DNA of 64,000 bases, from positions 26,765,201 to 26,829,200 of the forward strand of contig OX621249.1 of assembly GCA_951640165.1 (NCBI GenBank), in the 5' to 3' direction. Positions 1 to 64,000 of this stretch are shown here, one piece after another (positions within the stretch are counted from its first letter, which is position 1; each line of letters starts with the position of its first letter). Source of the DNA: Pseudoips prasinana (Eukaryota > Arthropoda > Insecta > Lepidoptera > Nolidae). Below the pieces are notes generated by a model that was not told where the DNA came from, did not search any database, and saw only the letters and a list, made by a program, of their open reading frames with translations. Both the position numbers and the translations under genes were made by a program.

Positions 1-1327
1 ACAAGATTATGTGCAGACTTAATTCAGGGCTGTAGGGATAGAATAAAAACAAATGGGGGATAGTACAAAAGATCCTGAAGGGTCAAAGTGCTGTATGCAA
101 GTACACCCCAACCAATTTAAGATCTTTTTGTTTTGTTGGTTCCTTTATTTCTATTATTCTTTGGAATGTGGTGTTGTCTTCTGAAGTTACTGTGTAAATT
201 ATCAATCTGGTCACAGTCTAAATGAACTAATATGGTTGCCACATTGATACAGTTGTAGAATACCTTCAGTCTTGTTTGTACATATTTATTAGCAAACATT
301 ACAATAACCTCTAACAACAGTTATCTTGTAAAATCTGACTGGTCAAAACATATGGCCCAAGATAATAGTTTTTTGAATGTTATTTTATGCTTGCTGATGT
401 GTATGTTTTTGTGTTTTCTGCACAGACTCAATTTTGGTCTATGATTTCCAAAATCTTGAGATGTTTAGTTAGATTAAAGAACTGGAATTATTAGTTGTCA
501 AAATGTATGGCCCAAGATAACATTTTTTAGAATGTTATTTTATTCTTGCTAATATTTGTTTTTCATGTGTTGACTCAATTCTTGTTGATGCTTTGTTCAT
601 ATATTTCAGTTGGAATAAAAAAAAAACAAATGAAATTTTGGTAGCCTAATAAAATGTTATAAAATTATAACATTTATATGAAAATGTTCCTGGATATAGC
701 TTTCCTTGTTTCCAGTAATTAAAGAAATTGAAAGTGTTGAGGACCTAATTTTCTATAATTTAGATTTGTATGGAAGTCTTTTGTTCCAGGATAAATTTAT
801 TTAGTCTGTTTTATTGACATGGTAGTGTCTTTGTTTTTTTGTTGTGTCGGTAGATATTTGTTAGCGAACATTACAACATAACCCCTCAATATTAAAATAC
901 AGGATTTTTGGCAGAACATTGAACATATGAAAATGGTGGATAGGTGGGTTCATGTGCTACCTACTGATGATTATCACTATGAGAAATTTAAAAAACAATT
1001 TAGAAGATACTAAGTGCTTTGAATAGAAGGGGATGTCTAATATTGAATACAAAATCCTAAGTCATAACCACAGTGTAATTTTTGTTGGTATCCTCATATT
1101 TCTTTTGTCTACATGTTGCAATGATATTTGCAGTATCTTTTTGTCTACTATCACCTACACAAACTGAGTCTGTTGAATAGCCCGATCTGCAGGACCTGTG
1201 GGGAAGAAAATGAAACAATGTTGCATTTAATATGGAAAAGCGATGTGTTGGCAAGGCACAGAATGGCCATCCTGGGGCTGGCATATCCAGAACCAGGAGA
1301 CTACAAGGATTTGCCTCTAAGAAGGGT
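1..1327 (+). repeat. Tandem LINE 3'-end unit, copy 1
   Basis: A unit of about 1.33 kb begins here and recurs from 1328 (position 5 aligns with position 1332). Shared segments include the pieces at 115-460 and 1440-1760, and the piece at 660-800 with 3581-3700. It ends in a short coding tail (1128-1349) typical of the C-terminal region of Jockey-like LINE proteins, so this looks like a tandemly duplicated LINE 3' end plus flanking DNA. Apart from that tail I see no gene here. Copy 1 also supplies the empty site used to define both insertions in copy 2. Confidence 0.75.
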
Positions 1328-1349
1328 TCAGGATTATGTGCAGACTTAA
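1128..1349 (+). pseudogene. LINE ORF2 C-terminal fragment (zinc-binding tail)
   Basis: The fragment encodes a tail with the motif ICRTCGEENETMLHLI followed by a basic stretch. This matches the Cys/His region that follows the reverse transcriptase or RNase H domain in many insect Jockey-like non-LTR retrotransposons. No RT or endonuclease is present upstream, so it is a 5'-truncated copy, as usual for LINEs. The stop codon lies in the sequence repeated at the start of the next tandem unit. The family assignment is from memory of similar insect sequences. Confidence 0.6.
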
Positions 1350-1988
1350 TTCAGGGCTGTAGAGATAGAATAAAAACAAATGGGGGATAGTACAAAAGAT
1401 CCTGAAGGGTTAAAGTGCTGTATGCAAGTACACCCCAACCAATTTAAGATCTTTTTGTTTTGTTGGTTCCTTTATTTCTATTATTCTTTGGAATGTGGTG
1501 TTGTCTTCTGAAGTTACTGTGTAAATTATCAATCTGGTCACAGTCTAAATGAACTAATATGGTTGCCACATTGATACAGTTGTGGAATACCTTCAGTCTT
1601 GTTCGTACATATTCATTAGCAAACATTACAATAACCTCTAACAACAATTATCTTGTAAAATCGAAATGGTCAAAACATATGGCCCAAGATAATGGTTTTT
1701 TGAATGTTATTTTATGCTTGCTGATGTGTATGTTTTTGTGTTTTCTGCATAGATGATTCCCTAAATACTGAGAAGTTTTAGTTAGATTAGAGATTTGGAT
1801 TTTGGTAGTTGTGGAAATGTATGGCCCAAGATAACATTTTTTAGAATGTTATTTTATTCTGGCTAATATGTGTATTTCAAATGTTGACTCAATTCTTGTC
1901 GATGCTTTATTCATATATTTCAATTGAAATAAAAAAAACAAATTAATTTTGGTAACCTATTAAAATGTTATTAAATTATCACATGTAT

Positions 1989-3577
1989 GGGACAGGCTCA
2001 AAATTTTTGCGCTATCGCACAAAGGAGATCACAACGGAACGTGTTACAACTGAACTAATGTGTTACAACGGAATTTGTAAACCTTAGTTCACATAACCAC
2101 CACGGAGTTATATTTTTTTAAATATTTCAAAAATATATATTTTTATCATGAACCATAGTTTTAAAATAAAAAAAATATTATTCTTAAGAAGGTATTTTTA
2201 TTTAATGATAAAAAAAATTATTATACCTAATGGCATATGACTATGAGTATCATTTAAACAATAATCAAGAAAACCTAGATATAGAAATTACGACATTTTA
2301 TCTCTTTATCATTTGCGGCTTGGGAGGGAGCTTAATTTTTTTTTATTACGCTTTGATTCCCGCCACTGCTTTCTGAACTCATTTTTTTCATCTTCATTTA
2401 AATCAGCAATTTTCCTTTTTCTGGCTTTTGTTCTTTCATTATTCTTCTTTTTTCAAATCTTCATATTTTGCCGCATTACTCTGTTTTAATTTTTCTCGGT
2501 ACCTTCGACACCGTTCCGCCTCAGACATTGGCATCATGAAAGTAATAAATAAAAATAAATAGGTAACCAATACTTACTATGTAAAAGTTTATTCAAGTAA
2601 TCAACAGCAAAATGTCAACTCAATTGGCTCAAATTTAACTTGCAAAATTTCATTACAGAAACCGGGACTGGCGAAAGTAAATAAAAGCTTTTTATTAATA
2701 TTAAAGTTGCGATAGGTTAAAAAAAAAATTAAAAACAATTATGTACACTTACCTTTATAAATTCTGTTGTGACACGTAGCACAATTCGTGTCACAACGTC
2801 GCACAAGGGAACAAAATTTCGACACGATCGAACCTAAAAAAAATCATAACACCAAAATTACTAGACGTACCTCTTGTGCAGTGTTATATTTCAGTAGAAC
2901 AATAGTTGATTTACACGATTTAAAGCAGATATTCAAGATATCTATTCACTTAACGTCAATACAAAAGAATTTAACTTACAATTTTTTAATGACCATCCGC
3001 GTGCTTCACCACTTTCTCTCAAATGATACGACACCAAATGGCGGAATCGTTCAGAAATGTATCAAATATTGTGAGCCAGTGTTGCCACTTTAAATAAATG
3101 AATTCGTCATGGCATAAAATTTAACCAGTCCAAAAATATCGCGTTGCACAACCTGTCGTGTTACAACGGAAAAAAAGTTCAGACACATCTAACATTGATA
3201 ATATCATTAATACGCTTTGTTGTATTATAGCTGTTACCGTTTAATTTCGTCTGTTGTATTCCATAGAATGAGATATATACGGAAATAAAAGGTTGCAGTG
3301 ATTAAAACAAAAATTGTGAAATGATATGTAAGGAGCGGGCGTATGCAGACACAAAAAAATTGTATGGGAGAAAAAAAAAGCCTTTTTTATTTTTTATGTA
3401 CTAAATTATATAATAGGATTACCCGGATGGAAAAAATAATGTATGTAGGAAAAATAACATAGTTTCTCTAAGTTTGAGAAATAATATAATTTTTCATACT
3501 TTTCGTTTTTTTTTATTTAGTTAAACTATACCGACACCAAATTTTTACAATATGCGCAAAAAATTTGAGCCTGTCCC
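1989..3577. mobile_element. Non-autonomous DNA transposon, Sola-like, TSD GTAT
   Basis: The 24-bp termini are inverted repeats with one mismatch; they start GGGACAGGCTCAAA at 1989 and end at 3577. The 4-bp duplication GTAT flanks the element at 1985-1988 and 3578-3581. The tandem LINE copy 1 (around 668-680) gives the uninterrupted site. A 4-bp TSD fits the Sola superfamily. Inside is only a decayed ORF start (2309-2537, minus). Sequences resembling GTGTTACAAC recur near both ends and could be subterminal binding sites. Superfamily assignment is inference. Confidence 0.7.
2309..2537 (-). pseudogene. Decayed N-terminal piece of a transposon protein
   Basis: The minus strand starts at 2537 with MMPMSEAERCRRYREKLKQ, followed after a frameshift by a highly charged stretch (KARKRKIADLNEDEK) and a stop at 2309. 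Lysine/arginine-rich starts with a xxAERxRRYREKL pattern are common at the N-terminus of insect transposon proteins. No catalytic domain remains. It may be the residue of the autonomous parent of the surrounding element. Function not assignable. Confidence 0.35.
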
Positions 3578-5123
3578 GTATATGAAAATGTTCCTGAACA
3601 TAGCTTTCCTTGCTTCCAGTAATTAAAGAAATTGAAAGTATTGAGGACCTAATCTTCTATAATTTAGATTTGTATGGAAGTCTTATGTTCCTGGATAAAT
3701 TTATTTAGTCTGTTTTATTGACATGGTACTGTCTTTGTTTTTTTGTTGTGTCGGTAGATATTTGTCAGCAAACATTAAATAGACCAGGGTCGATAATTTT
3801 TAAAACCAAAAAAAACAATAGTAGGATGAAACCCATTAGAAAAGGAGGGAAATATTATAAAATTGAAAGGAAAAATAATTTACGGGCGATCTGAGGTCGG
3901 GAAGGGGATGGGGGTGAGTTTTTAAGGGTAAAAAACGGTTTTTCTCGATTTCCGGCCAAACTAAAAGTCCTATCGAAAAAAGTCAAATCGCAAAGTTGTA
4001 GGTAGAGTAACTTAGGGTAATATGGCACACCATAAGCCTTTTTGGAAATAAAACACGAGATTGTATGAGATCAAACAGTATTTGTTGGTTAATCAGTTCT
4101 TTGTACTTACTAGTAGTCAACAATTATAAATTTAAGGTAATTAACATCGAAACTTATCTTTAATAAACGATTTTTATAATTTTGGATAATCATTAAAATT
4201 CAAACATGGTAGGTCAATATGGCCCAGAGCCATATTGGCCACAAATGAAGTGAGCCATATTGCCCACCATAACAAATGTAATCAAAACTGAAAGATTGCA
4301 TTACTTTGCAGAACAAAATTCGCAGAAAAAAACGTCCGTTTCCACTCCTGAACATTCTTCGTGAGCCCATAATTTACAACACAGGCATTGAATCCATGGT
4401 TCACCTCTGGTATCCATAGAATAGAGACTCTCACAATATAAACACTTTGCATCAGAAACATTGCTTCTATCTGGACTTTCATCGGAACTGTCGTCGTACA
4501 AAGGTTCATTTTCTTCCTCCGAGCTAGACATTTGTATTTCCTTAGATTTACACTTTGTCTTTTTACCTTTGCCCTTTCCCTTTTTGGCTTTATCCATTGC
4601 AGTCTTTTCGATTTGGTCTTGTTTTTTTTTTAATGAGTCTTGCAATTCATTCTTGTATGGCGATGAAGTAAGCAATGTCGACTTAGCAGCCTTTCTGCCT
4701 CGGTTACTAGCTTTCCTAGGTGTTATTTCTGGTATCGGAGATAATTGGAATGGCGTTATAAAATTCTGATCTCTTGAGGTTGATGGCTGTGGTGACCTCG
4801 CAACGGGAACTACAACTTGATCAAAACATGCAGGCGGAGCACTGCTCTGATTTCTTAAAGATGAGATTGTATCATTAGCCATCGCGTTATCAGGTTCATT
4901 TATGGAGGGTGTTATGCAAAGAGACTCATGTTCTATTACGGGGGTAAAAGACGAAGTTGTTGGTTCTGGTGTGATATTTTCTTGATTGGTGATTATACAT
5001 TCTTGGTCATTATCCATATCGATAAAATCGTGGTCTTTAAAAACATTTCTGTCAACAGGATATAACCCTGTTGCACGAAAACCACTGACAGCTATCTCAC
5101 CGCTTTGAGTGCGTAAATAGGCG

Positions 5124-8100
5124 CCAGTGGAACGAATGTATGGGAGCGGTTGGACGTAGACATGTCCGAAAAATAAGAGTAAAATTATGACAAACTAATG
5201 ATGCCATCTTATTCGATTACTTAATGCCTTCATAAATTGTGGTGATGAATTTCTTCATAACTCCCATATTTCGGGAGTAATTTGAGAAAATGTGAAATTT
5301 TACTATGAAAATGAGTGTATCGAGCTCTCTCCCTCCTGATTCCGGGCTTGTTTCAAGTAGCGGTCTCTAATATCGTAATGCTATTACTAAGAGCTATATT
5401 TAATACTAAGACACATAGTGCGCCAAATGTGCACTTTCTGGGATAAAAGGAAATGAAAATTAAAAAAAAAAAACGTTTTTTCCCCATTTGTATTTACTTT
5501 AAACCGCAGACAGACTTATTAAGAGGTCTATAAATATATTATATATATACAGAAATATATATTAACAAAAATATTCACAAGAACTGATGAGAGTATGACT
5601 TTTAAGTAAGTTGATAATAAATTACCTAGTTTCATTAAAAGTACAATAAATAATTAAGATGTAAGCTCTAATTTACTAAGTTACACATTTTAAAACAATA
5701 ACATCATTTAATTATCTTCGTCATCATCATCATCATCAATTAATTCAAATTCAGAATCGATGTCCGCTAAATCATTTATGTTAACAAATTCGATATCACT
5801 TTTCTCAGAATCCGTAAGCTCATAAAATTCCTTAAAAGAAGATTTTTTTACAAACTTATTTCCTTTTGGACGGATACTTGTAACAAGTGGATCAGAAGAC
5901 AGTAAAAGATTGTGCATAATATCTTCATTGCATGAGATACTGCTATGCTTTCGAGAATGCCCCTCTCTATATTTTCTAAAATCTTTATTTCTAGCCTCAG
6001 ATGCCTCTTCGGATAGAAAACCAATGGGCACAATTGACATGTTCTGAACTATGTCTGGCCCATGCATTAAAATTTTATGAAGTGAAGAAGGCATATAATA
6101 CCATGGGTATAACTCCACGTAAAGCTTAGCAGTATCAAAGCAGAACTCTCGGAATTTAGTTACGTTGATCTTCTCTCCTGATGAAATACACTGCAAGATC
6201 ACACAGATTTTTCTTAAAAGCATTGCATCTATTCCGGTCAGTTCAGCAGATTTAGTGTAGTTTTCAAAAAATCTCCTTGCCGAGTTGCCATTGTTGGTGG
6301 ATCCACTGGTTTGTTTCACAACATCGAGAAGTAAGCCCGTTTCTCTTCTTACAGCCTCTTGAACTCTTTTCTTCCTGTCATCAACTTGCCTTTTTGCTAT
6401 ATCACCCCTTACTTGCCATGATTTTATGTCTAATTTGTAGGAAATGTGTAATAAGCATTCCATTGAGCGAATCCAAGCGTGAAGGGTGCTTAAGCTATAT
6501 TTATACATGTCCTCGTTTGCGTGTTTATCTTTGATTAACTCTAAATTATTCATTTCTTTAGGACAAGCCTTGCATATGTCACACACTGAAGCTGCTGTAT
6601 TGGATATAATGGAATGAATTTTACCATCAATCATTGTCAACAGCAGTTGGTGTTTGACACTAATTCCATCAGTGATGGTGGATGGAGTTAAGGCTTCAAT
6701 CTCTGCTTCGATTTCAGCCATCTCTCTCTGCACATTTTCTTTGGTTTCCTTTATAAACTTAAACAATATTGGCCGGCAAAATGAAGTGGAAGATGGTCGC
6801 TCGTTTTCCCAAATTGTTACACCTTTTGAGACGAGCCGCAGTGGTACAAGACTAATCATAAAATTACTAGCAAGATCGATTTGCTCATCTTCACTCGTCC
6901 TTTGATGATAAATGCTTTGGCTAGATGATCCGTCAAAACCCCATTTGCTGGTCAATACGAGCTGTTGATTGGGATCAACAGGGGTTTCTAACGACCTAAT
7001 AAGTCTTCTTGAGGTTAAATCCATCAAGGCTTGTAATTTGATTTTTGCAGAGCTCTCTGTAACTGTGAGATCTTCTTTGGCCGGATAGCACTTAATTTTT
7101 TCTTTAACCAACATGTAGTAACTCGGGTATTGAAGAGCTCCTTCTTGAGTGTTGAAATCCCGAAGAGTGTTATAGCGCCATTTCGATAAGTTCATCGATA
7201 CATAAAGAGCCAATGCCTTCAAAGGGGATATTTCCCGTACCTGAATTGATTTACCTTCAATGAAGGCTTTGATTTTTGAGGCCTCTTCTGGATTCTCCGT
7301 CAAGTATTTCATAAGATAAGCTGTATCGCTTTGTCCTGCCTTTTGAAGCGCCCTTTCGGCCGAAAACATAATTTCAGCGCTGCTACTGCTGCATGAAAGA
7401 CTATCTTCAGTGCGTCTTCTTTTTTGCCGGTTACTAAGGTCCTCAAAAGATTTACGAGGACTAGGATGTGTACAAGTTGAAGCATCAGATTTAGCAGGAG
7501 AAATTATGGGCTCGATGACGTCACTTATATTTTCTGTAGAAGGTTCCATATTTTCATTCTGTAATTCCGGCCATTGAATTGCAGCCTGTAGCCAAATCTC
7601 ATGTTTCTTCCGAAACTTATTTGTGCTTCTTCCAGACTGTGTCCATTTTGCATAAATGCGGTAGCAAAATCGACGACACCAGTCTTTTAAACTTGTTTCA
7701 GCACTTTCACATAACTGAACACAACTGTTATCTTTTAAAATACTGAACAAATAGTTAAAGTCGCGTAAATCTTTATGTGCGCGTGCGCATAAAGCAACGT
7801 GAATATCAAGATTTGTATTAAAATTTGGAAAATACATTGCGAGATTAGCTTGGATACAACGAGGTGTAAATCAACACTGATTTTAAAGTTACTAATAGTG
7901 ACCTATTTATATAAAATCCAGGTATCCCAGGTATCCTTTGTTAAATATTGCAAGGTAATTAGTTATTGTGATAATTAGTAAATGATGCATGCTAAATTAG
8001 TGTATTAAGAGCCATTTAGTAATTAAATAATAGCAATGTTCTTATCAGTAATCATTAGTGCATCAGTTTTATATGTAAACCTTAAGTCCCTAATTATATA

Positions 8101-8560
8101 TCCTAATTAGCTTATATCTTCTCTAATTGGCTGCTCAGAAATGTTATTGTAATAAGGTAAACCTTTAGAAAAACGGTTTTAATCAACAAAATAAACAAAA
8201 AATAAAAAAATTGTGTTATAAAATAAACATCACTCTTTATCCCAGAAAGTGCACATTTGGCGCACTATGTGTCTTAGTATTAAATATAGCTCTTAGTATT
8301 AGCATTATGATATTAGAGACCGCTACTTGAAACAAGCCCGGAATCAGGAGGGAGAGAGCTCGATACACTCATTTTCATAGTAAAATTTCACATTTTCTCA
8401 AATTACTCCCGAAATATGGGAGTTATGAAGAAATTCATCACCACAAGTTATGAAGGCATTAAGTAATCGAATAAGATGGCATCATTAGTTTGTCATAATT
8501 TTACTCTTTTTTTTCGGACATGTCTACGTCCAACCGCTCCCATACATTCGTTCCACTGTG
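5124..8560 (-). mobile_element. Transib transposon 1, TSD AGGCG
   Basis: Long TIRs (about 5124-5447 and 8237-8560) enclose one transposase gene. The right terminus reads CACAGTGGAACGAATG inward, beginning with the recombination-signal-like heptamer CACAGTG. The left terminus reads CCAGTGGAACGAATG, apparently the same end minus one A. A perfect GC-rich 5-bp TSD, AGGCG, flanks it (5119-5123 and 8561-8565), as expected for Transib. It sits inside the pogo transposase gene. Confidence 0.93.
5708..7837 (-). CDS. Transib transposase, RAG1-core-like, 709 aa, intact
   Basis: The protein is a DDE recombinase of the Transib family, the group from which the RAG1 catalytic core derives. Likely catalytic residues by comparison with RAG1 are D302 in KWGFDGSSS, D404 in LLTMIDGKI and E614 in SEEASEARNK. 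Between them are a zinc-binding segment (VCDICKACP, near 410) and the conserved STLHAWIRSMECLLHIS and STNNGNSARRFF blocks. The NKDFRKYREGHSRK region parallels the RAG1 C-terminal part that follows E962. The tail is very acidic (run of Asp). One uninterrupted ORF lies inside matched TIRs, so this copy could still be active, although the left heptamer has lost a base. The start at 7837 is the first Met; a short upstream exon, as inferred for the other two Transibs here, cannot be excluded. Confidence 0.92.
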   Translation of the reverse strand: MYFPNFNTNLDIHVALCARAHKDLRDFNYLFSILKDNSCVQLCESAETSLKDWCRRFCYRIYAKWTQSGRSTNKFRKKHEIWLQAAIQWPELQNENMEPSTENISDVIEPIISPAKSDASTCTHPSPRKSFEDLSNRQKRRRTEDSLSCSSSSAEIMFSAERALQKAGQSDTAYLMKYLTENPEEASKIKAFIEGKSIQVREISPLKALALYVSMNLSKWRYNTLRDFNTQEGALQYPSYYMLVKEKIKCYPAKEDLTVTESSAKIKLQALMDLTSRRLIRSLETPVDPNQQLVLTSKWGFDGSSSQSIYHQRTSEDEQIDLASNFMISLVPLRLVSKGVTIWENERPSSTSFCRPILFKFIKETKENVQREMAEIEAEIEALTPSTITDGISVKHQLLLTMIDGKIHSIISNTAASVCDICKACPKEMNNLELIKDKHANEDMYKYSLSTLHAWIRSMECLLHISYKLDIKSWQVRGDIAKRQVDDRKKRVQEAVRRETGLLLDVVKQTSGSTNNGNSARRFFENYTKSAELTGIDAMLLRKICVILQCISSGEKINVTKFREFCFDTAKLYVELYPWYYMPSSLHKILMHGPDIVQNMSIVPIGFLSEEASEARNKDFRKYREGHSRKHSSISCNEDIMHNLLLSSDPLVTSIRPKGNKFVKKSSFKEFYELTDSEKSDIEFVNINDLADIDSEFELIDDDDDDEDN

Positions 8561-8959
8561 AGGCGTGTCCAAATACTTCCATCATATCATATTGGGTTAG
8601 AGGGCGTGAATTGTTCCTAACCCATGATCTTATTTCATCAGAAACATATTTCTTTAGTGGTCCCATGAATGACTTATCTAAAGGTTGTATTTTGTGGCTT
8701 GAATGTGGAGGAATTGATAGTAAATGAACATGATTTTTTCTTGCGAGATCTATCAACTCAAGATTCCTTGTGTGACTCGTATGGCCATCTAAAATAAGCA
8801 ATACCGGAGATTCTTTAATGGGTTTCACGTGCTGAATGAAATGTTGAAACCACTTTGTAAATAAATTTGTTTGAATCCAGCCTGAAGGGTGACATTCATG
8901 TATGGCACCAGGAGGAGCACCTTTCATTAAAAGCGGGTGACTTCTTTTTCTGGGGAATA

Positions 8960-10528
8960 CACACATCAACACAATCTAGGGATATTGAACATTTCATTGA
9001 TTATCTAGAAAACTATAAACATTTTGTTATGACTGTAAATGGAAGAATTAAAGATAATTTCATGGCCGATATTTAAACGTTAACAACACGATGCGATTTT
9101 GTTTTTCTAATTAATAAAAGTCTTAAATTAATTAAGCCATAGAAAATTACTGAGTGAACAAAAACATTTTATTCTTATAAAATTATTCAATCGAATTAAA
9201 TGAATAAAAATCTTACCAAATCTGATAATCAGTAATCGGTATTTCCTCCTCTAACATTAATCACACAGCGGCAACGATTTTCCATACTTAAAATTAAGGT
9301 GTCAATGTCTTGCTGGGGTATGCAGTCCCAAGTTCTTTTTAAATGTTCGAAAAGTTGTTCTTCTGTTGTCAAGTTGGGCGGAAAATCCCTCAATGCTCTT
9401 CGCTGTAACATGTCCCAGGCGTGTTCAATTGGGTTTAAGTCTGGCGACTGTGGAGGCCAATCTAATACCTGAACATCGTGTTCTCGAAGGGCGGCCCTCA
9501 CCAGCCGCGCTGTATGGGAAGGTGCATTGTCATGCATGAGCTGAAATTCTTGCCCCGTTAGGGCCCTGAGCGGGACAATGACACGTTCTACTACCTCCTC
9601 ACGGTATCTATGGGCAGTCATGCTGCCCTGAATCCAAATGAGTTGGGTTCGTCCGCCGATTCGTATTCCTGCCCACACCATAATTGTCCCGCCTTGGTAA
9701 GAGTGGACCTCCTGTGGATGTCGGAGACGGCTGACCCTGCCTGGAGTTCTCCAAACGCGTGTTCGTCTCGAATCTGGATGAAATCCATAGCGGGACTCAT
9801 CAGTGAACAGCACCAATGACCATTGTTGATCACTCCATGTCAAATGTTCTTGAGCCCATAAAAGTCGCCTACCGCGATTGCCACGTCGCAGCGCTGGGAC
9901 TCGTAGCGGTCTGCGAGCATGAAGACCAACTTCATGCAGCCTCCTTCGCACGGTTTGGTCGCTCACCAGCAGCTGCTGACCCTCCTGGAGCCTTTGCACT
10001 AGTTGCATCGCTGTGATATTGGGTAGTCTTCTGGCGGTCATTTGGAGAAATCGATCCTGTCTCTGAGTGGTAACACGATATCTACCTGTGTGCCGTTCTG
10101 CCACATCTCCAGTAGCGCGATAACGTGACCACAGCCTGGATACCACATTTTGGCTTGTGCCCAGAGACTCAGCAACGACGCGTTGAATAGCACCGTTTTG
10201 TAACATGCCAACTGCCCGTAACATTTCATCTCGACTCAAATGATGGCGTGGCATGACGCTAAAAAGCTTACACAACCAATTGAGAAAAGAAAATAAAACA
10301 ATTTATCAGGTTTTCTTCAATTAACACGCAAAAAAAATTTTAATGCAACTTCTTGAAATTAGATACAACTCAAGATTGCGCTGTGCTTTGCGTGTTTTCA
10401 TTTGTTTCTCATTTTAATTTTTAAATTTTGAATAAAGAATAGACATTTTAAGGAAACTAAATAGGTTTTAAACAATAAAGCCATGTTTGATTTCAAAATA
10501 ACGTATCCCTAGACTTTGTTGATGTGTG
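8960..10528 (-). mobile_element. Tc1-like element, copy 1
   Basis: TIRs of about 25 bp start CACACATCAACA (8960) and end TGTTGATGTGTG (10528), flanked by TA (8958-8959 and 10529-10530). Total length 1,569 bp with one transposase ORF. Copy 2 (15167-16758) is almost identical. This copy lies inside the pogo 1 transposase gene, between its first and second catalytic motifs. Confidence 0.93.
9229..10254 (-). CDS. Tc1-type transposase (DD34E), 341 aa, intact
   Basis: N-terminal paired helix-turn-helix region (MPRHHLSRDEMLRAVGMLQ and the QNVVSRLWSRY segment), followed by the catalytic domain with LFTDESRYGF (D), LMHDNAPSHTA (D) and DLNPIEHAWD (E). Thirty-four residues separate the second Asp from the Glu, the Tc1 signature. 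The start is placed at MPRHH, typical of the family; an upstream in-frame Met at 10275 adds seven residues. The length fits active Tc1 enzymes. The protein is identical to that encoded at 15436-16461, showing a very recent transposition. Confidence 0.93.
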   Translation of the reverse strand: MPRHHLSRDEMLRAVGMLQNGAIQRVVAESLGTSQNVVSRLWSRYRATGDVAERHTGRYRVTTQRQDRFLQMTARRLPNITAMQLVQRLQEGQQLLVSDQTVRRRLHEVGLHARRPLRVPALRRGNRGRRLLWAQEHLTWSDQQWSLVLFTDESRYGFHPDSRRTRVWRTPGRVSRLRHPQEVHSYQGGTIMVWAGIRIGGRTQLIWIQGSMTAHRYREEVVERVIVPLRALTGQEFQLMHDNAPSHTARLVRAALREHDVQVLDWPPQSPDLNPIEHAWDMLQRRALRDFPPNLTTEEQLFEHLKRTWDCIPQQDIDTLILSMENRCRCVINVRGGNTDY

Positions 10529-12179
10529 TATAATCATGGGTGGAACAAATGAACCTCCAGCGCTCATACTTATCACGCATGTTATTAAAGAACCTCTTTC
10601 AGCAGACGTCAAAGCACCTATTTGCCTTTTTCCTTTTTTACTCAGAACTTGGGGCATTTGAGATGGAACAACACTTATGCCAGTCTCATCCACATTGAAA
10701 ATTTTGTCTGGAGGGAACTTGTAGTCATCCATTAATTTCTCATAAAGGTTAAAGAAATGGTCCACACTTTCTTTATTGAATCCCTTAGCCCTGGCAAATG
10801 AAGTTCCTGTTGGACGGCGAAAAGAAAGTTCCGGATATCTTTCTAAAAAAGATTTTAGCCAATCTTTACCGGCGCTTTCATTTTTTGCCGAAAAGTTATG
10901 AGTGATATTATTTTTTTTTGCCAGCTGATAGGCTAAACTCATAACATCTTTTCGTACTAAACCAAACAACTTAGCTTCCATTGCTAATACATACTGTACT
11001 AACTGTTTCTCTAATTCTTGTGGTAATGTAGGTTTTCTTCCCAATTTCGCACAAGTCGCTACATCGGCTGGTATATCTAATTTAGCTGCCAAACGTCGTA
11101 AAGTTGTTCGGGGTACTTTGTACAGTTTGGAAGCTTTTAGTGAGCCCATTTTCTTATTTCGCACATCTTCGATTGCCTTTTTCATTGATACCTTGCACCA
11201 AGTTTGCCGCTTCCTTTGTGAAATAGGTATTCGTGGAGCCATTGCCTTAACAGAAAAAAAAAACAACATGTAGAAAGATTACAATATGGGTGGCCAATAT
11301 GGCCCGGTAGTCTATATTGGCCACCTAACTAGTGAGCCATAATAGCCGCAGGGACGTTTTTTATCATTAAAATTCTAACCTAAAAACTAGTGAACAATGT
11401 GCTTAAAAAATTAAACAACACTATAGACTCATAGTTTACCTACAAAACTGTGCACTAGAAAATACAATACGGGCCATATTGGCCAGCTAGGCCATAATAC
11501 CCGAAACTACTCTAATAAAAAGACCTAAAACTTTTGTATTTACACTTTTTTCACATAACCTCAAAATTTATGCGAAAACTTCAAAAAACCAAGATTTTGG
11601 TTTTTTATTTTTATCTTTTACAATTTTTTTTCTTTTTTAACGAAATTTGGTGAAAACTTACCTTGTTATGTCCCAAATACGCTGTAATTTATTTGATTAA
11701 AAATATTTATTTTTCACCTTATTTTTTAATTAATATCGAAAAAACACCCTAATTTTCAATCGAAAAGTCACCCGTCAAAATATCAGCTTTTTTCAAAAAG
11801 TTGGTATGTTTTCTGTTCGTTGAAATCTCTACTTTCCGATGGCGAAAAAAAATATATATGTTACTATAGTAAATCTTCATAGCAAATGCAAAAATATAAA
11901 AAAATATTTTTGAAAATAAATACAAAAGTTTTAGATCTTTTTATTATCTACAACTTTGCGATTTGACTTTTTTCGATAGGACTTTTAGTTTTGCCGGAAA
12001 TCGAGAAAAACCGTTTTTTACCCTTAAAAACACACCCCCATCCCCTTCCCGACCTCAGATCGCCCGTAAATTATTTTTCCTTTCATTTTTATAATATTCT
12101 CCTCCTTTTCTAATGGGTTTCATCCTACTATTATTTTTTTTCACTTTTTATTATTTTTAAAGGCTTCTACCCTGGTCTA

Positions 12180-12496
12180 AAAACATAACCTCTCCACATA
12201 AAAATACAAGTTGTTTGGCAGAACGTTGAATATATGAAAATGGTGGATAGGTGGGTTCGTGTGCTATCATATACTCAGTCCTAATTTATTTGGCCCTGGC
12301 CCACTGTATATTAAAAAAAAAAGTTTTTTTGCTCTTTTGTAGTTGCACCACTTTCTTAACTTTGTCTAGTCTTAATTTCAACTTGCATTTAAAACATCAC
12401 AAAAAATTATTGCGGAGTTCCAATTCTAGCAAAATATCCCTAGTGTGTGACAATTCTAATGGTATCTAATTTGCTTTTATAAAAAAAATTAAGAGC
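12180..12496. other. Remainder of LINE tandem unit and short AT-rich spacer
   Basis: The first ~70 bp match the end of tandem LINE copy 1 (around 880-955). The rest, up to the pogo 2 terminus, has no recognisable gene or repeat; the 72-residue ORF within it looks random. Confidence 0.5.
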
Positions 12497-13048
12497 TAGG
12501 GTAAGGATGCCAATTATGAGATACCATTTCTATTTTTGACTGTAAAAACAAAACTGTCACATTCGAAGCATTATGAGATATAATTTTAGGTAGCAAATTT
12601 AATGTACTTTAAATGTGTCATAGCTATTTAGGGCTAAATACAATATTTTTCTGGCTTTACTGTAAAAAGTGAAAAATATCAGAAAACAAGCCCATGGCAA
12701 CTGGTCTCCTATTATGAGATATTAGGGGTTTCTAATATAAGATAGTATCTTATATTAGGTTCCTTAAAATGTTAGGGGATAAACGAACAAAATAAACAAC
12801 ATTAATGTAATAATCACATTTTTATTGTTACTTATTAATTAAATATTATAGACAAACATCAGTCCTAATATTTTGGTACTATAATCATGAAACTATAGAC
12901 TAGCATCAGTCTTTAAAACAAAGATTTGAGCTTTACTCACTAATCATAATCATATTTAGCATTTTTAATACAAATATCAAAAGAAAAGTTATAAAAGTAG
13001 TAACAAAAATAAAAATCTCTTCTAAAATGTTGTAAATCTTATCATGTC

Positions 13049-14948
13049 TTACATATCTGAGCATAAAGAACACAAAAAATTATCCGATGCTACTTCTCCA
13101 CATTCCTCATGAGCCCATTTAAAACAACCTTGACACTTAGCCCATTTTTCTCCTCTTGTATCTTGTGAAAAGTTTCCGCTGCAGTAGGGACATTCAGCAT
13201 CATACTCATCCCCACTGCTATCCGCGAGCTCAGGCATGTCATCATCTTCGGAACTGGAACTAACTTCTGCAACTCTTTTCTTTTTCAAATCTTTTTTTTT
13301 CCCTGTTTGCGGTTTTTTATTTGATCGTTTCTTCTGTGTTTTCTTATTTTCTTTATCTTGCTTTTTATTTAGGGATTCTACTAGTGAGTTTTTATATGGA
13401 GAAGCCGTAATTATAGAAGCTGCTCCAGTTCTCCTAGAAGAAGAATTGTTCTTAGGTAGCCTGGGCACTGGGTTAAGTGCGAAAGGCGAAACATTTGATG
13501 ATGTACTAGGTGTTGGATTATCATAAACACTAACTCTTGGTGATGCCTTAGAAGATGCCAATTCTTGATGCTCATCAGGAGGATTTTCATCTACTAAACC
13601 GCTTTGCTTTCTCTGGTTTTCATCTGAATTTCCGATATTGGTTACCACTTCAGTTGGCTCTAATTGGTTTACAATCGAAGGAGGCACACAACTTGTATTC
13701 TCCGGATTTATGTTCTCGTCATTAATTATGTTTTGTTCTAGATCCTCTTCATCAAAGATTGAAAAGTCTTCATCTGCAAAAATATGTCGATTGCAGGGAA
13801 ACAAGCCAGTCTTGCGAAACCCATTTACAGAGCTGGACATGGTAGCAGCTTTTTCATAAGCCGTACCAAACAATCTTGCTACATATTTGTTTGATAATGT
13901 GCGTCCCGGATTGTTACGCAGCCAAGTTTCAATTTCTTGGGAGTAATAAGCTTTTAGTGGCTTCATAAATGCGACATCCATTGGCTGCATTTTATGTGAG
14001 CAATGTGGCGGCAAACAAATAATTATTACGTTGTTCTCTCGAGCTAAGTTTATCACATCGATGTTTCGTGTATGTGTGTAGTGGCCATCTAAAACCAATA
14101 AAATTGGATCATCTTTACTTGGCTTTGTAAAGTTGATAAAATGCTGAAACCACTTTGTGAATAGATGTGTCTGGATCCAGCCTGAGGGATGACAATCACC
14201 AATTGAACCTGCTGGTGCACTCCATTAGTTCTTGTGCCATATTTTTCCTTGGAAAAACTATTAATGGAGGCACGTAGGTACCACAAGCGTTCATACAAGT
14301 CACTATGGTCATGAGTTTTCCTCTTTCCAGGGATGTCAACGCACCAACCTGTTTTTTGCCTTTCATACTGACAACTTTGGAACGTTTATGTTGAACTACT
14401 GTTATTCCTGTCTCATCGACGTTGTAGATCCTGTGTGGAGCGGATTTTATCTTAGCAAGTTCAGGCTCATATAAATCAAAAAATTTGGCGACTGCAACCG
14501 GATTAAATCCTTTCACTCTGGCGGCAGAAACTGCTTCAGGTGTTCTAATTGATAATGTAGGATGTCTCCTCAAAAATCCACGTAACCATTTTTTACCAGC
14601 AGAGGCTTTAGTCACACTGAAAGGATGCCTTAGATTGTTTTTAATAGCCAATTGAAACGCCATGTATTTGATATCCTGTAGGCGTAAACCATAAAATCGT
14701 CTATCCATTTCTTTGCAATAACTTTCCAGCTCGGCTTCTAAATCTATAGGTAAGGCTGGTCGTCTACCCATACGAACCTGGACAAGATCTTCTGCACGGA
14801 CATCTTTTTTTACATAGCGCTCAAGGGTACCCTTAGGAACACTAAATTGTTTTGCAGCTCTTAAGTAACCCATTTCGTTTCTTCGAACTGCATTCACAGC
14901 TTGTATCATGGCATTGTGGTCCCAGGTCTTCCTTTTGATGGGAGGCAT
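13049..14948 (-). pseudogene. pogo-type transposase with PHD-like finger, single frameshift
   Basis: The N-terminal half (14948 to about 14220) has the psq-like helix-turn-helix, a CENP-B-like DNA-binding region and NVDETGITVV. The C-terminal half has LVLDGHYTHTRN and HCSHKMQPMD, giving a second-to-third Asp spacing of 36, then a Lys-rich linker and a C-terminal Cys/His PHD-like finger (CPYCSGNF ... CSLCSDM). The halves are in different frames. By comparison with the gene at 4301-11269 (motif LLMKGAPPG against LME.APAG), about two bases are missing near 14225. Otherwise the gene is complete, so it died recently or this is a sequencing error. It probably mobilised the surrounding element. Confidence 0.85.
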
Positions 14949-15166
14949 CTAAAACAAAAAATATAGGGTTCAACCCAATACCCATAATAATTGCTATTTT
15001 TGAGTACCACAATATGAGATATCTCATTTTAGGAACCCCAGCATATCTCATATTAGGAAAGCAACAACTTTACAAAATGGATGCCTTTTTTTTGTTTCAA
15101 AAAGAAAACACAATGAAATTGCATTTACATCTTAAAAGGGATCATATAAGTTACAAACCAAATATA

Positions 15167-16758
15167 CACACATCAACACAATCTAGGGATATTGAACATT
15201 TCATTGATTATCTAGAAAACTATAAACATTTTGTTATGACTGTAAATGGAAGAATTAAAGATAATTTCATGGCCGATATTTAAACATTAACAACACGATG
15301 CGATTTTGTTTTTCTAATTAATAAAAGTCTTAAATTAATTAAGCCATAGAAAATTACTGAGTGAACAAAAACATTTTATTCTTATAAAATTATTCAATCG
15401 AATTAAATGAATAAAAATCTTACCAAATCTGATAATCAGTAATCGGTATTTCCTCCTCTAACATTAATCACACAGCGGCAACGATTTTCCATACTTAAAA
15501 TTAAGGTGTCAATGTCTTGCTGGGGTATGCAGTCCCAAGTTCTTTTTAAATGTTCGAAAAGTTGTTCTTCTGTTGTCAAGTTGGGCGGAAAATCCCTCAA
15601 TGCTCTTCGCTGTAACATGTCCCAGGCGTGTTCAATTGGGTTTAAGTCTGGCGACTGTGGAGGCCAATCTAATACCTGAACATCGTGTTCTCGAAGGGCG
15701 GCCCTCACCAGCCGCGCTGTATGGGAAGGTGCATTGTCATGCATGAGCTGAAATTCTTGCCCCGTTAGGGCCCTGAGCGGGACAATGACACGTTCTACTA
15801 CCTCCTCACGGTATCTATGGGCAGTCATGCTGCCCTGAATCCAAATGAGTTGGGTTCGTCCGCCGATTCGTATTCCTGCCCACACCATAATTGTCCCGCC
15901 TTGGTAAGAGTGGACCTCCTGTGGATGTCGGAGACGGCTGACCCTGCCTGGAGTTCTCCAAACGCGTGTTCGTCTCGAATCTGGATGAAATCCATAGCGG
16001 GACTCATCAGTGAACAGCACCAATGACCATTGTTGATCACTCCATGTCAAATGTTCTTGAGCCCATAAAAGTCGCCTACCGCGATTGCCACGTCGCAGCG
16101 CTGGGACTCGTAGCGGTCTGCGAGCATGAAGACCAACTTCATGCAGCCTCCTTCGCACGGTTTGGTCGCTCACCAGCAGCTGCTGACCCTCCTGGAGCCT
16201 TTGCACTAGTTGCATCGCTGTGATATTGGGTAGTCTTCTGGCGGTCATTTGGAGAAATCGATCCTGTCTCTGAGTGGTAACACGATATCTACCTGTGTGC
16301 CGTTCTGCCACATCTCCAGTAGCGCGATAACGTGACCACAGCCTGGATACCACATTTTGGCTTGTGCCCAGAGACTCAGCAACGACGCGTTGAATAGCAC
16401 CGTTTTGTAACATGCCAACTGCCCGTAACATTTCATCTCGACTCAAATGATGGCGTGGCATGACGCTAAAAAGCTTACACAACCAATTGAGAAAAGAAAA
16501 TAAAACAATTTATCAGGTTTTCTTCAATTAACACGCAAAAAAAATTTTAATGCAACTTCTTGAAATTAGATACAACTCAAGATTGCGCTGTGCTTTGCGT
16601 GTTTTCATTTGTTTCTCATTTTAATTTTTAAATTTTGAATAAAGAATAGACAAGGTTTAAATCTGTAAATAAACTTTTTAAGGAAACTAAATAGGATTTA
16701 AACAATAAAGCCATGTTTGATTTCAAAATAACGTATCCCTAGACTTTGTTGATGTGTG
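15167..16758 (-). mobile_element. Tc1-like element, copy 2
   Basis: The TIRs are the same as copy 1 and TA flanks it (15165-15166 and 16759-16760). It is 1,592 bp long because of a ~23-bp extra stretch near 16652-16675 that copy 1 lacks; otherwise only scattered single-base differences are seen. It lies in pogo 2, upstream of the pogo transposase start (14948), so it separates that gene from its right-hand terminus. Confidence 0.93.
15436..16461 (-). CDS. Tc1-type transposase (DD34E), 341 aa, intact, identical to copy 1
   Basis: Residue for residue the same as the protein at 9229-10254, with FTDESRYGF, HDNAPSHTA and NPIEHAWD as the DD34E triad. Complete identity between two insertions 6 kb apart, in two different host elements, implies recent spread. 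No frameshift or stop, so it is a candidate source of active transposase. The Met at 16482 is an alternative start. Confidence 0.93.
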   Translation of the reverse strand: MPRHHLSRDEMLRAVGMLQNGAIQRVVAESLGTSQNVVSRLWSRYRATGDVAERHTGRYRVTTQRQDRFLQMTARRLPNITAMQLVQRLQEGQQLLVSDQTVRRRLHEVGLHARRPLRVPALRRGNRGRRLLWAQEHLTWSDQQWSLVLFTDESRYGFHPDSRRTRVWRTPGRVSRLRHPQEVHSYQGGTIMVWAGIRIGGRTQLIWIQGSMTAHRYREEVVERVIVPLRALTGQEFQLMHDNAPSHTARLVRAALREHDVQVLDWPPQSPDLNPIEHAWDMLQRRALRDFPPNLTTEEQLFEHLKRTWDCIPQQDIDTLILSMENRCRCVINVRGGNTDY

Positions 16759-17702
16759 TATATTAAGAGCTTTTAACGTAATAATAAAGTTGTTACGTAC
16801 CTTGTAAACATTTGACGAAAAATATTTTGTTTTGCGAAAATGTAATGACTACACGCACACGCTCTTCGATCGCCGGTGGCCGGCACACACTGGCAGACGT
16901 TTAGCGGTGTTGCTGTGATGATCGCGCGACACTAGCGCCAAATGGCTGACGTGAACAGTTTGACTAATACCTTGCTATCTCATATTAAGCGCCTATCTCA
17001 TAATAGGCATCCTTACCTACTAAAATTTCGTAAGTTTACCAAGTAGAAAATTGTCGAAACTCTACCTTTACTTAACCCTTTAACGTGCCGAGGGAACGGG
17101 AAAAGGCGCAATAATAAAAACACTTAGATATTGTTAAATTGTTATAATAGACAAGTTTTGGAAAAATAATTAAATTTCTGCCTAGTTGTGTTCTAAACGT
17201 GAGATTGTTCATTGGCGCATGTACCCTGGGATTACTCTTATGTAGGATATGTGCGTTTGTAATTGCCGCATCTATTAGAAAATAAAATATTCGGAGCCAC
17301 CATCTTCGGCTCTTTCTGGCAATAGGGTATGCGCCACGCTTCTGGTCAAACCTATCGACACCACCCATTCTCTTAAAGTCTCCGCCAGATAAGAAAAAAC
17401 TAAAAGTCGTTAACACCCGTCTACCAATGTAATCCAATATTTCAAAACGATACGAAAAAAATGTAAAGGAAGTGTCGCTAACACGATCATAACAAACGTA
17501 TCGCGGTAAGGGGTGTCCTTGACGCGTTCACTGGGCTTGAGTTACAAACCTTTTGGCCAAAACCATATTCAGTTGTGTTTATTTTGGAAGGTATTTATTA
17601 AATGAAACTCTTAAACCAAATTCAAAGTCAAATCATATATTTCAAATAGGCTCATAGTTTCGTATTAAATTATTTATTAATAATTGGAACACACGACAGT
17701 CA

Positions 17703-20172
17703 CTATTCGGAATAGGAATCTGAACCCGTGCCCGTGTTTTCACTCACGGAAATTTCACTTTCTGAAGAGTCTGTTACGTGTATAATAAAGCGATCGGCTG
17801 TTTTATCTATCTGATGATCGAGTCCCTTCATCTTGACTTCTTCCTTTTTGACGTGGTCGACACAATTTTTCCATTTTTCAGGTGTTACCTGATTTAAGGC
17901 ATCATTAAATAATTTTTTAACGTCTGTTAATTTAAATGTTGTATTGTGTCGAGCAACGTAACTTTTCGTGTCCGCCCATACGAGCTCTATTGGATTGAGC
18001 TCGCAATGATAAGGCGGTAACCGTAATACTATTACGCCTTTCTCTTTCGCCATTTCATCAATTGCATATTTTTGATAACCACTTTTTACAGATTGGACTT
18101 TTACGATTAGATGTGCTTTTGTGTCCTGTTGGTCGAACGCGATTTCTTTATCTTGCAACCAGTCCATGATCTGTTGCTTTCTCCAAGACGATGTGGGTAT
18201 TTTTTCCAATCGTCTGAAAGTCATTGTATAAAATTTAGAATAATTATAACAAAAAACAAAAATAAAATTGGCCCTTTATGTAAGTTGTAGGTACCTGGAA
18301 TGATAGCTTGCGTTATCCATAACAACAACGTCATTAGGTTGCAGCTTATTTAAAACTTTCGCGAACCATTCTTCAAAATGAACGGCATCCATGGCTTCGT
18401 GATAATCACCAGTCTTTTTACAAACGAAGACCCATTGACAATCGTCCAAAAAGCCATTTTCATTGCCAATATGCACTACAATGAGTCTGCTGCCCTTTCC
18501 TGTAGGGTTTTTAGCGCCAGTCGACAGACCTTCCAAAAATGCTTGGCGTGATGACGTCACAGTGGTATCGGTCCAAGCTTTCGCAACAGTATGACCTAAA
18601 ATAATTAAGGATAAATAAATGCACCAAACTACAAGGGAAGAAAATGAGGGTGCAAATTGTATAAATTAGTGACTCATAGTATGACAATTGATTTTTACCT
18701 GCATTGACCCAAGTTTCATCCAGGTAATAGATATTACGGTTTTCGTTTCTGTAGCCTTCCATTTCTTTTAAATATTTAGTTCGCCACAGAATTATTTCTG
18801 GACGTTCTATTAAGGCACTTTTCCTGTTCTTTTTTTGGTACTTAAATTTCAAATGTTTAAGAACACGTCTTAAGGTAGTTTTGCTAAAGTTGGGCAAAGT
18901 GTCATCTTCATTTATTTTCTGCTGTATTTTATCAATTGTAGGCAGCTCACCTTCCATGAAAAATCTATGCACTTTTTGCCTTATAGCTGTCTTGTCAAAA
19001 CTATCCAGTTTTTGGATTATGCCTAATTTGTTCTTTATCATCCCCTTGGGTTTCAGTTCATGGGTATCTTTATATTCCCTCAAAATTCCGTAAATAGCAC
19101 TTTTACTTACGCCAGTTATCTCTGCAGTCTTATTAACCATAGCCATATTGGAGCGGTATTCATTCTCAGGCCAAGTATTTTTAGTATGTTTAAATACATT
19201 TAATACTATGGTTTTCTCGCCAACAGACAAAATCGTACTTTTTCTCTTTTTAATTGGAGAATGTAATGGTTGCGATGATGAGGGACCTATAATCAAGCAT
19301 TTAAAAAATACAGTGTAAACTCTAGCGACACTTAAGGGAGATCCATGAAGTTTGTGAGCAACATGATAACGTATAGACAATGCATAACAACATAACGACA
19401 GTTTAGCAGCCGAGGTAAACACGTGCATGCTAATTACAACAAAAAAATTAATGTTTTTTAAATCGAGTGGCATTAAGGCTTTTGCAGACCAGCGCGACTT
19501 GTCGCGCGACGCGATATTAAACAATAGAATTTCTTAGAAATTGCATTGTTAAATATCGCGTCGCGCGACAAATCGCGCTGGTCTGCACAAGCCTTTAAAT
19601 GGAGTTTGCACTGTACTTTACTATTAAGTATAATAATGCAGTCTAAAGCTGACTTCACACTATGAGATATAATGTATAGTTTATCCCGAGATAACAAAAG
19701 AAACATGTAATATATATTACATCTCAGTGCAAACGGTTCCACTTTAAAGTACGGTGAGCGATATTAATTTATATCTCGAGATGTAATATATGTCTCATAG
19801 TGTGAAGATAGCTTCAGTTTTAAAATTTTATTGACATTACTTTATCGATCAAAAACACGATAAACGCAAAAAAATGTTATCTAATTATAATTGTCAATGC
19901 ATAAAATATGGTTGTCTCTGTGCCCGTTCAAGCGTGAAAGCGAATAAAAAACAAACAATAAAAAAATAATTTTAAAATATTTAAAGTTAATATTCACCAC
20001 ATATTATTTACACGGTTAAATATGAAGTAATTACGTACATAAGTCCGTCATTAGTCTATTATTTCATAGGTATACATTAAAAATAATTTAACCAACCTGC
20101 TTGAGGTTCAACGATTCTCTGCCGTCGCCTTTTTTGAGTTGTTGGTGGATCCATTCTCACTTCTTCACTCAT
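17703..20172 (-). CDS. DD82E (Sailor-type) transposase, four exons, 491 aa, intact
   Basis: Exons on the minus strand: 20172-20097, 19286-18699, 18595-18295 and 18213-17703. All introns are GT-AG and all phases fit, giving 492 codons with stop. Motifs: an N-terminal helix-turn-helix region (MVNKTAEITGVSKSAIYGILR), IYYLDETWVN (first Asp), VVVMDNASYHSR (second Asp, split by intron 3) and CELNPIELVWA (Glu). Exactly 82 residues lie between the second Asp and the Glu, which is the definition of the Sailor branch of the IS630-Tc1-mariner group. The C-terminus is rich in Ser/Glu. The hAT lies about 170 bp upstream of the start and probably cuts the promoter off. A remnant of a related gene is at 60547-60645. 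Confidence 0.9.
19473..19598. repeat. Near-perfect ~46-bp-arm hairpin (MITE-like) in Sailor intron 1
   Basis: The left arm contains GCAGACCAGCGCGACTTGTC and the right arm its inverse with few mismatches, separated by about 30 bp. TTAA-containing ends (around 19473 and 19595) suggest a TTAA target. It is non-coding. The GC-rich CGCGCGACGCG core stands out from the AT-rich intron. Confidence 0.75.
19647..19813. repeat. Second small inverted-repeat element in Sailor intron 1
   Basis: The ends AGCTGACTTCACACTATGAGA (left) and the inverse of AGCTATCTTCACACTATGAGA (right) form TIRs of about 20-40 bp with a few mismatches. Length about 167 bp, no ORF. It is probably a MITE; TSD not resolved. Confidence 0.6.
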
Positions 20173-20341
20173 TAACAATTACAAAAATAAAACGAAACAG
20201 TATCAAAGTAACAAAACAAAACAAAACACTAAAACAATTAACAGTAACAAAATAACAACAAATTCGTGAAAACTTTCCGATTATGGAGTACGTACGCTCA
20301 GTCAACCCTACGCGCAAACCAGATTTGGAATGAGTAATGAC

Positions 20342-23300
20342 TAGTAGTGCGCCGTTCCCGGGATCGTTTCCTACGTTCCCTAATTCCCAGGAACGCTCCC
20401 GGGCACGTTGGGAACGACTGGGAATATTGACTTAAATAGTTGTATATATTTTTGTAAATAACTTTTGCGCTATGTGCAAAAGCAAGTACACCTTTATACA
20501 TAGGCATAATTCAATTAAGTCGTTGCTTTGAGAACTTTCCCGATAATCTCTGGGAATATTCCCATATTCCCTGGGAATATCCCTATATTCCCTGGGAATA
20601 TTCCTTTGCTCCCGGGATCGATGGGCACGTTCCAAGGTTTTTAGTAAGAAATTATTTGAATTAAAACAAAGTATTTATTCATTATTTTAATTTAAAAAAA
20701 CTTTGATTTATATAATTTTACACTTTTTTTAAATGGCACATCATTTTCTTCTTTCAGATATGATAACAGAACTTAAAAACGAATCATCACACAGTTTAAT
20801 GTGGTAGTAATATTCCACATTTTTTTTAATAATATTAATAATCATGGCTTATGATTAAATGTACCTATATAAAGTATTTATATAATACTTTATATAGGTA
20901 CATTTAATCATAATAGCCTGTCTTATAGATTAACAATTTTAATTAGTTTAAACAAAATACAAATCAGTCTTTTGGATTGGCGTATTAATCACAGAAAGTA
21001 AAGTTTTTGATTACACAATACAATGAAATGATTAAAAACATACAGATTTTTATTGTAGTGTTTTACAGATACCTAAAAATATATCAATTCCACAGTTATC
21101 AGTATCCATACAGTATAATAATAATAATAATCCATACAGTATAGTATAGTAGAAATCAGTTTGTTTGACGGAGACTACGCAAAATTAGTCATCAGAATCT
21201 GAATCGGAACTAAATATATTTCTTATTATTCTTTTTTTTGCTGCACTTGTACTAATATTGGAGGGGCCTGGCTTATTTAGATCAAATATTTCTGTTGAAC
21301 AATTCATAATATTGGAATCATCGGAATCCAAATCTAATCTAGCCCTGGAAGTGCCAGGGTTATTAAAAATAAGCTCTGAGTTGTCCGTTTCATCTATTGC
21401 TACTTCGGAAAATTCGTCTTCCGAGGCAGAATTTGATACTGAAGATAAATTATGATCTGACAGTGGTCTTTGATATTGTTGGGTGGGTTTGTTAATTAGC
21501 TTCCAATTGTGTGATATGAATGTTAGCTTCCCTGCTGTGTTTGCCTTTAAACGATTTCGCTTCTTCGTATGCATATTTGAAAATGTTGAAAAGGATCTTT
21601 CTACAGCTGCAGAAGTAGCGGGAACTGATAAAATTTTTATGGCAATCTTACCCAAAAGCGTTTGCGGAAATAAAGTTTCCCACCATGATAATGGTGAAAT
21701 ATTTTCGGCCGTAGTCCAAATAAAACTTTTTTCCCACAAGTGTGTTCGGCTTTTGTATTGCGATAATTCCGTAAATATATTAACTGCAGCTTCTGCATTT
21801 TTTTCAATATTTATAATGAATTCACAGCCTTCCACATTCTCTTGACTAGATAATAGTACTCCTTGATTTTGTGGATCCAGAAGGGCAGCTGCCAAATGAA
21901 TTGGTTTAAGAGCATTTAGTTTTCTACTATCAAATTTTTGTTCTAGAGTATGTAACATATCTCCAAAAATCGTTCTTGAATGTACGTGTTTTAACACTTT
22001 TTGTATTTCTTTAAAGGCTCGGTGCACTAAGTGTATTCCATAATAATCTCCTTCTAGTGTTATTATCCATTGGACGATCGGTTTTAAGAAATATTCCAGT
22101 CTTTGTATTTCGTCCCAAGTATCTTCTTCAAATATTAGGTTTCTATATTTTGTTAGTAGTGAATTATCGTTAATTATCATATTCTGCAATATAACTTTAC
22201 ATTTTACAAAACTTTGTAGACATAATAAATAACTTCCCCATCTTGTTTTAACAGGCAAATGAAGACTACTGTTAATAGATCTATCATTAGCTATTCTACG
22301 AAACTCAGCTGAAAAGTTATGTGATCTAGTAATAGTTTTGATAATTTCCACAATATTAAAAAACAAGCTACGAATTTTCGGAACCTTCACTACATCTCCT
22401 ATAAATAAGTGAAGCGTATGTGCTAAGCATCCAGTCCAAATAATATGGTCATATTTTTCATATAACAGCTTTCCAAGTTTAACCATATTACTAGCGTTAT
22501 CTGTTACTATTGCGAAACATTTTGATGCATCAAATTCATCTATGATTTTAGAAACTTCCTCACATAAATATTCAGCAGTATGATGATTGTCGGTAGTTTC
22601 TATAAATTTACAAAAATAAGGCTTGGGGGCATATAAAATTACATTTAAAATTGATTCATTACGAATATTGGACCAGCCATCGATGCCTAAGTGAATTACA
22701 TTAGCATGTCTTATTTTATTTATGACGTCATTGTGTACTGTTTCATATTCTTGATCTAATAATGTTGTTGCTAACAGCTTTCTAGATGGCATGGTAAACT
22801 GGGGGTTCAACATTTCAAATGTTTCGGTCCATAAAGGATGTTGCAGAGTAGAAAATGGTATACCGGTCACATAAACTGCTCTTGCAATTGCTTGATGTAT
22901 ATTTGTCTGTAACAAAACAACAAAAATCGTTCATGCATAACAATAACAACATGATCATGCAAAATTGTTACATATAACTACTTAAATTAGATAAAGAAGT
23001 AGAGAGAGCCCAATCAAAATATAGAAGGATCAATCTTAATTGAAAATATTCAGTACCTAGTAGTAGTAGTAGAAAGAAATTTTAGCGTCTTGATTAGCCA
23101 AGTTTTTCTTTTTGAATATATATAGGTATTCCCATTATGGTTATTAACCAAGAAATTCTTCCATTGAAGATACATATAAAAGGTATTAAAAGAAATAAAA
23201 AAAATATTAGGATGAAAAATCCAATAACAAATGGTAGGTACTTACTTGGCTATGTCTAATAGCAGTTTCGTCCTGTGGCAATGAAGGATTTTCTGGTGGT

Positions 23301-24099
23301 CCTGTTGTATTTATGGACGTAGATATTAAACTTGAGTTAACCTTTGCACTGGGAGCATATTTTTGAAATTTTATTTTTATGTCTGTTGGGCTATTTTTGC
23401 ATTTAGATATGTGACGGGCAAATTTAGTCACATTTTTAAACGTATACACAAAATGGCAGTAAATACACTCGTAAATAGGTTTTTCATCCACGGACTTAAT
23501 CACAAAATGATCGAAAATTGCACTTTTCTTGCTCATGGTTTTTACAAAATAGGCGCTCGAAACGGTTAAAGTGTGTAATGCAACTAAAATTGGAGATAAA
23601 AATACATAATTTTTGCAAAAGCAAATGTGTGAGAAAGAAAAAACAAAACAAATAAAAAATCTGGGGAAGGGATACAAAGTGAAGCCGACGCACGTGCACT
23701 TCTAAAGACAATACAATTATTACAATAGCAAGTACTGAAACCCTTTTACCATCATTACAATAGCTTGTAAATATTGTTCGCAATAATGTCATATCTTATC
23801 TTACCGTTTTAAAATAAATACGTTATTTATGGCTTGGGAACAGCCTAGCGATAAGTAACGAATTTATTATTACCTGTATATTATATTCTTGTATTATTAG
23901 TAGTTAAATATTAATTCAAATATAAAATATTTCTTTTTTATGAAAATATAACAACGAAAAATATTGTATTACAAATTAAACAATTTAAATGTCCATTTCC
24001 CACTATGTGGGAACGTTCCCGGGAATGCCGGAATATTCCCTGGAACTTTTCCACTCGAAATATTTCCGGGAAAGGGAATTTGGGAACGGCGCATCACTA
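20342..24099 (-). mobile_element. hAT transposon with BED finger, 8-bp TSD GTAATGAC
   Basis: The termini TAGTAGTGCGCCGTTCCC (20342) and inverse TAGTGATGCGCCGTTCCC (ending 24099) are flanked by a perfect 8-bp TSD GTAATGAC (20334-20341 and 24100-24107). Both subterminal regions (20350-20640 and 23995-24080) are packed with GGGAAT/ATTCCC boxes, likely transposase sites. One two-exon transposase gene lies inside. Target: the 5' end of the Sailor element. Confidence 0.95.
21185..23536 (-). CDS. hAT transposase, BED zinc finger plus DDE/dimerisation domain, 670 aa, two exons
   Basis: Exon 1 (23536-23246, 97 codons) encodes MSKKSAIFDHF and a BED-type finger (YECIYCHFVYTFKNV ... HISKC). A GTAAGT donor and ACAG acceptor join it in phase 0 to exon 2 (22906-21185). 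Exon 2 has VIHLGIDGWSN (first Asp), FAIVTDNASNMV (second Asp), TGCLAHTLHLF, and the C-terminal dimerisation block with ATSAAVERSFS (Glu). The tail is Ser/Asp-rich. The ORF is complete with good termini and TSD, so an autonomous and possibly active copy. Confidence 0.93.
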
Positions 24100-26204
24100 G
24101 TAATGACATTATGACACTCGAGACGAAGGATGCGTTAAGTACATAATTACAAAATGGCGGAAAGGTAATGCACCCCTGACTAGCTCTGACGTCACACACA
24201 GCGCCGAGTGTGAGGGCATAACCCAAAAAATCAAATTTTCTGGTAAGAACTTTAAGATTCGGTTATTTTTATGAATTGTATACTTCTATGAATATAAGTT
24301 AAAGCTAAATAAATAAATCGAATTATGGCATGTTCTTATATTAAAATATAAGTTGAAAACATAAGTAATCTAGAAAAAAAAAACACACCACGAAAATTAT
24401 TTTTGTAATACATAAACAATAGCAATTACATATTTCATTGATTGAATATGTATTTTTTTAAATTAAAAATATATATCACAATCATTCTTCAAATTTACGT
24501 ATTTCTTACTTATTCCGTTGGGATTACGTGTATGGTATTATGAAACTCGACCGATGCATTATTAGCGACAGTTTTGTATGAGGGGCGATCTCTGACGAAG
24601 TTTTCCGGACTTTTTGGTACAAGTCGAGTCAATAACTTTTATTTTTTTCTTATCTGGCGGACACTTTAGTATACTCTACTATTCCCAATGGGCAGTTTAT
24701 GGCTTTTCGGGTTCCATCTTTTTGTGTCCTTGTACACGTGGTCCTTTGACTGGGACAAAAAGCAGAACTTAAAACATGTACTAGCTTAGTATCCATCCAG
24801 ACGAAAAACCCAATATTGCCATTTACTCTCCACTTGTGCTTGCCTTTATCCAGTTTCATTTTCTTTTTGTCATTTCTTTTGATAAAATCTGGTAATTTTT
24901 TTCGGTCTGATCGGACTGTTGCTGTAGCGAATATTTTATGTTCGTATAAATAGGTCATCAACTCATATGAGGTAAAAAGTTATCAAATGCTATGTGGATA
25001 TTAGAAACATTTTTATCTATCAGTGATTGGGATAAATTTTTGACTACTGTAGCACCTAGTCCAACTTCTGTAACTCCCTCTTTTTTCCCGGTATAAACCT
25101 CAAACTCGTAGAAGTAGCCTGTTTCACTGTCACACCTCGCCCACACCTTGAAACCACGTTCACAGGCTTCATAGGCATGTACTGCTTTATAGTACTTCTG
25201 CCTTTAAATTTGATCATGCACTCATCTATGCTTTGTGAGTTTGTGACCACAGCAGCGTTTTGAAACAACTCTTTCGTACCTTCAATGAGTGGTCGTACTT
25301 TATAAAGTTTGTCGAAACAGGATTCACCTCTTTTTGCCATTTTTTGGTTATCGTTTAGATGTATGTATTTCATTATTTTTTCGAACCTTTTGCACGTCAT
25401 AACGTCGGCAATCTCATTTACCCTAAATAGTGGATTAGATGACCAGTAAAGGCGAATATTAGGTAGACGGTGTAAACCCATCAAGATCAGCATGCCAATA
25501 AAGGCTTGTATTTCAGGTAGGGTAACAGGATCCCATTCCCTTGCATTTGACTGCGAGGCGTATATTAGTTTGGTCCACTATTAATTGAAATAATTCCTCG
25601 GAAAATACCAAATCAAAATATGTCAATGGAGCACTTCGACTGGATATAAAGCTTGCAGGTACCAATGGATTGTTGTCAAAATTCTCTATTGGTACTTCAT
25701 GAGAGAAAGGGATTCTCTTCCACACTTCATCATCATCATCAGATACATAGTTTGATTCATTTCTATCATGTGATGGAGAATCAGGATTAGCAGAAATAGG
25801 ATTGATTGGTTCTGTTTCAGTGTTTGTTGTACTATTTTCCACCTGAGTTTGTGTTGTGTGTATTGGGATTTCAGTATTACTAGCTGTTACAGACTGGAAC
25901 TGTGTACCTGATGGACCAGGGCGCTCCAAAACGCTCAATAATTCTTCATTCGACGGTGGTAAAAAATCGACCTCGGTGTTATCTTCGTCGCTCTCGAAAC
26001 CATCTTCAGAATTTTCAGCATCTGACAACCCAAACAGGTAGTCTAGTACCGCCTCAAGTTTGTCGAGTGGGATTGTCTAAAAAATATTAAAACAAATACT
26101 TAACAATTAAATAAAACAAAAACAATATAATAAAAAAAATAACTTCAACTATCAACTTTTGAACAAAAAAAGACTTGCACCTACACGCGCTCTGTCTAAT
26201 AATA

Positions 26205-27486
26205 GGTCTTTACCTATGAAATTGCCGTTTTGTATGAAAAAATTTAAACGAATTTTTTTCATGAATTTTTTTATTTGTATTAATCGAAGTAATCACCCAT
26301 GCAATCAATGCATCTTTGCCATCGCAGTGGCAGTTTATTGATGCCCTTCTTAAAGAAATCAGCTGAACGGGAGGCAACAAATTCTTCAAAGGCATTTTGT
26401 ACTGCCTCTCGGGTATTGAATTTTTTTCCCGCCAAGAAGTTATCCAAATTCTGGAAAAAGTAGTAGTCTGTAGGCGCAAGGTCTGGTGAGTAGGGCGGAT
26501 GACGGAGAGCTTCCAACCCCAGTTCTTGCAACTTGGAGACCGTCTGCTGTGCAGTATGAGGTCGCGCGTTGTCGTGCAGGAGCAGCGGAGACGAGCGATT
26601 GACCAATGCTGGTTGGAGATGCGCCAGCTTCTCCATCATTGTGCTCAGTTCTTCACAGTACACATCTGCAGTAATGCTCACCCCGTTTGGTAAGAAGCTG
26701 TGATGAATCACACCGGCGCTAGACCACCAAACAGTGACCATCACTTTTCTAGGGGTAAGTTTTCGTTTAGGGCATTGTTTAGGTGCTGAACCAGGATCCA
26801 ACCAACTTGCTGAGCGCTTGCGGTTATCAAACAGAATCCATTTTTCATCGCAGGTAACAATGCGGTTCAAAATTCCTTCATTTGTGTGTCTGTTGAGCAG
26901 TGCAAGGCACGTCTCGACGCGTACTTCGCGCTGGCGATCATTGAGTTCGTGGGGCACCCATTTGTCAAGCTTTTTTACCTTGCCAATTTGACGCAAATGG
27001 ACCAATATTGTTTTGACGCTAACGTCGAAAGCTGCTGCTAATTCAGCCGTAGATTGTGTATCATCAGCTTCCACAACCGCCTTTAATTCGTCATTGTCGA
27101 CCAAAGTCTTCGGACGACCGCGAGGTTCATTTTTCAGGTCGAAATTTCCAGAACGGAAGCGAGCAAACCAATAACAGGTGGTGCGTTGGTTTGTAGTGTT
27201 AGCTCCGTAAACGTCGTTGATGTTGCGTGCCGCTTGTGCCGCGTTGCTGCCACGACGGTACTCATATTCCATAATTACTCGAATTTTTAACGTATCCATG
27301 ATGACGAAAAAGATTGAAATGCGATGAAAATGTAACACTAATCAATAAAGAAATGACTACTTTTGGAAAAAAGAATCCATGTTTTTAAAATAAAATTAAT
27401 TTGAAATTAGAATTCTTAGCCAAACAAAAATTATTTTGATTTGAAATGGCCAGTACTGCAGAACGGCAATTTCATAGGTAAAGACC
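26205..27486 (-). mobile_element. mariner element (1,282 bp)
   Basis: TIRs start GGTCTTTACCTATGAAATTG (26205), inverse ending 27486, near-perfect over ~28 bp, flanked by TA (26203-26204 and 27487-27488). One full transposase ORF. It lies between the 5' end of the piggyBac-like gene and that element's right terminus. Confidence 0.93.
26280..27299 (-). CDS. mariner transposase (DD34D), 339 aa, intact
   Basis: N-terminal helix-turn-helix (MDTLKIRVIMEYEYRRG ... NAAQAARNIN) and linker motif (KWVPHELND), then ATG-frame catalytic motifs VTCDEKWILFDN, LLLHDNARPHTA and YSPDLAPTDYYFF, with 34 residues between the last two Asp. The length fits active mariners. The start is set at MDTLK, 13 codons after the first in-frame Met. 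No stop or frameshift is seen. Subfamily not assigned. Confidence 0.92.
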   Translation of the reverse strand: MDTLKIRVIMEYEYRRGSNAAQAARNINDVYGANTTNQRTTCYWFARFRSGNFDLKNEPRGRPKTLVDNDELKAVVEADDTQSTAELAAAFDVSVKTILVHLRQIGKVKKLDKWVPHELNDRQREVRVETCLALLNRHTNEGILNRIVTCDEKWILFDNRKRSASWLDPGSAPKQCPKRKLTPRKVMVTVWWSSAGVIHHSFLPNGVSITADVYCEELSTMMEKLAHLQPALVNRSSPLLLHDNARPHTAQQTVSKLQELGLEALRHPPYSPDLAPTDYYFFQNLDNFLAGKKFNTREAVQNAFEEFVASRSADFFKKGINKLPLRWQRCIDCMGDYFD

Positions 27487-27855
27487 TAATATATGGACAT
27501 CATAACTTTTAGCCACTTGTGAATATAATATGAATCAATATTACAAATAAACACGTTTATGTGTCATTATAAACATAAGTAACAAGTTCTAATTCAAAAC
27601 GTAGCTTTTCACCCATTTTTTATGCAGTTGGAAGCAGATAAAAACACACGATGAATTGTTACCCAACTTTTGACAGATAACACTCAGCTGATCTCAATGG
27701 CGGGCGGCCATGTTATTTTTGTGGCCGCGTTTCGTTGCTCCGTTACTTTATGAAACACCAGTACACAACAGAGAAGCAGCTCACAAAATATTTTAAAAGA
27801 TATGAAACGAAACGGATGGTGTCTAATATATGGACAGAACACTTTAAAGGGTTAA

Positions 27856-28009
27856 AGTGAAATGTTATGCGAAATTTAATTAATTGGTACAAATTAAATG
27901 ATCGATTGAAATTATGTAAGTTCTTGAATAAAGTCAAAGAAAATAAAGAAAATAGCTGTACCAGTCAGGTACGTTAATGAAACAATTGAATAATTTATTT
28001 AATTAATAA
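27856..28009. other. Short spacer without recognised features
   Basis: AT-rich sequence between the piggyBac-like terminus and the rosa-like fragment; nothing recognisable. Confidence 0.5.
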
Positions 28010-28501
28010 ATTACAGATGTTCGAATTGACGCCCTTCGTTGACAATACGGGCGCGGCATCTACGTCTGATTCTACGGTTGTTGTGCGCAGCAGCATCTCT
28101 TGTCGCATAACTTCGATAGCAGCATTAATTCGATTTGATCTTCTGTAGTGTAAACTAGTTCCTTTGCCCTTTCCCGCACATGAAAATCGAGCGGAGTGAG
28201 GTCGGGTGATCGCGGAGGCCAGGGAATTGGTCCTCCCCTGCCAATCCACGAATTTTGGAAACAACTATCTAAATGCTCACGTACAATCCGACTCCACTGT
28301 GCTGGACAGCCATCGTGTTGAAAGACAATAGGCCTGTTTATGTCTACTTGGACCACTTCTTCCACTAATGATGGTAAATCGTTTACCAAAAAATTAAAGT
28401 AGTTGTTCGCATTGATGTTGTTGGGCAAATAATGAGGCCCTATTAGCTTATCGCCAATCACTGCTGCCCAGACATTCACACTGAATCCCTCTGGAAGCCT
28501 C
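28010..28501 (-). pseudogene. rosa-like (DD41D) mariner-family transposase fragment
   Basis: The fragment shows FSVNVWAAVIGDKLIGPHYLP, FQHDGCPAQW and PWPPRSPDLTPLDF, aligning with the full-length gene at 33562-34653. The C-terminal part is in another frame (INAAIEVMRQEM). The N-terminal half, with the first Asp, is missing because Harbinger copy A begins at 28505 inside the gene. Dead fragment. Confidence 0.8.
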
Positions 28502-28646
28502 TTAGGGCTCCCTCGCACTAAGCAGCCTGGCTTCGCAGCCTGGCTGCGCAGCCAGGCTGCTTAGTGCGGCTGCGGCAGCCAGAATATTTGCGCAGCCAGC
28601 TATAACAGCCAATCAACGACTAGTCTAGATCCTTCCGTCGAGCAAT

Positions 28647-28935
28647 ATGGACGTGGAAGAACTTGTTATTATTGCTTACCTATCTCGTAAAAAATGCAAA
28701 ACAAAGAAAAGACACTGGATTCATCCTCTTTTTCTAGAAAGACACTCAAAAGGCTTATTCCAAACCTATTTCAAAGATATTCGCGCATTCCCAGACCGGT
28801 TTTTTAACTACACGAGGATGTCAGTGCAATCGTTTGATAACCTTTTGGAAAAAAATACGAAATTCAATCAAGGGCATTGATACTCCTATGCGAGCTTGTA
28901 TAAAACCTGAAGAAAAACTGGTGGTAACTTTGAGG
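28647..28935 (+). pseudogene. Harbinger A transposase exon 1 (frameshifted)
   Basis: It starts MDVEELVIIAYLSRKK with the family pattern HWIHPLFLER and FFNYTRMSVQSFDNLLE. After a frameshift near 28855 it ends MRACIKPEEKLVVTL and a GTGAGT donor at 28936. This is the same exon as at 29694, 37811 and 51176. Exon 2 is not found for this copy. Confidence 0.75.
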
Positions 28936-29013
28936 TGAGTACGAAAATGAAAGATATTGTTAATTAGTCTTAACATTTATTATTTATTTCTTACATGTAT
29001 GGTAATGAATTAC

Positions 29014-29424
29014 CTAGTTCAAGTTGTCCTGTGTAGTAAATAATTCTAGTAATTCAGAACCCTGAGACACATCTGTTGCATTTGTGTCAGTTGGTGATAA
29101 CGCATCAGTATAAACAGTATTGTCTTGCCTGTCTGGAACAGCCGTAGAATACCCACGGCGGTCTTCAGTGGTCGAGGCTTCTGGTCTATAATTCGAGTGT
29201 GTCGAGTATCCATAGCGATGCTGCCCACTGTTTGTGGTTTCCGGTCCATATTCAGTCGAGTATCCTTGACCTTGGCGATATTGTCCACTGAACGATGTTT
29301 GTCGTCTATATGATCTGGCGGCTGATGTCCCTGGTTCATAATCAACATAACGTTGGCGAAACGGACTAAATTCTGAATCGTGAGTTTCCATTTGAGCTCT
29401 TTTTATAACTTCAATTAACTCCAT
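29014..29424 (-). pseudogene. Harbinger A partner protein, C-terminal exon
   Basis: A low-complexity Gly/Tyr/Ser-rich segment (GYSTEYGPETT, RYGYSTHSN) ends at a stop at 29014. The same kind of tail closes the MADF-BESS partner protein of copy D (51624 onward). It lies antisense, directly after transposase exon 1, as in the other copies. The upstream part is cut off by copy C. Confidence 0.6.
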
Positions 29425-29693
29425 TTTTGTAGAAAGCTTAAGGGCACCTACGCATTATGCGGTTAGCCGCAATGCGGTCAGCCGTCCGGCTAACCGTAGG
29501 AAGCGGTTGCGCTTGCGGTTAAGGTACGTTCACACGGAGACACGATTTGCCGAATCTTGTTTTCGTCGGATCTGGAAAAACCGAATGTTGTATTCACACA
29601 GCACATCTTGCTTGGCCGTATCCGACGGCCTCGTATCGGGATCTCGTGTGAACTCACCATCCGGCTTTTATTAGCAAGAGCGCGCACAGTGCG

Positions 29694-31421
29694 ATGGACG
29701 TGAACAGTCTTGCTATACTATACTGGTATTATCGCCGTCAGCGTCGTAGAAAAAGATTGTGGTTAAACCCAATAGTACAAAGAAGATTAACAGTTAGTGC
29801 CTTTACAACTCTAATGCAGCAGTTAAGAAAGGATCCACAAAATTTTTTTAACTACTTTAGAATGACTATACGTAGGTATATTTATATATTTGATAATCTT
29901 TTGAAAAAAGTGGAAAAGATTTGAAAAAGCGTGATACAAATATGAGGAAAAGCATTAGACCAGAAGAAAAATTAGCGATATGTGTAAGGTAAGATTGAAA
30001 TACTGTATTTTATTATAATTAAATTATTTATTAAAAATATGATTAAGAAATTATAGAAAATCGCTTGGTAGGTACACAGTTTGAAGTTTCCCAACTACAT
30101 ATTATGAAAGTCTGGTAAATCAGAAGCATTCGATTTAATACTTTGAGACTCTGGTGATGCTTGGTACTGCGATGTAAAATAGCCTTGTGATTGTGCCACA
30201 TTTGGTTGATAGTTGTATGTTGATGAGTGTGCAGGAGACCATTCATTTCGGTTCTTTATATTTTGCAATAAATTTAAGACGCCTGATTGAAATTCTAATG
30301 TTTGATTATCGTTTAGCGTTGCCAATGATGGAAGTAGACTTTTAAAGAAAAACAAATTACGGTCTTCTTTCATTTCTCTCTCGTCTCGTACATGTCGCAG
30401 ACGATCCTGATTTTTTTGATTTCTTTTTCTCATTAATACTCCTCATCCAGCTGTCTCTAATATTAGTCCACTTCTTTACGATCGATTTAGCTGAAAAATA
30501 TAATTTAATTTACTTGCAGATATATGGCTTCTGGGTGTTCATACAAGGATTTACATTACGCCTACCGAGTGTCTACGATCAGTAACATTATTAAGGAAGT
30601 AACGAATGCTATTTGGAACAATTTGCATGGGGAGTTTATGACATTACCCAACACAATATCTGACTGGGAATATATCGCCAATGGATTTAATACTAGAGCA
30701 AACTTTCCCCATTGCATTGGTGCAGTGGACGGTAAACATATTAGGATAAAAAAGCCAAACAACAGTGGTTCCATGTTTATGAATTACAAAGATTTCTTTT
30801 CCATCGTATTATTAGCAGTGGTTGATTCATATTATAAATTTACATACATCTGTGTGGGCTCGTATGGAAAAGAATGCGATTCGACAATATTCAAGGAGTG
30901 TACTTTTTGGAAAAACTAATAGATGGTGATTTGCAATTACCGGCAGCATGTCCACTGACAAACGATTCCGATTTATGGATTCCGTTTGTAGTAATAGGCG
31001 ATGAAGGTTTTGGCTTGCATCAACATTTGATGAGACCTTACGGCGGAAACCATTTGGATAGAAACAAAAGAATATATAACTACAGATTAACCAGAGCTCG
31101 ACGCTATGTTGAGTGCGCCTTTGGGATATTAGCTAACAAGTGGCGAATATTTCATCGTCCACTGGATACCAGACCAGCACAGCAATATCGATTGTAAAGG
31201 CTTGCACTGTACTTCATAATTTTATAATAGATATGGAAGGTGTACAGTCGAACATAGAAACAACAAGCAATGTATCATCAGTGGTTAACGTGTTCACAGA
31301 TGCACCCAATGAACAAAATAGTACACGAGGTGGACGATGTGCTAATGTTATACGATCTGAATTCACAAATTATTTTATTTCTACAGCAGGAGCTGTGCCT
31401 TGGCAAGACGAATCAATCTAA
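29694..31421 (+). pseudogene. Harbinger B transposase (two exons, at least three frameshifts)
   Basis: Exon 1 (29694-29988) starts MDVNSLAILYWYYRR and ends at a GTAAGA donor. Exon 2 (30520-31421) starts after TTGCAG. DDE_4 motifs are visible: CIGAVDGKHIRI (Asp), VVIGDEGFGLHQ (Asp) and RYVECAFGILANKWRIF (Glu). Frameshifts lie near 29910, 30912 (A-run) and 31180. The enzyme class cuts at TTA/TWA targets. Inactive. Confidence 0.85.
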
Positions 31422-31675
31422 CGTTAATTTTGTAACACACTGCTAATGTACAAATACTTAACCTGTTTACTTTAAAAAATTACAAACTTACCATAATCGT
31501 GCCTGTTTTTCTCCTCCATTTCTTCAAAATCTTCATTCAAAATTATACATATTTCTCGCCAGCCAGCAGTTCTCAAGTTTTTATCCTTGTATATTTCGAG
31601 AGTTTTGTCCCATAAAACTGGCCGATTTTGGACAAGAGAAATTAAATTTTCAACGTTTATATTTTTCGTCGTCAT
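30095..31675 (-). pseudogene. Harbinger B partner protein (MADF-BESS), degraded
   Basis: Exon 1 (31675-31492) encodes a MADF (Myb/SANT-like) start: LISLVQNRPVLWDKTLEIY ... WREICIILNEDF. After a GTAAGT donor, exon 2 resumes near 30478 with VKKWTNIRDSWM. The BESS-like motif (FFKSLLPSLATLNDNQTLEFQ) follows in another frame and the ORF stops at 30095. Harbinger elements need such a DNA-binding partner besides the transposase. The two exons alternate with the transposase exons on the opposite strand. Confidence 0.75.
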
Positions 31676-32287
31676 AGCGAGCGGTCAGTCAAAGCGGGCG
31701 AAAAGAACTGGCGACTGGCAAGCGCACGTGCAGTGTGTCCCTCCCGCCCACCCCTCCTTCCCAGCTTGTGCGACGCCTTCGGTTTCAAGATCCGACAAAA
31801 AACCGAATCTACCCCTGCGTGTATCGTATGAACGCATGTATTGAATGCCCTGTACCACTGTATCGGATCTGCATTTTGCAGTATCGCCGGATCGGTTTGT
31901 AGTCGCAAAATCGGATGTCAACTTCAGCAAGATTCGGTTTTTTTGTCGTGTCATGAAACCGAATGCATGTGTGAACTCCTTCATTGAAATACTTATGCCA
32001 CTAAACCGAATCCTGCAAAAAACCGATTCGGTAGAGAAACGATTTGTGCCTCTGTCGTCCCACTATCTTGTCCCACATTCCAAAGAATTCCTCGTTCGTC
32101 CCACTTGAGTTTTAAAGTCACCACTCGTCCCACATTCCTGGCAAATTCAAAGTACAGTTGACAAAAAATATTGTACTATATCTTCCAATAAATTGAAATA
32201 ATAGTTTTTTCTAATAACATAAAGATATTAAATACTTCCAGTTCTAGGTATGCATCCGCGATGCATGTTTTTAATTTTAATAATTAA

Positions 32288-32890
32288 AAGATCTATTGCA
32301 ATTTAGGAAAATCTTTATTATTTAGTATCACAATCAAATCCAAATCACAGTACTATTAGTTACACCTATCAATATACACATTTGTATTTATCTTATAGAA
32401 GTACCACGTTAAGATATATATATGTATTACACATGTAATATTTATCTGAGATACTTCAACATAATTAGAACTACTTATTTAAAAAAACCTTTATTACGTG
32501 ACTAATATCACAATCAAATCACAATCACAGTATTTTAATTAACTATTTATGAAAAAGTGGTATTTTAACAATTAAATTTCCAAAAAATCAACATTTGTAT
32601 ATAAGTAACAGTCAAATAATTATAGACCGTATACACATTTGTATTTACCTATATGTACCTTATAGAAGTACCACGTTATGTTATTTATGTTAATGTGGTA
32701 TTTCAACATAAATTGAAATATTTATATTTAAAAATCTTTATTACGTAACTAATATCACAATCAAATTACAATCACAGTATTTTAATCAACCTACTATTTA
32801 TGAGAAAGTAGTATTTTAACAATTAAATCTCCAAAAAATCAACATTTTTAAACTTATCATTAATATAGACACATTAATATCATTAATAAA
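32288..32890. repeat. Three diverged direct repeats in the MULE left arm
   Basis: Segments around 32315, 32489 and 32738 share TTATTA...AATATCACAATCAAAT and the following ~100 bp, with related material between (CATTTGTATTTA...GAAGTACCACGTTA). AT-rich, non-coding. No gene lies between the MULE left end (32041) and 33562. Confidence 0.6.
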
Positions 32891-32967
32891 CAAAAGGGCT
32901 GATTTTTTCCAGGCAATGGCCCAGTGATATAGTGCCATTCAACATTGCCGTTACAGAATCAAATATA

Positions 32968-33394
32968 TACAGGGTTACTGGTAACTCGACGTATTCCTTG
33001 CAGGACGTCATAGTAGGGTTAAAATGCAACAAATTAAGCCACCAAATGTTCTACCGAAATTCAGTAGTTTTTGAGTTAGTTCGATTTTTAGAGTTTTTAT
33101 GAATAATCCCAGATTAAATCATTTGAAACCAATTTAAAAATTATTTACGGCGCGACAGTACAGAAATTTTAAGTTATTATCGTAGTTGATGCCGTAGCAG
33201 ATCTTTGTTAATAATTAAAAGTTCAAAAATGCCTTAAACCTTGGCAAATATCACTAATCAAACATTTTTTTTTTGTAATTTTTGTTATTACTCCATACAA
33301 ATTGTTGTCTAGTGCAAAAATAAAATACTACGCCTGATGTACAAATTACTAGGAAAATATCCTTATCTTATCAGCTATCCAAAAAGGTATGAAT
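32968..33394 (+). repeat. Inverted duplicate of the MULE 3' end, left arm
   Basis: This ~425-bp segment is an almost exact reverse complement of 34963-35383. It contains, in plus orientation, the last ~45 codons of the MULE transposase (ending MFYRNSVVFELVRFLEFL and stop near 33102). The two arms flank the rosa-like transposase gene. It is non-functional as a gene because the rest of the ORF is absent. Confidence 0.88.
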
Positions 33395-33561
33395 GTTAAT
33401 ACAAAGTCATGGACTACATTATGAAAATCGTTTTTGATTTAGTACAGGAAGACGTGCGTCTCACAAAAAGGTGATTATTCGGAAAATCAAATAAAACAAT
33501 TTCGTGAATGTTATTATTATTTTTAATAAATTTCAATTTAATAACTTTTATGACATACATT

Positions 33562-34653
33562 TCACACGTCTTGTTCGATGTGCTGCCCTCGGTTTCGAAT
33601 ACATGTTCTTATTCGCTTCCTCATTTCAGTTTTTGTGATTCTTGATGTGATTGTTGCCCTCATCTGGTCCGCCGCATCTGTTATTCTCTCCCTTAGTTCT
33701 TCAATTGAATTTACTGGGGTCACATAAACTAGGTCTTTCATATGACCCCAGACGTAAAAGTCTAGGGGCGTCAGATCAGGGCTTCGCGCAGGCCACGGAA
33801 TCGGCCCACCGCGCCCTATCCATCGGTTTGGATAGTTTTCATCCAGCAATTGTCGAATTGTGATTCGGAAGTGGGCTGGACATCCGTCATGTTGATAAAT
33901 CATGTTTGCTCTTCTTTCTTCCGGTACATCCGCGAGCAGTGGTGTTAAATGATTTCTAAGGAAATCTTCATAAAGTTCCCCATTTAGTGTTCGGGGTAAA
34001 AAATGTGGGCCGATCAATTTGTCGTCGATAATACCCATCCAAACATTAAGCGAGAACCTACGCTGGGATGCGGTTGGTTTCAGTTTTTTAGGGTTTGCTT
34101 CTGCTTTCGGTGCCCAGTAATGTAAGTTGTGGTAGTTTGTGATACCATCACGGTCAAAACATGACTCATCGGTCCACAGAATGTTTTTTAAAAAGTTTTC
34201 GCCTTCGGCGTCGGCATTCAGCATGAAACGACAAAATTCAAGCCGTCTCGGCGGATCTCCCTCTTCTAATGACTGAACTGGTTGGTAGTGATATGGATGT
34301 CGGCCTGACAAGTGAACTACAGACCAGACTTTCCACTGTGACATACCAAGCTCACGCGCTACGATGTTTGTCGATATGTTGGGGTCGTCAATAAAACGTT
34401 GAAGAATCAGCTCTTCGTCGTCAGCCGTGTATCTCCGGGAACGACCAGTGTCAATTTGCCTGGTTCTTTGGACGCTGCCAGTTTCAGATATTCGCCGATA
34501 AGTCGATCCGAAGACACTAACGTGTGGGAGTCGGCGGTTGGGAAAGCGAAGTCCATATTCTCTCCGCGCTTCAGCAGCGTTACCGTCACAAAGTCCGTAA
34601 CAGTAAATTATGTCAGCGTATTCAGGATTAGAATATGCAGCCATAGTCAGCAC
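33562..34653 (-). CDS. rosa-like transposase (DD41D mariner branch), 363 aa, intact
   Basis: N-terminal helix-turn-helix regions (YGLCDGNAAEARREYGLRFP; ARELGMSQWKVW) precede catalytic motifs LWTDESCFDRDG, YQHDGCPAHF and PWPARSPDLTPLDFYVWG. Forty-one residues separate the last two Asp, the rosa signature. One complete ORF. I could not identify short TIRs of its own. Instead the gene lies in the loop of a ~425-bp inverted repeat that includes MULE coding sequence, with weaker inverted similarity continuing inward for ~20 bp. The fragment at 28010-28501 is a relative. Confidence 0.9.
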   Translation of the reverse strand: MLTMAAYSNPEYADIIYCYGLCDGNAAEARREYGLRFPNRRLPHVSVFGSTYRRISETGSVQRTRQIDTGRSRRYTADDEELILQRFIDDPNISTNIVARELGMSQWKVWSVVHLSGRHPYHYQPVQSLEEGDPPRRLEFCRFMLNADAEGENFLKNILWTDESCFDRDGITNYHNLHYWAPKAEANPKKLKPTASQRRFSLNVWMGIIDDKLIGPHFLPRTLNGELYEDFLRNHLTPLLADVPEERRANMIYQHDGCPAHFRITIRQLLDENYPNRWIGRGGPIPWPARSPDLTPLDFYVWGHMKDLVYVTPVNSIEELRERITDAADQMRATITSRITKTEMRKRIRTCIRNRGQHIEQDV

Positions 34654-34962
34654 TTATGAAGGCACAGCACAGCACGAGAGCAAGATACGCGATAGGGATA
34701 GCCAGATAACAAAACACGAGCTTGCGCGACGTAGAGTTGAGACTGACTAACGCTGACGACCAGAAAATCGCACCCCGAGTCATGCCGAGAGAACAATAGT
34801 AACCAATCACAAAGCTTACCGTGTGTTTGGAGTTCAAGCTCAGGTAAAACTACGAATTCTACGAATAACAAACAAAATGTTGATTGTCTCACAATTTTAC
34901 CTGCTCCCCATAAAACTCTTCTCTACCCTGTCATACATGCAAAAGTATTGACAATCATACCT

Positions 34963-35383
34963 TTCTGAATAGCTGATAAGACAAGGATATTTTCCTAGTA
35001 ATTTGTACATCAGGCGTAGTATTTTATTTTTGCACTAGACAACAATTTGTATGGAGTAACAACAAAAATTACAAAAAAAAATGTTTGATTAGTGATATTT
35101 GCCAAGGTTTAAGGCATTTTTGAACTTTTAATTATTAACAAAGATCTGCTACGGCATCAACTACGATAATAACTTAAAATTTCTGTACTGTCGCGCCGTA
35201 AATAATTTTTAAATTGGTTTCAAATGATTTAATCTGGGATTATTCATAAAAACTCTAAAAATCGAACTAACTCAAAAACTACTGAATTTCGGTAGAACAT
35301 TTGGTGGCTTAATTTGTTGCATTTTAGCCCTACTATGACGTCCTGCAAGGAATACGTCGAGTTACCAGTAACCCTGTATTTGT
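34963..35383 (-). repeat. Inverted duplicate of the MULE 3' end, right arm
   Basis: Reverse complement of 32968-33394 with only scattered differences. It covers the C-terminal codons of the MULE transposase gene and its downstream sequence, so this is the original and the left arm the copy. Confidence 0.88.
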
Positions 35384-36683
35384 CATGAGCTATATCATCA
35401 GCACGCCGAGGTTTACCTTGGCGAGCTAAAGAAAGAACAGCGTCGTTTTTGATCACATTCAAAAAGCTAATGATGTTCAGCTTTCCCGAATATGTTCTGT
35501 TTAATTTAGCGTTACTGCCTTCCACTGGGTTATTTGTTCTGTAGATATCCCCCCAAAAATCCCATTTGCCTCGATAATATTCGTTGTCAAGCCATGCCGA
35601 TACAAAATAGTCATTGAATTTCTCAATATTGAGAGTTTTCGGACAATCCTCCATTATATATAGCCATCCATCGCATTTAAGTTCAGGTGGTAGCAAAGCT
35701 AACGCTGTGCATAGAGCTATATGCTTTTTGAACATTCTCTTTTTATTTAACTTTAACGCCTTTGCTCTCTTCCAAAGTGCTTGACTAAAATGGAAGTAAC
35801 AGCCTTTGCATATTACATCCGGAAAGATGTTACGGATTGCGTTCATGGCTGCTTTCTCATAATCTGTTCTGAATGAAATCGGATGCCATTCTGGAATTTG
35901 CGATTTGATAAGAGCAAACGCAGTCTCATATGTGAACTCTTTTTTGTCCATTAATAAGATGTATATTAAGGGCACGACGTGAATTTTCTCACTTGTGCTG
36001 CCAAGGTCACCGTAAATCACATATAATTGTCTGAATGGTTTCACTACACACTTAAATGTACCATCTGCAAGGTAATGTTTCACGTGTTGATGAAGTCCTT
36101 TACTATTTACATCAGCGAAAGCTAATATCCTTGTTTTTCTGTACTCATAATCAAATAAAACAAAACTCATGTAACTTACTGGAATTTTTACTTCAAACGG
36201 CGTTTTAAATGTAGCTTTCTTTATTTGCTGGGCTTTGTTTCGAGCACTATACAAGCTGTTCTTAACATTCGATAATTCAGGTAATTTTTCTATCTTGTCA
36301 GTACCTTTGTCCAATAATTTTTTTATGCTTGAATTGAAGACAGAAGGAATCGATTTTCCTTCAGAAGATTTTGCTTCTTGCTTGCAGCGATGTATTTCTT
36401 CTTTGATGTCATTTCTTGCTATGCTGGGCGTACAAATGTCATGACGAAGAATTTTCGTCACATTATTATTTGAAGTCACCATTCCTCCATGACACCTTCT
36501 GTTCACACATCTCCAGACGATTGAGCTATTTTTGTTCTCTCGCTTTTTCGTATATTCGTAACCGGCATGCAAAATAATAGGCACACCTCTTTGTGATTCA
36601 ATAAAGGTTATCTCTTGGGATGTAGAAGCCAGACTGCAGCCAGTCTGAAGATCAGCTCGGGATGATGAAGCCACTGGCTCCAT
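35244..36683 (-). CDS. MULE transposase with FLYWCH finger, 479 aa
   Basis: The N-terminus carries a FLYWCH-type zinc finger (YEYTKKRENKNSSIVWRC ... CHGGM). The MULE catalytic domain follows: YLADGTFKCV (first Asp), FRTDYEKAAMNAI (second Asp), CKGCYFHFSQALW (C2H block) and NNPVEGSNAKLN (Glu). The ORF is complete and lies inside matched TIRs, so the enzyme may still work, although the element has been enlarged by the rosa insertion. The start at 36683 gives MEPVASSSRAD; no better start is seen. Confidence 0.9.
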   Translation of the reverse strand: MEPVASSSRADLQTGCSLASTSQEITFIESQRGVPIILHAGYEYTKKRENKNSSIVWRCVNRRCHGGMVTSNNNVTKILRHDICTPSIARNDIKEEIHRCKQEAKSSEGKSIPSVFNSSIKKLLDKGTDKIEKLPELSNVKNSLYSARNKAQQIKKATFKTPFEVKIPVSYMSFVLFDYEYRKTRILAFADVNSKGLHQHVKHYLADGTFKCVVKPFRQLYVIYGDLGSTSEKIHVVPLIYILLMDKKEFTYETAFALIKSQIPEWHPISFRTDYEKAAMNAIRNIFPDVICKGCYFHFSQALWKRAKALKLNKKRMFKKHIALCTALALLPPELKCDGWLYIMEDCPKTLNIEKFNDYFVSAWLDNEYYRGKWDFWGDIYRTNNPVEGSNAKLNRTYSGKLNIISFLNVIKNDAVLSLARQGKPRRADDIAHDKYRVTGNSTYSLQDVIVGLKCNKLSHQMFYRNSVVFELVRFLEFL

Positions 36684-37835
36684 GTTTCAGGATGAAGAAG
36701 CCACGGCTCTATATCTGATCACCTGCAAATACAACGTGAATTATTTCTGTGCCTCCTGTAAAAAGGGGTACCAAGTCCAATATACCCTTTTCGTTTTTAA
36801 ATGAATATAAGAGAGCAAAAAATTAGCTTTCATCTGTCTAAGAAAGGTCTACTCTTTTTCACAGGAGGCACAGAGTTAAGTATGCATATAATAAAAGACC
36901 ATAATCCTTAGACAGCAACTAATATAAAAGTAAATAATTACCACAATAGTGATATAAGTCAAATCATTTATCATGACTTCACAAAATATGAAAAAATCGA
37001 CAAAATTATAATTATTACTTACCCTTTAAAACTTCACAAATATTCAACCTCACTCTATGAATACACCACGCTTAATGTAAACACCTCATATTTAAAATTA
37101 GCAGATGCACTTTGTAACCGCATTTGCTCCGATTGCGCTGATAACGCAAAGCCACGTCATTGGTCAATTGATTAATACAAAGAAAGCAGAGCGAGAGAGC
37201 AAGCTCTAATCCGGTCGCACAAAAATACCGAAGCTATAAACATTCAAAAACTTGTTCTAGGTTAATAATAATAGTAGTGGTCTAAGCAGTGGGGTGCACA
37301 GGGTTTGTACTTAGGGTCGGCTATGTGTACTTTATTAATGCCTTCAATCTAAACCTAAAGTTTGATCAGAAAAAAACTGTCATGGTGGCGTAACTTGTAA
37401 TTTTATAATTTATATTATAGTGGAGTCTCGGATTGAATTAGTTCATCAAATTTTCCGCAACATGAGGTTATTTATCTTTCTGGTCAGTCAGGTTTTTAGG
37501 CTGACTGTACAATTAAATCAAATTTAACTCATATGAAAAAAATGTGGGACGAGCCAGGCATACGAATTGGGACGAGCGGGGAATAAAATATTGAAAATTA
37601 AGTTTTGGGACGAGCGAGGCATACAAATTGGGACAAGTGGGGAATTTTTTATGTGGGACGAGACTCTGTGGGACGACCGAGGCACAAACCAGAGAAACAC
37701 TCGACGCCGTGTGAACGTACGGTTAGCCGGGTGGCGGATAGCCGCAACTCCAACCGGAAAGTGCGTTTAGAAACCGTAGTGGTTTGCAGTTGGATCGGCT
37801 CTTTTCCAAGATGGACGTCGAAGAAGTCGCAGCTA

Positions 37836-39129
37836 CGAGGGGTGATCCAAAAGTAATGATAATCAATAATAAACACAATGAATAAAATAAAAAAATAAAT
37901 TTATTTCTCAACATAGTCTCCTAGCAAGTCTATACATTTAGTCCATCTCTTTTCTAAACCTAAAATTCCCTCAGAAAAAAAATCTTTATCTTGACTCTCA
38001 AAAAAGTCCTCAACCGCGGCCATCACGTCGCTATCATCGTCAAATTTCTTGCCTCGGAGGTGTTCCTTGAGTCGTGGAAAGAGATAGAAGTCACTGGGGG
38101 CTAGATCTGGTGAATAGGGGGGGTGTTCCACCAGCTCAAAGCCCGCTTCCTGAATGGCAGCCATGGCAATTGCAGCTTTGTGAACCGGTGCGTTGTCTTG
38201 ATGGAACAGTACTCCAGCCCGCAGTTTGCCTCGCCTTTTCTCCTTAATAGCCTCCCGCAATCTTCTTATTTGTTCTGCATAATAGGAGCCTGTAATAGTG
38301 GCCCCCTTTTCCAAGTAGTCCACCATGATTATTCCTTCAGCATCCCAAAAAACAGACGCCATAACCTTCCCTGCTGAGCTTGACACTTTGAATTTCTTCG
38401 GCGTCGGTTCATCGGGTCGTTTCCATGTCATCGATTGTTGTTTTGTTTCAGGATCAAAATGGTGGATCCAGGTCTCGTCCATGGTCACAAAACGTGACAA
38501 AAAATTATCCTTGTCTGCCTGGAACTTTTCGAGATTTGCTCTTGACATGTCGACTCGTTTCTTCTTTTGCTCGTCGTTTAACATTTTCGGTACCCAACGC
38601 GCGGAGACCTTTCTCATATGCAATTCGTTCGCAAGGATTCTTTGAATGCTGCCATATGAGAGCCCTGTGACCTCAGCTACATGCCTGATAGTCATTCTTC
38701 GATCTTCCAATACAACTTCTTCAACTTTTTTCACATTTTCTTCAGTGAGGGACGTCGATGGGCGTCCTTCGCGGTGTTCGTCTTCCGTCGATGTTCTTCC
38801 CAGCTTAAACTCCTTAGCCCAGCGTGCAACTGTGGAATATGGAGGAGAAGAGTCCCCTAATGTTTCCACCAAGTCGCAGTGTATGTCTTTGGTAGACATT
38901 TTTTTCAAGCAGAGGTATTTAATGACAGCTCTGATTTCGTTTTTTTCCATTTTGATGTTCACTCCTTGACAGTCTGTATTCAAATGAATGTAGCTCCCGG
39001 GAATCGTGGCCTATTTATATGATTTTTTTTCCTGAACTAGTGGGTAACTGAACAAGTGACTGATATTTTTTTTGTATTTTTGTGTGCACTAGAAATAACT
39101 GATTATCATTACTTTTGGATCACCCCTCG
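37836..39129 (-). mobile_element. mariner element (1,294 bp), perfect 30-bp TIRs
   Basis: Perfect inverted termini beginning CGAGGGGTGATCCAAAAG (37836), inverse ending 39129, flanked by TA (37834-37835 and 39130-39131). One complete transposase ORF inside Harbinger C exon 1. Perfect TIRs point to a recent insertion. Confidence 0.95.
37901..38950 (-). CDS. mariner transposase (DD34D), 349 aa, intact
   Basis: Helix-turn-helix motifs at the N-terminus (MEKNEIRAVIKYLCLKK; IRHVAEVTGLSYGSIQRIL) and the linker WVPKMLND, followed by VTMDETWIHHFDPE, LFHQDNAPVHKA and YSPDLAPSDFYLFP, the DD34D triad. The start is chosen at MEKNE, the typical mariner start; an in-frame Met lies 11 codons upstream. Complete ORF with perfect TIRs, so a good candidate for an active copy. 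Confidence 0.94.
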   Translation of the reverse strand: MEKNEIRAVIKYLCLKKMSTKDIHCDLVETLGDSSPPYSTVARWAKEFKLGRTSTEDEHREGRPSTSLTEENVKKVEEVVLEDRRMTIRHVAEVTGLSYGSIQRILANELHMRKVSARWVPKMLNDEQKKKRVDMSRANLEKFQADKDNFLSRFVTMDETWIHHFDPETKQQSMTWKRPDEPTPKKFKVSSSAGKVMASVFWDAEGIIMVDYLEKGATITGSYYAEQIRRLREAIKEKRRGKLRAGVLFHQDNAPVHKAAIAMAAIQEAGFELVEHPPYSPDLAPSDFYLFPRLKEHLRGKKFDDDSDVMAAVEDFFESQDKDFFSEGILGLEKRWTKCIDLLGDYVEK

Positions 39130-39479
39130 TATTTATTATATTTACTCGCGTTATAAAAAGAAACAGAAAAAAAGGTACTGGGTGCATCCTTATTTGCAAA
39201 CTCGAGATGAGAGCAAGCATTTTAAATTGTTTTTCGAAGAGCTCAAAAAGTATGGAGACAAGTTTTTTGGATATACTAGAATGAGTCTGAAATCGTTTGA
39301 AGAACTTTTGAACATATTAAAAACCAATTTAACAAAGCAAAATACACAGTTTCGAAATTGCATTAAGCCGGAATTAAAGTTAACATTAGTGCTAAGGTAA
39401 GAAAAATAAATTACATTTGGTATGTGGTTAATTTATTATTATTTATGGATTATTGATCAAAAGAAAGTGGGTTCACATT

Positions 39480-40200
39480 TTAATCATTGTCATTATCATT
39501 TAAAGAATTAAAAAGTTCCAAGTAAGACGAGTGTTCACTATTTTGAGACTGTTGGCCCGTTGATAATGGTGATTGTACATCCAAGTTTTGCGACGGACTC
39601 GCTGCGGACTCTTGAGAATGTGGTCGTCCGAATTCCGACGGATACATAGGCTGACTGTTGGGGTTATTTCTTGAATACTGCGTCGTTGGTATCCACGATA
39701 GGAATTGTGCCTTGAAGAACTCCACTGTGTGTTTGCATAGTAATCAGAAAACTGTTGTGCGTCATTAATTACTTTTAAAATATCTAACTTGGTTTGCATT
39801 CGCAGGTGATCGGGTATTTTCTTAAAATCCTTTCCAATGACAAGAAAAAAAGGCGATCGTTGTCATCATCCAATTTTTTTTTTCTAAATTTTTACTTAAA
39901 ACTCCGACTAACTGTGCACCAATGTGGTCTTCATTATTTTTCTTTCTTTTCTTTGATGCCAATACAGTATTTGATGAAGGATTGTCTTCATTCCGTGTAG
40001 TCGTCCCAATATCTTCATTTACTGTAGCATTACTGGTGTAATTTGAGTGGACTGTATCTAAAATTTGAATTTATTGAAATATAGTATCGAACTGTGTGTG
40101 TGATCAGGGTTAGGTATATTCAGGACTTACTTGGAGTTAGGTTAGATGGAACCTCAATGCTTTTCGTAGTCCTGGTTCTCCTTATCCTGGGCCAGCAGCG
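39480..40200 (-). pseudogene. Harbinger C partner protein, C-terminal exons, frameshifted
   Basis: From about 40200 the minus strand gives RTRTTKSIEVPSNLTP up to a GTAAGT donor near 40135, then after ~40085 STVHSNYTSNAT-like sequence and a basic SKKRKKNNEDH segment. A BESS-like motif (DDNDRLFFLSLEK) follows, then a Gln/Ser-rich tail ending in an Asn/Asp run at 39480. Several frame changes occur (around 39880 and 39720). Comparison with copy D identifies it as the end of the MADF-BESS partner. Confidence 0.55.
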
Positions 40201-40379
40201 ATGATTGACGACACTTCTATATATTATCTATATTATGCGTAATTGGAACACAGGCGAACACAATCATCTATTATAGGTTTATTTTTAACACCCACGCACA
40301 GTGTCCGGCGTAGAACAAGCCAAGTGGACAAAAATATTTTTTCATGGTTTTGGAACTATATCTATAAATTAAGTATTTA

Positions 40380-40594
40380 TATACCTATATTATTAATATT
40401 ATAAAACTAAAAACTCTGTTTGTTTGTTCGTTTGAACGCACTAATCTCAGGAAGTACTTTGCCGATTTAAAAAAATATTTCAATGTTAGATAGGCTATTT
40501 ATGGTGGAAGGCTATAGGCTATATATCATCACGCTGCGACCCACGAGAGTGGAGCAGTAACCAAAGATGCGGGGGTAAGCTAGTAGTACCATAA
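40380..40594. repeat. Short Helitron-like non-autonomous repeat
   Basis: The sequence from the CTCTGTTTGTTTGTTCG stretch through TAGGCTATATATCATCACGC to GGTAAGCTAGTA resembles a repeat I recall as very frequent in lepidopteran genomes and usually classed with non-autonomous Helitrons (CTAG-type 3' end). It lies in the 3' flank of the Transib 2 gene. Assignment from memory only. Confidence 0.5.
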
Positions 40595-40726
40595 TATTTT
40601 ATTTAAAGAAAATGCATAGAGATGGTGTATAAATATATTATTTCGTGATGACACGATTAAAATACAGAAAAAAAAATAACAATAAAATTATCTCAATCGC
40701 TGCAAATATCAACGCTAATTCTATAT

Positions 40727-40920
40727 AAATATACAACCTTAGACTAACATATTATACAAAAAATTAAATGTAAATATGTATACAAATGTAAATATACAAC
40801 CTTAGACTAACATATTAAATACAAAAAATCTAAATCTAAATATACAAATATAAATATACAACCTTAGACTAACATTAAAAAATACAAAAAATCTAAATCT
40901 AACACTAGACTAATCTATTT
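40727..40920. repeat. ~62-bp tandem repeat, three copies
   Basis: The phrase TACAACCTTAGACTAACAT occurs at about 40732, 40794 and 40856 with similar AT-rich filler. Non-coding, between the Helitron-like repeat and the Transib 2 stop codon. Confidence 0.7.
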
Positions 40921-41113
40921 ACAATAAAACTAATTCTCAATATCAGAATCATCAGATTCAGAATCCGATGAATCCAATTGAAAATAGTCTTCCTGAGTTT
41001 GTGGAGGTCTTGGTTGCAAGTCAGTACGCGAGTCAGGACGCGAGTGGTCGCGTTGTCTGTTTTAGGTGCTGGCTAGCACACACTTGACCGAAAACATTAA
41101 AACTCACACCATT

Positions 41114-42127
41114 ATGTCAACAAAGTGCGATGTGTGTAACAAAGTTATTACGAAAAATAAACCAGGACTTGAATGCCATCGATGTGAGAAAATAGTGCAT
41201 TTGACTAGTTCCTGTACAGGTCTAACGAGTAAACAACTTGCAGCCTTACGGGCCACCGAAAACCTTGAATGGACCTGTAAGGTATGTCAGCAGAGCTCAT
41301 ACAAACGTAGCTCAATTATACTTCAAAATGACGAAGATGATGAGGAGGACTACAATCTCGAAACACCTACAACACACATAGATATCAAGAAATTACTAGC
41401 TGATATTTCTAAGGAAATGGAGAAAACTATTAGAAGGGAAATGCAAGACATGAAGCAGTCCATGCAATTCCACACAGAGAAAATGGATGAGGTTCTCGCA
41501 AATCTAGAAAATATGCAGTCAAAAATCTCAAAACTACAGAATCAGAACGTTGAACTCACCAACAAAAATAATAATTTAGAATCGAGGGTAGGCGCGCTAG
41601 AACAACAGATACAAGAAATGGAACAAAGAAAACTTTCGAAGTTCATTGAAATACACAACATTCCATTTCTGGATACTGAAAATCCCCTTGAACTGGCGGG
41701 TATGGTAGCCCAAAAATTAAATCAAAGAACCGAAGACATTAAAGAAGCTAAGCGGTTGCCAGGCAGAAACAAGCAACCTGGCCCGGTCCAAGTGGAACTT
41801 ATTACCGAGGATAAACAAACGTCTTGGTGCGTCGCAAAGAAATCAAAAAATTCTAAAATAATCGTCTCTGATATCATATCGCCAGCTCCGGCTTTTACAG
41901 CTAATGATATAGTAATAGTATGTGAAGCTCTCACACCTAATAATAAATACCTACTATGGAACGCGAAACAAGAACTCAAAAATACATACAGATATATATG
42001 GATTAAGAAGGGTATACTACGCGTAAGAAAGGAGGGTGAAAATGAAAAAGCTTATATAATTCGTACAATGGAGGATATACATAAATTAAAGCCAAAATGC
42101 TCCTCCAACTCACCCTCACCGCATTGA
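41114..42127 (+). CDS. LINE ORF1 protein: PHD-like finger plus coiled coil
   Basis: It starts MSTKCDVCNKVITKNKPG and has a Cys4-His-Cys3-like finger (CDVC, CHRC, VHLTSSC, CKVC) over the first ~60 residues. An acidic stretch follows (NDEDDEEDY), then a long coiled coil (about residues 95-180, ISKLQNQNVELTNKNNN) and a C-terminal domain (KFIEIHNIPF onward). PHD-type ORF1 proteins are known from CR1-like LINEs; such proteins bind the element RNA. The start at 41114 is preferred over 41066 because the finger follows directly. Intact. Confidence 0.85.
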   Translation: MSTKCDVCNKVITKNKPGLECHRCEKIVHLTSSCTGLTSKQLAALRATENLEWTCKVCQQSSYKRSSIILQNDEDDEEDYNLETPTTHIDIKKLLADISKEMEKTIRREMQDMKQSMQFHTEKMDEVLANLENMQSKISKLQNQNVELTNKNNNLESRVGALEQQIQEMEQRKLSKFIEIHNIPFLDTENPLELAGMVAQKLNQRTEDIKEAKRLPGRNKQPGPVQVELITEDKQTSWCVAKKSKNSKIIVSDIISPAPAFTANDIVIVCEALTPNNKYLLWNAKQELKNTYRYIWIKKGILRVRKEGENEKAYIIRTMEDIHKLKPKCSSNSPSPH

Positions 42128-42182
42128 GTAGGTATATCCTTCATATTTCGAAAAACAATACAACATTTTGCTATTTACTATC

Positions 42183-45128
42183 ATGGATGTTATATTGGAT
42201 GATATCACCCAAATATCAGACTGTGAAAACTTAAAAATATTCTTGGCCAAGGTACCCAAAATAATAAGATTCTTATGTATTCATATGAACATTAGATCCC
42301 TGATAAAGAACTTCTCTGCACTTGAACTATGTATTGAGTCATCTTCACGAACTATTGATGTAATTATGTTAACTGAAGTGAACATCTCGGATGCCCTTAG
42401 CAGTATGTATCTTATAAAAGGATACAATATGTACGCGGAACTGCGGAAAAATAAAAAAGGAGGTGGCATACTAATATTTGTACACGAAAAACATAAATTT
42501 CACTTAAAAAAAATTAAAACTCTACACTGTGAAAGTCTAATTGGAACATTACATACACCTTCTAATTATTCCGCAGTCCTGTGTTGCATATATCGCCCAC
42601 CAAGTTCTAGTAAACACTTGTTTATAACAGAGATAGGCATGCTGCTTGGTAAAATCGATAAAAAACTGGATTTGTTATTGCTCGGAGACATCAACATAGA
42701 TTTAAAATGTAATAAGCCTGTAAAACATTTATATAACACCACTATGTATAACCACGGTCTAGCCTGTGGGATCAATGAATACACCCGAATAGAATTAAGT
42801 AACAACCGACTTTGTAAATCTTGCATTGATCATATTTATGCACGATCCCACACACTAGACCTTTACACAGCGGTACTCGGAACTGCACTGGCCGATCATC
42901 GTACGATTGTGCTTGCCGGAACCGAAACATTGAGTCGCTCCTCACGGGTGGATTTTAAATACACTACTCGCTATGATTATAGGACATTATTGGACACATT
43001 GAAACAAATCAATTGGAAACCGGCTTTTAAATTAGTTTGCCCCATAAAAATATATAACATCATATTAGAACACTTTAAGAAATGTTATGATAAAGCAAAA
43101 TTAAAGGTTCAAATTAAAACAAATCGCAATAAGATAAAAAACGAGTGGATTAATCCCAAAATTATTAATGCCTGCAAACATCGTGATAAACTATTCATGA
43201 CGTGGATATCGGATCCCACGAATAAAATTACTAGACGAAAATATGTTTCATCGAGAAACTATGCAAATAAATTAATAAACAATAGTAAAAATAAAACAAT
43301 TCAACAAAATATATTAAATAATAGAAATAACTTAAGAGTATTATGGCAAATTTTGAACGAAATTACCGGTAGGGCCAAGACCATTGCAGACGATGTTATT
43401 TTAAAAGCCCTCGTGAAAAATGGATATACGACTATGGATATTGCGAATAATTTTGCGGAAAACTTTTCTTCAAATATAAGTAAAACTGTCCTAAAATGTG
43501 ACACTCAACTTTTAAATAAAAGCGACTATTGTAAACCAGCCAAGGTTTCTTGTCGTTTCCAACAAGTTTCACCAAAAGCCGTTCTCAAAGAAATCAGATC
43601 TCTATCTTGTCTTAAGGCTCCAGGTATAGACGAAATCCGTGCAAAGGATGTAAAGTGTATCGGTACGGAGATTGCAGGAATAATAGCAAAATTTATCAAT
43701 ACATCAGTCAAACAGAGCAAATATCCTAAAGAACTCAAAATGGGGGTGATAAAGCCAATACATAAAAAGGGGTGCCATGAAAATTACGATAATTACCGAC
43801 CAATTACAATACTTCCTACGATTGATAAAATAGCAGAAAAAATAATAGCAAAACAATTCTATAGCTTTTACAAAGATAATAATATCATTACAGACAAACA
43901 ATTCGGATTTCAACCTGGTAAAAGCACAACCCAATTACTCTCCAAATTTACTAACACTATATTTAACCACCTCGATAACAAAAAGCATGTATTTGTTGTA
44001 TTCATAGATTACAGTAGGGCATTTGATACCCTTAAACATGACACTCTCATAGACAAGCTAAATGACTGTGGCATTCAGGGACCTTTGAGTGAATGGAGTA
44101 AAGACTATCTCATGGAAAGGTCATATGTGGTCAAAGTCGCCAACACGATAAGCAAAGAGGTAACAGTATCTGAAGGCACCGCACAAGGCTCAGTACTAGG
44201 ACCTCTTCACTATATATCCTACGTAAATGATGCTACCAATATTATAAAAAACTGTGAAATCTATCAATTCGCTGACGATACCTGCATTATATCAGCTGAT
44301 GAGAATATAGATAAAGCTTTTGATAACTTACAAGCTGACTTCACACTATTAGCTAAATGGTCACATGATGCCAACATGATTCTTAATTCCAATAAAACCA
44401 AACTTATGTACATAAGTTCGAGCCAAAACCGAAGAACATTCAACCGGAAACTAATAGCGCACTCTCACTTATGTCTACACACAAACGTATGTGACATCTC
44501 ATGTACACAAATAGAACGAGTAAGTAAACACAAATACCTGGGTCTCCTGATTGACGACAGACTCAAATGGAATGAACACATACACTATGTAAGCGACAAA
44601 TTAAGGGCAATTCTTGCAAAATTTCACCTAATAAAAACTAAGATCCCTTACACAACTCTCTTATACTTATATAAATCACTAGGTGAAAGCATTATCTACT
44701 ATGGTTTAAGCAGTTACGGCAGAACATTTAAATCTCATATGGATTCAATATACAAATTACAACTTAGAATAATGAAAGCTATAGTACCCCACCAAATAAA
44801 AAATAAATTTAAAGAAAACTATCGGAAACTCTTTCACCACTGTCAAATTATACCAATACACGATCGGGTCAAGTATGCCCTACTTATTGAAAACTACTTC
44901 CATCAGGACATACAACACGTGAAACACCACAATAAACAGACACGAAGCGCAAAATATAAAACTTTAACTTTACCTACATACAACAACTGGTATGGGAAAC
45001 AGATGATTGAGTACCAAATACCAAAGATAATCAATGACCTACCTTTAAATATTAAAAACCAAATTACTCAAAAAAACATGCACAAAAAATTTAAAGATTA
45101 CTTCTTGAACAATATTGCATTATACTAA
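42183..45128 (+). CDS. LINE ORF2 protein: endonuclease and reverse transcriptase
   Basis: N-terminal APE-like endonuclease motifs: HMNIRSLIKNF, VIMLTEVNI, LLLGDINIDLK and CIDHIYARS with DHRTIV. The RT domain follows: LKAPGIDEI, VIKPIHKKG, DNYRPITILP, VVFIDYSRAFDTL, GTAQGSVLGP and the catalytic IYQFADDT. No RNase H is seen, as usual for CR1. About 981 aa, no stop or frameshift, starting 56 nt after ORF1; the first in-frame Met (42168) is five codons upstream. Appears intact and possibly recently active. Confidence 0.92.
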   Translation: MDVILDDITQISDCENLKIFLAKVPKIIRFLCIHMNIRSLIKNFSALELCIESSSRTIDVIMLTEVNISDALSSMYLIKGYNMYAELRKNKKGGGILIFVHEKHKFHLKKIKTLHCESLIGTLHTPSNYSAVLCCIYRPPSSSKHLFITEIGMLLGKIDKKLDLLLLGDINIDLKCNKPVKHLYNTTMYNHGLACGINEYTRIELSNNRLCKSCIDHIYARSHTLDLYTAVLGTALADHRTIVLAGTETLSRSSRVDFKYTTRYDYRTLLDTLKQINWKPAFKLVCPIKIYNIILEHFKKCYDKAKLKVQIKTNRNKIKNEWINPKIINACKHRDKLFMTWISDPTNKITRRKYVSSRNYANKLINNSKNKTIQQNILNNRNNLRVLWQILNEITGRAKTIADDVILKALVKNGYTTMDIANNFAENFSSNISKTVLKCDTQLLNKSDYCKPAKVSCRFQQVSPKAVLKEIRSLSCLKAPGIDEIRAKDVKCIGTEIAGIIAKFINTSVKQSKYPKELKMGVIKPIHKKGCHENYDNYRPITILPTIDKIAEKIIAKQFYSFYKDNNIITDKQFGFQPGKSTTQLLSKFTNTIFNHLDNKKHVFVVFIDYSRAFDTLKHDTLIDKLNDCGIQGPLSEWSKDYLMERSYVVKVANTISKEVTVSEGTAQGSVLGPLHYISYVNDATNIIKNCEIYQFADDTCIISADENIDKAFDNLQADFTLLAKWSHDANMILNSNKTKLMYISSSQNRRTFNRKLIAHSHLCLHTNVCDISCTQIERVSKHKYLGLLIDDRLKWNEHIHYVSDKLRAILAKFHLIKTKIPYTTLLYLYKSLGESIIYYGLSSYGRTFKSHMDSIYKLQLRIMKAIVPHQIKNKFKENYRKLFHHCQIIPIHDRVKYALLIENYFHQDIQHVKHHNKQTRSAKYKTLTLPTYNNWYGKQMIEYQIPKIINDLPLNIKNQITQKNMHKKFKDYFLNNIALY

Positions 45129-47371
45129 AAGTCGGCCAGTGTGGTACCGCACACTGTTATCGCTTGAGCATTTATCCTACTCGTATAGCTGCGCTGCGGC
45201 AGGTACATAGTTGTAAGCCCGAGATGTTTACGAGTAGTAGTGGAACTTGTTTTATGGTGCGAGTTAGTTGGATGTATTATAGACTGTTAATGAGTTAATC
45301 ACGAATACTGGTGTACGGACACACCTGATTAGGTTTTTGATACACCGGGAACAACTTATGTAATTTTTATAATGATATAAATGGTTAATAATAAATAAAT
45401 AAAATGAAAAAATAAAAACTGGAGTCGAGGCTCTATAGTGGGAGCTACGATGAGCTTTAAGACCTCCGCGCACAATTTACTACTCTTTTTTTTCGGTATT
45501 TCCCGAAGGCTATTGATCAGAGGATCAGACGTTAAAATCAACATATTGAGCAAGTCTCTATTCGTGGCGAGACGAGAGCACTTTCTGGTGTTGTGCTCTC
45601 TAAACCTCCGGCAATCTTTATTTCTTGATTCTTGGGCTTCCTCTGAAAGTTGCCCTATTGGAACTATTGCCGTCTTAATCACTTCTGTACTGTGAATAAG
45701 CAATTTATGCACAGTAGCAGGCATGTAGTACCACGAGTAAAGGCTTAAATAAAGTCTTTTGGTCTCGTCACAAAGCTTTTTAAATTCAACAAGATTTATC
45801 TCGAAGCCACAAGCTAATGTCCTTAACAATACATCAAAGTGTTTGATGATTGTAACATCCAATCCTGTGATCTGAGCACTCAGTTCGGGATTCCCGAAAA
45901 AACGTCGAGCTGTGTTTCCATCATTTGTGGAACCAAATCCTGGCTTTGGCTTGTCCACAATTAGTCCCATTTCATGCTTGAATCGTTGTTTGATTTCGTC
46001 TGATCTTTGTTTTACACTTGCTTTTTCCTCTGAAGACCTAGCTTGCCATTTCTTAATGTCTAACTTATAACTAATGTGTAATAAGCACTCAAACGAACGA
46101 ATCCAAGCATGTAATGTTGACAAACCAAAGCCAAAATTATCCTGATTGCTATCAAAATGCTGTCCTTCATCATTCATCATTCTGGGAGTAGCCCCACAAA
46201 TATAGCATTTCTGCGATGAATGTGTCTCAGTCAAAGCGTTGCACACTTTTCCATCAGTCATAGTAAGAAGAAGCTTGTGTTTAATAGAAATTTTAGAACC
46301 ACCAAGATCACAAGATGTAGCCTCCAAGTTGTGTATTTGTTCCAAAACCTTATTTGTCTCGATTTTCGTCAATTCCGGGGTTTCTTTGGCAAAAATAAAT
46401 TTAATTGGACGACAATACATTGTCGATGATGGACGAGGATTTTGCCAGATACCCTCGTCAATTAATCTTAAAGGAACGAACGAATAAACAAAAAGGAACT
46501 CATCAGTGTTCTTCGCTGTTCTCAAATCTCTGTTTGTAAGCACTATGACCCGAACTTCCGTCACATCCCCATTTACTTATAAGAGTAAACGATGTGTTGG
46601 GAAGCACACTTGTGATAACTTCTCTCTGAGCTTCGACCAAACGCTCTGCTGTTTTATTCAAAATGGCTTGTAGCTCAATATCTGCTCGAGATTGTGTAAC
46701 ATCAATGTGCTCCTCTAAAGGATAACACAGTTTTTTTGATTTTACAATGCAATCATATGATGGAAATACGTGATGCCCAACTTTCATAGTCCACTTCCTA
46801 GTTTGTTTATATGAGTGGGTTGTTGATTTTGAATCAATATAATACGCTAATGCCTCGTCACTACTTAGCGGTCTATCAGTTTGCACAGCACTTGGTTGTT
46901 GAAGGCATGTACTGGCAGAAGATGGATTTTCGCCAATGTCCTTTATTACTCTGGCAACGTTTTTATATCCAGTGGACCGTGCAGCTACCTCTGCAGCAGT
47001 CATTAATTCTCCAACACTCCGCGATTCAACTAGATCAGCAACTTTACGTTTCTTAGTTTTAAAAGACGAATCTTCGAAAACTTTTTTAGGTCTTCCGGGT
47101 CGACAAAAATCAGCAGATGAAGTAGAAGGTTGTGGTTGAGTCGATCGTAAGCAGAATTCTATATTTTCGCCTTTCAGCCACAACTTATTCTTATTCAGGA
47201 AACGCTCTTTTGATTTTGCTGAAGACACCCACTTGGTTGCAATTTTCGAAGAAATGTTGGCTAATTTCATCTTAATTTCCCTTTGACATTTTTCAGTGAT
47301 ATCGGAGAAATCACACTTAGACAAAATAAATTGAAATAGACGATCATTTCTTTCGTCTTTTTCGTGCTTAA

Positions 47372-47575
47372 CCTCTTAAGTCCCGACATCAAAAAGATCA
47401 AAGTGTGAAATTGAACCTTGTTGATATCGAGTTACAAAAAATTATAAGAGGTTACGATGCCCCGTTAGTGGAACATCCTGGCCTACAGATGGTAGACCGT
47501 GTATAATTGATCAAAATGTTCTTTGCTGCGTTGCTGTCACGGTCAAACTCGCTGTTGCAGTTTGGGCAAACTCCC
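47372..47575 (-). ncRNA. Candidate guide (omega) RNA region at the Fanzor 3' end
   Basis: In characterised Fanzor systems the guide RNA scaffold overlaps the end of the ORF and the 3' non-coding end of the element, with the guide taken from the flanking DNA. Here that interval is the last ~40 codons, 80 nt after the stop, and the terminus. Position is the only evidence; I could not fold it reliably by eye. Transib 3 now separates it from the rest of the gene. Confidence 0.3.
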
Positions 47576-47580
47576 CAGCG

Positions 47581-48816
47581 CACTGTGATTCGCGTAGAAC
47601 AAACTAGCTGGACAAAAACAACTCTTCAATTCCTAATAGTTAATTATTAAGATGAACTCATTAGCCCTATACATTAAGGAATACATCTATTAATTTTCGT
47701 AATTACCCTCATTAGGCCCGTCATTAAGGTAAGTATATAAAGTGTTGATAATTCAAAGTGCATTCATTTGCATTTTTACACCATATTGTTAACATTATTT
47801 TAAGTCACTAAAAGAAATTTGTGATAGTGTTTTTGTGATGGATTGTGTACATAAGGGTAAGTAGTTTTGTTTTAGTTAATTTTTATCACAGGATCTTCAT
47901 TATTTAATTTTATTAAATTAAATGTTTCGATAAAAGTGGACTTTTTCACCCATATTTTTGAATTCAATAGTCAAAATATTACATGTCCACTCATGTCCAC
48001 TCTGTAAAATCTATTTTATATGATTCTCACAAGTATCTAGTAGTAATTAGTAGAAAAAAATATTGCGAATTATTTGCACAACTAATTTTTTTCTTTTTTT
48101 TTCTTTAAACAGTTTTCACCGTCTCAAAAATGGACTTTTTTGAAGAATGGCTAAAACACCCGAAGGAAACGCGAAACGTGGAGCTCTTTCGGTTTATATC
48201 TTTGAGACATGACTTTGATGGTGTTACGGAGCAGTCCCTGAGAGACGTCAAGGTCATCATCTCAAAATATTCTTCAAAATTGGCTGAAAAGTGGAGCAGC
48301 TGTGCAAGAAATAGCAGCTGTGCAAAGAATAGCTACGAATAGAGATTTACTTAATATGTTATTGATAACATCTGACCCTGTAATAAATGGTTTAAGAGAA
48401 ATTCCCCGGAAGAAAATAGGTTCATTCCCTATCGAAGTCCTAGATTTATTAGTTCAACCTAGCTTTAAGGAACAAAATGTTAATATAGTTTCTAGTTTTC
48501 ATAGTTCTGCCACTCATGATCATGACTATTCAATGGATGATTCATCTGATGATAGTGATGATGAGTGATCGATTTAGTTTTTAAGTAGGTATTTTATGTA
48601 TCTGATATTAGATTTTATAGTTACATTTATAGTTAAATTTATTTATAAAATTGTTTAAAAAAATATTGTGTTTTTATTTCACTATACCTGCTCAAACGAC
48701 CAATGGACCTCAAATAGTATTATGACCCTTATATCTTTGCTTAATAACCTCATTTATAAATAAAAATCGAAACAAATAATATTGTCCAGCTAGCTTGTTC
48801 TACACGAACCACTGTG
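47581..48816 (+). mobile_element. Transib 3, internal-deletion derivative, TSD CAGCG
   Basis: The ends are CACTGTGATTCGCGTAGAAC (47581) and inward from the right CACAGTGGTTCGTGTAGAAC (ending 48816), flanked by CAGCG (47576-47580 and 48817-48821). At 1,236 bp it retains only the two ends of the transposase gene. The termini are related to those of Transib 2, so the latter's enzyme may have moved it. It sits in the Fanzor gene. Confidence 0.93.
47838..48568 (+). pseudogene. Transib transposase 3, N- and C-terminal ends joined by deletion
   Basis: Exon 1 is 47838-47856 (MDCVHK plus one base, GTAAGT donor). Exon 2 starts at 48113 and continues FTVSKMDFFEEWLKHPKETRN to about 48300, then after a deletion of the whole catalytic core and a frame change gives IATNRDLLNMLLITSDPVING and an acidic tail (MDDSSDDSDDE, stop 48568). 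The two-exon plan with a tiny first exon matches Transib 2. No catalytic residues remain. Confidence 0.85.
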
Positions 48817-50393
48817 CAGCGTAGTCGATGATTCATGACAATCTTATGAAACTGTCCTGTTGTAGCGTTGCACGAAGAACACGCCTGCGAGGTATACTGT
48901 TCATCTACGACCTCTACATCAATGTTGGGCTTACTCCGTAGACGTTTGATGAGCGAGTCGTGTTTAAACTTGCGACCGCTGAAAGAAGCCTTGTTCATGA
49001 ATGAACTTCCAGCACCATACAACACTAGTGTGTTGGAACTATCGTCAAATATTTCCTTGATTATTTTTTCTTCACATTTAGCTGTACGGATATACTTGTC
49101 TAGTTTCAAGCGTGTGAGTTTGGCGTGTCTCTCATACGGTTCCTGGCGCACGTTGAACCAATGCATTCTAAAAACAGTGTATTCCACGACATGAGTAGCG
49201 TTCTTCGAGGAAACGGGAAAATCCAACTTTTCACGAGCCTTTTTTTCGGCCTCCTCGCTGACTCGACACAATTTGTTTCTGACTCGTGCACGCTTCCACT
49301 CCAATGTATGCGATCTCACGTATTTTTTTGTCACACGTTGAAACTTGAACCTGCGCGATTCCACCGCAGCAACAGGAATTATAGAGCCGGGATCAACAGC
49401 GATGATACGATCATAACTCTTTTTGGAGCGTTTTGGTGATTGTACCATAGTAAGCTCCTTTTTGATTCGATTCATTGATAGACTCACACTAAAGCCGTCT
49501 GTTTGTAGGCTACATCCAAATTTTTTCATGTCAACGTCTAACCAAGGAGCCCATAGTTCTCGTCGATGATCTTCAATTCTAGGCCAATTGCCTGTAATAG
49601 CTTTTGGATATACACGTCGCAATAGTTCGTGCCAACCTCTCGATGTGTAAGTGATGTGTTTGAGCCCATGTGATGGTTGTGGAAAAAGTCGAAAGTCTTC
49701 GAGTTTTGCCTGAATTTTGAGCCATTCAGGTATGGTAGACCACCACTTGGTACCTCCGACAGTGTCCACGTTGATAATAGAACAAACACGACGCATCTCT
49801 TCATTGTCGTCGGGTAGTATCTTCTTGAAAAACGCAGAAAACAATGCTGGATCGTTACGTTTCACGTTGAAATAGCGGGCCAGCCTAGAATAGGCATGTG
49901 TACTAACGTTTGTATGTAGTACGGTCTCGTACTGTTTTGCCATCTCTTGAACCACAAAAGAGCGAAGTTTGTCGTCAAACTTCCTCTCACCAAACATGGT
50001 AGAATATGCGTTAGTATAGGGTCCTTTTCCTTTCATGGCATAGATGAAATTCAACACGTCCGGTTTAGGTGGAAGTTGCGTGCTCGTCTTCATATAATAA
50101 TTGTACCAAACACCCAGTTCGATATAGACCCGTGAGAGATCGCGAACATCCCGTCGAATTTCTGTCAAAAGTTTGAGTTTTTTCTCTGGAGCCAATAGCG
50201 GACAAAGGCAGGAAACAAGTCCTCGTTTGACAGTATAAATTTCTAGTTGATTTGCTTTTGATTCACTCAAATGCCTCTTTCTTATGGACGGTAAATAGTT
50301 TTTACATTTTTTTGAACTTGTTCGTGTATGGTCCGAACCACCACACGTCTTGCACACCACCATCCTACTAATGGAAATGAGGGATGAAAGAGG

Positions 50394-50401
50394 GCTTATA
50401 T
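50394..50401 (-). promoter_or_regulatory. TATA box of the Fanzor gene
   Basis: TATATAAG on the minus strand lies 31-38 bp upstream of the ATG at 50363, inside the element. The 5' leader would be very short. It suggests the element brings its own promoter. Confidence 0.55.
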
Positions 50402-50621
50402 AGGGATAAGTGTACCCGGGGGTCTAAAAGTCCACAAAAAACAATAAAGTTCAAATTTTTTTATTTTCAATGTTCTTTATATATGACATTGGGACTTAGG
50501 AGGTTAAGCCACTCTTCAAAAAACTCTATTTTACTAATAGACTCAGTTATTTCTACAAAAAAAGAAAAAAAATGTTGTACTCAAGTGTGCTACATAAAAT
50601 AGGTCACATAATAGTCTATAG

Positions 50622-50900
50622 GCATGTAGTTAAAACATATCAAAAATTTAGAGTGGGTACAAGAGGATACATGTTTTTTCTAAGCCTGATAAGTTCGAAA
50701 ACAAAGAAAAACATGGTAATATTTTAAGTAGGTATTCAGAGATAGTCTACTTTATGAATGTGCATGTAGTTAAAACATATCAAAAATTTAGAGTGGGTAC
50801 AAGAGGATACATGTTTTTTCTAAGCCTGATAAGTTCGAAAACAAAGAAAAACATGGTAATATTTTAAGTAGGTATTCAGAGATAGTCTACTTTATGAATG
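50622..50900. repeat. 140-bp tandem duplication in Transib 2 intron 1
   Basis: Two head-to-tail copies (50622-50761 and 50762-50900) are essentially identical over their length, starting GCATGTAGTTAAAACATATC and ending CTACTTTATGAATG. The near-identity points to a recent local duplication. Confidence 0.9.
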
Positions 50901-51175
50901 TTTATAACGCATTAAAAGATTCTAATAAGGAAATAATATTTAACATACCTTCAGAAGTAAAATCCATCACTAAAACTTTTCACAAAATTAGAACTACCAC
51001 CATGAGATGTTAGGCCTCTTTTCCATTACACGGTTGTTCAAACGTACGGTGTGTAAGCCGTACGGTTGAAAAAACGTGCTAGCTTGTACATGATACGGCA
51101 AAATCACCGCGCGAGACATTGGTAAGTACTGGCTAGTAGCGCTTTTTACTCGGGCTGTGTAGGACGTGCTGCGTC

Positions 51176-53449
51176 ATGAATTTTCTTACGAAAAAAAAGA
51201 TTATAGTTGCTTATTACATATATAGGAAAAAGAAAATAGAAAAAAAAAGGGAAGTAAGGTTTTGGATACATCCGATTTTAGAAAAAAGGGAGGAATATGG
51301 CGCGTTTCATACACTTGTCAAGAATCAATTGAGAGAAGATGAAGACAAGTTTTACAATTATTTTAGAATGCAGAAAACTACATTCGACAACTTGCTCCAA
51401 AAATTATCCCAGGAACTAAAACATCAAGATACTTTTATGCGAGAGAGTATATCGCCCGCAGAAAGATTGGCTGTAACTCTGAGGTAAGTAGGTACAAAAT
51501 TAAATGACATATTTTAGTTTAAAATTGTTTATTGCACACAAACAAAATTATTACATGTAATTGAATTTTAATAATTATTAATTTAAGAACAAGTAAATCA
51601 AAAAATACACTACGCTGAAAATGCTACTCAAGTGCGGTACTAAAATCGAATTCGTCTTCAATAGAAACTTGAGAATCTGCCGAGATACTTTCCGCATTTA
51701 CACTATGTACAGATAATTGTGATTCGGGTCGGTAGTGGATTGGCTCTAAACCAGAACCGTGTCCAAAATCATGAGAAGACGTCTGTGGACGACTTATTCC
51801 ATAGCCCGATCTAGCAGCTGTAGAATATCCATATGTTGACGATTGCGCATTTGAGGATGCTGTACCACTTAAATATCCTTGATGGCCTTGATCCCATTGG
51901 TTTCTTGATGTAGGTATATACTGAGTACACTGTCTTTGTTGAATATTTTTAATTATTGAAATTACTTGAAACTGAAAGTCTATCATATTTTCATCACTGA
52001 ACTTGTCAACTGTATCAGCGATTCCCATAAAAAAGTTCATACTACGGCTTTTCTTTTTCTCATCTCGTTCTGCTGAATCCATAAACTTCATAAACCTAAT
52101 GTCAACTTCACTTAGTTCATTTTTTCTTTTTTTTTTAGCCCTTTGCGTCTCTCTCCGTTCAGTGTATCCCGAGCTTGATTGATTCGGGACTGCACTATCA
52201 AAATTTTCATTACTGAGGCTAGAATCATGAACATGTTCAGTCATGTTAGAATCGGTCTTGCGATGCTCAACATTTTTTTTTAGGAACATCATTTCATCAT
52301 AGAACATATATTTTCTTATTTTTTTTTGCTGAAGAACCAGACTTACATTCATTAATTTTTTTGTCATATTTTATCCAGCTATCTTTCATATTGGTCCACT
52401 TCCTCATCACCATTTGCCCTGAAAATAAATAAATAATAATTATTAAATTCAAAATTTATAAAAACCCCCGACCTAAACTGAATCGACCCCGACCTAAAAT
52501 GGGGTTTTAGTATTTGAACCTGAACCGTTTTGTTTTATATTTCAGGTATCTAGCAACAGGAGATACCTTTACTGACCTATACTACAGCTATAGAATTGGA
52601 ATAAAAACCATAAGTTGCATCGTACGTGAAGTATGCCACTACATTTGGTTAGAACTGTATAAAGAATATATGAAAATGCCATCTAAAGAAGACTGGCTAC
52701 ACATTGCAAGCAAATTTCAAGAATCTTCCAACTTCCCGCTGTGCTTAGGAGCGGTCGATGGAAAACACATCAGACTTATTAAGCCAATTGATAGTGGCTC
52801 GATGTTTTTAAATTACAAACATTTTTTTTCTATAGTTTTGATGGCAGTAGTAGATAGCGATTACAACTTTATATTTGTTGACGTTGGCGCCTACGGAAAG
52901 GAGTGTGATTCCAGTGTGTTTAAAGAGACCCCATTTTGGAAAAATTTAACAAACAACGGATTAAATCTACCCGATGCAACACGTTTGCCTGGAATTGACT
53001 ACGATTTGCCATATGTGTTCGTTGCGGACGAAGCCTTTGCTTTGCATTATCACTTGCTTCGTCCATTTGGTGGTCATCAGCTTGATCAATTAAAACGTAC
53101 ATTTAACTACAGACTCACCAGAGCGCGAAGATTTGTTGAATGTGCGTTTGGCATTTTATCCAATAAATGGCGAATTTTTCACCGGCCAATGAATGTGTCC
53201 ATCGATTTGGCAGTTGATATTGTGAAAACATGTTGTGTTTTGCAAAATTTTATACATAAGCAGGAAAACTTTCAGTTTCACAATGCGAGTGAAAATGAGT
53301 CCACCCTTGATTCAGAATCGGAACTAATCCAGTTACCTATCACGAATGCAGTTCGCGGAAGTTTGGCGGCTAATGAAGTTCGCAACAGATTTGCACAATA
53401 TTTTGTATCTAACGAAGGTCGCCTCTCCTATCAAAACAACTATGCATAA
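51176..53449 (+). CDS. Harbinger transposase (DDE_4), two exons, 403 aa, intact
   Basis: Exon 1 (51176-51483) encodes MNFLTKKKIIVAYYIYRKK ... RFWIHPILEKRE ... FYNYFRMQKTTFDNLL and ends AG|GTAAGT. Exon 2 (52546-53449) follows TTTCAG. The join makes 404 codons with stop. The catalytic triad is in LCLGAVDGKHIRL (Asp), VFVADEAFALHYH (Asp) and RFVECAFGILSNKWRIF (Glu). These enzymes cut at TTA-type sites and require a Myb/SANT-like partner. The ~1.06-kb intron contains the last exon of that partner, antisense. Confidence 0.94.
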
Positions 53450-53658
53450 GTAAAAAGTTAATAATTAAATATCTGTAACTTACCAAACTTGTTTTTCTCA
53501 TCACCACTTAAATCTTCAAATGTGGGCTGGAAATGAATAAATATTTCTTTCCAGGAATCATATTTAAGCCGCTTATTTTTATAATCGTCGATGGTCTTAT
53601 CCCATATTACAGGCCTTTCTTGAATCAACGTAATTAATAATTCTTGATTTATGTTCAT
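51624..53658 (-). pseudogene. Harbinger D partner protein, MADF-BESS, one homopolymer frameshift
   Basis: Exon 1 (53658-53484) has a MADF domain (LLITLIQERPVIWDKTIDDY ... WKEIFIHFQPTFEDL) and a GTAAGT donor. Exon 2 starts at 52418 (GQMVMRKWTNMKDSWIKYDKK) after TTTTCAG. The frame changes at a run of nine T (52319-52327 on plus); beyond it follow RKYMFYDEMMFLKK, a BESS-like motif (NFFMGIADTVDKFSDENMIDFQFQ) and a Gly/Ser/Tyr-rich tail to 51624. The single indel could be a sequencing error; otherwise the copy lacks its DNA-binding helper. The intron houses transposase exon 2 on the other strand. Confidence 0.85.
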
Positions 53659-54180
53659 TTTATAATAAAATCGCGAAACAGCGTATATAAGCGGTCACGA
53701 ATCCGTGCGTACGTCCGGCACCGTCGACACACCCCGATATACTGCCATACAACACTGGTGAAAATCACGCCGTGCGTAGACGCGGCGCGCCGAGGGGCAG
53801 TCACGGCGCACGCGGCCGCGGCGCCGTGCCTTGGCGCCACCGTGCATGTCGACAAGCTCATATAGTGATCCATACCACACTGACGACCGTGCCTACACGC
53901 GGCGAATTAACCGTAGATTTTCACGGCGAGAAACCGTGTAATGGAAAAGAGGCCTTAGTGTAAGTGTCGCTAAAATGCAACTGACCTATTTATTTAACTG
54001 CACTTACCTAATTACCTTACTTTGATAAACGATGACTGACCCATATGGAATGTTAGACGTAAACAATTCTTGGAATCAGAGGTTTAGGGGTGTTGTTTAC
54101 AGGTAGAAAGTACCAATTTCTGGGAATTTGATAATGACTTTTGTCCACCTGGCTTGTTCTACGCCGGATACTGTGCCACG

Positions 54181-54600
54181 GCGGAAACGGCGGACGCGCA
54201 TCCGATCGCGGCGCGTGCGTACAGCTAATTGAGGTAGGAGAGGGGGTAACAGGTCTGAGCGGTTGGGAATCACACACACACAGCTATCTAGCAACACCAT
54301 TTACCCCTCCCCTTGAAGTAATCCGAATTACTTCGAAAACAAAAAAACTGCTAAAATAACTAGAGCTAAACTAAATAAAGTAACGAATTAACTAACTAAA
54401 CTAACTTGCCTAAGTACAACATTCTTGCCCTTCTTATTGGTTAGGTAAAGGACAAAGCCGTACTACTGGTCTATGATATACGCCCGTAGACGTTCTTACT
54501 TTTACTATCCGAACAATTCCATTTGAACCTGGGAAAACCTCCTCAACAATACCTATACCTTATCCAACTTATGAAAAAATAAAATGTAAATAAACAAATC
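54181..54600 (-). mobile_element. BEL/Pao LTR retrotransposon 3' remnant, disrupted by Transib 2
   Basis: On the minus strand a pol tail (54560-54433) is followed by a purine-rich tract (AAGGGGAGGGG near 54308) and TGTTGCTAGATAGC, which could begin the 3' LTR. The LTR would continue across Transib 2 into 40296-40200, where an AATAAA lies near 40285. Only the extreme 3' end of the element survives. LTR borders are inferred. Confidence 0.6.
54433..54560 (-). pseudogene. BEL/Pao polyprotein C-terminal fragment (DUF5641-type)
   Basis: The motif EEVFPGSNGIVRIVKVRT, then a run ending RPVVRLCPLPNQ and a stop, is the signature of the domain behind the integrase in BEL/Pao polyproteins. Nothing upstream is preserved. 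Confidence 0.85.
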
Positions 54601-54724
54601 AATGGTTCTCAAACATTTTTTTCGTCACCCGACTTTGCATTAAAAGGGGTTTTTGTGTTTTATATGTGTTCAATTTAAAAAAATCTTACTAGTATTTTAT
54701 TTAAGTATATGTATGTTAAAATAC

Positions 54725-57700
54725 TAGTCCGGTCTATTTACACATTCAAGTTTACATAAATTCCCATAAAGCTGAATATTGGCATAGTTGTTCAAAACAT
54801 CATTATAAAGAAAATCTCAAAAGTCCTCATCGTTCCGAGGTGTGCTAAAAATTTGGCACGGGGTCAAAGGTCAAAAAAATGAGTTTTTTGCGATTTTTAG
54901 CGAAACGGTGAGTTTTTTCGCAAAATTACCCCAGTACAAAATTGTAGATCACAAAATTCTCTACAAAAAATATATCAATAATTTTTTTCCTAAAAGCCAC
55001 CATTTTGGAGATATAACGTTCCGAAAAGTTGGATCAGTCGTAATCCCTCTATTTTGCACACGTTTCCACGCCACCTATGAGGTAGTGTACAAAGCGCGTT
55101 TTTTTTAACGTGGTTTCCCCAGTAGGCCTATTCCACGGGTCTGCTGAGATTTTATATGTTTTAAAACTATTGCAAAATAATATTATATATTATAGTGGGC
55201 AAAAACAACGGCGGTGTAATTAAATAAAATACTTAAAATAAAAAGTTAGTCGTCTGATTCATAACTGTCCAAGATTTCTGTTTCTTCTTCTTCTTGATCT
55301 TCTTCTCCTTCTTCTTCCTGTTCATCCTCTTGTTCTTCTTCTTCTTCTTGTTCTATTTCACACGTAAACTGCCCCAATAGCGATTCCTGATCGGTATCAA
55401 ACGAATCTTCAAGAGTTGGTGACTCAACATTCGAGCATGATCGGCCTTGACAGTGTGTGCATGCCAGGGAACAAAACAGTCCAACTTTTCTGCAACCACA
55501 TTTTGCACTACACCCTTTCTTGCAGTTGCAAAATATTGTGTTGAGAAGTTTCTCAGGTGCTGGTGGAAGTAAAGTTTGAACTGGCTCTAGTGTATTGTCG
55601 ATCAACTTCCAACCCCAGTCTTTAGGGTCCAGCTGATTACCAAGCCACACTTGAACTTGGTAATATACCCGAAACAGATGTTGATGAGCAGCTACTGAGG
55701 TTGGAGGAAGAGAAGCTAAGTTGACTTGTTTTTTATTACGCGTATTTTTCACGAAAGATGTGTATCGCAACTTATCTAAGCAAGTGGTTTTTTTGGGGGC
55801 TCCGTACATAGCAAGAAGAAATTGAACTCCGTTGGTGATAACATGTTGTTGAGTTGAATTACTATTTTTAAAAACTTCAGCACATTGTAGTAAATCTTTT
55901 TTTTCAAACATTTTGAAAACTGTTGTTTTTCCTCTCCTGTAAAAAGCAGATGTCGTATCGCAGCCAGTTATTGCGTGTAGAAACAATACATGATTTTGAC
56001 ATTTAGGAAAATTGGATAAACTGTTTGATGAATATATTTCCGATTGATTTTGGGCTTTTCCGGGTTTAAAAAAATAAATAATTTTTTCAGTTGGAGTTCG
56101 AGCAGTAAGCAAGACGAGTAAATCAACATCCTCACCAACAACAACAGTTGTATTTGTCACACTGAATTTCTTTATCGCTGTTTCAATAATCAATACATCA
56201 GCATCATCATTAGCTTGTTCAACGGATATATTCTCAGCAGTAAATTTTGCTTTCAACATCGAAATAAACCTAGATTTATTGTGATTATTTGCAAAGAATT
56301 TCTGTTGACTGGTAGGAACTGTCATTGATTCATCGAATATAATATCAGAAGAAGTTGATGAAGCAGCATTTCGACGGCGTTGCTCTGCTGCTTTAATATT
56401 TCTCGTATAATCATCATATCCGTCAAATACGACAGTAACTCTGGAACCAAAATGTCGACGTACATATTGAACGTATTTATCTAAGATAACGTTAAATGTT
56501 TCCTCGCTATCCCACACCACTCGATGTAATAAGAATCCTCCGTCAATTATGTACGTTGAATTAGTGTTATTAATATCAACATTTATAGTCTGAAAACAAT
56601 CGTAAATAGCCGACTTCTGGGTCTTGCGCATTCCAATGTCATCAAATAATGTTAACGGATAAGGAGCTAATTCATACTCGAAATATTTCTCAATTTCATC
56701 TTGAAAAGCCGCAGTAACACTCATACGTTGGAATAATAACACTGGGTCAACAGGTACTTTTTCTTCGTGAACTTTTACGGTGCTACTCATAGCTAAAAGA
56801 GGAACAACTTTGTCAGCGCGTTTAAGTTTAATATCTTTAAATGTCAGTCCAGTTATTTTAGCAATAGAGATAAGCCCAAGTTCACGTGCTTTATAGCAAT
56901 TAATTGTATTATCACCAACGACACCACTTGCAATCGAGATGACTTTGTTAACCTCTGGGAAAGGATCATGAATCGAGAACCACTCAAGAAGCATTCGTAT
57001 GTCTTTAGCGTCTTTTTTTACACGTGAATCACTGGCATCAACATGCTGTTCAGTCGTATCCATCCTAACATTAGCAAGATCTTCTAATTTCTCACAAACT
57101 GTGTTCATTGCATGCATGCTGTAAACCCATTTACTGATTACACTTTGTTTTGTACTTCTTCCTCGAGCAATACCTCCATCTGTCTTCATGGCTTTCATCA
57201 TAGACTGTTCGATAACCATGTCTGTAGAAGTTCCACAACTCAATTTATCTGAGCGTCTCACGGTGAAAAATCCTTCGGTAAATTTTTCGTAAACTTCAGG
57301 ATCCATCGAGTCCTGTAATTGCATCATGTCTTGTAAATACAAGTGTGCAGATTTAGCATATGGAAAATGTCCTGACGAGTGGAAATAAGGTAACATTTCT
57401 TTTACACAACTTAAATGAGCTTTCCAGTCCCCCATACGCTCAGCTCTCAAAAATTCTTTTGCAAGTGAAACCATATTAAAATATTGTATCCAAAGTTGCG
57501 CTGTTGGTCCTCGTTCCTCAAAATCTTTCAATTTCATATTAAATTTATGAAGTAAAGCACCTGATACTTCATTATCATTTTCAATATCTGAATATGAAAG
57601 AGTGCTATCTAATATATGGTCAATATTTATGATTAAATCTGCTCCCATGATATCATTAATATCTATTGTTTTTAATATTGTAATTGCTAAAGCCAGCTGG

Positions 57701-60421
57701 AGTAGTGTATGTGCTCGAACAGCTCTTGCGTAAGCATGACCATTGAGCATTTTTTCTAATGACTTTGGTGCATAGATTTCTGAGAGTACTTCTTTTATCC
57801 CGCTACCTTGCATAATATAACCAATTGCTCCGAGATAAGACATGAGTAGATGAAATCCTCCAAGTCTGACAATAATCTTCGATACTTCAGAGCCGTCAGG
57901 TGCGGCTGATACAATTTCTCGAGCTTTCGCATACAAGGGTTGGTCGAAAGTCACGATGCATACAGTGTGGCCGTAACGTTTCGCGTTCTCTAATGCACAA
58001 AGTAAAGTCGTATAGACAGTATTATAGTTACTAGCTGGTTGATGGATGAATGGTAAAAATGTAATCTGAGATTTTGAATAATTTGTATGGTAATTTGTTA
58101 AGCGCTCAATAAAACCGTTCCAACCAGGTAATGATGTATTTTTCCACTTTCCATAAAACCATACTACATCAGAATTTTTATGAAAAGATACTGTTTCAGT
58201 TCCATATCCAAAATCTTGGACATATATTTTACTGTAACCAACTACATCACTATTCTGATAGATCTGTATTGGCACATGAGCTTTTGCTTTGAAGTGTTTT
58301 GCTGAAAGAACTTCTTTTATTCGTTGCATAGGTTCTTCTAGTAAAACAGAGTGCTTTGGAGTTACAATTTGAATTATACCCATTATGTGGAGTGAATTGT
58401 TACCATCTAGCGTATTAACATTTATATCAGCATTATCTGCAACGTATTGAATAAGTGTGCCACTTTCAGGTGGTAGGACATGAGGAAGAGGATGAAAAAC
58501 TGCTGCTGACTCGTACATCAATGTATCATTATAAGAAGCACACAAACCAAAAGACGACAAAATTTGTATAAGACGCTTAGACCCGAACCTCCGATGAAAA
58601 AAAACTGAAAGACCTAACTGTAATTTGGACTTGAACGATCTTGGTCGAATAGCAGTCATGATACTATGACAAATATTGGTGCATACTAGTTTTAAATGAT
58701 CGAAATTTGATCGTTTATTTTTTAAGATCATTTGCTCCAAAAAAAATGTCAGTGACTGTGGGATGTCATTATTTAAATCTTCAAACATTCGACCTGGTGG
58801 AGGGTAGTAGGAATTATCAAATACCAAGGATTGAATATCTTCTCGAATAATAGATGCTGCTGCTTCTAGAGTTTTTAATCGTTCTTCTTGTTTATTAATT
58901 TTTTTATTTTCGGACCAAGATTGATTTAAAATTTCATGGTGACTGTTTATCAAACATACAAATGTTAACGCTCCCGGTTTTTCAGTGATAATAATTTTAT
59001 CGCCATATTTCAGTTTAAGTCGCAGCTTAATAGTCCTGTTATCTAAAGTTAAAATTTTGCTAACATCTTTTAACTCAGCCAAAGTAAACTGACAGTCATT
59101 GCTACTCTCAATGTATGTAAATATTTCCTGCATTGCCAGATCTGTTGCTTCATCTTTAGGACGACCAACTGTACCGCCAGTAGTCGGTTTCAAAAAAGAA
59201 GTATAACATTCTTGGTGATACTTTGCTTCAGCAGCAACTAAATCATAGTCAAATTCGATTCGAGCAACAACAGCTTTCGATATAGCATCGGAACGAGTTC
59301 GTGCTACTTCCAAAATTGAATGTTTGAATTGGAGTGTACTTACTTGACAAATTTTACTGCGACGATCTAAGGATTTTTTTCTCTGCAACTCTTCATTCAA
59401 TTTATTGCCACAAAATAAACATAGTTTTTTAAAACAAAAATCTGATACACTTGAACGGGATCTAGTACGAAGAGGACTACTTACTGTAGATCCTGTAGAT
59501 GTGTTAGCTTCTTGTTCTTCGCGTTTTCTTTTGATGGCAGCAGCAATAGAACACTTCCGCGTATAAATTTTACGACAGTTGCTATGTATTGTCACAGATT
59601 TTTGTTTTTTAAGAAATTCCGAGTATCCATCATCTCTTTCAGCACTTGCATTAATCAGTGTCTTCATACCACGATCAACAGTTACAGTTTCACTTTCAGT
59701 TAAAAGATGAGTACAAATAAAACAATATTCTGACATTTTTCTTATAAAAATCTAAAACGCACAAAATAGGTTAAAAGATAGGTTAAGATAAGCACATGTT
59801 TTCCCTACGCAGTGGCGCTCAAGACTAACGGTATGTATTTCATATATTGGGCATGCCAACATAAAGCAGGTATACGACCCTAGCCACGCGGACAATAGAA
59901 TAAAAGACAGATGTTATCCCAAGGTTATACTGACGTACAAATTTAGGAACGGGGTTTCATTATACCTGAGATTCTCGTAGTTTAACTTATATTTTACATA
60001 AGCAAGTTACAATAAATAATAGCGAACTTATTTTAGTTCTATTACACCTTTAGTGACTTTCATATGTGGCGTACGTGTGCAAAATAGAGGGATTACGACT
60101 GATCCAACTTTTCGGAACGTTATATCTCCAAAATGGTGGCTTTTAGGAAAAAAATTATTAATATATTTTTTGTAGAGAATTTCGTGATCTACAATTTTGT
60201 ACTGGGGTAATTTTGCGAAAAAACTCACCGTTTCGCTAAAAATCGCAAAAAACTCATTTTTTTGACCTTTGACCCCGTGCCAAATTTTTAGCACACCTCG
60301 GAACGATGAGGACTTTTGAGATTTTCTTTATAATGATGTTTTGAACAACTATGCCAATATTCAGCTTTATGGGAATTTATGTAACCTTCCTCCTGATTTT
60401 AGGCTTAAATAGACCGGACTA
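54725..60421 (-). mobile_element. DNA transposon with ~350-bp TIRs, putative Academ-type, TSD TAC
   Basis: Inverted arms run 54725 to about 55080 and about 60062 to 60421; both start TAGTCCGGTCTATTTA from the outside. The right arm carries ~14 extra bases near the tip. TAC flanks the element (54722-54724 and 60422-60424). A single 4.5-kb gene fills the interior. A 3-bp TSD, long TIRs and a nuclease-containing giant protein fit what I recall of the Academ superfamily; that name is inference. Confidence 0.8.
55246..59736 (-). CDS. Giant transposon protein: putative DDE region, FEN/XPG-like nuclease, CXC zinc domain, 1,496 aa
   Basis: One uninterrupted ORF. The N-terminus (1-200) has Cys pairs (YCFICTHLL, LCLFCGNKL). 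The central region has acidic motifs that could be transposase residues (YVADNADIN; CIVTFDQPLYAKA) and the blocks RLGGFHLLMSYLGAIG and EMLPYFHSSGHFPYAK known to me only from uncharacterised animal proteins. Residues ~1062-1270 look like a FEN1/XPG-type nuclease: YIIDGGFLL, VVFDGYDD, NDDADVLI, VGEDVDLLVLL and ITGCDTTSAF carry the expected Asp/Glu. A Tesmin/TSO1-like CXC region (CNCKKGCSAKCGCRK) spans ~1392-1425, then a Glu-rich acidic tail. Intact ORF with TIRs on both sides implies recent activity. Domain calls are by eye. Confidence 0.8.
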   Translation of the reverse strand: MSEYCFICTHLLTESETVTVDRGMKTLINASAERDDGYSEFLKKQKSVTIHSNCRKIYTRKCSIAAAIKRKREEQEANTSTGSTVSSPLRTRSRSSVSDFCFKKLCLFCGNKLNEELQRKKSLDRRSKICQVSTLQFKHSILEVARTRSDAISKAVVARIEFDYDLVAAEAKYHQECYTSFLKPTTGGTVGRPKDEATDLAMQEIFTYIESSNDCQFTLAELKDVSKILTLDNRTIKLRLKLKYGDKIIITEKPGALTFVCLINSHHEILNQSWSENKKINKQEERLKTLEAAASIIREDIQSLVFDNSYYPPPGRMFEDLNNDIPQSLTFFLEQMILKNKRSNFDHLKLVCTNICHSIMTAIRPRSFKSKLQLGLSVFFHRRFGSKRLIQILSSFGLCASYNDTLMYESAAVFHPLPHVLPPESGTLIQYVADNADINVNTLDGNNSLHIMGIIQIVTPKHSVLLEEPMQRIKEVLSAKHFKAKAHVPIQIYQNSDVVGYSKIYVQDFGYGTETVSFHKNSDVVWFYGKWKNTSLPGWNGFIERLTNYHTNYSKSQITFLPFIHQPASNYNTVYTTLLCALENAKRYGHTVCIVTFDQPLYAKAREIVSAAPDGSEVSKIIVRLGGFHLLMSYLGAIGYIMQGSGIKEVLSEIYAPKSLEKMLNGHAYARAVRAHTLLQLALAITILKTIDINDIMGADLIINIDHILDSTLSYSDIENDNEVSGALLHKFNMKLKDFEERGPTAQLWIQYFNMVSLAKEFLRAERMGDWKAHLSCVKEMLPYFHSSGHFPYAKSAHLYLQDMMQLQDSMDPEVYEKFTEGFFTVRRSDKLSCGTSTDMVIEQSMMKAMKTDGGIARGRSTKQSVISKWVYSMHAMNTVCEKLEDLANVRMDTTEQHVDASDSRVKKDAKDIRMLLEWFSIHDPFPEVNKVISIASGVVGDNTINCYKARELGLISIAKITGLTFKDIKLKRADKVVPLLAMSSTVKVHEEKVPVDPVLLFQRMSVTAAFQDEIEKYFEYELAPYPLTLFDDIGMRKTQKSAIYDCFQTINVDINNTNSTYIIDGGFLLHRVVWDSEETFNVILDKYVQYVRRHFGSRVTVVFDGYDDYTRNIKAAEQRRRNAASSTSSDIIFDESMTVPTSQQKFFANNHNKSRFISMLKAKFTAENISVEQANDDADVLIIETAIKKFSVTNTTVVVGEDVDLLVLLTARTPTEKIIYFFKPGKAQNQSEIYSSNSLSNFPKCQNHVLFLHAITGCDTTSAFYRRGKTTVFKMFEKKDLLQCAEVFKNSNSTQQHVITNGVQFLLAMYGAPKKTTCLDKLRYTSFVKNTRNKKQVNLASLPPTSVAAHQHLFRVYYQVQVWLGNQLDPKDWGWKLIDNTLEPVQTLLPPAPEKLLNTIFCNCKKGCSAKCGCRKVGLFCSLACTHCQGRSCSNVESPTLEDSFDTDQESLLGQFTCEIEQEEEEEQEDEQEEEGEEDQEEEETEILDSYESDD

Positions 60422-60546
60422 TACCTGTACTATATGATATTTATACTCAAAAAAGCAGTAGATACTATGCTATGTGTTTTTAGTGTAAGTATTAAATAGA
60501 AAAGAAATTATAAATTAAAATTAAACAAGTATATTTTAATATCAGT

Positions 60547-60645
60547 TTATTCAGACTCAGAATCAGAGGTGTCACTTTTACCCACATTAATCACAAAACG
60601 ATCAACCACATCATCAATTATACTCGCCTTCGTCCTCTTAGATTA
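60547..60645 (-). pseudogene. C-terminal remnant of a Sailor-type transposase
   Basis: The minus strand reads DDVVDRFVINV followed by a Ser/Asp/Glu-rich end and a stop at 60547, matching the C-terminus of the gene at 17703 (DKTADRFIIHVTDSSESE). Only about 30 codons remain. The surrounding 60425-60700 shows nothing else. Confidence 0.6.
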
Positions 60646-60857
60646 GCATCAATATAACACTTGTAGTACCGCGCAGTATTCGCCGCTTGCAACACTAAAT
60701 TTGAGGTGACGTATAGAAATTTTGACGTTTACTTGACGTCTGTCTGTTCGCGCCACTTCATTCGCGTTCTATTGTTTTGCCGCTTTGCATGTATTCCGTT
60801 AAATATATTTAAATTCAGTGTTAAAATGGTTTAACTAAGTGAAGTAATTGAGTCAAC

Positions 60858-61040
60858 ATGCCAAAAAGAAAGATAACTGACAAAAATTATGAACAATAGC
60901 TGAAGAAATGGAAGGGGATCGACGAATTCCATCGTCAGAAAAGAAGTGAAAAACCTGTATAACGCAGCAGAGTGCGGGTATTGTCCAGTTCTTCGGAGTC
61001 GTCGGAGGATGTGAAGCATCATTGTCGGAAAATATGGTTA
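60858..61040 (+). pseudogene. Possible DIRS-like gag start, degraded
   Basis: From the ATG at 60858 the frame reads MPKRKITDKNYEQ, then a stop, then a basic segment and a Ser-rich piece (VLSSSESSED) in shifted frames. Basic MPKRK starts followed by SSSE are typical of DIRS-like gag proteins. RT and RNase H relics of such an element follow at 63200-64000. Weak by itself. Confidence 0.4.
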
Positions 61041-61104
61041 GTAACGAAAAATTACACATAATTTTGTGACACTTACCCTCAAATACTAGCTTTATAAAAA
61101 ATCA

Positions 61105-62060
61105 TTCATAGATATTGCAATATGGTATTGTGGACAGCTATAAGGGCTGTTTCTTACCAAAACTATGGCGTTGTGGATAGCTACCAGGGCAATTTCTTCA
61201 CCAAAAACAATCTTATGACGATTGAGCAATATCTACCTACTTATCTAGCGATAATAAGTTTTGTGAACAGTACATAGGTATTTTTCTTAACTCACGCGCT
61301 ATGATATAGTCATATATGATTTTAATTCATATTCAAATTAAATCATTCATAGATATTGCAATATGGTATTGTGGACAGCTATTAGGGCTGTTTCTTACCA
61401 AAACTATGGCGTTGTGGATAGCTACCAGGGCTATTTATTCACCAAAAACAATCGTATGACGATTGAGCAATATCTACCTACTTATCTAGCGATAATAAGT
61501 TTTGTGAACAGTACATAGGTCTGTTTCTTAACTCACGCGCTATGATATAGTCTGATATGATTTTAATTCATTTTCAAATTAAATCATTCATAGATATTGC
61601 AATATGGTATTGTGGACAGCTATTAGGGCTGTTTCTTACCAAAACTATGGCGTTGTGGATAGCTACCAGGGCTATTTCTTCACCAAAAACAATCGTATGA
61701 CGATTGAGCAATATCTACCAACTTATCTAGCGATAATAAGTTTTGTGAACAGGACATAGGTCTGTTTCTTAACTCACGCGCTATAATATAGTCTGATATG
61801 ATTTTAATTCATTTTCAAATTACATCATTCATAGATATTGCAATATGGTATTGTGGACAGCTATTAGGGCTGTTTCTTACCAAAACTTTGGCGTTGTGGA
61901 TAGCTACCAGGGCTATTTCTTCACCAAAAACAATCGTATGACGATTGAGCAATATCTACCTACTTATCTAGCGATACTGTTCACAAAACTTATTGTACAT
62001 AGGTCTGTTTCTTAACACACGCGCTATGATATAGTCTGATATGATTTTAATTCATTTTCA
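61105..62060. repeat. Four-copy ~239-bp tandem array with internal half-repeats
   Basis: Units start AATCATTCATAGATATTGC at about 61105, 61344, 61583 and 61822. Within each unit, TATTGTGGACAGCTAT...TTTCTTACCAAAA and GCGTTGTGGATAGCTAC...CTTCACCAAAA are related, so each unit contains an older internal duplication. Copy 4 carries a clean 19-bp inversion near 61975-61993. No coding potential; units differ by few bases. Confidence 0.92.
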
Positions 62061-62062
62061 AA

Positions 62063-62248
62063 TAACGAAGTTATGCGCGCGACCATGCCGCGCCACTGGG
62101 TTCTACGTGTTTGTCGCAGATGCGACTTACACCACCCACCTGCCGAAAACTGCCGAAAAATCCCAAAATCACTGTTTGGCCCGACCCGGGATTTGAACCC
62201 AGGATTCATTTTCTGCGGTTGAACACGCTACCGCTAGACCAACGAGGC
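62063..62248 (-). repeat. tRNA-derived SINE (minus strand)
   Basis: On the minus strand 62248-62178 is tRNA-like: GCCTCGTTGGTCTAGCGGTAGC (A box) and GGGTTCAAATCCC (B box). The acceptor stem does not pair fully and the head continues into an unrelated body (GGTGGGTGGTGTAAGTCGC) up to the end of the tandem array. It is best read as a SINE rather than a functional tRNA gene. Confidence 0.65.
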
Positions 62249-62293
62249 AATGTCAATATAGTGGTATATAAATTAAATAGACGTAACTATTGA

Positions 62294-62594
62294 CGGGCCT
62301 GTTGGCGTGGTTGGCAAATGCTTGCTTTTTACGCCGGAGGTCGTGGGTTCGATTCCCATCCAGGACGGATATTTTGGTGCATGAACATGTCTGTTTGTCC
62401 TGAGTCTGGGTGTATTTATCTGTATAAGTATGTATGTAGTTATGTACTTCATTTACAATAGAAAAGTAGTATATCAATTATCTGGTTCCCGTAGTACAAG
62501 CTTTGCTTAGTTTGGGATCAGATGGTCGTGTGTAAATAATGTTTAATTTTTATTAACTATGTGATTAGTTCCATAAAAAAAAAAAAAAAAAAAA
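62294..62594 (+). repeat. tRNA-derived SINE with poly(A) tail (lepidopteran type)
   Basis: The head has TGGCGTGGTTGGCAAATGC (A box) and GTGGGTTCGATTCCC (B box). The body contains GTAGTACAAGCTTTGCTTAG and TTTGGGATCAGATGG, phrases I know from abundant lepidopteran SINEs, and ends in about 20 A. It is the strongest taxonomic hint in the window. Target duplication not resolved. Confidence 0.75.
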
Positions 62595-64000
62595 TGCCGA
62601 GGCCGATAACTTTCTCTTCGGGGATAAACTTCCTGATAGTTTAAAAACCGCTAAAATTTATCGAAAATTATTGAAGCAGAATTGAAAATTATTACTGCCA
62701 CTAAACCTGACCCCAGCAAAAAGTTTGCAATGCCCGCATCATTGTCTAAAATCTGGAGGACGCACCAACCGGAAAACGTCGCAAATTCGGCGGCGGCGCC
62801 GCTGACAACTGAGGTAAAATATGTTGGCAGACTAGCTTATTTTGTTGATCAATAGTCACTCACCACTAAAGACCCATTGGTCTTTGTTGTTCAGTTGTTC
62901 AGCTTTGTCCTCACCACCTAGAACTTGTTCTAGTTTAGAAAACTTCCACTTTGCGGACGCAATCAAAGACCTAACTTAATTTCTATTGGTGGATTCTCAG
63001 GCTTTCATCCATGTTTGTCTAAATAATTTGGACAAGAATGGACCTTCGCTCGGTTAAGATTTTGAATTGAATTGGGGCTAAATACACATTTAACCGAACG
63101 GTAAAATGACATTTATCCTAAACTTAAAACTTTAAACATATTGATAAACTGACAATATTTTAAATTATAAGATCTTTACACAGCTCTGAAACCTATTCCT
63201 CGTGACTGTATTATGCCTAAACTCGATTTTAAAGATGTTTATATCTGGATAAATGCCATGTAGACTACAAAAATTATCGTTTTTAATGGAACGCTTTCAG
63301 CCCCAGCATAGTGTCCTATGCGTCCACAAAAGTAATGAAACCAGTCACTAACGTTTTGAGGTCAGCAGGGCTGATATACAAAGTGTACCTTGACGACTAG
63401 CTTCTAATTGCATAATAAATTGCATCACGCCGAACAGACATTGTTAATTTCTCGGCTTCAATATCGATGCCAATCTCCAGTCTTGGACTGGTGGGATAGG
63501 ACGAGTGGGCTCTCTGTGAGCCGCATCGATCTGGAGATCAATTCAGATGTCTCAACAACGGGGTGGGGGGTGGCTTGTGGTGAGAGCAGAGCAAGTGGTT
63601 TATGGAGTACTGAGGAATCCTCCCAGCGTATTAATTATTTAGAAATATTTGCAGCATTCTTTGGTTTTAAAATTTTCGCCCCAGATTTAACCAACTGTCA
63701 GCTTTTACTTCGAATCGATAATGCGACAACAATATCTTATATCAATTGCATGAGTGGTGTCCGGTACCCACAATTAACAAAGGTTACGGTGGCAGTGGTG
63801 CGACCGTCGTAGCATTCATGTGTTTGCGTCCAATATTCGATGGACGGATTAAATAAAACACACTCTCCAGATATTGATTTCTTTGCTAGTAGGATCATTA
63901 AAAAATGCAAAAGATATCTTGAAGATCTTGGCATTGCGACCCAAATGCGCAAGCAATCAATGCATTTACAACAGATTGCTCGTCATGTTATTTCTACTCC
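62595..64000 (+). mobile_element. DIRS-like retroelement remnant, continues past the window
   Basis: Behind the SINE, frames give gag-like pieces (LPDSLKTAKIYRKLLKQ; KPDPSKKFAMPASLSKIWR). At 63383-63397 comes a YLDD reverse-transcriptase box followed by a stop, then an RNase H region and a shifted continuation (RSIHVFASNIRWTD). The order RT then RNase H without protease or LTRs fits DIRS elements, whose tyrosine recombinase would lie beyond 64000. Many stops and shifts: dead. 62820-63200 shows no clear domain. Confidence 0.65.
63408..63812 (+). pseudogene. DIRS-like RNase H domain fragment
   Basis: Motifs INSDVSTTGWGVACG (Asp), NYLEIFAAFFGFK (Glu) and LLLRIDNATTISYIN (Asp) give the RNase H acidic triad in the version found in DIRS elements. 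The frame is lost after 63785, and the preceding RT has a stop immediately after YLDD. Confidence 0.75.

Follow-up and report, generated by a model that had tools for sequence, protein, structure and literature searches.

This locus raises the question of which transposon carries the Fanzor1 genes of lepidopterans and their viruses. In the available portions of the literature (all papers below are cited in this sense), the carrier of the viral Fanzor1 elements was left unassigned (Bao and Jurka, 2013; PMC3627910), and the transposon family of the lepidopteran and viral clade, an early-diverging Fanzor1 branch, was called unknown (Yoon et al., 2023; PMC10711439). The window, a stretch of 64,000 nucleotides of Pseudoips prasinana, contains a Fanzor gene between matched termini with TTAA on both sides, as an earlier note on this DNA had seen.

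47372 to 50503, minus strand: whole Fanzor element, 3,132 bp, delimited by its terminal inverted repeats (TIRs) and by seven complete genomic copies including this one
47372 to 47384, plus strand: TIR on the 3' side of the Fanzor gene, CCTCTTAAGTCCC, the same in the other six complete copies
50491 to 50503, minus strand: TIR on the gene's 5' side, CCTCCTAAGTCCC, from the matched termini
47368 to 47371: target site duplication (TSD) TTAA, one of five TSD sequences among the seven copies, also seen from empty sites
50504 to 50507: TSD TTAA on the other side, equal to the first
48822 to 50363, minus strand: Fanzor1 coding sequence up to a nested insert, with its ATG at 50363, keeping the RuvC-I Asp (DPG), the RuvC-II Glu (VVDEQ) and the first CxxC
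47452 to 47580, minus strand: 3' portion of the Fanzor gene cut off by the insert, coding for the second CxxC, DRD and the C-terminus, aligned to intact copies and outside the window ORF

The protein had been read as a Fanzor from its letters, and profile, fold and tree all give Fanzor1. Its nearest named relatives were insect-virus proteins (baculovirus and ascovirus), with identities of 80% for the protein of Mamestra configurata nucleopolyhedrovirus (MacoNPV), 62% for that of HaGV, and 50-51% for the HvAV-3f/3g hr1 proteins. In the tree, which was taken without any Fanzor2 or TnpB sequence, the window Fanzor was placed among the insect-virus Fanzors, grouping with MacoNPV with support values of 100/100 and with the granulovirus proteins with 89/89. 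A phmmer search of the PDB with the window protein alone gave no match; with a 12-sequence profile, the top match was SpuFz1 (E 2.3e-6). The model of the viral homologue P0003 (80% identical to the window protein) retrieved Fanzors at ranks 1-7 in Foldseek (E 1.5e-15 to 1.9e-11), SpuFz1 sharing 16-18% identity with the modelled homologue. Altogether, the tree and the fold of the P0003 model group the window protein with accepted Fanzor1 proteins, and its identity as a Fanzor1 is shown. No relative was confirmed when viral_contigs was scanned with P0001, P0005 and P0010.

The minus-strand frame with DPG and VVDEQYTSQ was present as described in the earlier note, and D324, G326 and E488 were invariant across the 12 aligned proteins including the window copy. 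The window Fanzor thus has the RuvC-I Asp and the relocated RuvC-II Glu ahead of the zinc ribbon, the latter residue being assigned from PMC10711439 and the earlier note rather than from a structure of the window protein. The C4 zinc ribbon followed by RD (RuvC-III) is severed in the window copy by the nested insert and is found in the sister copies C3, C13 and C22 (CPNC...DRD), with Pfam PF07282 matching C22 at 2.5e-13 and C13 at 2.9e-13. The dN/dS between C22 and C13 was 0.08, implying purifying selection on the coding sequence between the two subfamilies. The Fanzor of this element is presumably a CRISPR-like nuclease guided by RNA.

The Fanzor gene of the window copy is broken: a Transib-like insert of 1,236 bp splits the zinc ribbon and cuts off both the second CxxC and the Asp of RuvC-III. 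Counted from the ATG, the window frame has 537 codons, the final ones of which derive from the nested element; the 556 codons first ascribed to it are the length of the frames in the three intact sister copies, and of the zinc ribbon first ascribed to it the window copy retains the first CxxC, the second being cut away. The nested element and the gene around the Fanzor element are as follows.

47581 to 48816: nested Transib-like non-autonomous element, 1,236 bp, with inverted ends of ~36 nt (CACTGTG / CACAGTG)
47576 to 47580: 5-bp TSD (CAGCG) flanking the nested element, read from the sequence
48817 to 48821: CAGCG on the other side, read from the sequence
45356 to 47324, minus strand: main part of the host Transib (RAG1-like) gene in two overlapping frames, from Pfam RAG1 and empty copies
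50508 to 50534, minus strand: continuation of the interrupted Transib gene beyond the Fanzor element (codons IEFFEEWL), from empty copies

A 5-bp TSD and CACxxTG-type ends are standard for Transib, and the nested element has both. It also holds a piece reading MDFFEEWLKHPKE..., which resembles the N-terminus of the host Transib gene, only that piece being present. Pfam RAG1 matched the frame at 45356-46564 (3.3e-7) and did not match that at 46503-47324. The Fanzor element sits within this Transib gene, and all three Transib copies fetched without the element have a single TTAA at the junction. Both the insert at 47581-48816 and the surrounding Transib gene had been missed in the first reading.

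The terminus pattern is statistically weak within the window, where two matches, both exact, compare with 0.94 in shuffles allowing up to two mismatches. Genome-wide, the exact pattern occurred at 33 sites, with eight in the reversed control, and 14 of the 33 were the paired ends of seven complete elements with common 13-bp termini, the window copy included. The five sister copies without a nested insert are 1,865-1,891 bp long, and C3, with an insert, is 3,181 bp. These copies bear out the earlier reading of a transposon that has TIRs but encodes no transposase. We call the seven complete copies young, and three have intact genes. An additional copy, C9, is 95-96% identical as judged from frame pieces, has its first ~70 bp replaced, shares the sites of the second subfamily, and was excluded from the counts on seven copies.

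In all seven complete copies, the 4-bp TSDs are equal on both sides and centred on TA, namely TTAA in two (the window copy and C19), ATAT in two, and TTAT, ATAA and GTAT in one each. The further copies that the earlier note had proposed to search for keep the same termini, albeit with varying target sequence. A longer motif preceding the TSD was rejected, the base before the TSD being C, T, T, T, T, A and C in the seven copies. The earlier note had ascribed the movement to a TTAA-specific enzyme, and this would agree with the window copy and C19, as well as with short TIRs starting with CC, which are piggyBac-like (PMC2872659). However, the five remaining copies carry other 4-mers equal on both sides, unless a different enzyme moved them, and TTAA in two of seven copies amounts to no clear preference since TTAA already makes up 11% of the TA-centred 4-mers in the window. 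We regard a TTAA-specific enzyme as extremely improbable, and retain from the earlier proposal movement in trans as the best reading.

The same copies bear on whether we are looking at integrated remnants of insect large DNA viruses instead of an endogenous transposon family. The baculovirus and ascovirus proteins among the nearest named relatives would be expected of such remnants, but the TIRs are the precise limits of every complete copy, each with a separate TSD, the window copy lies in a Transib gene, and the viral copies themselves have been described as elements with TIRs and TSDs (PMC3627910). Viral remnants are thus a highly improbable account, while the Fanzor element, as an endogenous transposon, may well cross between moths and moth viruses.

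Elements with transposases of the piggyBac superfamily in the same genome bear similar termini (CCTCNTAAGNCCC), mostly adjoining TA-centred 4-mers. L044 has an open piggyBac frame of 631 codons (Pfam DDE_Tnp_1_7, 6.1e-59) with the ends CCTCGTAAGGCCC and ATAT on both sides; L045 has an open piggyBac frame of 609 codons, the ends CCTCCTAAGACCC and CCTCCTAAGACCT, and likewise ATAT/ATAT; and L048 is another piggyBac transposase element with ends of the same type. A DDE_Tnp_1_7 transposase therefore lies between same-type ends in the piggyBac elements, the Fanzor element itself being without one. Of 33 CCTCSTAAGRCCC sites, 19 were within 4 kb of a piggyBac match (a count using 41 of the 150 piggyBac matches scored); a TA centre was present in 15 of these 19 and absent in four. 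TTAA was found at one of the 19, so that the transposase-bearing elements of this lineage do not keep to TTAA either. Among the eight transposase-linked elements in which both ends were read, duplications were equal in three (C1, C23 and L045) and unequal in five (C2, C13, C33, L048 and L035). We no longer contrast this lineage with the CCCTTTCAGACCT piggyBac family, in which 20 of 39 ends have TTAA, as TTAA occurs at one of seven ends beside the transposases of that family. With six of seven ends in this second family also being non-TTAA beside transposases, a TA-centred target is not diagnostic of one lineage.

The exact Fanzor-type termini adjoin piggyBac remnants in L035, L038 and L039, all of which are decayed. 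The two ends of L035 differ, one being CCTCCTAAGTCCC and the other CCTCGTAAGGCCC, which links the two end types. No intact transposase with exactly the CCTCYTAAGTCCC termini was found, the intact piggyBac elements differing at 1-2 of 13 positions; the search for a transposase with the Fanzor TIRs that the earlier note had suggested thus yielded piggyBac elements with similar ends and no intact exact match. No piggyBac match accompanied 15 of the 18 non-Fanzor exact terminus sites (3 kb was examined for six of them), and 14 of the 18 were left without assignment, to be read beside the eight matches of the reversed control.

As similar termini enclose piggyBac transposases in the same genome, we conclude that a piggyBac lineage very probably carries the non-autonomous Fanzor element as a passenger and would move it in trans. 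A carrier from a different DDE superfamily that makes 4-bp AT-rich TSDs, Sola2 for example, would be compatible with the duplications seen, and a Fanzor1 is carried by a Sola2 of Dictyostelium with AWWT TSDs (PMC3627910), yet same-type termini flank piggyBac transposases here, and GTAT, TTAT and TTAA are unlike AWWT; we consider this carrier very unlikely. A literature search on Fanzor and piggyBac, short of a full literature check, returned no report of a piggyBac carrier, and one with the TIR strings returned only human-cancer papers, judging by title.

We propose that a piggyBac-superfamily lineage recognises CCTCNTAAGNCCC-type termini, duplicates 4 bp centred on TA, and would move in trans a small non-autonomous element, about 1.89 kb long without nested inserts, consisting of a Fanzor1 gene and a putative 3'-terminal guide-RNA scaffold. 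The Fanzor gene probably replaced a transposase between piggyBac ends, and may benefit the element. At the window locus, the Fanzor element inserted in a TTAA of the Transib gene, and a Transib-like short element afterwards entered and broke the Fanzor gene.

Two features concern the putative guide RNA of this probable piggyBac passenger.

47372 to 47512, minus strand: candidate guide-RNA (reRNA) scaffold, last ~140 nt, with three predicted stems, the TIR pairing into the terminal stem
47352 to 47367, minus strand: predicted guide segment GCACGAAAAAGACGAA just beyond the TSD, positioned after PMC10711439

The scaffold was folded from C22, to which the window copy is identical over the last 206 bp. 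Over the last 213 bp the seven copies do not vary, and this stretch has a strong predicted fold (z -5.6), as a guide-RNA scaffold would be expected to have; nothing was found by Rfam at gathering thresholds in 47300-50600. The 206-bp 3' end matched 10 genomic places, all accounted for by eight copies and two old relatives, so that the search showed no additional guide-only locus. The TIRs of these two relatives, L019 and L020, likewise have pairing partners upstream, but in different helices, and we therefore make no claim of covariation.

The TSD plus the 16 nt of predicted guide has 41 other exact matches in the genome, the three sampled being Transib copies, and the window guide may accordingly target Transib. 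The guide of C3 has one exact site, its own, and 12 sites with up to two mismatches versus 21 in the reversed control. It is conceivable, albeit unlikely, that the window copy, having landed in a multi-copy Transib gene, turned its guide RNA on a rival transposon, in which case intact Fanzors encoded by sister copies could load the RNA in trans. If true, the Transib-like element that broke the window Fanzor would represent a counter-strike or a tolerated loss, and Fanzor1 elements would become guided against any repeat hit by insertion.

The insect-virus elements HVav-1, SFav-1, PUgv-1, HAgv-1 and HAmn-1 carry Fanzor only and belong to the same protein family by similarity; these insect-virus Fanzor1 elements have 13-bp TIRs like the window element (a comparison by length alone) and TSDs given as TTAN (PMC3627910). 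In contrast, the present copies belong to a eukaryotic genome, their TSDs are more variable, and a transposase superfamily can be proposed. The Fanzor1 of SfAV falls in a clade of Fanzors of lepidopterans and their viruses, as here, and its RNA has three stems with the TIR and TSD inside the scaffold, resembling our prediction; its expression was shown, whereas ours is a folding result (PMC10711439). Spu-1, whose SpuFz1 is the best PDB match by profile and fold, is also a Fanzor-only TIR element (Saito et al., 2023; PMC10432273), but differs in its putative TA TSDs (PMC3627910), and no transposase with its inverted repeats is reported in the available text of PMC10432273. CsuPLE1, a piggyBac of Chilo suppressalis, has 13-bp ITRs and CTAT, ATAT, ATAT and CTAA at four of 21 sites, but differs in having TTAA at the other 17 and, in its described parts, no Fanzor (PMC4273485). 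Paramecium PiggyMac is piggyBac-derived and makes 4-base staggered cuts with the central TA alone conserved, but is a domesticated DNA-elimination enzyme and not a mobile element (PMC3408717).

Proposing a piggyBac lineage would put a name to the transposon behind the insect Fanzor1 branch, and makes mobilisation testable using one transposase and one reporter. The guide-RNA system must then tolerate a variable TA-centred duplication where scaffold meets guide. Natural piggyBac relatives with TA-centred targets would resemble the PiggyMac rule, but outside ciliates. Finally, seven complete copies, three of them intact, constitute a system to ask whether Fanzor helps its transposon.

The features on which the following paragraphs rest are these (positions within the window):

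45356-46564, host Transib frame (Pfam RAG1, 3.3e-7)
46503-47324, host Transib frame; the Transib frames resume beyond the Fanzor element
47372-50503, Fanzor element; its termini are CCTCTTAAGTCCC and CCTCCTAAGTCCC, with TTAA flanking each end
47581-48816, nested insert of 1,236 bp with inverted ends of 36 nt (89% complementary) and a 5-bp duplication, CAGCG
50363, minus strand, ATG of the Fanzor gene

A protein search over 6,530 candidates recovered 15 homologues of the Fanzor. The top named one was a protein of Mamestra configurata nucleopolyhedrovirus (MacoNPV; 80% identity), followed by granulovirus proteins (62%) and the ascovirus hr1/hr5 proteins (50-51%). In the phylogeny, the window protein grouped with one unnamed sequence, then with MacoNPV and then with the granuloviruses. 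Across 12 aligned proteins, the Asp of RuvC-I and the Glu in VVDEQ never varied, and the top PDB match of the Fanzor profile was SpuFz1 (E 2.3e-6). A structural model was made for the 80% identical viral homologue (mean pLDDT 73.4, pTM 0.60), and the known structures ranked 1-7 against it were all Fanzors (TM-score 0.47-0.55 by query). The profile match, the fold and the position beside insect-virus Fanzors thus bear out the identity proposed in the earlier note. The zinc ribbon claimed along with it is found whole in the intact sister copies and not in the window copy, where the nested insert severs it: the Pfam zinc-ribbon domain scored 50.4 and 50.2 bits in two intact copies and 22.4 bits in the window copy, against a cut-off of 26.3 bits. 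By splitting the ribbon, the insert deprives the window ORF of its second CxxC and of the RuvC-III Asp. The insert includes a piece, MDFFEEWLKHPKETRNVELF, resembling the start of the interrupted host Transib gene. We regard the window element as a broken copy of a real Fanzor1 element family.

Joined across the element, the Transib flanks translate as IEFFEEWL-KHEKDERNDRLF. Three other genomic sites with the same Transib sequence, compared as 801-bp pieces, each carry one TTAA at the junction and align through it (483/496, 481/496 and 425/483 aligned bases identical). These empty sites therefore fix the boundaries and the target site duplication (TSD), as the earlier note had drawn them. An exact 140-bp tandem duplication (50622-50901) adjoins the 5' end of the element, and a second RAG1/Transib-like frame of 709 aa lies at 5708-7837 on the minus strand (weak Pfam RAG1 match, 1.5e-4, 20.5 bits against a cut-off of 25). 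A genome-wide protein search with the Fanzor gave 15 matching stretches, among which seven elements were complete at both ends, namely the window copy and those on contigs C3, C13, C19, C22 and C30 (two). Read in gene orientation, the TSDs of these seven are TTAA (window), TTAT (C3), ATAT (C13), TTAA (C19), ATAA (C22), and GTAT and ATAT (C30); they are identical on both sides in all seven and always centred on TA, which has a frequency of 0.083 in the window. As TTAA makes up only 11% of the TA-centred 4-mers in the window, its occurrence in two of the seven copies is no evidence of a TTAA rule, and the TTAA-specific movement suggested earlier was not upheld.

The copies form two subfamilies, with 99.4-99.8% identity inside and 98.2-98.5% across (gaps ignored). 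The 556-codon frames are unbroken in C3, C13 and C22, and C22 and C13 are separated by 21 synonymous substitutions and 6 non-synonymous ones (dN/dS 0.08). C3 bears its own separate insert of 1,290 bp, about 20 bp from the 5' end, with an edge like the mariner end in the piggyBac-related locus L035. In the C9 copy, unrelated sequence stands in place of the first ~70 bp; its 3' end is whole.

The 3' end is a candidate guide-RNA scaffold. Across the seven copies, the 213 bp that precede the TSD contained no variable site and the rest of the element contained 39 (p 0.009 for even placement, or 0.007 counting two TSD columns, for a stretch picked from the data). Eight copies match the 206-bp 3' end at 100%, C19 minus one base. 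When folded together with the TSD, the terminal ~140 nt reach -45.5 kcal/mol (z -5.58; 0/200 shuffles as good), and the terminal inverted repeat (TIR) lies in the terminal stem. A passage of Yoon et al. (PMC10711439) describes a three-stem RNA in this Fanzor clade, whose scaffold includes TIR and TSD and which extends ~15 nt beyond the TSD, and on this work rests the guide predicted for the window copy. The window TSD plus 16 nt of predicted guide has 42 exact genomic sites including its own, and five more with one mismatch. At up to three mismatches there were 131 sites against 93 in the reversed control, so that weight is given to the exact and near-exact sites alone. All three exact sites sampled were copies of the Transib sequence. 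The predicted guide of C3 had its own site as the only exact one. No rule can be drawn from two predicted guides. Insertions often land in repeats, and cuts at dozens of places may do harm instead of good.

The window is abundant in DNA transposons: besides a piggyBac fragment (25164-25526), it contains frames at 52514-53449 (plus; DDE_Tnp_4), 21185-22915 (minus; hAT) and 35244-36683 (minus; MULE/FLYWCH domains). A LINE-type retrotransposon occupies 41066-45128 on the plus strand (ORF1, Baculovirus FP domain, Pfam 1.7e-17; ORF2, reverse transcriptase, 2.8e-33), and a 1,496-aa open frame with a cysteine-rich C-terminal part occupies 55246-59736 on the minus strand (no Pfam match at E 0.05-0.1).

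An exact search of the 1.13-Gb assembly (56 contigs) found CCTCYTAAGTCCC at 33 sites against eight for the reversed pattern. Fourteen belong to the seven complete Fanzor elements, one to the partial C9 copy and four to the loci L035, L038, L039 and L041; 14 were unassigned. Remnants of piggyBac are present in L035, L038 and L039; L041 gave no piggyBac match; it shares 94% of its end with L038 and is flanked by ATAA on both sides. Three further loci, piggyBac paralogues, hold open frames: L044 (631 codons, CCTCGTAAGGCCC at both ends, flanked by ATAT on either side), L045 (609 codons, ends CCTCCTAAGACCC and CCTCCTAAGACCT, likewise flanked by ATAT) and L048 (639 codons, ends of the same type, unequal flanks ATAA and ATAT). 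A Parnassius mnemosyne protein is nearest to that of L044 (86% identity, covering 84% of the query). Lepidopteran proteins are also frequent among the other named matches, which makes a butterfly or moth the probable host. The pattern CCTCSTAAGRCCC, picked only after the ends of L044 and L045 were known, occurred with flanking letters at 33 sites against 14 in the reversed control. Nineteen of the 33, including the already known L035, L044 and L045, had one of 41 piggyBac matches (selected out of 150 scored among 766 candidates) no more than 4 kb away, where ~0.01 would be expected by chance. The flanks of these 19 were TA-centred in 15 and TTAA in one. Among eight transposase-linked elements with both ends read, the duplications were equal in three (C1, C23 and L045) and unequal in five (C2, C13, C33, L048 and L035), C13 and L048 being off by one letter.

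A different piggyBac family is represented by L046 (G000:C25:3412700-3416900; element 868-4120), with a 608-codon frame, CCCTTTCAGACCT ends and CTAT on both sides. Its ends carry TTAA in 20/39 cases against 1/19 for the CCTCSTAAGRCCC ends near piggyBac matches (Fisher p 0.0005, the ends not being independent); those adjoining a transposase do so in 1/7 and the remaining ones in 19/32. TA-centred targets without TTAA preference may thus be a trait that several of this genome's piggyBac families share. Such targets do not alone single out the carrier; it is the common termini that do so.

As to the polarity of the ends, the Fanzor element is like L035 (CCTCCTAAGTCCCAAAGT) and L044 (CCTCGTAAGGCCCAATGA) at its 5' end, CCTCCTAAGTCCCAATGT, and its 3' end, CCTCTTAAGTCCCGACAT, is like the L038 end CCTCCTAAGTCCCGACGT adjoining the 3' part of the transposase. 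An old decayed Fanzor (L020) has the ends CCTCCTAAGACCC and CCTCCTAAGATTC and is flanked by ATAA on either side. These similarities fit a replacement of the transposase by a Fanzor gene between piggyBac ends.

One description of piggyBac holds it to be TTAA-specific (PMC7351741), whereas natural non-TTAA variants are reported at 4/21 sites of CsuPLE1 (PMC4273485) and only the central TA is described as required by PiggyMac (PMC3408717). Yoon et al. term the transposon family of this Fanzor1 clade unknown (PMC10711439), and what is new, as far as literature searches on Fanzor and piggyBac show, is its assignment to piggyBac. Judging from the ends and duplications, we infer that piggyBac-type machinery whose target is centred on TA is the most likely carrier of the Fanzor1 family.
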